DNA of 33,645 nt, from contig WAHY01000011.1 in NCBI GenBank assembly GCA_009873635.1, forward strand, positions 25,391 to 59,035. Reading direction: 5' to 3'. The translations under genes and the position numbers were made by a program. Of the stretch, positions 1-33,645 are shown one piece after another (position 1 is the first letter of the stretch; every line of letters starts with the position of its first letter). The notes beneath the pieces are model-generated. The model saw only the letters and a program-made list of their open reading frames with translations, ran no database searches and was not told the origin of the DNA. This DNA comes from Nitrospinota bacterium (GTDB lineage: Bacteria > Nitrospinota > Nitrospinia > Nitrospinales > VA-1).

Positions 1-177
1 TAAAGCGATAGCCTGCTTTTTCTCGCTCAAACTGGCAAGAGCCTGATTGAAGTGCCTGCGAACCTCCGGATTCTTATTTTCAAAGAAACGGAGCACAGGT
101 TCAAAAATTGGAAAGGTCAAACCACCAAGCTTGAACTGAACGAGGCATAATAAATGGCTGATTTTTTTAAACTTCAC
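1..177 (-). CDS. Partial CDS, unknown product (N-terminus only)
   Basis: The minus strand is open from a GTG at 177 to the window edge, giving 59 codons of ordinary-looking protein that begins VKFKKISHLLCLVQF and continues with FEPVLRFFENKNPEVRRHF. An AGGA lies about six bases upstream of the GTG. The reading frame stays open further upstream to a TAG near 267, but that stretch offers no ATG. The start of the protein is basic and hydrophobic without a clear signal peptide. I do not recognise a family, and most of the gene lies outside the window. Confidence 0.45.
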   Translation of the reverse strand, partial: MKFKKISHLLCLVQFKLGGLTFPIFEPVLRFFENKNPEVRRHFNQALASLSEKKQAIAL

Positions 178-522
178 AAAAAATCCTGTGCTGGGAAACC
201 TCTTTCGGTCACGAGCAAACCAAAGGTTTTGTTGATTGAATATTAATGGATAACGTGATTCTAACTAAAATCCCTGCAAGCGTCAACCACCTAGAACAAC
301 CCCTCAAAAAGAGGTCTATTAATATCCAAACAAACAAATAGTTATGCGATTTCACACCTTGCAGGGCAGAATTTAGCTCAATAACTGCCACGATAAATAG
401 TTGACCGGTTCCTTTCAAATATCACAAAAAGTAATACTCCAAAAAACGGGAGATAACTCTCTGAAAATCTATAATCATTTATTTTTCTTGACGTTAGAGG
501 ATATTTAATATATTTTTCTACT
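178..522. other. Intergenic, AT-rich, divergent
   Basis: This gap separates a leftward partial gene from the rightward zinc-ribbon gene. It is AT-rich. A short minus-strand open frame (209-418) has no ribosome binding site or recognisable protein features. The only element I can support is a promoter-like sequence at its right end (488-516). Confidence 0.5.
488..516 (+). promoter_or_regulatory. Putative sigma70-type promoter for the zinc-ribbon gene
   Basis: TTGACG lies at 488-493, followed by an AT-rich stretch with TATATT (509-514, spacing 15) or TATTTT (511-516, spacing 17). Transcription would start at or just before the ATG at 523. No Shine-Dalgarno sequence lies in the usual place, so a leaderless message is possible. 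Confidence 0.35.
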
Positions 523-1503
523 ATGCAATGCCCAAACTGTAATTACATTTCTTTCAAACAGGAAAAGGAATGTGGTAGCTGTGGCTTCAGTTTTAAGGGG
601 GCCTCACTCTCATCTGAGTCCCTTTTCCGCAATGAATCATTTTCGATTTTTTCCCAATCTCAGGCTCCAGCGAAACAAGAATCATCCAGTGAAGCCATTC
701 CTCAGGCAGAGGATAGTATTGCTGTTGCTGAACCCCCAAAAGAAAAAAGTCCTGAGCTCGAAAAAGGAGAGTTTCTTTTAAACTTGTCCGATGCTGAAAA
801 AGAGAAGTCTGAAACCAATTTAAAATCAGACAGTTCTGATCAAAAGACCACAGATTTCAGTTCCATGGATTTTGGCACGGATGCCAGTATCAATTTAGAG
901 GAAATGGAAGTAGAGGGACTAGGGTTAGGACTAGAGCCTATAGAAATAGAAGAGGAAGCTTCTATTTCAGCAACGTCAGATACCGATTCTAAAACTGCCG
1001 AAGACAGCCTGGAGCCAGAAATCGAAATCAGCGAAACACCAGAAATGGCAGAACAGGACCAAGAAAATATAGATCTAAAAATTGATGGATTAAATGATTC
1101 TACTTCTGAAGAACAGATCGAAATTAATCCACCAGAAGATGATACAGTATTGAAAGTAAATGAAATAGGTGATAGTGACGAAACCGTTGTTGTTGAACCA
1201 GAGTCTGCCGAGGAAGGTCTTACAATCACTCCTGATATAAATTTGAATGAAGAAGATGAACCGGAAGCCCCGGTTCTGGACCTTGGAAATGATGATGTAT
1301 CATTGGATATGAGTGAGGAGCCAAAGCCCCCGGAAACGACAACACCACCGGCTGAATCCGAAGAATTTGAAATAAAACTGGAGATTGATGACTCAGAGGG
1401 TCCTCTCACCATAAGCAAGGAAGAAACTCCTGAAATCGAAATAGAAGATCTGGGGCTTGAGCTTGAAGATAAAGATTCTCCATCCGATCCGGATAAAACC
1501 TGA
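523..1503 (+). CDS. Zinc-ribbon protein with long acidic low-complexity region
   Basis: This 326-residue protein opens with two CxxC pairs (C3, C6, C17, C20), the pattern of a small zinc ribbon. Nearly all the rest is acidic and probably disordered, rich in Glu, Asp, Ser and Pro, with loosely repeated blocks such as IEIEDLGLELED. There is no signal peptide or membrane segment, so it is probably cytoplasmic. The ATG has no clear ribosome binding site and may be used as a leaderless start. Its role is unknown; the ribbon could bind nucleic acid or protein. An antisense open frame (840-1520) is a composition shadow of this gene. Confidence 0.8.
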   Translation: MQCPNCNYISFKQEKECGSCGFSFKGASLSSESLFRNESFSIFSQSQAPAKQESSSEAIPQAEDSIAVAEPPKEKSPELEKGEFLLNLSDAEKEKSETNLKSDSSDQKTTDFSSMDFGTDASINLEEMEVEGLGLGLEPIEIEEEASISATSDTDSKTAEDSLEPEIEISETPEMAEQDQENIDLKIDGLNDSTSEEQIEINPPEDDTVLKVNEIGDSDETVVVEPESAEEGLTITPDINLNEEDEPEAPVLDLGNDDVSLDMSEEPKPPETTTPPAESEEFEIKLEIDDSEGPLTISKEETPEIEIEDLGLELEDKDSPSDPDKT

Positions 1504-1786
1504 CCCCCGCCCGCAATCAATTCCTAACCAGAAAAACTGGATTTTAAGACTAAATTCCTTTATAAAGTAAGGTTCATGGTCGAACTTCGATCGGGGTAAT
1601 CACGGGTTTATTTCTTCAAAAACCCGGAAATTTATAAAAATATCCCAACCTTCAAATTCCCCTTTATTGGATTTAAAAGGCTCTATGTCTCTTTGAGACT
1701 TAAGGGAATATTTATTTTAATTTTGTACGTTAAATAGGCCATAGGGAGTTTTTGTCTCTCATGACCAAAGCAGGAGATATGTAGTT

Positions 1787-2869
1787 ATGCCCAGAAAATA
1801 TAATTTTAGTGCTGGCCCAGCGATGTTACCAGAAGCCGTGTTGAAGCAGGCCCAAGAAGAATTGCCGGATTGGCATGGTTCTGGGGCTTCGATCATGGAG
1901 ATGAGTCACAGAGGTAAGGAGTTTGTATCTGTTCACGCGGAAGCGGAAAAGGATGTCCGTGAACTGTTGGATGTACCTGACAATTATAAGGTATTGTTCT
2001 TACAAGGGGGTGCGACGGCTCAGTTTGCAACCATTCCCATGAATCTGCTTCGTGGGAAAACTAAAGCTGATTATATTTGGACTGGCGCATGGGGAAAGAA
2101 AGCCATTGCTGAGGCAAAAAAATATTGCGATGTGAATGTTGCGGCTTCGTCTGAAGCTGATAAATTCACCACCATTCCTCCCTTTGAGAAGTGGTCCTTG
2201 AGTTCAGATGCGGCTTATGTGCACTACACTCCAAACGAAACAATAGGTGGTGTGGAATTTCATTGGATTCCCGATACCGGGGATGTGCCTCTGGTTGGTG
2301 ATTTTTCTTCGACGATTTTATCCCGTCCAATAGATGTGAATCGTTTTGGGCTGATTTATGCGGGCGCGCAAAAAAATATTGGACCGGCGGGCGTCACGTT
2401 AGTAATTGTTCGCGATGATCTTATTGGGAATTCGTTATCTACGACCCCGAGTGTTTTCGATTACGCGCAACAAGCTGAAGCGGATTCAATGTTAAATACT
2501 CCTCCGACATATACTCTCTACTTGGCGGGCCTGGTCTTCAAGTGGGTGAAAAAACAAGGGGGTCTTTCCGCTATGAAAAAATTGAACGAAAACAAGGCCA
2601 ATAAATTGTATGCCACAATTGATAATTCAAACTTCTATAGTAATCCCGTGGAAAAAGGTTCGCGGTCCTGGATGAATATACCATTTGTTTTGGCCAATGC
2701 TGACTTGGACAAAGAATTTTTAGCAGGTGCGGAGGATGCCGGGTTAACCACCCTGAAAGGTCATCGTTCAGTCGGAGGAATGCGAGCGAGTATCTATAAC
2801 GCCATGCCTGAAGCTGGTGTTGATGCCCTGATTGATTATATGAAGGATTTTGAAAAGCGTAAGGCCTAA
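1787..2869 (+). CDS. serC: Phosphoserine aminotransferase
   Basis: The protein transfers an amino group from glutamate to 3-phosphohydroxypyruvate, the second step of serine synthesis, and uses pyridoxal phosphate. The 360 residues match the usual SerC length and begin with the family-typical YNFSAGPAMLP. Other landmarks are the GGAT cofactor-phosphate region (74-77), HRG near residue 41 and the Schiff-base lysine K196 in YAGAQKNIGPAG. An AGGAG precedes the ATG by about nine bases. The next gene, serA, supplies the preceding step and follows after 173 bases, so the two are probably co-expressed although each may have its own signals. The 283-base upstream leader has only small hairpins. Confidence 0.97.
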   Translation: MPRKYNFSAGPAMLPEAVLKQAQEELPDWHGSGASIMEMSHRGKEFVSVHAEAEKDVRELLDVPDNYKVLFLQGGATAQFATIPMNLLRGKTKADYIWTGAWGKKAIAEAKKYCDVNVAASSEADKFTTIPPFEKWSLSSDAAYVHYTPNETIGGVEFHWIPDTGDVPLVGDFSSTILSRPIDVNRFGLIYAGAQKNIGPAGVTLVIVRDDLIGNSLSTTPSVFDYAQQAEADSMLNTPPTYTLYLAGLVFKWVKKQGGLSAMKKLNENKANKLYATIDNSNFYSNPVEKGSRSWMNIPFVLANADLDKEFLAGAEDAGLTTLKGHRSVGGMRASIYNAMPEAGVDALIDYMKDFEKRKA

Positions 2870-3042
2870 GAGTTATATTTTGATCTATGGCTGTTTTATG
2901 TTATCTGTCTGATTCATTACGGTGTTGTTAGAAAAAGTGCGGGTAGTGCTAAATGATATTCAGGAATAAGGGTTGGCAATCTTCCCTACGCCTTAGAGGA
3001 AACCGCCGGTTATCAACGTCCATCATTACTTGGAGCTAGCGA

Positions 3043-4623
3043 ATGAAAGTTCTTGTATCTGATAATCTCTCGGCAACGGGGGTTGAAATACTAAAAAAAG
3101 AGTCTGGAATTGAAGTAGATGTAAAAACTGGTCTTCCAAAGGAGGAATTGATAAAAATCATTCCCGCTTATGAGGGGCTAATTGTCCGAAGTGCCACTAA
3201 AGTGGTTGCAGAAATTATTGAAGCGGCTGACAACCTTAAGGTGATTGGACGAGCTGGGGTGGGTGTGGATAATATTGATTTAGTGGCAGCTGGGAAAAAA
3301 GGAATTATTGTAATGAATGCGCCAGAAGGCAATATGATAACTACTGCTGAGCATACTATGGCGTTACTGATGTCCCTGTCCCGAAATATTCCACAAGCAA
3401 GTTTTGCATTAAAAAATAGAAAGTGGGCCCCAAAAGAATTCATGGGAGTAGAGCTCTTTGAAAAAACACTTGGTATTATAGGATTAGGTCGAATAGGTTC
3501 TCATGTCGCCGAAAGAGCGCGCGCTTTCCAAATGAAAATTTTGGGGTATGATCCATTTATTACCCGGGAAAGAGCTGAGTTACTTGGTGTAGAATTGGTA
3601 GAAATGGAGGTTTTGCTTGCTCAATCAGACTTTATTAGCTTACATACCCCTGGGCAGGCGGATGGCACAGCGCTTTTAGGGAAAAAGCAGTTTGACAAAA
3701 TGAAAACGGGCGTTCGTATTGTAAACTGTGCTCGAGGTTCCTTAATCGATGATACGGCACTGATTGCATCAATCAAAGATAAAAAGGTTGCTGGAGCAGC
3801 TTTAGATGTTTATCAAAATGAACCCCTGGATCTTGATAGTCCTCTCCTTCAAGTTAACGAAATTATTTGTACCCCTCACCTAGGCGCTTCTACTGGAGAA
3901 GCACAAGTGAAGGTAGCAACTTCGATGTGCGATCAAATCATTGACTATCTTAAGAATGGTAATGTACGTAATGCGGTTAATGTACCGTCAATTGATGCTG
4001 AAACTCTAGTCCAAATAAAGCCCAATATCATCTTGGGTGAAGATCTAGGTAGTTTTATTTCTCAACTAGTTGATAGCCCTATTACACTTGTAGAGGTTAA
4101 ATATATGGGTGAAGTTTCTACACTACAGGTAAAACCTGTCACAAATGCCATTTTAAAAGGTCTTTTCAACCGCTCTGTTGATGGAGTCAATATGGTCAAC
4201 GCACCTTTTCTTGCAAAAGAAAGAGGAATTGAAGTGCATGAGTCAATTAGTAACGAAGTGCACGAATATACTAGTACTGTTCAAGTACAAATCACTAGTG
4301 AGAAAGGGTCGCGAAGTGTAACAGGAAGTATTTTTGGTAAAGGAGATTCCAGAATCGTGCAGTTTGATGAATACAGTATGGAAGCTGTTCTCTCAAAAAA
4401 TATGCTCGTTCTAAAAAATATGGATGTCCCGGGAGTGATCGGCAACCTTGGAAATATTCTCGGCAAAAATAACCTGAATATCGCGGGCATGCATCTGGGT
4501 CGACAAGGAGAAACCAACAATGCGGTTGCCATCATTAATATAGATTCGCCGCCTACAACTGAAACCCTGCGGGAGTTACGCGATACCTCCCACATCCTCA
4601 GCGTTGACAGCGTTACCCTTTAG
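3043..4623 (+). CDS. serA: D-3-phosphoglycerate dehydrogenase
   Basis: This enzyme oxidises 3-phosphoglycerate with NAD to 3-phosphohydroxypyruvate, committing carbon to serine. At 526 residues it is the long SerA form: a split catalytic domain, an NAD domain with GLGRIG (147-152), catalytic R231 (NCARGSLID), E260 and H279 (TPHLGAST), then an intervening domain (about 320-450) and a C-terminal ACT domain (about 455-526, LKNMDVPGVIGNLG) that usually allows feedback by serine. GGAG lies seven bases before the ATG. A strong terminator follows the stop codon. Confidence 0.97.
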   Translation: MKVLVSDNLSATGVEILKKESGIEVDVKTGLPKEELIKIIPAYEGLIVRSATKVVAEIIEAADNLKVIGRAGVGVDNIDLVAAGKKGIIVMNAPEGNMITTAEHTMALLMSLSRNIPQASFALKNRKWAPKEFMGVELFEKTLGIIGLGRIGSHVAERARAFQMKILGYDPFITRERAELLGVELVEMEVLLAQSDFISLHTPGQADGTALLGKKQFDKMKTGVRIVNCARGSLIDDTALIASIKDKKVAGAALDVYQNEPLDLDSPLLQVNEIICTPHLGASTGEAQVKVATSMCDQIIDYLKNGNVRNAVNVPSIDAETLVQIKPNIILGEDLGSFISQLVDSPITLVEVKYMGEVSTLQVKPVTNAILKGLFNRSVDGVNMVNAPFLAKERGIEVHESISNEVHEYTSTVQVQITSEKGSRSVTGSIFGKGDSRIVQFDEYSMEAVLSKNMLVLKNMDVPGVIGNLGNILGKNNLNIAGMHLGRQGETNNAVAIINIDSPPTTETLRELRDTSHILSVDSVTL

Positions 4624-4638
4624 GAAGTTATAAAAAAA

Positions 4639-4665
4639 GCGGGGCTCTCAATACGAGAGCCCCGC
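4639..4665. terminator. Bidirectional intrinsic terminator
   Basis: A perfect 11-bp stem (GCGGGGCTCTC / GAGAGCCCCGC) with a five-base loop has seven A on the left and four T on the right. It can therefore end serA on the plus strand and the isomerase gene on the minus strand, which converge here. Confidence 0.93.
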
Positions 4666-4682
4666 TTTTATGTTTTAAACCC

Positions 4683-5261
4683 TCATTCTTCTTTTTTCTC
4701 GTCATCCTCATTATCTTTAGATACCGTAGACTCAACCTTCTGGCCGAATACATTTGCGATCACTTCATTAATCGCATCCGGCCCTAAAATGTTATAGACC
4801 GTATTCGCTGATTTAAAATGCGGGCTGGTAAAAAGACTCAAAACCTTTTTACTGGTGTATCCCAGCATCATAAACTCATGTGCATAATTTTCTGCTACCA
4901 GTCGCAGGGTATCTTCATCGGCATCTTCATCGCCCGTTGGCGGCCCTGCATCGGGGTTAACATCTTCCTGAATCTCGTAGACATATATCAAGTGCCAGCC
5001 AAACTCTGTCTTGACCGGGCCAACCACATCGCCTTCATTGGCAGTGAACGCGGCAACTTCAAAAGGACGAACCATGGCTCCTTTACCGAACCACCCAAGA
5101 TCTCCTCCCCGTTTTTTTGAAGGGCACTCACTATACTCCTCGGCCAGCTTTGTGAATTCCTCGCCCTGGTCAATTTTCTCCTTCAACTCCTCAGCAAGCT
5201 CTTTCTTACCCACAAGAATATGACGGGCCTGTACCTTTTTAACTTTTCTCTCTTTCGCCAT
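4683..5261 (-). CDS. Parvulin-type peptidyl-prolyl cis-trans isomerase
   Basis: Residues about 10-105 form a rotamase (PpiC/parvulin) domain, recognisable from ARHILVGKKELAEEL, EEYSECPSKKRGGDLGWFGKGAMV, PFEVAAF and GWHLIYVYE. Such domains speed up folding around proline. A further 85 or so residues at the C-terminus, ending in an acidic Lys/Glu-rich tail, are not part of the domain. There is no signal peptide, so it is probably cytoplasmic, unlike the periplasmic SurA and PrsA proteins. The ribosome binding site before the ATG is weak. The shared terminator at 4639-4665 lies just past the stop. Confidence 0.92.
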   Translation of the reverse strand: MAKERKVKKVQARHILVGKKELAEELKEKIDQGEEFTKLAEEYSECPSKKRGGDLGWFGKGAMVRPFEVAAFTANEGDVVGPVKTEFGWHLIYVYEIQEDVNPDAGPPTGDEDADEDTLRLVAENYAHEFMMLGYTSKKVLSLFTSPHFKSANTVYNILGPDAINEVIANVFGQKVESTVSKDNEDDEKKEE

Positions 5262-5346
5262 GATTTCATACCATGAAATTATATAAAATGAGTTTCCATT
5301 TTCCAGAAAACCCGTTTATTGAACCTATCACCTTCAACTTTACAAA

Positions 5347-6135
5347 TCAGTTCAGCATCAGGGCACAACACTTTTTATACTTTTTGCCAGATCCACAGGG
5401 ACAAGGCTCATTAGGCTTTATCTTCCCTTCCTGCACTTTTATTTCAGGTGCATTTTTCAATAATTCCTGACCAATTTTTTTTGCTTCCTTATAGCGTTTT
5501 TTTAATCTCTCATTAAAGTCAGGAATTGACTGATTGATTGCTATCAACATATCGCTGTTGGAGGGATCAAGCTTTGCATCCTCTTTCTCCCTCAGTCGCT
5601 CATCCAAATAATAGGTTGAGGAAAATATAGGTGCCTGGTTTGCGTTATCCAGCTCCAACTTATAAAAAGCAAGTTTTAAACTTCGATTATCATTTCTTGG
5701 ATCAATATCGTATGAGTCTTCAGCAAAATATTGAACTTTATTGAAGTTGAAATCGAGCATTTCCTTGTTCCGCGGGAACAATTCATAAAAATTGTAATAA
5801 TTTCCCGGCTCAAACTCCAGATAAGTGCTTGGGTTTTTCTCCCCATAGGCTTTCGCTTCAACGACCCTCTGTTTAAAAAGAAGGATCAACTCATCCGGAG
5901 CTTCTTTAGCAAACCTTCTGGCAATTTGGGTTTGAACATCCGTCAATCGCGGGTGATCGGGAAGAGGATTGAAGGTTTTATTAAAATTTAATTGAAAGGC
6001 AAAATCATTGGCCCGGTTATCCTGATCACGTAGACGCACCACAACATAGCTGTAATCGTAAAAGGGATGCGTGTGATAAAAGTCTTCCAGAACGTACGTG
6101 TTCATATAGTTCTCTTCCTCGAACCTGTACGTCAT
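5347..6135 (-). CDS. SEC-C motif protein
   Basis: The C-terminus carries a classic SEC-C zinc-binding motif, PNEPCPCGSGKKYKKCC, as found at the end of SecA and many uncharacterised proteins. The preceding 235 or so residues are charged and rich in aromatic residues, without a domain I recognise. The 262-residue frame starts at an ATG at 6135. An internal ATG at 6105 (residue 11, MNTYVLEDFY) has AGGAAGAG six bases upstream and may be the true start. The molecular function is unknown. The neighbouring isomerase on the same strand hints weakly at a protein-handling role. Confidence 0.85.
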   Translation of the reverse strand: MTYRFEEENYMNTYVLEDFYHTHPFYDYSYVVVRLRDQDNRANDFAFQLNFNKTFNPLPDHPRLTDVQTQIARRFAKEAPDELILLFKQRVVEAKAYGEKNPSTYLEFEPGNYYNFYELFPRNKEMLDFNFNKVQYFAEDSYDIDPRNDNRSLKLAFYKLELDNANQAPIFSSTYYLDERLREKEDAKLDPSNSDMLIAINQSIPDFNERLKKRYKEAKKIGQELLKNAPEIKVQEGKIKPNEPCPCGSGKKYKKCCALMLN

Positions 6136-6281
6136 TTTCGAGTTTTCACTTTCCTGCTTATTAATTTCCCTATAAGCTTCGATGACAATTCCCTCTCAAA
6201 AAATTTTTTTTAGATCGCTGGATTTCCACCCCACCATAAGGTGCCGGCAAAACTTACAATCAAGCCATAATAAAAAGCTTA

Positions 6282-6773
6282 TCAGCGGGGAAGAGGAGAA
6301 TCTGAAAACCCTGGATATTGTTTAAAAGCTCCACCCGCATCTTCGCGCTTTTCGATGTCTCGAACAGCCCGCACTGAATCCTTAGTAATATCTTCTTTGT
6401 GGTTAGCGTTCCCATGACCATAACGATAATAAAAGATCGCAGCCGTAGCATGGGGAAGTTCGTTCGATGTCCAGCTCGTAAAACCACCACCAGGTGAGAA
6501 TGTATCGCTAATGTAAATATCCATGCGATCCATATCTCGAATAACATGATCCTCATCATAAAGGCTTTCTGCCTCTTCCAGAGTCGGCATTCTCCAGTCA
6601 TCATATCCAGCAAATTTCTCGTTTCTCAGCCCCTTGATGTATTCCAATGCCTTATACCAATTCACCCATTTGCTGGTATCCTGAAAAGAGTCCGTTTGTT
6701 TCCATATCAGCTTGGTTTGCAAATCGGTAACTGTACCATCGCCGTTATCTACAAATCGTTTTTTTAAATCCAC
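6282..6773 (-). CDS. DUF1566/Lcl_C domain protein (last gene of the array)
   Basis: This is a single-domain member of the DUF1566 (Lcl_C) family, a C-type-lectin-like fold of unknown biochemical role. Family landmarks are visible in order: DNGDGTVTD, LIWKQTDS, a W..W segment, FAGYDDWRMPT, EEAESLYD, WTS and SVRAVRDI. There is no signal peptide. The frame can be extended to a TTG at 6785, but that TTG overlaps the GGAG that sits six bases before a GTG at 6773, so the GTG is the likelier start. It lies 27 bases after the preceding array gene and is the last of seven genes in the run. The C-terminal tail is Gly/Ser/Pro-rich. Confidence 0.88.
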   Translation of the reverse strand: MDLKKRFVDNGDGTVTDLQTKLIWKQTDSFQDTSKWVNWYKALEYIKGLRNEKFAGYDDWRMPTLEEAESLYDEDHVIRDMDRMDIYISDTFSPGGGFTSWTSNELPHATAAIFYYRYGHGNANHKEDITKDSVRAVRDIEKREDAGGAFKQYPGFSDSPLPR

Positions 6774-6800
6774 GCTTTTCTCCAACTTTGACTTTTATTT

Positions 6801-7256
6801 TCAGTCATCCTGCTTATCGATATTTCGGACCAGTCTTGTCGTCCCTCTGGACACACGAAAAATATCATCATACATGATCGCTCCTTTTCGGAAGCTGATG
6901 CGCACACCTTGTATATTATGACGAACATCGCTGGTCCAGCACAAAAAACCACACCCGGGTTCAAACAAGCTGGGTATATGAATTACCTGTCCCATATTAT
7001 CTGTATTTTTCAGTTTTTTATCGAAGAGGCTTTTACCCTCCTCTGCCGTGGGAATTCTCCAGTTGGAAAAACCGGCAAACCGCTTCAGGTTAAGACTTGC
7101 AGCAAACTCTTTAGTCTGGCGTTGGTTCATCCATTTCCCAGCCAATTGCCAGGTATCTTTTTTAAGCCAGACAAGACGTTTAGCAGCATCAATAACCGTG
7201 TCGCCATCCCCTTCTATAAATCGCTCGCCACCTTTTCCTGAGCCTTGTTCACCCAT
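6801..7256 (-). CDS. DUF1566/Lcl_C domain protein, overlaps the two-domain gene
   Basis: A degenerate but complete DUF1566 domain: EGDGDTVIDAAKRLVWLKKDTW, FAGFSNWRIPT, HIPSLFEPGCGF, CWTS and TTRLVRNID. The open frame extends upstream to 7340, but the ATG at 7256 (MGEQGSGKGGERF) overlaps the end of the previous gene by eight bases (ATGGGTGA), a typical arrangement for translational coupling. The residues before that ATG read as out-of-frame translation of the neighbour. No signal peptide. It has GCGF before the CWTS motif, as in two other copies, giving closely spaced cysteines. Confidence 0.85.
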   Translation of the reverse strand: MGEQGSGKGGERFIEGDGDTVIDAAKRLVWLKKDTWQLAGKWMNQRQTKEFAASLNLKRFAGFSNWRIPTAEEGKSLFDKKLKNTDNMGQVIHIPSLFEPGCGFLCWTSDVRHNIQGVRISFRKGAIMYDDIFRVSRGTTRLVRNIDKQDD

Positions 7257-8145
7257 ATCTTTTATGTTCGTTTTCCATATCCCGAACTGCCCGGACACCG
7301 TGGCTGCGTAATCCCATTTGGTGCCACTTATAGTCCCCATTATAGTAATGAAAACGTATGGCCAGACCCTTGTCAGACTTATTCAATGTTTTGGTCCAGC
7401 AAGTCAAACCAGACCCGGCGGGGAAACCCTTGACTAAAAAAACCATATCACCATAGTTATCCGTGACAGGATTTGAAGCATCATAAATTGCCTGGGCCTC
7501 TTTTCTTGTTGGCATACGCCAGTTCTGATAGCCACAAAACCTTGTCTTGTTTAACTCCTGAACGTAAGTTTTGGCTTCATCCCAGCTTACCCATTTATCG
7601 AGTTCCATGTATGAGTCCGCTGCTTTCCACATCAGCCCTGTTTTGTGATCAGTAATGGTGCCATTCTTATGAACTTCAATACGGACAAAGTCTGGATCTT
7701 CTTCTTCAGTTATATTATCCCTGACCAGACGCACAGCACTTGGGAAACCGTCATTTTCCTTCGCCAGCCAGAATTCGTAATCTGAGCGATAGTCATAGGC
7801 CATAGCTGCTTTGGCACCGCGGGTTTGGCTGGTCCAGGTCGAAAACCCGCACCCTGAAGTAAAAACAGGGTCAATATGAATTTCACATCCTTCGACATCT
7901 GTGTTGCTGGCTGATTGATGAAATAGGTATTTGGCCTCTGAAGCGGAAGGTATTCGCCAGTTGCTGTATCCAGCAAATTTTTCCTCATTCATCTTGCGCG
8001 CTAACTCCTGGCTTTCATGCCAGGTGATCAAACGGCCCAAGTCAACCCATGTGTCCTTTTTCATCCACATCAAGTCATGCTTCGGGTCTGTAACGGTTCC
8101 ATCTCCGTTATCCAGGTATTGTGATTCTAATTTAATCTCTTCCAT
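7249..8145 (-). CDS. Tandem two-domain DUF1566/Lcl_C protein
   Basis: This 298-residue protein contains two DUF1566 domains end to end: residues about 12-145 (DNGDGTVTD, LMWMKKDTW, FAGYSNWRIPS, HIDPVF, WTS, AVRLVRDN) and about 150-292 (NGTITD, LMWKAADSY, FCGYQNWRMPT, CWTK, GVRAVRDM). The halves are diverged, so the fusion is not recent. No signal peptide. It starts three bases after the stop of the upstream array gene, with no clear ribosome binding site, which suggests coupled translation, and its own end overlaps the next gene by eight bases. Confidence 0.9.
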   Translation of the reverse strand: MEEIKLESQYLDNGDGTVTDPKHDLMWMKKDTWVDLGRLITWHESQELARKMNEEKFAGYSNWRIPSASEAKYLFHQSASNTDVEGCEIHIDPVFTSGCGFSTWTSQTRGAKAAMAYDYRSDYEFWLAKENDGFPSAVRLVRDNITEEEDPDFVRIEVHKNGTITDHKTGLMWKAADSYMELDKWVSWDEAKTYVQELNKTRFCGYQNWRMPTRKEAQAIYDASNPVTDNYGDMVFLVKGFPAGSGLTCWTKTLNKSDKGLAIRFHYYNGDYKWHQMGLRSHGVRAVRDMENEHKRYG

Positions 8146-8148
8146 GGT

Positions 8149-8646
8149 TTATTTTCTACGTGAAGGGGATTGGCTCTTCATAACTTTATCTTTTCTACAA
8201 ATTCGAACTGAGCCAAAACTATATTCCTCAACACTGACAACCTTGCCTTCACTGTAATCGAAACGAGGCCTGCGGGTAGAAGTATCACCAGCCATCCATG
8301 CCGTTTTAAAAGCACCCTCGGGAAAAACCGGGTCTATATGCAGGGTCACCCCACCCTTGCCAGGAGTTTGGCAAGACTCGTCATATAATGATGCGACTTC
8401 ATCGACATTGGGCAACCTCCAGTCATCAAATCCACCTATTTTTCTGAGGTTTTTTTTATCGGCAAACTCTACGGCTTCATGCCAGTTAAAAAACTTGCCC
8501 TTGTCTTGCCATGAATCCTTTTTCAACCAGTAAAGACGTGTTTTATTATCAAAAATAACATCACGGCCCTTCTCGACAAACCGCTTTGGTTTATCATCTT
8601 TCTTGGCCAGAGACTGGTCAGCTTTTTGTGGAAGTTCTTCTGTCAT
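8149..8646 (-). CDS. DUF1566/Lcl_C domain protein, diverged copy
   Basis: One DUF1566 domain follows a charged N-terminal stretch of about 25 residues. Landmarks: VIFDNKTRLYWLKKDSW, IGGFDDWRLPN, DEVASLYDESC, HIDPVFPEGAF and SVRICRK. It is the most diverged member near the C-terminus: the usual WTS is replaced by AWMAG and the SVRLVRD end is altered and followed by a basic tail. AGGAAA lies immediately before the ATG. No signal peptide. It sits in the tight operon, 26 bases after the glutaredoxin-like gene. Confidence 0.87.
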   Translation of the reverse strand: MTEELPQKADQSLAKKDDKPKRFVEKGRDVIFDNKTRLYWLKKDSWQDKGKFFNWHEAVEFADKKNLRKIGGFDDWRLPNVDEVASLYDESCQTPGKGGVTLHIDPVFPEGAFKTAWMAGDTSTRRPRFDYSEGKVVSVEEYSFGSVRICRKDKVMKSQSPSRRK

Positions 8647-8672
8647 TTTCCTGTTAAAAAAATATTAGTTAA

Positions 8673-8900
8673 TCATATACTCACTTCGCCAGTATATCCG
8701 ATTTGCACACTGTCCTCATCGGCATTGACTATGACTGGAACCATATACTTGTCGTCGGTATACTCCAACAACTTCTTCAAACCTTGCGGGTCTTTATCTA
8801 CATTGATGAATGCGAAAGACCTGTGTTGTTTTTTAAAATCACCCAAAACTTTCTGGGTATGTGGGCAATCATCCTTACCAAAAATCATATAATGAGCCAT
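8673..8900 (-). CDS. Glutaredoxin/thioredoxin-like small protein
   Basis: A 75-residue protein with a thioredoxin-fold pattern: a beta strand (HYMIFGKDD), an active-site-like CPHT (C12-T15), a helix, a second strand (FAFINVDKD), and a cis-proline loop (KYMVPVIVN, P55), ending in GYTGEV. One cysteine in CPHT instead of CxxC suggests a monothiol glutaredoxin-type or redox-adaptor role. The frame can be read upstream to 8978, but the ATG at 8900 has TTGGAG four bases before it, and the extension overlaps the previous gene. It is embedded among DUF1566 genes with gaps of about 30 bases, so it is part of that operon. Confidence 0.82.
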   Translation of the reverse strand: MAHYMIFGKDDCPHTQKVLGDFKKQHRSFAFINVDKDPQGLKKLLEYTDDKYMVPVIVNADEDSVQIGYTGEVSI

Positions 8901-8932
8901 AACACTCCAATAAGAATTCCCGGGAATCGGGA

Positions 8933-9544
8933 TTAACGTTCGAAAGCTTTTGTACCTTTCCGCCATTCGGGTTCCCAAACATCCTGAACCACATCACGGG
9001 TTACTCGGCAATGGGAATATTCATTATCCTTGTGCTCCCACATATCATTACCCGTCACATAACTGAATTTTTGCGCATATTGCTGATAATCGGGTTTTTC
9101 TTCGTAGGTCCATGTATTATGACCACCGCCCGGCTCAAACAAATCTGAAATATGCGTTTCAGCATCATCCTTATCATAATTAGTTTGAGTGAACGAGAAA
9201 AGGCTTTTGGCCTCTTCACCGCTGGGTAATCTCCAATCATCAAAGCCCGCAAACTTTTTTTCATTCAGCATTTCACAATAATCGTGGGCCTCGAACCAGT
9301 TGATTCCATAACTATACTCTTTGTACGAATCATCTTGTTTCCACATCAGGTTGGACCGGGTATCGCTAATGGTTCCATCGCCGTTATCGATGAAATTAGG
9401 AAGTTCTTCCTCCACAACGGCAACATCTTCTTCATCCTCATCTCCCCATTCATCTTCACCAACCCACTCGGTCTCGACTTCATCTTCCAGAGCTTCCGGA
9501 TCTACAGACTCATCAAATTCTGTGGGATCATCATTTTCAGACAT
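8933..9544 (-). CDS. DUF1566/Lcl_C protein with acidic N-terminal extension
   Basis: The first 48 or so residues are strongly acidic (MSENDDPTEFDESVDPEALE...). A DUF1566 domain follows: DNGDGTISD, LMWKQDDSY, FAGFDDWRLPS, EEAKSLF, HISDLFEPGGGHNTWT and CRVTRDV, and then a short basic tail. No signal peptide. GAGGT lies five bases before the ATG. The acidic leader resembles those of the TPR, NHL and helical proteins in the same cluster, which suggests a shared compositional trait rather than a domain. Second gene of the seven-gene run. Confidence 0.9.
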   Translation of the reverse strand: MSENDDPTEFDESVDPEALEDEVETEWVGEDEWGDEDEEDVAVVEEELPNFIDNGDGTISDTRSNLMWKQDDSYKEYSYGINWFEAHDYCEMLNEKKFAGFDDWRLPSGEEAKSLFSFTQTNYDKDDAETHISDLFEPGGGHNTWTYEEKPDYQQYAQKFSYVTGNDMWEHKDNEYSHCRVTRDVVQDVWEPEWRKGTKAFER

Positions 9545-9574
9545 TTTTTACCTCAAATTCCTAATCAAGATTTA

Positions 9575-10018
9575 TCAATCCATATCCCTGACCATACGCA
9601 CCGATGTCCCGGTTGTCGATACTGACTGGTCCACACAAACCTCTCTCATATTTGGGAAATAGCTTTTCCAAGCATAAGAGTCGTAGCGTGTTTCAGAGGT
9701 CCACACACAGGTTTCACCTCCCGCTTGGTAATTAGAAACCCGCCTTGCTGGCTTTTTAGGAAGGTTTAAAAACACTTCGCGGTATTCATCTTGGTGTCTA
9801 AACAAAGAACGAACTTCACTTTTGGTAGGTAACCGCCAATCGTTATATCCCAAATAATTTTGTTCGTTACAGGCTTTTACATATGCATGCCCTTCATCCC
9901 AATTCAGCCATTTCCCTAATTCCTGCCTGGAATCTCTCAACACCCACATTACATCATTATCAGGGTCCTCAACCGTTCCATTATCCTTCTTAACCCACTT
10001 ACATTTTGATTCCGTCAC
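9575..10018 (-). CDS. DUF1566/Lcl_C domain protein, first gene of the array
   Basis: A compact 147-residue DUF1566 protein: NGTVEDPDNDVMWVLRDS, WLNWDEGHAYV, YLGYNDWRLPT, SEVRSLF, CVWTSETRYDSYAWKSYF and SVRMVRDMD. It lacks the HIDP segment, which is replaced by a Lys/Arg-rich stretch. The start is a GTG with GAGG seven bases upstream. It opens the seven-gene minus-strand run that ends at 6282; the upstream gap of 341 bases probably contains the promoter, although I cannot pick out a clean one. No signal peptide. Confidence 0.9.
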   Translation of the reverse strand: MTESKCKWVKKDNGTVEDPDNDVMWVLRDSRQELGKWLNWDEGHAYVKACNEQNYLGYNDWRLPTKSEVRSLFRHQDEYREVFLNLPKKPARRVSNYQAGGETCVWTSETRYDSYAWKSYFPNMREVCVDQSVSTTGTSVRMVRDMD

Positions 10019-10359
10019 ACTAAAGCCTCAAAAATTATTCAAAAAATAAAAAACACCCTATACTTCCTGCTCATTCGTTCTACCCAGGTTGAGCAATCCC
10101 CCACTCAACTAGCCAAAAAAAAGGGCAAAAATCGATCCAGACAAATGAGTCAAGGAGAAGAGCGCTCCTCTTTTTCACCTATATGAACAAATCAAAAATT
10201 TTATTTAATCTTTAAAATACCACCCAGCCACCGGGTTTTCAAGCCAAATTCAAGCGGCTTCCTGCCCGAAACCCCTTGAAGTTCAATAATAAAACGGTAC
10301 TGGGAACTAACCGACCTGTAAGCACCTTGGCCAAGGCAAATCCCACACACAATGTTTGA
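10019..10359. other. Intergenic gap between DUF1566 genes
   Basis: No gene is supported here. The minus strand probably carries the promoter of the DUF1566 operon, but no clear -35/-10 pair stands out. It contains a 12-bp palindrome CCTTGGCCAAGG (10325-10336), a GTTGAG/CTCAAC inverted repeat (10088-10109), and CTTCCTGCT (10063-10071), which recurs at 10897-10905 at a similar distance from the other DUF1566 start. Confidence 0.4.
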
Positions 10360-10854
10360 CTATCTCCAGCCACCCCCCTGTGTGATTTTATCCCTGACTT
10401 CAGGAACATGTGCAATATTGACCTTAGAATTATCAAATTCACCACGCACGAGACGAACACTTGAGTTGAGAACATCATCAACTTCCTTATGCCCCCCTGC
10501 ACCACTGCTAAAAGAATAAACATAGGCCGTAATCTTACCTCTAGTATTGCTGGTCCATGTGTCATGGCCACAACCTTCAGCAAACGCCGAGTCAATATGC
10601 ACAAACATATCGTATTTATCTTTCAGGTTTTTATCTGTATCAAAAAGGGAATGCGCCTCTCTTTTATTAGGTAACCGCCAGTCCTGATAACCGGCAAAAG
10701 ATTGTTCATTTTGTTTATTCAGATATTTCAAAGCAGCCGTATAACTGACGAATCTCAGAAGGTCCAGATACGAGTCATTTTTCTTCCACATCAATTGAGT
10801 GAGGTTATCACTTACCGTCCCGTCCCCATTATCTATAAACCTGTTGTCGCTCAT
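10360..10854 (-). CDS. DUF1566/Lcl_C domain protein, separate unit
   Basis: A 164-residue DUF1566 protein close to the family consensus: FIDNGDGTVSD, LMWKKNDSY, FAGYQDWRLPN, REAHSLFD, HIDSAFAEGCGHDTWTS and SSVRLVRGE, then a 25-residue tail. AGGG lies five bases before the ATG. No signal peptide. It is separated from the seven-gene run by 341 bases downstream and from the secreted-protein gene by a strong terminator upstream, so it is probably transcribed on its own or with its own promoter. Confidence 0.9.
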   Translation of the reverse strand: MSDNRFIDNGDGTVSDNLTQLMWKKNDSYLDLLRFVSYTAALKYLNKQNEQSFAGYQDWRLPNKREAHSLFDTDKNLKDKYDMFVHIDSAFAEGCGHDTWTSNTRGKITAYVYSFSSGAGGHKEVDDVLNSSVRLVRGEFDNSKVNIAHVPEVRDKITQGGGWR

Positions 10855-10924
10855 AATTACCCTATTCCAAATTTACAAATTATGTCTTATTTTATTCTTC
10901 CTGCTGGATAAAATCCAAAAAAAA

Positions 10925-10949
10925 AGCCGGGGGGCAAAGCCCCCCGGCT
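10925..10949 (-). terminator. Strong intrinsic terminator after the small secreted protein gene
   Basis: A perfect 10-bp stem (AGCCGGGGGG / CCCCCCGGCT) with a CAAAG loop is followed on the minus strand by nine T. It ends transcription of the gene at 10963-11475. Confidence 0.93.
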
Positions 10950-10962
10950 ATAAAACTAAATA

Positions 10963-11475
10963 TTAACGGTTAACTTCACCGGTGTTTCCGCCACCAGAAC
11001 CATTTCCATTCTGGCTGAAGAGACCACGCTCGGTACCTTCAGGCTGACCCATACCCGGCTCAATGTATGTTCCAGGCCTAACATGATCCATATGGTAGTT
11101 ACTCTGATAGGTCTTATGAGAACCAGCATCTTTTTTCCACTCAACGCGGTTAGCGTTTTCAACACGGTGAGCTTGGCAATTTACGATGATATCGCCAGGC
11201 CCTTTGTTGTCAAATGTGCTTTTTGGCTCCAAAGAATTTGCCAAGAACCCACCAGGCTCCAAAGTCCGGTCAAAATTCTTGTTCCAAGAATAGCCTAAAG
11301 TCCCAACATTGATATGGACAACCGTTGATTCGGTCTCACTCAGGTTTTCAATAACCCAGCTCGCATTGAGACATGCAGATTTGCCACCAGCTTTAACGGT
11401 AGAAACGTTTGCGCTAGCAACTGAAACAGAAAATACAAAAAATACTGCCAATAAAGTTACTACGGTTTTTCTCAT
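10963..11475 (-). CDS. Small secreted protein, unknown
   Basis: The 170-residue product starts with a clear Sec signal peptide (basic MRKTVV, hydrophobic core, cleavage near ASA/NV at residue 22). The mature part has two cysteines (C35, C100), which could form a disulfide, and ends in a Gly/Asn/Ser-rich tail. The frame extends to 11508, but the ATG at 11475 has GGGGGAG five bases upstream and starts exactly at the signal peptide. The strong ribosome binding site, candidate promoter and strong terminator suggest a well-expressed single gene. I recognise no family. A structural envelope protein is one possibility; a substrate of the nearby radical SAM enzymes is speculation. Confidence 0.85.
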   Translation of the reverse strand: MRKTVVTLLAVFFVFSVSVASANVSTVKAGGKSACLNASWVIENLSETESTVVHINVGTLGYSWNKNFDRTLEPGGFLANSLEPKSTFDNKGPGDIIVNCQAHRVENANRVEWKKDAGSHKTYQSNYHMDHVRPGTYIEPGMGQPEGTERGLFSQNGNGSGGGNTGEVNR

Positions 11476-11779
11476 TTTGCTCCCCCTTTCGAAGCTTAAT
11501 AAAAACAACTTTAAAAAAAACTCTATTTAATATCATCCTCTTCGGTGATTCGTACTCATTTCCTTAAATCCGCCTATCTTAAAGACATAAGCAAAACGGC
11601 AGATTTTCCCCTCTAAACCTCTCGGTCTGGCTAGGGTGAGCTGAAAATATCAAATGCCCCCAAGGAAGTCAAGCCTTTAATACCCACCCAGATATCCGGA
11701 AAAAAACTCCTTATTTTTCAATGGGATAAAAACCCAAAAACTCCCAGTAATTTGAGCCTGAAATCATGTATTTCGACTT
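11476..11779. other. Intergenic leader of the secreted-protein gene
   Basis: No gene is seen. On the minus strand it would carry the end of the leucine-rich-repeat transcript and the promoter and leader (about 160 bases) of the secreted protein. No convincing terminator hairpin is visible for the former. Confidence 0.45.
11644..11672 (-). promoter_or_regulatory. Putative sigma70-type promoter for the secreted protein gene
   Basis: On the minus strand TTGACT (11667-11672) and TATTTT (11644-11649) are separated by 17 bases. The -35 matches the consensus at five of six positions and the -10 at four. Confidence 0.4.
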
Positions 11780-12175
11780 TTAAACTCTAAATTTCAAAGA
11801 CGTCAGTTTTATAAGATCAGTGGAATTTCTGAGTATCTTTTCGCCTTCCTCAGAAATATCATTAACCACCAACTGCAAACTTCTAAGATTAGTTAAGGTT
11901 TTAGATGTCGCTAGATATTTGGCCCCAACATCACTGATACTATTTGAGGCAAGGTTAAGGGTTCGGACATTAACGAATAACTCTGATTCGGCAATAGCCT
12001 TGACCCCTTCATCCCCGATGTTGTTCTGCGAGAGATCCAAAGCACGGACGCTTTCCATGATTTCTTTTTCAGCCAACTCCTTCGCACCAACTTCCCTCAG
12101 GAACTGAGCTTTCAAGCTCAAAACCTGGCCATCCTTACTCAACCGGTCCCGGATTAAATCATCCAACCTTGACAT
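11780..12175 (-). CDS. Leucine-rich repeat protein (RNI-like)
   Basis: This 131-residue protein holds at least three leucine-rich repeats of the ribonuclease-inhibitor type: RALDLSQNNIGDEGVKAIAES (about 44-64), RTLNLASNSISDVGAKYLATS (about 71-91) and RSLQLVVNDISEEGEKILRNS (about 98-118). These fold as a short curved solenoid used to bind proteins. The N-terminal 40 residues are helical and charged. No signal peptide. GGGAG lies six bases before the ATG. It follows the TPR gene by 20 bases, so radical SAM, TPR and LRR genes appear to form one transcript. Confidence 0.85.
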   Translation of the reverse strand: MSRLDDLIRDRLSKDGQVLSLKAQFLREVGAKELAEKEIMESVRALDLSQNNIGDEGVKAIAESELFVNVRTLNLASNSISDVGAKYLATSKTLTNLRSLQLVVNDISEEGEKILRNSTDLIKLTSLKFRV

Positions 12176-12195
12176 AACACACTCCCAGTAAAATT

Positions 12196-13005
12196 TTACC
12201 CGGCACCCGGGATTTCCTTGGCAACAAACCCGTATTCATCGTAAATACTATAACCTTCCTGAATCATCTTTTTCCCATATTTGACCATCAGATTGGCCTG
12301 GGTGTGATTAGGATCTATATCGATGGTTTTCTTAAGATATTTCAACCCCTGCTTGATATCTTTGATTTCGTCACCATAGTTTTCTATCTGACGTGCCTTA
12401 TCAAACAGATCAGAAGCCCATTTGTAATAAACAGTGGCAATTTGTTGGGGAGCGTTCTTGCTAATGTACTCCACAATTTCCTCATCGGCTTTCAACTTCG
12501 AGATATCCTGGACAGCCGCCTCAAACTCACGCAAAGGAATGGCATAATCGTCATCATTCACCGATGATATCGTATTCATTTTCTTGTGAGCCGAATGCAA
12601 GCCAACAGAACTTTTTACAACTGTGGACTGAATCCCCGACATCAATTGTTGATAATAAAGATTACCGATACCAAAGTGAATGATCGAGCTGAACTCCTGA
12701 TTTGTATCCAGCAATAGGGCCTGCTCAAAAGATTCTCGCGCTTCCTCAACTTGCCCCAATTCTGAAAGAGCTTCCCCTAGGTTGTAATGATGCACGCAGT
12801 TATCGGGGTCTTCTTCAATCTGTTGCCGGAAGGTCGCAACCTGATCTTCGAGGTCAAACTCAACCTCTTCTTCCTCATCATCGTCAAACTCTGAATCTTC
12901 AGGTTCTTCAGTCTCCCCCGCATCTCCCACATCAGGCTGCAGTTCAGCGCTTTCCTTCGATTCTTCTATTTCTTTAGATTCTTGTTCTTTTTCTTCTTCG
13001 CTCAT
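12196..13005 (-). CDS. TPR protein with acidic N-terminus
   Basis: The 269-residue product starts with about 60 very acidic residues (MSEEEKEQESKEIEESKES). A tetratricopeptide repeat follows (HYNLGEALSELGQVEEARESFEQALLLD), then a less regular helical region and another TPR-like unit near the end (GLKYLKKTIDIDPNHTQANLMVKYG). TPRs bind partner proteins. The ATG at 13005 is two bases past the stop of the radical SAM gene, so translation is probably coupled. An upstream in-frame start at 13044 would overlap that gene. Possibly an adaptor for the radical SAM enzyme; inferred from position only. Confidence 0.87.
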   Translation of the reverse strand: MSEEEKEQESKEIEESKESAELQPDVGDAGETEEPEDSEFDDDEEEEVEFDLEDQVATFRQQIEEDPDNCVHHYNLGEALSELGQVEEARESFEQALLLDTNQEFSSIIHFGIGNLYYQQLMSGIQSTVVKSSVGLHSAHKKMNTISSVNDDDYAIPLREFEAAVQDISKLKADEEIVEYISKNAPQQIATVYYKWASDLFDKARQIENYGDEIKDIKQGLKYLKKTIDIDPNHTQANLMVKYGKKMIQEGYSIYDEYGFVAKEIPGAG

Positions 13006-13007
13006 AA

Positions 13008-14027
13008 TCAAACACAATAAGGGGGAATGCCCTCTTCCACCCATACTCCCGCTTTGCCATTTTTTATATTCTGATGATTTTTTAACGCTCCTGAAACCAT
13101 CTTTTCCCGAGACACCTCAATCTGCCGCATGATCTCATCCGGCGAGTCGTTTAACAAGTTACCAAATTTGGGCTTGCACTTCAGGTTGCCCACATCACAA
13201 CAAGGTGTGATTTCACCGGTTTGCTGTACAGTAACAATCTCAATGGTACCTCGGGGAATGGTACATTCCAGAAAGTTTATATCTTTGGGAAAAGGCTGGG
13301 CGTTCATGGCTCTATCACCTTTTTCATCCACATAAAATCCGGGAATCATGTTCAAACCAAAAGTAAAATTGTCCGTACAAATATAATTTTCCGCACCCTC
13401 CATATGCCTCAGGAAGGTATCTTCATCACATTCCGGGTTTTCCCGAATTATTTTTTCAAGTTTTGAACGATAGGTTCCCAGCAAACCAATTACAGAATCA
13501 AAATCTTTTTCCAGTTCCTCAAAAAAAGTGATCAAAATATCAATCTGGTTTAACAGGTCCGGCACTTTTTCAAAGATCATGTTGACGATCAATTCGTCTT
13601 GCAACACCAGAATCTCTTTAAGCAGAGCCTTTTGCCTGGACTCCCATACTGTTGGATAGAGGGTAAAATCCACTCGTCCGGATAATTTCATGATTTCGAC
13701 CAACCTGAGCCAACGTTTCGATTCCGTTGAATTGATATCCAGGTTTGTGTGAATACGTACGTTTGGCGTTAGGGTTTTAAAAATCTTGAAAATTTCAACA
13801 ATATGTGGATTTTGGGAAGGCTCCCCACCTGTCAGATTAATTTCCCTCCTGGCCAATTCACGGAAAACATCTATCTGGAGAATTTTATCCACCATGGCCT
13901 GAGCCTGCTCGGGCATTAAATGCCAATCACTCTTGGGTATCTGCCTGAGCGGTTCGTAGACATGGCAATACTGGCATTCATCCCGCACATAACGATTGCA
14001 ATTGGCTTCGGCAAAAATATTTATCAT
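13008..14027 (-). CDS. Radical SAM enzyme with Cx7CxxC motif and C-terminal cysteine domain (copy 1)
   Basis: The product (339 residues) has a radical SAM core: C10NRYVRDEC18QYC21, a Cx7CxxC spacing instead of the usual CxxxCxxC, and the SAM-binding NLTGGEP (64-70). The C-terminal half resembles SPASM/Twitch domains, which hold extra iron-sulfur clusters: C255, GEITPC276C277DVG, C284, FGNLL, DSPDEI and C338 as the next-to-last residue. Such enzymes often modify peptides or proteins. It is a paralog of 21581-22600, aligning end to end without gaps, with all nine of these cysteines (including C200) shared. AGAGG precedes the ATG. It leads the TPR and LRR genes. The substrate is unknown. Confidence 0.9.
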   Translation of the reverse strand: MINIFAEANCNRYVRDECQYCHVYEPLRQIPKSDWHLMPEQAQAMVDKILQIDVFRELARREINLTGGEPSQNPHIVEIFKIFKTLTPNVRIHTNLDINSTESKRWLRLVEIMKLSGRVDFTLYPTVWESRQKALLKEILVLQDELIVNMIFEKVPDLLNQIDILITFFEELEKDFDSVIGLLGTYRSKLEKIIRENPECDEDTFLRHMEGAENYICTDNFTFGLNMIPGFYVDEKGDRAMNAQPFPKDINFLECTIPRGTIEIVTVQQTGEITPCCDVGNLKCKPKFGNLLNDSPDEIMRQIEVSREKMVSGALKNHQNIKNGKAGVWVEEGIPPYCV

Positions 14028-14124
14028 AACCTCTGCCCTACTGAAAAATCCGGATCACTACCAGTCTATCAAAGTGCTAAACGGTACTTTATACAAAATG
14101 CAAAAAGTTTATTTATAAGCAATC

Positions 14125-14775
14125 TTATCTGGCAGCAAGGCCCGGATCTGTATCCAAAATATTTCTCACTGGCCTGATGGTAGACAAAGAAAGGTGATAC
14201 TGCCCTCCCCCTCTCATGCTCGGGTAGTCTTTACCACCAATATAATTAAATCCCCAGGCATACTTATCTTTATAAGTTTCACTCGACCAAAAACAACAAT
14301 GCGAATAACCAAAAATAGGATCGATATGAATTACATTTTCGGTCCAATAATATTTCCAGGGAATTTCTTTTTCTTCTTCATAAAGGGTTCTAAGCTCCTT
14401 GCGTGTCGGCAATCGCCAGTCTGAGTAGCTTGCGTACGCTTCTTTATTAAAGCTTTCTATCAGTTTCTGAGATTCATCCCAGCTAGACCATATTTTTTTT
14501 TCCTGATACAAGTCTATTTTCTTCCACATCAGCTTTGTTTTCAGGTCGGTGACAGTGCCGTCTTTATTATCCTGAAATCTCGGATCATTAGAAGGTGTTA
14601 GTGGGGGCTTTTCTTCTGTAAGCGAAAGAATCTGACCGCCAAATATTTCGTCCGTACTGTTGTTACCAGAATCAGCATGCACACTAATCGGCACACACAC
14701 TGCCAACACTAGAAAAACAAGCTGAAGGGACTTAAACAATGAGTGGAAAAATCGAATCATGCTTTTGGGGATCAT
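14125..14775 (-). CDS. Secreted or membrane-anchored DUF1566/Lcl_C protein
   Basis: The only DUF1566 member here with an export signal. From the ATG at 14775 the first 34 residues are a basic start plus a long hydrophobic stretch (SLQLVFLVLAVCVPISVHA) with a probable cleavage after VHA. The domain follows: DNKDGTVTD, LMWKKIDLY, YASYSDWRLPT, KELRTLYEE, HIDPIF, CFWSSETY and STIRPVRNI. The longer frame to 14913 overlaps the upstream NHL gene; the chosen ATG has AGGA about ten bases before it and lies 34 bases after the NHL stop. The product probably sits in the periplasm or outside the cell. Confidence 0.87.
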   Translation of the reverse strand: MIPKSMIRFFHSLFKSLQLVFLVLAVCVPISVHADSGNNSTDEIFGGQILSLTEEKPPLTPSNDPRFQDNKDGTVTDLKTKLMWKKIDLYQEKKIWSSWDESQKLIESFNKEAYASYSDWRLPTRKELRTLYEEEKEIPWKYYWTENVIHIDPIFGYSHCCFWSSETYKDKYAWGFNYIGGKDYPSMRGGGQYHLSLSTIRPVRNILDTDPGLAAR

Positions 14776-14809
14776 TAAAAGGTTTCCTGAAAATAGGTCT
14801 ACGAAATGT

Positions 14810-15802
14810 CTATTCTTCCTGCGGTGCCCAATCAGGTTCCCATGACAAGCAAATACCGGATGGATTATAAAATTGACCCGGGTCCTTTCCAACAATTCCC
14901 CATTTGGAGACAAAGTTCAGGTCCGGGTCAAATTTCTGTATTCTCTGGTTCAAAGTATCGACGACAAATACATAGCCATATGGATCTTCCACCACCGAGA
15001 CCGGACAATTGAACTGACCATCTCGCTTTCCTGCTTCACCAAGAACATCCAGAGGGTGTCCTTCCCGGTCAAAAAGTTGAATTCGGTTCTGGCTTTTCTC
15101 AGAAACCATAATGGTTCCATCTCTTCGCACAGCAATTCCTGTTGGGAAATTCAATCTGCCCACTTCGAATCCATACTCACCAAATTTAGACAGGAATTGT
15201 CCATCTTCATTAAAAATCTGAATGCGCTGATTATCACGATCGGCCACATAAATATTCCCCTCCCGATCAAGAGCTAAACCAACGGGGAACTTCATGAATC
15301 CATCAAAGTTTCCCGCAAACCCGAAACTAAGAATAAAATCACCGTCGCTATCGTACCTTTTGACACAATGGTTGGAAGTATCCGCCACCAGAATAGTCCC
15401 AGTAGGCTCCGCAACAATTTGCTCAGGCATGTAAAACTTATCCTGCCCCCATCCCTCACTGCCAAATTCGAGAAAAAAATCGCCATCGGAGTCAAACTTT
15501 TGCAAACGATGACAACCCGTATCGACAACCCAGATATATCCCTCATTGTCTACTGCCACTCCACTGGGGGTCTTAAATTCCCCTGGAATATAAGGAGGGC
15601 GGGTGCCGCCAGATTTTCCAAAATGCATCAGAAGATTGCCATTGCCATCGAATTTCTGGATCCTGTCATTACCAGAATCAGCCACCCAGACATAGAGTTG
15701 ACTGTGGTCAACCTCCGGTTTTTCCTCGGGGAGGGTCTCCTCAACGCCCACAACATCCAGCGCCTGAGACGGAATCTCCTCATTGTTTTCCGTATCTTCC
15801 AA
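14810..15802 (-). CDS. NHL-repeat beta-propeller protein (copy 1)
   Basis: Six NHL repeats make up nearly the whole protein, each with a core such as VWVADSGNDRIQKFD, VVDTGCHRLQKFD, VADTSNHCVKRYD and VADRDNQRIQIFN; together they should close a six-bladed propeller used for protein or ligand binding. A short acidic leader precedes them and there is no signal peptide. The frame runs back to a GTG at 15877, but that stretch overlaps a terminator hairpin; a TTG at 15802 (LEDTENNEEIPSQ) has AAAGG six bases upstream and gives an acidic start like its neighbours, so I prefer it. The secreted DUF1566 gene follows 34 bases downstream. Confidence 0.85.
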   Translation of the reverse strand: MEDTENNEEIPSQALDVVGVEETLPEEKPEVDHSQLYVWVADSGNDRIQKFDGNGNLLMHFGKSGGTRPPYIPGEFKTPSGVAVDNEGYIWVVDTGCHRLQKFDSDGDFFLEFGSEGWGQDKFYMPEQIVAEPTGTILVADTSNHCVKRYDSDGDFILSFGFAGNFDGFMKFPVGLALDREGNIYVADRDNQRIQIFNEDGQFLSKFGEYGFEVGRLNFPTGIAVRRDGTIMVSEKSQNRIQLFDREGHPLDVLGEAGKRDGQFNCPVSVVEDPYGYVFVVDTLNQRIQKFDPDLNFVSKWGIVGKDPGQFYNPSGICLSWEPDWAPQEE

Positions 15803-15850
15803 AACTAACCTTTCTTCCCTGAACCGGGAGAAATTAAACTCCAAAATAAG

Positions 15851-15874
15851 AAAGAGCCCCGAAAGGGACTCTTT
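15851..15874 (-). terminator. Intrinsic terminator after the helical protein gene
   Basis: The stem AAAGAG-C-CCC / GGG-A-CTCTTT, with one mismatch and a four-base loop, is followed on the minus strand by the T-rich CTTATTTT. It lies between the gene at 15955-16557 and the NHL gene and overlaps the longest possible reading frame of the latter. Confidence 0.7.
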
Positions 15875-15954
15875 CACACTACATCAGCAAACTTATTGTT
15901 CCAGAAAAAACCGAGTGCCCATCCACAACACAACACTTGGAAATGAAACAAGGC

Positions 15955-16557
15955 TTATTTAATATGAAAACCCTTCACATCCAGAATCTGGTATTCGAAG
16001 TCACAGGTTTTTTGCAGTTCATCGAGCCTTTCATTCCAATTTTTCTTGAAGTTATCCAGACTTTCAGATTTAGGTTTCTTTTTCATCAGATCAACTTCGC
16101 GATACAGAGGTTTCACCATATTCTTATAAACCAGTTGAATTATATTCCTGAGATTAAGAATACATTGTTTGGTAACCTCTTCGCGGGTTACACCATCAAC
16201 TTTTTCGAGAAGGCGCAGAAACGACTGGATAGTAGTGATCTGAACGGTATAGCTTTCTGCCAACCTGTGGTCATATTTTAAACCACAGTCAATATATGCT
16301 GGCATGAGGAACATACCTATATGATGATCAAATTTAACGGAAAGAGTGATCAGCTTTTGCAGATAGTCAACTTCCCGCAAATCCTCTTCTTCATCCTCAC
16401 CTTCAGCCAGCTCCTTGGTGGCTTTTTCTTTTTCTTTTTGAAGCTCGAGTTTTATTTTCTCCAACTCGTTCAAATCAGAAAGATGGTCGACCTCTTTTTC
16501 TTCGGCAGCTTCTCCACCTTCAGGGTTTTGCTTAGTTTCAGTATCCTGTTCGCTCAA
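15955..16557 (-). CDS. Acidic helical protein, unknown
   Basis: The first 65 or so residues are charged, Glu/Lys-rich and likely coiled coil (LNELEKIKLELQKEKEKATKEL). The rest is predicted helical with conserved-looking hydrophobic positions (YLQKLITLSVKFDHHIGMFLMPAYIDCG). No signal peptide and no known domain. The start is a TTG with AAGGAAGGAG seven bases upstream; no ATG fits. It has its own promoter (16622-16651) and terminator (15851-15874), so it is probably a single-gene unit at the head of the minus-strand block, divergent from the B12 radical SAM gene. Confidence 0.82.
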   Translation of the reverse strand: MSEQDTETKQNPEGGEAAEEKEVDHLSDLNELEKIKLELQKEKEKATKELAEGEDEEEDLREVDYLQKLITLSVKFDHHIGMFLMPAYIDCGLKYDHRLAESYTVQITTIQSFLRLLEKVDGVTREEVTKQCILNLRNIIQLVYKNMVKPLYREVDLMKKKPKSESLDNFKKNWNERLDELQKTCDFEYQILDVKGFHIK

Positions 16558-16621
16558 CGCAAGTCTCCTTCCTTACAAGGGTAAAACAATACTTTTAAAA
16601 GAGTTTTGGGAATTGTCAGTA

Positions 16622-16651
16622 AGTATAAGCCTTTTTCCCGGAAAGTGTCAA
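16622..16651 (-). promoter_or_regulatory. Sigma70-type promoter for the helical protein gene
   Basis: On the minus strand a perfect TTGACA (16646-16651) is followed after 18 bases by TATACT (16622-16627). Transcription would start near 16614, leaving a leader of about 57 bases. The -35 context GCAGTTGACA also occurs in the promoter at 18886-18914. Confidence 0.6.
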
Positions 16652-16769
16652 CTGCTAGCACAGTGTAACCTTCGGTGGCAATTGGACAAAAGCTCGTGAA
16701 TGGGAGGCTACAGGAAATGGCTTTTTAAGCCCACGGCTCGTTTTGCTCGCCAACCAGACTCATTGCACG

Positions 16770-16797
16770 TTGCCCCCACGGCTAGTGGTGGTATACT
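16770..16797 (+). promoter_or_regulatory. Putative extended -10 promoter for the B12 radical SAM gene
   Basis: TGGTATACT gives an extended -10 (TATACT at 16792-16797). TTGCCC lies 16 bases upstream as a weak -35. The leader to the ATG at 16871 would be about 66 bases. Confidence 0.45.
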
Positions 16798-16870
16798 CTT
16801 TTGTATCAAGACCTTAATTAATAAAACCGGTTCCATGAAACCATCTGGAGCCTGAAAGAATTTTTATATC

Positions 16871-18667
16871 ATGAAAACCGCTCTGCTGTTTCCACCGCAA
16901 TGGTATCCCAGCCAGCCCTATCTTGCTCTTCCTACCTTGAAGGCGCACCTGGAGTCGAAGGGACATGAGGCAGACCAGTTTGACTTTAATATAGAAAGTT
17001 ATGAAATTTTCCTGTCAAAAAACTACCTGAATCATTGTGTGGAGATTGTCCGGGAACGGTTATCCGCTCCGGCCTATAAAACCGAGGAACAGGAAGTCAA
17101 ATCCGTTTACCGGGATATTTTGTCAGACACAGGGTTTCTGGATTCCGTTCTGAATGAAGTGGAAGATGCAAAAAATGTCCTGCGGGATGAAGTACGGTTC
17201 TTCCAGTTTGAAACTTACAAAAAGGCATACACCACCCTGAAAATAGCCATGAAGCTCATTTCCTACGCCCACTTCCCAAGTCGGCTGGATCTGGACTCAT
17301 TTTTCATGATGGGGAATCCTGAAGAAAACCTTGCAGGAATTCTATCTGCCACGGCTGACACAGTCCGAAACCCTTTCATCCGCATGTATGAAGATTACCT
17401 GATAGATAAAGTCGATTGGAACGATTACAGGCTGGCGGGATTATCCATCATCCATATCGGACAGGTCATACCCGGGCTGACCCTTGCACGACTGTTGCGT
17501 AAAAAGTTCAAGCATCTACACATCGTCATTGGTGGAAGCGTGTTCAACCGCCACGCCGACCTCCTCAATAACAAGCAGGCATTGTTTGAAGAATTTTTTC
17601 ATAGTGCCATCGTCTCCGAAGGGGAAAAGCCTCTAGAAGAACTGGTCAACCATCTCAAAGAAGAAAAGCCCTTGTCGACCGTTCCCAACCTGATTTATAT
17701 GGAAGAGCAAAAGGTCATTCACAACCCTAAAGTCGAAGCCCTTCCTTACGAGCAATTGGTGTGCCCGTCTTTCGACCAGTTGCCACTTGAAAAATATTTA
17801 ATGCCTTACCCGGTTTTGCCCTATATGTCCAGTCGGGGTTGTTATTGGGGCAAATGCACGTTCTGCACACATAGTTTTATTTACGACTCCTATTACCGCA
17901 AAGAAAACGAAACACGGGTGGCGGAAGAAATCGGTTATCTCGGGAAAAAATATAAGACCAAATATTTTACATTTTCTGACGAAGCCATTTCCCCCAACGC
18001 GTTCAACCGCATGTCCAAAGCCATCCTGAAACAGGGGGTGGAAATGCGCTCCCTGGGTATGCTCAAGTTTGAATCGGGGGACAAGGAATCGCCGGAGCTT
18101 TTTGAAGATGTCTATAAGGCCGGATTCCTCATGCTGTTTTTTGGACTGGAAAGTGCCAACGACCGTATACTTTCCATCATCGACAAGGGTTGTGACCAGG
18201 AAACAGAACGGAGCGTATTGAAAAACAGTTCCGATGCCGGTATCTGGAACCACCTTTACTTGTTTTTCGGGTTTCCCACTGAGGAACGTGATGAAGCGGA
18301 AGAAACCATCCAGTTCACCGTTGAAAACTCAGAAGTCGGCACCGGCACCGTCCACTCGGTCGGGCAATCCATTTTCGCTTTGGAAAAAGATTCCGCCATC
18401 TACCACAATCCTGGCAAATTCAAAATCGACCGCATCATTCACGATCCGGACCGCGACATGGCTATTGTGTTCGACTTTGACATTAAAGCAGGGATGTCCC
18501 GGGATGAAGTGATGGAGGTCTACGAAAACTTCGATTCCGTGATTGAAGACACCTTCCCCTCCCGCGCTATCTGGAACTATCTGTCACGCGAACACTTCCT
18601 GCTCTACCTCGATCACTTCGGTAAAGAAGAAATTCTCAATATGGCAAAGACAACAACAAGCCAATAG
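16871..18667 (+). CDS. B12-binding-domain radical SAM protein
   Basis: This 598-residue protein starts like the cobalamin-binding radical SAM family (ALLFPPQWYPSQPYLALPTLKAHLESKGH), with a Rossmann-like stretch near 185-225 (LSIIHIGQVIPGLTLARLL, HIVIGGSVF). The radical SAM motif is C324YWGKC329TFC332, a CX4CX2C spacing, followed by TFSDEAISP and GLESANDRIL, typical of the B12 class. Members often methylate unreactive carbons or remodel lipids, cofactors or peptides. No signal peptide. It has a probable promoter of its own and starts the plus-strand block; a repeat-filled gap of 306 bases separates it from the TPR gene. The substrate is unknown, and binding of B12 itself is inferred. Confidence 0.88.
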   Translation: MKTALLFPPQWYPSQPYLALPTLKAHLESKGHEADQFDFNIESYEIFLSKNYLNHCVEIVRERLSAPAYKTEEQEVKSVYRDILSDTGFLDSVLNEVEDAKNVLRDEVRFFQFETYKKAYTTLKIAMKLISYAHFPSRLDLDSFFMMGNPEENLAGILSATADTVRNPFIRMYEDYLIDKVDWNDYRLAGLSIIHIGQVIPGLTLARLLRKKFKHLHIVIGGSVFNRHADLLNNKQALFEEFFHSAIVSEGEKPLEELVNHLKEEKPLSTVPNLIYMEEQKVIHNPKVEALPYEQLVCPSFDQLPLEKYLMPYPVLPYMSSRGCYWGKCTFCTHSFIYDSYYRKENETRVAEEIGYLGKKYKTKYFTFSDEAISPNAFNRMSKAILKQGVEMRSLGMLKFESGDKESPELFEDVYKAGFLMLFFGLESANDRILSIIDKGCDQETERSVLKNSSDAGIWNHLYLFFGFPTEERDEAEETIQFTVENSEVGTGTVHSVGQSIFALEKDSAIYHNPGKFKIDRIIHDPDRDMAIVFDFDIKAGMSRDEVMEVYENFDSVIEDTFPSRAIWNYLSREHFLLYLDHFGKEEILNMAKTTTSQ

Positions 18668-18728
18668 TCCATAAAAGTGGATGAAAACAAGTAAATCATC
18701 AATCCAGTTAAGTATTGTCGCCTTTCGC

Positions 18729-18749
18729 GTGGCAGTTGACAGGTGAGGG
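18729..18749 (+). repeat. Direct repeat, copy 1
   Basis: A 21-base sequence containing GCAGTTGACA, identical to 18879-18899. It includes TTGACA at 18736-18741, but no -10 follows at a suitable distance. A related CACGCCCAGTGGC lies at 18774-18786. Confidence 0.75.
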
Positions 18750-18852
18750 AACGGGTAGTTCGTTCATTGCCCTCACGCCCAGTGGCCCCTTGGCAGGGGA
18801 AGCAGATCGAAATTGATTCTAAGCCGAGAGAGATACTTTTCAGCCAACAAAA

Positions 18853-18907
18853 GCCATTGCTCACTGGCCCCACGCCCAGTGGCAGTTGACAGGTGAGGGG
18901 CAATGGC
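18853..18907. repeat. Imperfect palindromic element around repeat copy 2
   Basis: GCCATTGC at 18853-18860 and GCAATGGC at 18900-18907 are inverted. The arms extend inward with TCAC/GTGA, apart from a three-base bulge. Inside are CACTGG/CCAGTG, CACGCCCAGTGGC (18871-18883, also at 18774-18786) and the second 21-base direct repeat (18879-18899). It looks like a REP- or MITE-like short element. Confidence 0.6.
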
Positions 18908-18914
18908 CTAGAAT
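18886..18914 (+). promoter_or_regulatory. Sigma70-type promoter for the TPR-methyltransferase-radical SAM operon
   Basis: A perfect TTGACA (18886-18891) and TAGAAT (18909-18914, five of six) are spaced by 17 bases, with a leader of about 53 bases to the ATG at 18974. The -35 lies inside the palindromic element and the -10 just outside it. Confidence 0.6.
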
Positions 18915-18973
18915 TTAAAATTCACTAAGCGAAACATTTTGAATTCAGAACCTTTTAGAGAGAGTTAATTGAT

Positions 18974-20098
18974 ATGGGTGAAGCTGGCAAGCCGACAGAC
19001 TGGATCACGATGAAAATCGATCCGGAAATTTTTGAGGAGCTGGGTGTACGCGACCCGGAAGTGACCAAGCGTGAAATGGCGATACAAAAGAAAACCCGCC
19101 AGGTCACCAAGGAACTGAAAGCCGACCCCGACAATATAGACCTGCAAATTGAGTTGGCTACCCTGATGATCGATGGTGCCAACTACGAAGAAGCGATCAA
19201 ACAACTGCTGGCCATTCGCAACAAGGCTCCCAAAAACGCCCGGGTCTACAAACTGCTCGGTACCGCATACGTATTGTTCAACCATGAGGAAGAAGCCCTG
19301 ATCGAACTCAACCGGGCCTGTGAACTGGATCCGAACGATCCGGAAAATCACTTCAATCTCGGTGGACTCTATCTGCTTCGGGACATGTTCACAAATGCCG
19401 CGGACTCGTTTGAGAAAGTCATTGAGCTGGACCCCACTGACACAACGGCTTACGCCAACCTCGCGGCGGCTTACGATATGCTCAAACTTTATGACAAGGA
19501 AATCATAGCTCTCAGAAAGGTGTTGATGTTCAACCCGGAAGACAAGGAGCTCCGCGCCGCCTTGTCCAACGCTTATTTTCATGCCCAACGCTATGAAGAA
19601 GCGATTGACGCCGCCTTGTGCGTTGTGGATGTTGACGATAAAGACCCGCAAGCCTACTGCAACCTGGGTAGTTGTTATTCAGTCAGAAACATGGTGGACG
19701 ATGCCATCGCGTCTTTCAAAAAAGCCAGCGAACTCGCTCCCGATTATTCCCTGCCGCACACCAACCTGGGGACCCTCTATGCAAACATGGGCAGGCCTGA
19801 AGCCGCGATCAAATCATTCAAAACAGCGGTGAGCCTGAACCCGGCAGATGCCGGAGCCTGGTTCAGCCTGTACAACTGCTATAAAGAAGTCGGTTTGATG
19901 GATGACTCGCAGGAGGCCTACAAGAAATATGAGGCACTGATGAATGAGCCCGAACCTGTTGCGACTGAAGGCGGAGACAACCCTGCCAATATCCCCGGTG
20001 GTGTTTCTCAAACCAGCAAGTACGCTGGGGGTGGCAGCATGGAAGGAAATGCACCCGGCATGGAATCATTGGCAGATGCCGATGACGACCCCAGATAA
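18974..20098 (+). CDS. TPR-repeat protein
   Basis: A 374-residue protein built from about eight tetratricopeptide repeats between residues 55 and 330 (for example AYVLFNHEEEALIELNRACELDP, YANLAAAYDMLKLYDKEIIALRKVL and LGTLYANMGRPEAAIKSFKTAVSLNP). The N-terminal 50 residues are charged and the C-terminal 50 are Gly/Pro/Asp-rich and flexible. No signal peptide. It probably acts as a protein-binding scaffold. The methyltransferase gene begins 19 bases after its stop, so both belong to one operon, and the arrangement echoes the TPR gene next to radical SAM copy 1. Confidence 0.92.
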   Translation: MGEAGKPTDWITMKIDPEIFEELGVRDPEVTKREMAIQKKTRQVTKELKADPDNIDLQIELATLMIDGANYEEAIKQLLAIRNKAPKNARVYKLLGTAYVLFNHEEEALIELNRACELDPNDPENHFNLGGLYLLRDMFTNAADSFEKVIELDPTDTTAYANLAAAYDMLKLYDKEIIALRKVLMFNPEDKELRAALSNAYFHAQRYEEAIDAALCVVDVDDKDPQAYCNLGSCYSVRNMVDDAIASFKKASELAPDYSLPHTNLGTLYANMGRPEAAIKSFKTAVSLNPADAGAWFSLYNCYKEVGLMDDSQEAYKKYEALMNEPEPVATEGGDNPANIPGGVSQTSKYAGGGSMEGNAPGMESLADADDDPR

Positions 20099-20117
20099 AC
20101 TTCCCTGAAACCCTGTC

Positions 20118-21497
20118 ATGACCCATCCAAACCTGGTTTCGCTTGGGGATTTCAAGCCTTCTGACTTTTGGGCGACCCATGTTAACTCGATCTTCTACGG
20201 TATCAAGGGCCCAGAAATCCATAACCATTTCCAAACTTATGTAAGTCTGGACTATCGTCTGGCCCATGCGATAGCCAATGACTTTTTCAACAAGGCCAGG
20301 AACCAGGAGCGCCCAGAAAGTGGCAAGTGGCTGGTGCAGGAATGGGGAGTCGGCAACGGCAACCTGGCCGCGTGCTTTCTCAGTCACCTGCGGGAATTAG
20401 ACAGTGATAGCGAAGTCTACCCTTTCGTCTATTACATCCTTTGCGATGAGTCCGAAGAAATTTTAAAAGGTGTGCGAAAAAATACCCGCCTGATGGAACA
20501 CGAGGGGAAATTTGCCACCGTTCGTGTCCACGCCGAGCATATGGATTGTTTTAAGCCTCACTCCATATCAAAAATCATCACCAACGAGATTTGGGACGAC
20601 CTGGCAACAAAAGTCCTTTTGAAACACCAGGGACTTTATTATGAAGAATATCTCTGCCCTATGCTTGATGCGGGAGCACTCCCTTCGGAAGCATTCGTTG
20701 AACAATTTAACAACAAGGACCTCAATGAGCTTTGCAAACTCCCAAATTTTCTCGACACCATTTACTGGGAACGGGATTTTCAAAGGGTCGATTTAAGCGA
20801 CTTGCCTTTTGCCGAAACTATGAAGGCACACGCCGAAGAGTTTAAAGATGAAATTCCCATGCCCATCAATACGGGAGCATTTTCTACCATCAAAAAAGCA
20901 AAGGAACTTTTAGGCCCGGTAAATTTTGGTTACACCAGTTTTGATTACGGTATGAAAACCTTAAAAGACCTCAACCACGAAGGGCGACCCTATTTCAATC
21001 TGTACGGCGGACAATATACTTTCATGGTGAACTTTCCCCTGCTGGAAAATATCGGCAGGTCTATAGGTTTCGCAGATATCACCCGCGAATACCAGAATCA
21101 GTTTGTGGCGAAAGACCTGGGGTCTGACGTTGTCAGCCTGGTAGACCTGGTGCAAAACCATCCGCATGTAGCAAGCATGGCACCTTGGGACAGGGACGTA
21201 TTGATGTTGAGCACTCTCAACGCACTCAATACCGTTTACAAAAGCCCATACTCTGGCAAACTCAACTACCCGGCGATGGAAGGCACCCCTAAAAAACAAA
21301 GAAAGCAAATCGCCCAACTGGCTAAAAACCTTAGCAGCCGGGGTGTTCCCGATACTGTAGCCTATGTCACACGCGAGGAAGTGCTCTCTGCTTTGAGACC
21401 ACTCCGGAAACTGGGCTACAGGGAAAAAGATATCCAGACTGCTTTTCAAACTCCTCCTCCGGGTATTTCATTCGTTCATATGCAATTCACCTTATAG
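20118..21497 (+). CDS. MidA/NDUFAF7-like SAM-dependent methyltransferase
   Basis: The 459-residue protein has a class I methyltransferase glycine loop (EWGVGNGNLA, residues 75-84), then YYILCDESEEIL and ITNEIWDDLATKVLL (NEIWDDL at 156-162), in the positions where MidA-family proteins have ELGPGxG and NEFFDAxP. MidA/NDUFAF7 enzymes methylate a protein arginine in respiratory complex I. The match is by pattern only and quite diverged. No signal peptide. It lies between a TPR gene and radical SAM copy 2, with no clear ribosome binding site of its own, so coupling to the TPR gene is likely. The target may be a protein, but this is not shown. Confidence 0.72.
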   Translation: MTHPNLVSLGDFKPSDFWATHVNSIFYGIKGPEIHNHFQTYVSLDYRLAHAIANDFFNKARNQERPESGKWLVQEWGVGNGNLAACFLSHLRELDSDSEVYPFVYYILCDESEEILKGVRKNTRLMEHEGKFATVRVHAEHMDCFKPHSISKIITNEIWDDLATKVLLKHQGLYYEEYLCPMLDAGALPSEAFVEQFNNKDLNELCKLPNFLDTIYWERDFQRVDLSDLPFAETMKAHAEEFKDEIPMPINTGAFSTIKKAKELLGPVNFGYTSFDYGMKTLKDLNHEGRPYFNLYGGQYTFMVNFPLLENIGRSIGFADITREYQNQFVAKDLGSDVVSLVDLVQNHPHVASMAPWDRDVLMLSTLNALNTVYKSPYSGKLNYPAMEGTPKKQRKQIAQLAKNLSSRGVPDTVAYVTREEVLSALRPLRKLGYREKDIQTAFQTPPPGISFVHMQFTL

Positions 21498-21580
21498 CGG
21501 GCCAGCCCCACAGGTAAAGTTGACAATTTCATCTTGCGCGCAGAAACTGTAATTTATTTAGTGGAGTTGGAGTTTTTACA

Positions 21581-22600
21581 ATGCTCAGTATTTTTGTCGA
21601 AACCAGTTGCAACCGGTACAACCGGGATGAATGCGTCTCGTGTCATGTATATGAACCGTTGATGGAGCACCCGGTCTCACAATGGCACCTGACGACAGAG
21701 CAGGCCAGGAGCATGGCCGAAAAAATAAGAAACGTGGATGTGCTCAATCAACTGGCTCAACAGGAAATCAACCTGACCGGTGGAGAAGCCACACAAAATC
21801 CTGACATTGTTGAGATCTGCAGAATTTTTCAATCCGTAACCCCGCACGTTTGCCTTCATACCAATCTTGATATTCTTTCAGAGAAATCGAAGCGCTGGCA
21901 CAGACTGCTGGAAATAATGAAACTCGGGGCAAGGGTGGATATCACCCTCTACCCGACAGCGTGGGAAAGTTCACAAAAATATTTTCTTGGAGAAATGCTG
22001 AGACTGCAGGACAAACTGATCGTGAATGTGGTGTATGAATCGTTGAGTGATTTGCAAAACCAGATAAACCTTTTGCTGAGTTTTTTCATTGAGAAAGGGT
22101 CGACCTATTCACATGTGACAGAGTTACTCAAGACCTACGCGGACAAAATAGCCACCCTGACTAAAGAACACCCTGACTGTGATGAAAAAATGTTCACCAT
22201 GCATTTGGGTGATACCGAAGCCTTTGCCCGCAATCCAGAGTTCACGCTGGGATTGAGCTTGTTGCCGGCATTCAATGTTGACGATAACGGGCAACGGTCC
22301 ATGACCTCGATGCCTTTCCCAAAAGATCAGTATTTCATTGGCTGCCCTGCCGCCAGAGGCTCTATAGACATCATGACAATTCAACAGAATGGTGAAATGA
22401 CCCCCTGTTGTGATGTCGGGAATTTAAAATGCCAGCCAAAGTTCGGCAACGTATTGACCGACAGTCCCGAAGAAATCATGGCGAAGATGGAAACATCTAT
22501 GAAAGTACTGGCATCAGGAATCCAGAAAAACCATGAAAACCTGAAAACAGGAAAAGCCGGACAACTGGTAGAAGAAGGAATCCCCCCCTACTGCCACTGA
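21581..22600 (+). CDS. Radical SAM enzyme with Cx7CxxC motif and C-terminal cysteine domain (copy 2)
   Basis: Paralog of the enzyme at 13008-14027: same 339-residue length, alignable from end to end without a gap. It has C10NRYNRDEC18VSC21, NLTGGEA (64-70, with Ala where copy 1 has Pro), C200, C255, GEMTPC276C277DVG, C284, FGNVL, DSPEEI and the closing PPYCH with C338. The conserved cysteines support one radical SAM cluster plus at least one auxiliary cluster. GGAG lies eight bases before the ATG. It ends the plus-strand operon after the methyltransferase. Function unknown; peptide or protein modification is the usual role of radical SAM enzymes with this type of C-terminal domain. Confidence 0.9.
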   Translation: MLSIFVETSCNRYNRDECVSCHVYEPLMEHPVSQWHLTTEQARSMAEKIRNVDVLNQLAQQEINLTGGEATQNPDIVEICRIFQSVTPHVCLHTNLDILSEKSKRWHRLLEIMKLGARVDITLYPTAWESSQKYFLGEMLRLQDKLIVNVVYESLSDLQNQINLLLSFFIEKGSTYSHVTELLKTYADKIATLTKEHPDCDEKMFTMHLGDTEAFARNPEFTLGLSLLPAFNVDDNGQRSMTSMPFPKDQYFIGCPAARGSIDIMTIQQNGEMTPCCDVGNLKCQPKFGNVLTDSPEEIMAKMETSMKVLASGIQKNHENLKTGKAGQLVEEGIPPYCH

Positions 22601-22633
22601 TCCACACCCGTGGGAACCAGGTACAAAAAGAAA

Positions 22634-22659
22634 ACCCCCTGGCCAAACGGCCAAGGGGT
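22634..22659 (-). terminator. Intrinsic terminator between convergent genes
   Basis: An 11-bp stem with one mismatch (ACCCCCTGGCC / GGCCAAGGGGT) has an AAAC loop. On the minus strand it runs into TTTTCTTTTTG, so it mainly ends the NHL gene; it may also stop the plus-strand operon. Confidence 0.8.
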
Positions 22660-22709
22660 CTGATTCATTCAGGAATGTACCGGCGCTTTACCACCAACGG
22701 TTTCTCCGG

Positions 22710-24311
22710 TTAAGCCGAGGGAAGTTCTCCCGGTGGGACTTCTTCTTCCTCTTCTTCGAAGAAATCATCTTCCTCGTCATCGTCACCGATCAACAGGTTT
22801 TCATCTTCGACAACAAGTTCCTCGAATTCTTCTTCCTCTTTTTCTTCTTTCGGGTATGGGAGCTCATCCCAAATCACGATGCGTGAGTTACCCCGGTCGC
22901 AAATGAACAACTTGAATTTTGGTTGAGGCTCTTCTTCTTCCGCGGCTTCTCCATCAGTTGCCGCCAGGGAAGTTTCTTCCTCATCGTCATCCGGCAGGGG
23001 AACACCGCGGAACTCTTCTTCATCATCCTCCACATCGATCAGCAACAAACCATAAGGATCGTTCAATGTAAAGCTGGTGGCGTCTTCCTGACCCCGGTTT
23101 ACTTTATTTTCGGTGAAAGTGGACTGGCCAAGCACAAGGTCAGCGGGTTGCCCATTCTCAGTGGGAAGTTCTTTCCAGTACAAGACACGGTTGTTACCGG
23201 TATCAGCGACAAACAAACCGGCTTCACCATAAACCACATCAGTAGGAAAATAGAATCCATCGGCTGAAGGCCTGTGATGACCGTTACCCCGGTTAGGCTC
23301 CCGGCTGAAAAAGTCTTTTTGTCCAATCACCACATCAGCAGCGACACCTGTTTCTCTGGGAATTTTGTTCCAGATCAATACCCGGTTATTTCCCTGATCC
23401 ACAACGATCACGCGCTCACCTTCAGCGTCGAAGTGCACTCCTGTGGGAAAGCTCAGGGTATCAGGCCCTACATTTTCGAAGTCACCCTGATTGGGCCAGC
23501 GCTCATCCATTCCCTTTTGCCCCAGTGAAACATCTGCGTTCCAGCCATCACTGAAAGGGATTTTGTTCCAGATCAATACCCGATGGTTGTCCTTGTCGGC
23601 AACCAGCACGTGCTGGTCGTCGCCAGAGTGGATGCCCATAGGGAAAAACAATGAACCCGAGCCGACAAAACCCCGGCGGTTTGCTTCATTATCATCAAGA
23701 TTATCCTGCCCAAGCACAAGGCTTGGAGCTTCGCCATCTTCAGAGGGAATTCCACTCCATCTCAACACCCTGTGGTTGCCACTATCCACCACATAAAGCT
23801 TTCCATCAATCACATCAATACCCGCAGGTTGAGATAGCGTATCCTCCTCCGACTTACTGATGGTGAATCCATCGAGACTCTCATCACCCAGTCCAGAAGT
23901 CATTTCATCCAGGGTTGTAGTCATACCCCGGTTTTCAAGGCAGTCAGCAAAATCTTCCTGTCCCAGGACCAATGATGCCGGCTCTCCATTTTCCTCAGGA
24001 AACTGCTCCCAGATCACCACCCGGTGGTTGCCCCTGTCAGAGACAAACAATAAATCGCCATAAACCGTAACGTATTGCGGCTCACAAAGCGTGTTGTCGC
24101 CAGGGTCATCGGCTCCCCGATTCGCCTGGGTCATGGAAAAGTCACCCTGGCCGATTACCAGAAAGGCCCCGGTTTCCGGCTCTTCCTCTGGCGCAACCTC
24201 ATCCTGTTCGTCCAGCTCATCTGATTCGTCTACCTCATCCAAATCCATTTCATCGTCTTCGGACACGCTCAACGAATCATCGGTTTCTTCCAATTCATTT
24301 TCATCTGACAT
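22710..24311 (-). CDS. NHL-repeat beta-propeller protein with acidic ends (copy 2)
   Basis: The protein has six NHL units, each with VxDxGNxRVxxW (for example VSDRGNHRVVIWEQFP and VADTGNNRVLYWKELP) joined by LVLGQxxF...NRG linkers, forming a propeller of a subtype distinct from copy 1. The first 50 residues and the last 50 are extremely acidic (Glu/Asp runs), and a third acidic insert lies before the last blade. No signal peptide. The frame reaches a TTG at 24326, but that TTG overlaps the GGAG serving the ATG at 24311, which I take as the start. It converges on the radical SAM operon. Role unknown; likely a binding scaffold. Confidence 0.9.
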   Translation of the reverse strand: MSDENELEETDDSLSVSEDDEMDLDEVDESDELDEQDEVAPEEEPETGAFLVIGQGDFSMTQANRGADDPGDNTLCEPQYVTVYGDLLFVSDRGNHRVVIWEQFPEENGEPASLVLGQEDFADCLENRGMTTTLDEMTSGLGDESLDGFTISKSEEDTLSQPAGIDVIDGKLYVVDSGNHRVLRWSGIPSEDGEAPSLVLGQDNLDDNEANRRGFVGSGSLFFPMGIHSGDDQHVLVADKDNHRVLIWNKIPFSDGWNADVSLGQKGMDERWPNQGDFENVGPDTLSFPTGVHFDAEGERVIVVDQGNNRVLIWNKIPRETGVAADVVIGQKDFFSREPNRGNGHHRPSADGFYFPTDVVYGEAGLFVADTGNNRVLYWKELPTENGQPADLVLGQSTFTENKVNRGQEDATSFTLNDPYGLLLIDVEDDEEEFRGVPLPDDDEEETSLAATDGEAAEEEEPQPKFKLFICDRGNSRIVIWDELPYPKEEKEEEEFEELVVEDENLLIGDDDEEDDFFEEEEEEVPPGELPSA

Positions 24312-24346
24312 GAAACAATTCTCCAAATATATTGTTTACCAATTCA

Positions 24347-24352
24347 ATTATA
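24347..24352 (-). promoter_or_regulatory. Possible -10 element for the NHL gene
   Basis: A perfect TATAAT on the minus strand about 36 bases before the ATG. There is no good -35 at the expected spacing. Confidence 0.3.
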
Positions 24353-24490
24353 TAAACTTTTAAAAGCAAATAGCGGCTTCTAGTTAACAAGAAATCATAT
24401 ATTTTCAAATGCCCAAGTAAGGAAACAGAGTAACACAAATCGGGATATTTATTGCCAGCCAGATAAATTGCCAAACATGACCTGCAGCCC

Positions 24491-26089
24491 TTAAGGAAGT
24501 TCCACAGGTTTAAGCCTTTGCCACATGGAAATAACTTTCCGACCATTGCGATCCTGATGTTTTCCATCCCAAATCGCAAACGCTACTAAAATGGGGTTTT
24601 TTTTAATAAATTTTATATCCCATTTATTCAAAGAATCCAAGGTGCGAAAAAAAACAACGCGCCATTTTCCATCTTTCCATACCCCTTTGCCCAGCACATT
24701 CTGTTTGGTTTGAGGTTGAGGGGTCAACGTTCCAAACCCTTCTGCGTTCAATTCTTCCACGGGAACATCCCTGAACGGATTGAGCGAATCAACAGGGTTC
24801 ACCTCGCCCCCGAAGATCATGGTATCCATATCCATTCCCTTTGTGGCATATTCCAGCTTTTCCTTGGTTTCAATTTCCGTTTGCCAGTCTGCCCGCCACT
24901 GCCATATATTCACCACTTTACCCCTGTTTCCCATGCCAAAGAACGGTTCATTATGCCCGTGCTTATGCAACAATACATCACCCAGGGCGAACTCCATCGC
25001 AATAGCATCTTTAAAATCCTGATGACGGCTTGAAGTCCGATCCGGTTGAGGATCTTCCCATACCAGCCGGAAGGCTATCCCCTCGTCGTTCACAACAGAC
25101 TGAAACTGAATTTGGTCAACCGGGTCCCTGCGTGCATTAAGTGGAATTGTATGAATATTCTGGACCGGGATATTTGCCCACATTGGGTTAGCCGGATCCA
25201 TGTCTATTTCCTGGTCAACTTTGTAAGTATTCAGATCTATTTCATATTCTGCTGGTTTATATTCCTCTTTCCTTATTTCTGACTCTATATATGAAGCCAG
25301 ATCCCAGCGTTCTTCGTCTCTCAAATGGTTAAAAGATTTCATCGGGGTGCCATCAATCCCCGTTGTTAAAATCATAAACAAGTCTTTCTTATCAAATCCG
25401 AATTTATAAGTATTCGGGTCTGTCAGGTCATACACGAAAACCCGATGATCCCATATATCATAGAGGTCTGATGCAATAGGCCCGTCCCCCTTCAGATCCG
25501 TTCCATGGCAACGAGCGCAACTCGTTTGCTGATAGATTATCTTACCTTTTGCTATGGATTCAGGGGTCGATGCTGGAACTGCTTCTATCTTTATTGCATC
25601 TTTAGGCTTTTTATTTTCAAATTTTTTTGAGAATTTCTTGATGTACTCAACTACGCCAGAGATCTCATCTTCTGACAAGGCCCCTCCCCATGCAGGCATG
25701 GAAGTACCTGGAACACCGCGGGCAATGGTTCTTTTTATATCACTATCCTGCGGAATCGACCCAAAAGGAGTGGTCCTGTATTTAAACACACCTTGACGAA
25801 AGTCTCTGGGCCACGGGTAAAGGTAAGCCATTGCCTTACCTCCACCATTGCCATCCGCACCGTGGCAATATATGCACATGTGCTTGTAAACCGTGGCACC
25901 CAGGCGCAAGAGATCTTTCTCTCCGCCATGAGAAGAGGCGGAACCATTACTATGTTCTGATGGTCCATGAGCGTACACTGGCATTATTGCCAGCAAAGCC
26001 ACACTCAAAACCAGAAAAAGAATCAAACTTTTCTGGCTAACGCACCCCCAGACTCGGAGTTGAAAGCGTGTAAAGTTCTTCATTACCAT
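24491..26089 (-). CDS. Dihaem cytochrome c with ethylbenzene-dehydrogenase-type haem b domain (NxrC-like)
   Basis: A Sec signal peptide (residues 1-40, VYA/HG) is followed by two cytochrome c domains: CIYCH (C72, C75, H76) with likely Met ligand M131 in GTSMPAW, and CARCH (C191, C194, H195) with likely M250 in GTPMKSF. Residues about 285-525 resemble the EB_dh haem-b fold of DMSO-reductase-family gamma subunits (WANIP, AFRLVWEDP, WQWRADWQ). This layout is known for candidate nitrite oxidoreductase gamma subunits. It would pass electrons in the periplasm. No catalytic molybdenum subunit or FeS subunit lies nearby. The start overlaps the upstream secreted gene by 53 bases; a second ATG two codons later is equally possible. 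Confidence 0.88.
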   Translation of the reverse strand: MVMKNFTRFQLRVWGCVSQKSLILFLVLSVALLAIMPVYAHGPSEHSNGSASSHGGEKDLLRLGATVYKHMCIYCHGADGNGGGKAMAYLYPWPRDFRQGVFKYRTTPFGSIPQDSDIKRTIARGVPGTSMPAWGGALSEDEISGVVEYIKKFSKKFENKKPKDAIKIEAVPASTPESIAKGKIIYQQTSCARCHGTDLKGDGPIASDLYDIWDHRVFVYDLTDPNTYKFGFDKKDLFMILTTGIDGTPMKSFNHLRDEERWDLASYIESEIRKEEYKPAEYEIDLNTYKVDQEIDMDPANPMWANIPVQNIHTIPLNARRDPVDQIQFQSVVNDEGIAFRLVWEDPQPDRTSSRHQDFKDAIAMEFALGDVLLHKHGHNEPFFGMGNRGKVVNIWQWRADWQTEIETKEKLEYATKGMDMDTMIFGGEVNPVDSLNPFRDVPVEELNAEGFGTLTPQPQTKQNVLGKGVWKDGKWRVVFFRTLDSLNKWDIKFIKKNPILVAFAIWDGKHQDRNGRKVISMWQRLKPVELP

Positions 26090-26510
26090 TTAAACCGTCT
26101 TCCGCAATATCTACCCAGATATTATTGCAGTTACGTCTTGAATCAACACCTTTGCAGTAAAAGAGCGGGTTACGATTGGTGAAAAACACCACTGGATGCG
26201 AAAAGTAGACACTCAGGTTATCGAATTTAGCGATTTCAATGGCCTGTTCGACCGTAATCTCTTCGGCCGATGCCTTGCGGATCACTTTACGGATAACCAT
26301 ATAGTCCAGCTTACCGTCTCTGTCCAAGTCGTAAAAAGTGGAAATCAAACCCGGTACACTCAACGATTCCCACCCTCGATAGGATGGATGTCTCCAACCG
26401 GGTTCTTTAGGAATCTCCAGGTTTGATAAGTCAGAATCATCCTGCCCCCAAACCAGAACTGGCCAGGAGAAAAATATAACCGAGAGTATGAGCAGGGCTG
26501 ACTTTTTCAA
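26037..26510 (-). CDS. Small secreted protein upstream of the NxrC-like cytochrome
   Basis: A 157-residue protein with a signal peptide (MKKSALLILSVIFFSWPVLVWG). The mature part contains an EF-hand-like calcium loop, DLDRDGKLDY, and two cysteines near FYCKGVDSRRNCNN. The start is TTG with GGTGG close upstream. It overlaps the cytochrome gene by 53 bases, so the two are probably made together and may act together in the periplasm. I do not recognise a family. Confidence 0.8.
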   Translation of the reverse strand: MKKSALLILSVIFFSWPVLVWGQDDSDLSNLEIPKEPGWRHPSYRGWESLSVPGLISTFYDLDRDGKLDYMVIRKVIRKASAEEITVEQAIEIAKFDNLSVYFSHPVVFFTNRNPLFYCKGVDSRRNCNNIWVDIAEDGLNGNEELYTLSTPSLGVR

Positions 26511-26607
26511 TATTCCACCTTATCTGACTGGACGCTTAAAGCCGCCCTACCTTCATTTATAAAGGTTTAATCTTTCTAAACTAACACATTTCGGGAATCA
26601 AACAAAA

Positions 26608-26625
26608 GGCTAATCCGGCTTAGCC
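26608..26625 (-). terminator. Probable intrinsic terminator after the STAS gene
   Basis: GGCTAA / TTAGCC form a 6-bp stem with a six-base loop, followed on the minus strand by TTTTGTTTG. It lies about 60 bases past the STAS stop codon. Confidence 0.5.
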
Positions 26626-26685
26626 GCCGATGGAAAAGGGCAATATCTTTATCATGTGGGCAAAGATTTATCTCGGCCAAATGAG

Positions 26686-27075
26686 CTATTGCTCATTGCC
26701 TCCATCGCTAGCGGCCATTGCGCTTGAAGTATCAGGAAAGATTTGAAACACGTCATGCAGTTTTGCCATATCAAAAACTTCTTTAGGGGAACCCTGAAGA
26801 CCGGCCAATACAAATCGCCCTTCATCTTTAAGTGTTTGATAACAGTGAATAAATACGCTTATGGTTGAACTGTCGAGGTAGGTGACTTTCTCCAGGTTCA
26901 TGATGAATTTTTTGTATCCCCGCTCTTTGTACGCATCCACAAGCAGGTTGAGATCCTGGGAGTTGTAAACATCCAATTGACCTGCCAGGTCTATGATGAT
27001 GGTGTCTTTTTCATCCCTGCAATCAATATCAATCTTTCCCATCAACCCCAAAATTTCTTTATGTATTTTTTCCAT
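26686..27075 (-). CDS. STAS-domain protein (anti-sigma-factor-antagonist type)
   Basis: Residues about 14-115 form a SpoIIAA/RsbV-like STAS domain: IIIDLAGQLDVYNSQDL, KKFIMNLEKVTYLDSSTISVF and GRFVLAGL. The serine usually phosphorylated by an anti-sigma kinase corresponds to S69 or S70 in LDSST. No membrane segment. AGGG lies seven bases before the ATG. It follows the ABC ATPase gene by 33 bases and appears co-transcribed with it and the binding protein. A regulatory partner of the ATPase is possible, as MlaB is in the Mla system, but no kinase or sigma factor is nearby. Confidence 0.9.
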   Translation of the reverse strand: MEKIHKEILGLMGKIDIDCRDEKDTIIIDLAGQLDVYNSQDLNLLVDAYKERGYKKFIMNLEKVTYLDSSTISVFIHCYQTLKDEGRFVLAGLQGSPKEVFDMAKLHDVFQIFPDTSSAMAASDGGNEQ

Positions 27076-27108
27076 CGAATTACCCTTTAATTGGAAATTA
27101 TCAGATAA

Positions 27109-27846
27109 TCAACCGTCTACGTAGAGAGAGCTTAACTCATCCTCACCCAGGTTTCCCGCAGGACCATCATAAACGATACGGCCTTCGCTCATAGCAATAA
27201 TTCTCGAACCATATTCACGGGCCAGTTCAGGAAGGTGCAGATTACATAAAATGGTCACCCCGTCTTTTTCATTAAACTCAGCCAGAAGTTCCATGATCTG
27301 CTTCGATGAAGCCGGGTCAAGGCTTGAAACCGGCTCATCTGCAAGAATCAGTTCTGGCTCCTGCATCAAGGCCCGGGCCAGGCCTACCCGCTGCTGTTGC
27401 CCACCACTAAGATCTTCTGACCTGTGAAAATGTTTTTCCGACAGTCCCAACCGATCTAAAACCTGACCGGAACGAGCTACATCTTCAGCCGGGAAAGAAT
27501 TAAATATCGAAGCAATGGATGATGTTGAAGACAGCCTTCCCATTAGAGCATTACTTTGGACCGAGTAGCGAGGAATAAGGTTGTACTGCTGGAAAATCAT
27601 CCCGATTTTTTTTCTGAGTTCTCGCAGTCGATTCGGCGGCGCAATTGTAATTTCTTCTCCATCCAGAAATACCTTACCCGAACTGGGTTCTACGAGACGG
27701 TTGATACACCGCATGAGAGTGGATTTCCCCGAGCCGCTTTTACCCAGTATTACGACAAATTCTCCCTTCTCGATAGAAATTGAAACTTCTCTCAAAGCAA
27801 TGGTGCCATTTTCATAGGTCTTACTGAGTTTTTCTATTTCCAGCAT
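27109..27846 (-). CDS. ABC transporter ATPase, PhnC-like
   Basis: A complete ATPase of 245 residues with Walker A GKSGSGKS (35-42), Q-loop FQQYNLIPR, signature LSGGQQQRVGLA (146-157), Walker B LILADEP (166-172) and a switch His in ILCNLHLPELA. The sequence, including the Q-loop region and RLSSTSSI, resembles PhnC of phosphonate/phosphite importers. It lies between a PhnD-like binding protein and a STAS gene. No PhnE-type permease is present in the window, so it may pair with a permease elsewhere or serve another role. Confidence 0.9.
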   Translation of the reverse strand: MLEIEKLSKTYENGTIALREVSISIEKGEFVVILGKSGSGKSTLMRCINRLVEPSSGKVFLDGEEITIAPPNRLRELRKKIGMIFQQYNLIPRYSVQSNALMGRLSSTSSIASIFNSFPAEDVARSGQVLDRLGLSEKHFHRSEDLSGGQQQRVGLARALMQEPELILADEPVSSLDPASSKQIMELLAEFNEKDGVTILCNLHLPELAREYGSRIIAMSEGRIVYDGPAGNLGEDELSSLYVDG

Positions 27847-27954
27847 AACAATTATGAGGACCTCTTATAATCTGATGATTCTACTTTGCAGCAACTCGCG
27901 ACCCTTTATTTCAAAAGGCTCGCTCATGGCTAAAGAAAATATATAGAGATGTCC

Positions 27955-28845
27955 TTAAGGTTTCTGATTATTCATGTTCAGGTTCAGCAAACGACCTGCT
28001 TCCCGGACCGGGTCAAACAACCCATCCAAATCGGTAAACCCACTAATGCCGTAAAGTTTTTTAAGGGTCTTACTACCTGCAGGGGTTTGCGAAATTTTCT
28101 TCAGTCCCTCACGAATCTTTAGTTTCAAGTCCTCAGATAATCCCTTACGAGCAGAAACCGTATCATTCGGGATCTCTTTGGTGTAGGCAATGACCTTGAC
28201 CTTGTCAAAAACATCTGGAAAAGTTTTTGCGACTGCTGACCGGGAACCGTCATACGCTGCACCGCCGTCGACTTCTCCTTTATATATTGAAAGAACCACC
28301 GCATTGTGCGAACCCGCAAAAACACTTTTTTTGAAAAAATGTTCCGGATCAAAACCCTTGGATAATAGAAGAGTCTTTGGGTACAAATAACCCGATGTGG
28401 AAGCAGGGTCAACAAAAGCAAAACTCTTCCCCTTTAATCCGGCAAGCTTTTGAATGCCGCTATCCGCCCGAACCATTATCTGTCCACGGTAGAAAGGACT
28501 GCCAAACCTTTTAACCACTAAAAGCAACTCTACATCATATTTATCGTGTGCCAGAACATAACTGAAAGTGGCCAGCCATCCTACGTCCACCTTTCCAGCA
28601 CCCATTGCTTCAATGACCGATGCATAGCTTGTAGCAACCGAGGTTTTAAAGTGCAGACCTGTCTCTTTTTGCAGGAGTTGACCTATTTCTCTGCCACCTT
28701 TAAGAATCACCTGCGCATCTCCCGAAGGCACAAACATCATTCGTATAGGATTTTCGGCAACACCCAAAGATTGCGCCTCAGAGACCAGAGGCAACCAGAA
28801 CATAAAAACTATATGTACAAATGAGGAATTCAAGCGGATGTTCAA
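27955..28845 (-). CDS. PhnD-like periplasmic substrate-binding protein
   Basis: A 296-residue protein with an N-terminal signal sequence and a PhnD-family core: IRMMFVPSGDAQVILKGG, SYASVIEAMGAGKVDVGWL, RADSGIQKLAGLKGKSFAFVDPASTSGYLYP and VDGGAAYDGS. The family binds phosphonate, phosphite or similar oxyanions, though many members are sensors with other ligands. The start is TTG with GGAG six bases before it. It opens the run with the ATPase (108 bases downstream) and STAS protein, from an extended -10 promoter at 28872-28880. Confidence 0.88.
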   Translation of the reverse strand: MNIRLNSSFVHIVFMFWLPLVSEAQSLGVAENPIRMMFVPSGDAQVILKGGREIGQLLQKETGLHFKTSVATSYASVIEAMGAGKVDVGWLATFSYVLAHDKYDVELLLVVKRFGSPFYRGQIMVRADSGIQKLAGLKGKSFAFVDPASTSGYLYPKTLLLSKGFDPEHFFKKSVFAGSHNAVVLSIYKGEVDGGAAYDGSRSAVAKTFPDVFDKVKVIAYTKEIPNDTVSARKGLSEDLKLKIREGLKKISQTPAGSKTLKKLYGISGFTDLDGLFDPVREAGRLLNLNMNNQKP

Positions 28846-28871
28846 AGGAGACTCCGATTTAAGACCGGTTC

Positions 28872-28880
28872 ATTATAGCA
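28872..28880 (-). promoter_or_regulatory. Extended -10 promoter for the binding protein / ATPase / STAS set
   Basis: TGCTATAAT on the minus strand is a full extended -10. The -35 region is weak. The leader to the TTG start would be about 20 bases. Confidence 0.5.
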
Positions 28881-28909
28881 CTAGCTTAATCCGGAAAAAT
28901 GACACAAAA

Positions 28910-28940
28910 AAGGGGTAAGCCGCTTAACGGCTTACCCCTT
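28910..28940 (-). terminator. Strong terminator after the monohaem cytochrome gene
   Basis: A perfect 13-bp stem (AAGGGGTAAGCCG / CGGCTTACCCCTT) with a five-base loop, with A or T runs on both sides. On the minus strand it ends the gene at 28973-29404. Confidence 0.93.
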
Positions 28941-28972
28941 AAAAAAACTAACTTTATTCTATAATCCGTGGT

Positions 28973-29404
28973 TTAACCTTTATAAAATGTTGTGCGGATA
29001 TATTTAATTACATCCCAGATTTCCTTATCAGAAAGCTTCTGCTTAGCCATTCCGGTTCCAGCAGAACCATTTTTGATGATATGGAACATCTGGCCGGCAG
29101 AAACTTTTTTCATTGTGTCCTTACAGGTAAAGTTACGCGGTCCAGGTTTCAATGCTTTACCCAGTTTACCTGTTCCATCACCTTTATCACCATGACACAT
29201 TTTACAAGCCATTGGTTTAGCGGTTTTATGGTAGAGTTTTTTACCATTGGCCGCATCAGCTTTTGCTGTTTTATCTTTCTTGGCTACGCTACCAGGAGCC
29301 GCTTTCGTTTTCCGCGGTTGTGGACATTGACCGCCGGCGAAGGCAGAACTGACAGCAAACAAGCTGAAAATAACCATCACACTCAGTATTAACGCCTTTT
29401 TCAT
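28973..29404 (-). CDS. Secreted monohaem cytochrome c
   Basis: The signal peptide (MKKALILSVMVIFSLFAVSSAFA) precedes a Lys/Ala-rich linker and a single class I cytochrome c domain with CKMCH (C67, C70, H71), GDKGDGTGKLGKAL and a likely axial Met at M119 in GTGMAKQKL. It probably carries electrons in the periplasm, and it could serve the NxrC-like protein 3 kb away, though this is only proximity. GGAG lies eight bases before the ATG. A perfect -35/-10 pair upstream and a strong terminator suggest high expression. Confidence 0.93.
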   Translation of the reverse strand: MKKALILSVMVIFSLFAVSSAFAGGQCPQPRKTKAAPGSVAKKDKTAKADAANGKKLYHKTAKPMACKMCHGDKGDGTGKLGKALKPGPRNFTCKDTMKKVSAGQMFHIIKNGSAGTGMAKQKLSDKEIWDVIKYIRTTFYKG

Positions 29405-30144
29405 CTAACAATCTCCTCTCTTTATAGTGAATTTAACCAAAAATTATCACTCCAACCTTTAAACTGACGAATATTACGCATTGGCATCCAAAGCTCAAAC
29501 ACTTAATAAAATAAAAAATCAAACATTTAAGCCCTTACCAATCGATTACCTCATTAAGCTTTGATTTTGAAAAAATGAGCAACGCATTATAGTCCATTCC
29601 AATACCCTGTCAACAGAAAATTCCTCTTGAAAATTGCAAGAAATCAACCCTGAAATCTGCCGAAATCACAAACCTTTTCCTCCAGTCTCAAGCCAAATAC
29701 CGGACGACTATTATTTTTTCTACCAAAAGGCTAACCAATTGAAAGGAAATAAGTTTAATGGTTTTTTAAACGCCTTTGCCCTATCCTTAAAGGCAATTTC
29801 CCTTGATAGCTCCGGCTGAATCAAGTATGATCCAAAGTTATAGATGAATCCAAATTGGAGTTTCAGGATTTCAGGAGCCTTGGGTTTCTGGAACCTGGAT
29901 TTGTTGCGGTGAGCTAATTTGGGGCCTCAAAAAAAGATCTTTCTCTTCAATAGATCCAGAAGGCATTGAATTTAAAGGTATTCAAAAACCATCCCACTAG
30001 CGTAAGCATCCCCTCTTCTTTTCAAGGTTGTTAAGAATGGGGATAAATTGTGCCGGATGAGGTGGAACAGAGTGTTTAGACTATAAAAAACGTCAAGAAA
30101 ATCAGTAATTTAAGAATATTAATTGTTACAACTGGAGGTGACTG
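29405..30144. other. Long intergenic region
   Basis: 740 bases between divergent genes. It holds a near-ideal promoter for the cytochrome (29586-29613) with a leader of about 175 bases. A 61-codon frame at 29634-29819 has no ribosome binding site and is not supported as a gene. From 29820 to 30120 I see nothing recognisable; a TATAAA at 30082-30087 lacks a matching -35. Confidence 0.6.
29586..29613 (-). promoter_or_regulatory. Near-consensus sigma70 promoter for the monohaem cytochrome
   Basis: On the minus strand TTGACA (29608-29613) and TATAAT (29586-29591), both perfect, are separated by 16 bases. Transcription would start near 29579, giving an untranslated leader of about 175 bases. Confidence 0.65.
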
Positions 30145-31308
30145 ATGAATGTATTATTTAAACACCTCAATCCAGATAAGAAAAAACCTAAATATTTGAC
30201 CAAGCTGGACCAGATTCCCCAATTGTCTGAATCTGAAAAGAGGGAACTGCAAAAAGTAAATGATAAGTTTGTATTTCGGACCAATGATTATTATCAATCC
30301 CTGATCAACTGGGATGACCCTGATGATCCTATCAAACGGATCATTATGCCGGATATCCAGGAACTTAATGAGTGGGGTGAGCTTGATGCCTCGAACGAGG
30401 AAAAGTACACCAAAGTTCGTGGTCTGGAACACAAGTACACTTCTACAGCTCTTCTTTTGGTCAATGAAGTATGTGCCGCCTATTGCCGTTTTTGTTTTCG
30501 TAAACGTTTGTTTATGAATGAAAATGATGAGGTGACCAAAGATATTTCCGAAGGGTTGGAATACATCAAAAACAACAAGGAAATCAACAATGTACTTTTA
30601 ACGGGTGGCGATCCCCTGATCTTGTCTACCAGCAAACTGGAACCCATCATCAAGCAACTTCGCGAAATTGACCACGTCAAGATCATCCGCATTGGCACCA
30701 AGGTTCCGGCATTCAACCCTTTCAGGATATTGAACGACCCCTCTTTGCTGGAAATGTTCAGAACCTATAGCACCAATGACAAAAAAATCTATGTGATGGC
30801 CCATTTCAACCACCCCAGGGAACTAACACCCGAAGCCATTGAAGGGTTGAACCTGTTAATGAAGTCAGGAGTTTCTCTGGTGAACCAGACTCCCCTGGTA
30901 AAGGGAGTCAACGATGATTCTGAAGTGCTTGCGGACCTGTTTTCCAAACTTTCTTTTATTGGTGTTCCGCCCTATTATGTCTTTTTATGTCGCCCTACAC
31001 TTGGCAACGAAACCTATTCGGTGCCCGTTGAACGTGGCTATGAAATATTTGAAAAATCTCGTACCTTATGTTCTGGTCTGGCTAAACGTGCCCGCCTGGT
31101 CATGTCACATGAATCAGGAAAAATTGAAGTGGTTGGAATGACAGAAGAGCAGATTTTCTTCAAATATGCACGGTCGGCAGATAAGGATAACAATGCCCGC
31201 TTCATGGCTTTTTACAGAAACCCCAAAGCCTGCTGGTTTGATGATTATCAGGAAGCACTGGATGAATTTTCATTGTTTTCTGAGACAACAAAAGCTGGTT
31301 GCTGCTAA
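30145..31308 (+). CDS. Lysine 2,3-aminomutase family radical SAM protein (KamA-like)
   Basis: A 387-residue radical SAM enzyme with C110AAYC114RFC117FRKR, NVLLTGGDPLIL, TKVPAFNPFRI and NQTPLVKGVND, all hallmarks of the KamA/AblA/EpmB family. The pyridoxal-phosphate lysine is probably K326 in HESGKIEVVG. Family members turn lysine into beta-lysine, used as an osmolyte precursor, or to decorate elongation factor P. It differs from typical AblA at the C-terminus, which ends in GCC. Neither the acetyltransferase AblB nor EpmA is adjacent. GGAGGTGA precedes the ATG closely, so translation should be strong. Confidence 0.88.
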   Translation: MNVLFKHLNPDKKKPKYLTKLDQIPQLSESEKRELQKVNDKFVFRTNDYYQSLINWDDPDDPIKRIIMPDIQELNEWGELDASNEEKYTKVRGLEHKYTSTALLLVNEVCAAYCRFCFRKRLFMNENDEVTKDISEGLEYIKNNKEINNVLLTGGDPLILSTSKLEPIIKQLREIDHVKIIRIGTKVPAFNPFRILNDPSLLEMFRTYSTNDKKIYVMAHFNHPRELTPEAIEGLNLLMKSGVSLVNQTPLVKGVNDDSEVLADLFSKLSFIGVPPYYVFLCRPTLGNETYSVPVERGYEIFEKSRTLCSGLAKRARLVMSHESGKIEVVGMTEEQIFFKYARSADKDNNARFMAFYRNPKACWFDDYQEALDEFSLFSETTKAGCC

Positions 31309-31396
31309 ATCGCCAGAGTCCTGGAGGTTCACACCTGAAACAAATCATACCGTCCTCCCCCCCTTAAAAACTTAACTCTGAATTCATTTATTAATA

Positions 31397-33325
31397 ATGG
31401 ATCTCTTTCTTTTCCTTTTAGTCATGCTGGCTTTTCTAAGCGCCGGGAGAGTCGTCACCAGAAAAATATGGCACCTGAATTTTGCCAGCTCGGCCGAGGG
31501 ATTTGTATTTTCTTCTGCTTTGGGCTCAGTCCTTGTTTCGCTGATGGTGACAGGATTGACATTCATCGGACAAATTTCATCGACAACATGCTGGGTCTTG
31601 CTGGCCGCCCTTCTCTCATCAGGAGCAAGCTCCCTGAACAACCCCCGCCAATGGATTGGAGGCACCAGGGAAAAGTTAGCAATAATTTTTTCTTTGTCCC
31701 CGTTAAAAACTTTTATCCAGATTATTTTAGGAATTATCATTTTCTTTTTATTGAGCCTGGCAATGGCTCCGGCATTTTCTACAGATGCCCTGGTTTATCA
31801 TCTTGCAGTTCCCAAGGCATATCTTGAAGCAGGTGGGGTCACAAACCTTCCCAATAACATTTACTCTTTCTTCCCACAGCAAATGGAAATGCTATATCTT
31901 TTTGCCTTAGCTTTGGGAACAGAGCAATTAGCCCAACTAACTGGGCTGGGTATTGCTCTCCTGCTTTTAATCGCTTTGCACCAGTACTACAGGCAAACAG
32001 GATCGGCAAACTATGCGTTGCTGGCCCCACTGTTATATATTTCGACTCCAACTTTTTTCAATATAGCTTCGGCTGCGTATGTTGATTTGCAGGCAGCCAC
32101 CTACGTTTTCCTGGCTTTCTATGCCTGGGAAAATGGGTGTTCCCGAAAACAAAGCAACTGGTTTTTATTAATGTGCCTGTTTGCCGGTGCAGCTGTAGCA
32201 ACAAAACTGACAACGGTCATCATTTTACCCCTGGCGTTTCTTGGGATAGCCACTCTTGGTCGGCGAAGTAATAATACAGGGAAAGTTGTGAGCCAATGCC
32301 TGACTCTGGTGATTGTTTCCTTGATACTGCTTTTGCCCTGGCTGGCAAGAAACTATTATTTTACAGGTAATCCATTAGCCCCCTACTTCATGACATTTTT
32401 AGGCGGGGAAAATGGAATGAATTGGGATATAACTCGCTCTCAGCAACAGTTTCAATATTATTCTTCATTTGGAATGGGACACAGCATTCTTGATTTTCTA
32501 CTTCTACCTATCAATCTTACCTTTTTCAGCGAGCCCCATTCTCTCAAATTCGATGGGCAAATAGGAGTTCTCTATTTATTACTGCTTCCAACCCTGCTTT
32601 GTTTACGCCGCCAGTCTTTGCCAATGCTTTCTTTTTTTCTGGTTCTAATGGTTTTCTGGTTCATCCAGACACAATACATCCGTTTACTTGCCCCGGCATT
32701 TGCTTTCCTATCAGTCCTGTTGGTCACCGGCCTGGAGAAAGGATTTAAAAATTATGGCGACTCAGTTGGAAAAAAAGAAACTGTTTTCTTATCTTTAATC
32801 CTGACTTTTGGCCTGTTGTTCAACACTTCAACAATTTTGAAAGAATGGGTACGTATCAAACCGCTTTCATATTTGTTCAACAAGGAAAACCGGGACCAGT
32901 TTTTGATAAGACAAATCAATGCTTATCCTGCGTACTCTGTCGCAAATCATTTGATAGGAGAAAAAGGCAAGGTATTGCTGGTTTATATGAGGAATCTGGG
33001 TTATCTGATGGATCGGCCATTTTTCAGCGATACTTTTTTTGAAGCCCATACATTAAGAAAAATCATTGACGAAGAGGTCTATGCAGAGAATATTATCATC
33101 CGTTTGAAGTCGATGGGAATCACCCATATTCTGTTTAATCATAATTTTGTTTTCGGCAAAAACTCAGCGTTTTCAACAGGAGAGAAAGGCATTTTAAAAA
33201 ACTTTCTGGCCAAGCATGCGCAACGCATACTGGTAAAAAACGAGTTTTTCCTGTATCGCTTTATGCTAGACTTGGAGTCTCAAGATTCAAAAAACGGCCT
33301 AATATCCATTCCTTTGAATCATTAA
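31397..33325 (+). CDS. Polytopic membrane glycosyltransferase-like protein (GT-C type)
   Basis: A 642-residue membrane protein with about ten or more hydrophobic spans. The first large loop after the early spans contains FSTDALVYHLAVPKAYLEAG, which fits the acidic-residue loop of GT-C lipid-linked sugar transferases (ArnT/PMT-like or RgtA-D-like). Further landmarks are LPNNIYSFFPQQMEMLY and LPWLARNYYFTGNPLAP. The last 150 residues are soluble and end in HILFNHNFVF and a charged tail. It may transfer sugars to lipids or proteins in the inner membrane. It lies 88 bases after the KamA-like gene. Confidence 0.75.
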   Translation: MDLFLFLLVMLAFLSAGRVVTRKIWHLNFASSAEGFVFSSALGSVLVSLMVTGLTFIGQISSTTCWVLLAALLSSGASSLNNPRQWIGGTREKLAIIFSLSPLKTFIQIILGIIIFFLLSLAMAPAFSTDALVYHLAVPKAYLEAGGVTNLPNNIYSFFPQQMEMLYLFALALGTEQLAQLTGLGIALLLLIALHQYYRQTGSANYALLAPLLYISTPTFFNIASAAYVDLQAATYVFLAFYAWENGCSRKQSNWFLLMCLFAGAAVATKLTTVIILPLAFLGIATLGRRSNNTGKVVSQCLTLVIVSLILLLPWLARNYYFTGNPLAPYFMTFLGGENGMNWDITRSQQQFQYYSSFGMGHSILDFLLLPINLTFFSEPHSLKFDGQIGVLYLLLLPTLLCLRRQSLPMLSFFLVLMVFWFIQTQYIRLLAPAFAFLSVLLVTGLEKGFKNYGDSVGKKETVFLSLILTFGLLFNTSTILKEWVRIKPLSYLFNKENRDQFLIRQINAYPAYSVANHLIGEKGKVLLVYMRNLGYLMDRPFFSDTFFEAHTLRKIIDEEVYAENIIIRLKSMGITHILFNHNFVFGKNSAFSTGEKGILKNFLAKHAQRILVKNEFFLYRFMLDLESQDSKNGLISIPLNH

Positions 33326-33362
33326 TGGGTATCGGGCTTTTATATTTTAAGGAATACAGTTT

Positions 33363-33645
33363 ATGAAAAGGCTTGATGGCAAAAATATATTGATCGTAAT
33401 TCCCAAAGACTACTATATGGAGAGCGAACTCGAACCTGTTCTCGCATCCATGAATGAGGAGGGAGCCAATGTTTTAATAGCTTCCAATAAACTGAAGGAC
33501 GCCGTAGGAATGAAAGGTGGCAGAGTCACCCCAAATGTCCTGATTGTTGATGCTATAGAAGGTATAACCGGTGACAGTTATGTTTCAGCGGGAAAAGGTG
33601 TACGCCAGATCAAAGGGGTTTTTCATGGGGTTATTATCATAGGGG
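33363..33645 (+). CDS. DJ-1/PfpI family protein, partial (N-terminus)
   Basis: 94 codons run off the right edge. The protein starts MKRLDGKNILIVIPKDYYMESELEPVLASM, then ANVLIASNKLK and GRVTPNVLIVDAIEG, ending in GVRQIKGVFHGVIIIG. This is the N-terminal half of the DJ-1/PfpI class I amidotransferase-like fold (proteases, chaperones, glyoxalases). The catalytic Cys region lies beyond the window. AAGGAA precedes the ATG by eight bases, 37 bases after the membrane protein gene. Confidence 0.8.
   Translation, partial: MKRLDGKNILIVIPKDYYMESELEPVLASMNEEGANVLIASNKLKDAVGMKGGRVTPNVLIVDAIEGITGDSYVSAGKGVRQIKGVFHGVIIIG

Follow-up and report, generated by a model that had tools for sequence, protein, structure and literature searches.

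Two paralogous Twitch-domain radical SAM proteins with a Cx7CxxC motif in a conserved gene cluster of the Nitrospinales

The window analysed here, a stretch of 33,645 nucleotides, holds two genes for 339-residue proteins that resemble radical SAM enzymes and yet carry Cx7CxxC where Cx3CxxC is canonical, which raises the question of whether they are working enzymes, how they would hold their clusters and what they might do to a substrate. The explanation that we favour, with a probability of roughly 0.72, is that they are paralogous Twitch enzymes with an ordinary SAM-binding cluster and an auxiliary cluster, and that they would catalyse a net oxidation or a cross-link.

The open reading frames and their translations give two Twitch-type radical SAM proteins, rSAM_A (positions 13,008 to 14,027, clade A) and rSAM_B (positions 21,581 to 22,600, clade B). 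A first-pass annotation of this DNA gave no strands for the two genes; rSAM_A lies on the minus strand and rSAM_B on the plus strand. The same annotation described the proteins as aligning without gaps, and pairwise alignment agrees, with 191 of 339 residues identical (56%) over 339 columns and zero gaps. Common to both are C10-x7-C18-x2-C21, TGGE (residues 66-69), C200, C255, C276, C277, C284 and C338; the unshared cysteines are C80 and C91, found in rSAM_B only, and C217, found in rSAM_A only. Both are paralogous members of an as yet unnamed Twitch-domain radical SAM family.

Considered on the pair alone, the number of conserved cysteines (9 of 11) is not significant (hypergeometric p = 0.07), a value that is not striking in two proteins that agree at over half of their positions. 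Among 50 full-length homologues, the most divergent of which share 54% identity with copy B and 52% with copy A, each of the nine cysteines is invariant, with 86 of the 339 columns invariant overall; the chance of nine invariant cysteines at that rate is about 3e-6, a figure that takes no account of phylogeny or of the tendency of cysteine to be conserved in general. In a slightly different set of 54 sequences that includes fragments, C200 is replaced once by Ala and C338 once by X. The TGGE motif is retained by every one of the 50 homologues, and Y13, D16, E17 and H22, which flank the cluster cysteines, are invariant in the same set. Estimates of dN/dS are 0.07 for rSAM_A and 0.10 for rSAM_B, placing the family under strong purifying selection and therefore supporting the idea that these are working enzymes. 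Three proposals made from the two sequences alone, namely strict conservation of nine cysteines, an intact GGE motif and a functional enzyme, are thus strengthened by the wider family, the last of them on the strength of substitution rates.

The loop C10-x7-C18-x2-C21 is encoded at positions 13,965 to 14,000 (minus strand) in rSAM_A (CNRYVRDECQYC) and at 21,608 to 21,643 (plus strand) in rSAM_B (CNRYNRDECVSC). Canonical Cx3CxxC is absent from the family, all 50 homologues having Cx7CxxC instead, and CNRY(x)RDECxxC corresponds to the usual CNxxCxxC plus four extra residues. AlphaFold2 models place C10 directly after the first barrel strand, the usual place of the first cysteine in radical SAM enzymes; the motif loop has a pLDDT below 50 in both models. 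The view that this signature is without precedent could not be sustained, as Cx7CxxC has been published for the PoyC, PoyB and bottromycin methylases (PMC5682303, PMC11285071) and also for the Jaw5 cyclopropanase, where the predicted ligands of a 4Fe-4S cluster are C68, C76 and C79 (PMC13389473). We found no report of Cx7CxxC in a Twitch enzyme in the literature open to search. Nor is there support for the suggestion of an unusual geometry at the main cluster, given that in the solved structure of QueE, a Cx14CxxC enzyme, the cluster is bound canonically with the help of one extended loop (PMC4389238). The radical SAM superfamily accepts variant cysteine spacings (PMC4389238), so the lack of Cx3CxxC does not exclude membership, and by analogy the simplest reading is a canonical cluster geometry with a longer loop.

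The enzymes that share an expanded spacing differ from the present family in other respects. The PoyC-type enzymes are B12-dependent C-methyltransferases, whereas rSAM_A and rSAM_B have a Twitch domain and no B12-binding domain (none in either protein at E <= 1 in Pfam), so that the shared Cx7CxxC is probably convergent. Jaw5-type polyketide cyclopropanases likewise have three predicted cluster ligands in Cx7CxxC, but they are described as having a HemN-like fold and a C-terminal domain, with no Twitch signature mentioned in the accessible part of the report (PMC13389473), and neither our family searches nor our fold searches matched a Jaw5-type enzyme. QueE also has an expanded first spacing (PMC4389238), but its model is about 220 residues long without an auxiliary-cluster domain, and its matches here were weak.

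The C-terminal part of the proteins carries C255-x15-G271-x4-C276 in 50 of 50 homologues, an arrangement that fits CX9-15GX4C, the published SPASM/Twitch signature (PMC6231123). In rSAM_B the full Twitch signature, C255-x15-G-x4-C276-C277-x6-C284, spans positions 22,343 to 22,432 (plus strand), is likewise found in all 50 homologues and overlaps a PF13186 match over residues 264-304. The seven-cysteine SPASM pattern (CX9-15GX4C-gap-CX2CX5CX3C-gap-C) was found in 0 of 50. Because the signature is both published and kept by all 50 homologues, at least one auxiliary cluster, as the first-pass annotation had suggested, is likely; a Twitch domain holds one such cluster by published definitions (PMC6231123, PMC9012708), and the C-terminal part reads from its sequence as a Twitch domain with one predicted auxiliary cluster, not as a full SPASM domain.

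Structure prediction is consistent with this assignment. Both AlphaFold2 models (pLDDT 87 and pTM 0.87 for rSAM_B; pLDDT 86 for rSAM_A) contain a six-stranded partial barrel, followed by a beta-hairpin after C255, the C276/C277 pair after the hairpin, a long helix (residues 296-322) and then C338. The hairpin strands in the rSAM_B model comprise residues 264-267 and 272-274, with C276, C277 and C284 lying between hairpin and helix. C338, the next-to-last residue (positions 22,592 to 22,594, plus strand, in rSAM_B), comes after this last helix and, being invariant in homologues, is a putative further auxiliary-cluster ligand. The four auxiliary ligands of BtrN sit on either side of the hairpin and beyond the helix (PMC6231123), which would make C255, C276 and C338, together with C277 or C284, the natural ligand candidates. 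C200 is carried by a two-helix insertion (residues 174-209) in the models.

The best Foldseek matches in the PDB for both models are AbmM, SuiB, PqqE, SkfB, MoaA and EpeE (E 3e-6 to 1e-3), with AbmM at the top for each; TigE is also among the matches, as is BlsE for the copy B model. TM-scores to solved structures are mostly about 0.4-0.5, and the fold match therefore tells the class of the enzymes but not what they do; the low scores may perhaps stem from the two-helix insertion or from a wrong relative placement of the domains in the models. Known Twitch/SPASM enzymes such as BtrN, AbmM, BlsE, MoaA and SkfB share with the family the partial barrel followed by beta-hairpin and helix as well as CX9-15GX4C, and this group provides the best fold matches. 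The family departs from them in having Cx7CxxC for their Cx3CxxC, a two-helix insertion with an invariant C200, and the CC pair at 276-277.

Profile searches place the proteins at the margin of existing models. The radical SAM model PF04055 matched rSAM_A at 29.6 bits (cut-off 29.5) and rSAM_B at 22.8 bits, below the cut-off (E 1e-4), and the SPASM model PF13186 matched rSAM_B at 22.6 bits (cut-off 21.5) and rSAM_A below the cut-off. In NCBIfam no named family reached its cut-off for either protein, in keeping with the earlier remark that no named family was known, and a scan of all 50 members returned weak matches to ArsS, viperin, MoaA and Twitch models, the best at E of about 4e-6. The prokaryotic viperin and ArsS models are among the top NCBIfam matches but align through the N-terminal radical SAM half, at 19-24 bits where the cut-offs are 180 and 300, leaving the C-terminal half unmatched; NF038283 (prokaryotic viperin) scored 23.9 and 19.3 bits. 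Both proteins matched pVip alone in PADLOC (13-23 bits). No RRE or PqqD-like domain was detected in Pfam, and the proteins begin at barrel strand 1. Searches of solved-structure sequences with a single protein and with a profile returned nothing meaningful, and the genome's other five SPASM proteins show at most a distant relationship to the family profile.

A phylum-wide search of 77 Nitrospinota genomes recovered the family in 39 when a single protein served as query and in 40 when a profile did; the additional hit, which lies in a different family of the same class and covers 53 residues at E 0.0024, was left out of the membership. All clear members belong to the order Nitrospinales. When 84,980 species genomes were scanned by a method limited to close relatives, nothing but Nitrospinota was matched, and no relatives were found in plasmid and viral-contig collections. 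The nearest named relatives of the window are Nitrospina/Nitrospinaceae MAGs. The host genome of the window is itself a Nitrospinota genome of 2.6 Mb. Both copies occur in 19 genomes, only B in 14 and only A in 5. Co-occurrence is enriched (Fisher p = 8e-4, a test that ignores phylogeny and genome incompleteness), but the genomes with a single copy led us to reject an obligate A-B pair, and the description of the two as twins overstates their association because many genomes hold one copy or none.

Both genes are optional members of a cluster that is syntenic across the Nitrospinales, in the order NxrC-like, NHL2, [rSAM_B], MT28, TPRb and B12-type radical SAM protein, then u200, NHL1, Lcl8, [rSAM_A], TPRa, LRR, sec181 and Lcl7 to Lcl1. 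The cluster adjoins the gene for an alternative nitrite-oxidoreductase gamma subunit (NxrC-like; 24,491 to 26,089, minus strand), which combines an ethylbenzene-dehydrogenase heme-b domain (PF09459) with two cytochrome c domains, an architecture that matches alt_NxrC of Nitrospina gracilis (PMC3578206). The conserved neighbours of rSAM_B, separated from it by gaps of 83 and 110 bp, are MT28 upstream (20,118 to 21,497, plus strand), a putative SAM-dependent methyltransferase of the PF02636 family (23.4 bits, cut-off 23.3), and on the other side the NHL-repeat protein NHL2 (22,710 to 24,326, minus strand; Pfam). TPRb (18,974 to 20,098, plus strand), a TPR protein by Pfam, has a C-terminal (N/G)(I/V)PGGVS motif that is conserved when tails are compared. 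The B12-type radical SAM protein (16,871 to 18,667, plus strand), of B12-binding/radical SAM architecture, has a Cx4CxxC motif that is invariant in orthologues and matches TIGR03975 best in NCBIfam, at 110.8 bits and below the cut-off of 281.85. The gap upstream of rSAM_A is 97 bp, and its conserved downstream neighbour is TPRa (12,196 to 13,044, minus strand; Pfam), the true start of which is probably the internal ATG of MSEEEKE, making the 37-bp overlap with rSAM_A doubtful.

The position of rSAM_A varies: in the window's genus its neighbours are Lcl8 and TPRa, in genera g3 and g7 they are LRR and sec181, and two genomes of family f4 carry it next to groESL/queF. A QueE or queuosine role, considered on account of queF upstream of copy A in that family, was rejected because queF was not seen beside copy A at other loci and because QueE has no C-terminal domain.

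Where rSAM_B occurs in the cluster, it lies between MT28 and NHL2. At ten loci without rSAM_B the gap between these two genes is 9 to 1652 bp, five of the gaps being at most 112 bp, and no remnant of a decayed rSAM_B was detected in them; tiny C-terminal remnants exist elsewhere only (genomes G019 and G015). Presence of rSAM_B changes seven times on the tree of the B12-type neighbour, at least five of these changes by well-supported branches, which amounts to no fewer than 5-7 clean gains or losses of the gene. Protein distances for both copies follow those of their neighbours (r 0.90-0.98), which together with low dN/dS and changing presence argues for vertical inheritance, constraint while the gene is present, and repeated loss. 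As the gene is lost repeatedly, its function would be accessory.

The mechanism that we propose for these paralogous Twitch enzymes is built on motif, topology and analogy. C10, C18 and C21, on a loop that is four residues longer between C10 and C18, would bind a [4Fe-4S] cluster of the ordinary SAM-binding kind; SAM would be cleaved there, and the resulting 5'-deoxyadenosyl radical would abstract a hydrogen from the substrate. A second cluster, with C255, C276, C338 and one of C277 and C284 as predicted ligands, may accept an electron from the substrate radical or position it, a role that has been shown for the auxiliary cluster of SuiB and argued for those of BtrN and PqqE (PMC9012708). By analogy with BtrN, SuiB and PqqE, the outcome would be a net oxidation or a cross-link.

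As to the substrate, analogy makes a peptide or protein slightly likelier than a small metabolite, the former falling somewhat short of an even chance and the latter being about one in three. In the first case the enzymes would be maturases that, like SPASM/Twitch RiPP maturases, oxidise or cross-link protein residues, perhaps those of the cluster's own TPR, NHL or Lcl proteins or of a secreted 181-residue protein. This tentative reading is consistent with the many RiPP maturases among the nearest folds (SuiB, SkfB, EpeE, TigE), with the presence in the rSAM_B operon of both a putative methyltransferase and a B12-type radical SAM protein that among family models comes closest to a RiPP C-methyltransferase, and with the conserved PGGVS ending of TPRb; however, an RRE or PqqD-like domain is lacking in Pfam from proteins that start at barrel strand 1, a precursor gene sought beside both copies was not found, the gaps of 83-110 bp leaving no space for one, and the tails of TPRb and sec181 show no consistent difference according to whether a genome has rSAM_B.

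In the second case, which we regard as possible, the enzymes would oxidise or rearrange a sugar, aminocyclitol or nucleotide, in the manner of BtrN, AbmM, BlsE and MoaA. An architecture without an RRE is that of small-molecule Twitch enzymes, no precursor gene stands beside either copy, rSAM_A changes its genomic context independently of the cluster, and AbmM is the top fold match of both models with MoaA and BlsE close behind; against this, structural scores fail to separate small-molecule from peptide enzymes, and the conserved neighbourhood of both copies is free of sugar or nucleotide biosynthesis genes.

Less conventional readings fare worse. The loop N-R-Y-x-R-D-E between C10 and C18 is nearly invariant, and in this Nitrospinales-only family it might combine with C200 and the CC pair into a site unlike that of characterised Twitch enzymes, serving an undescribed modification tied to the adjacent nitrite-oxidising electron-transfer apparatus; we consider this improbable. 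Still less probable is a degenerate enzyme that has lost C10 as a ligand and binds an auxiliary cluster only, a reading compatible with the poorly modelled loop in both AlphaFold2 structures but opposed by the invariance of C10, C18, C21, GGE, Y13, D16, E17 and H22 in 50 homologues and by dN/dS of about 0.07-0.10. The least probable is a viperin-like antiviral enzyme that modifies nucleotides, with patchiness due to defence turnover: viperin heads the NCBIfam matches for copy A (E 2e-5) and is the sole PADLOC match of both, and copy B does come and go, but we reject the identity because the scores are far under the cut-off and confined to the generic half, MoaA and ArsS models give matches of about the same quality, a fixed metabolic cluster with vertical inheritance is unlike a mobile defence gene, and, to our knowledge, neither a Twitch domain nor the CC-x6-C...C338 cysteines are viperin features.

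Uncharacterised radical SAM families are common, and the class of these proteins is in itself unsurprising. The value of the two paralogues as Twitch enzymes lies rather in a strongly selected family that, within the reach of our searches, occurs only in the main marine nitrite oxidisers, that has a loop spacing for which the literature open to search gave no Twitch example, and that offers a well-bounded target for spectroscopy. Losses within genera provide a natural comparison of strains with and without the gene. If it is true that a component of the neighbouring respiratory cluster is modified, the finding would bear on how the nitrite-oxidation chain is built.

Around rSAM_A, one of the two paralogous Twitch-type radical SAM genes, about eight proteins with an Lcl_C (DUF1566-like) domain are encoded in a row (6282-14913, minus strand), interspersed with a glutaredoxin-like protein and others, and this gene order proved constant across the Nitrospinales in our neighbourhood comparison. 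The protein encoded at 24491-26089 (minus strand) is NxrC-like, its domain matches revealing two cytochrome c domains in one polypeptide with an ethylbenzene-dehydrogenase heme-b domain, an architecture that agrees with what has been described for the alternative NxrC subunits of Nitrospina gracilis. A radical SAM protein of the KamA family (30145-31308, plus strand) scored above the cut-off of TIGR00238, and none of the named aminomutase models in NCBIfam reached cut-off for it.

Both copies were also seen away from this syntenic cluster. A clade-B copy (L071:9521-10213, genome G057) lies on the same stretch as NADH-dehydrogenase (nuo-like) genes and close to a masked run of N, while in two genomes of Nitrospinota family f4 (L006 and L007, around 9600-11020) copy A has queF directly upstream and groESL near.

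Beside rSAM_B in the window is a B12-type radical SAM protein (16871-18667, plus strand), whose top NCBIfam family model, TIGR03975, scored far under its cut-off. Its Cx4CxxC motif (RGCYWGKCTFC), a further non-standard cysteine spacing, is invariant among the Nitrospinales orthologues compared. The TPR protein TPRb (18974-20098, plus strand) ends in a C-terminal (N/G)(I/V)PGGVS, which a tail comparison found kept in nearly all of ∼40 Nitrospinales loci, both with and without rSAM_B at the locus. TPRb is a possible target of the adjoining B12-type radical SAM protein.
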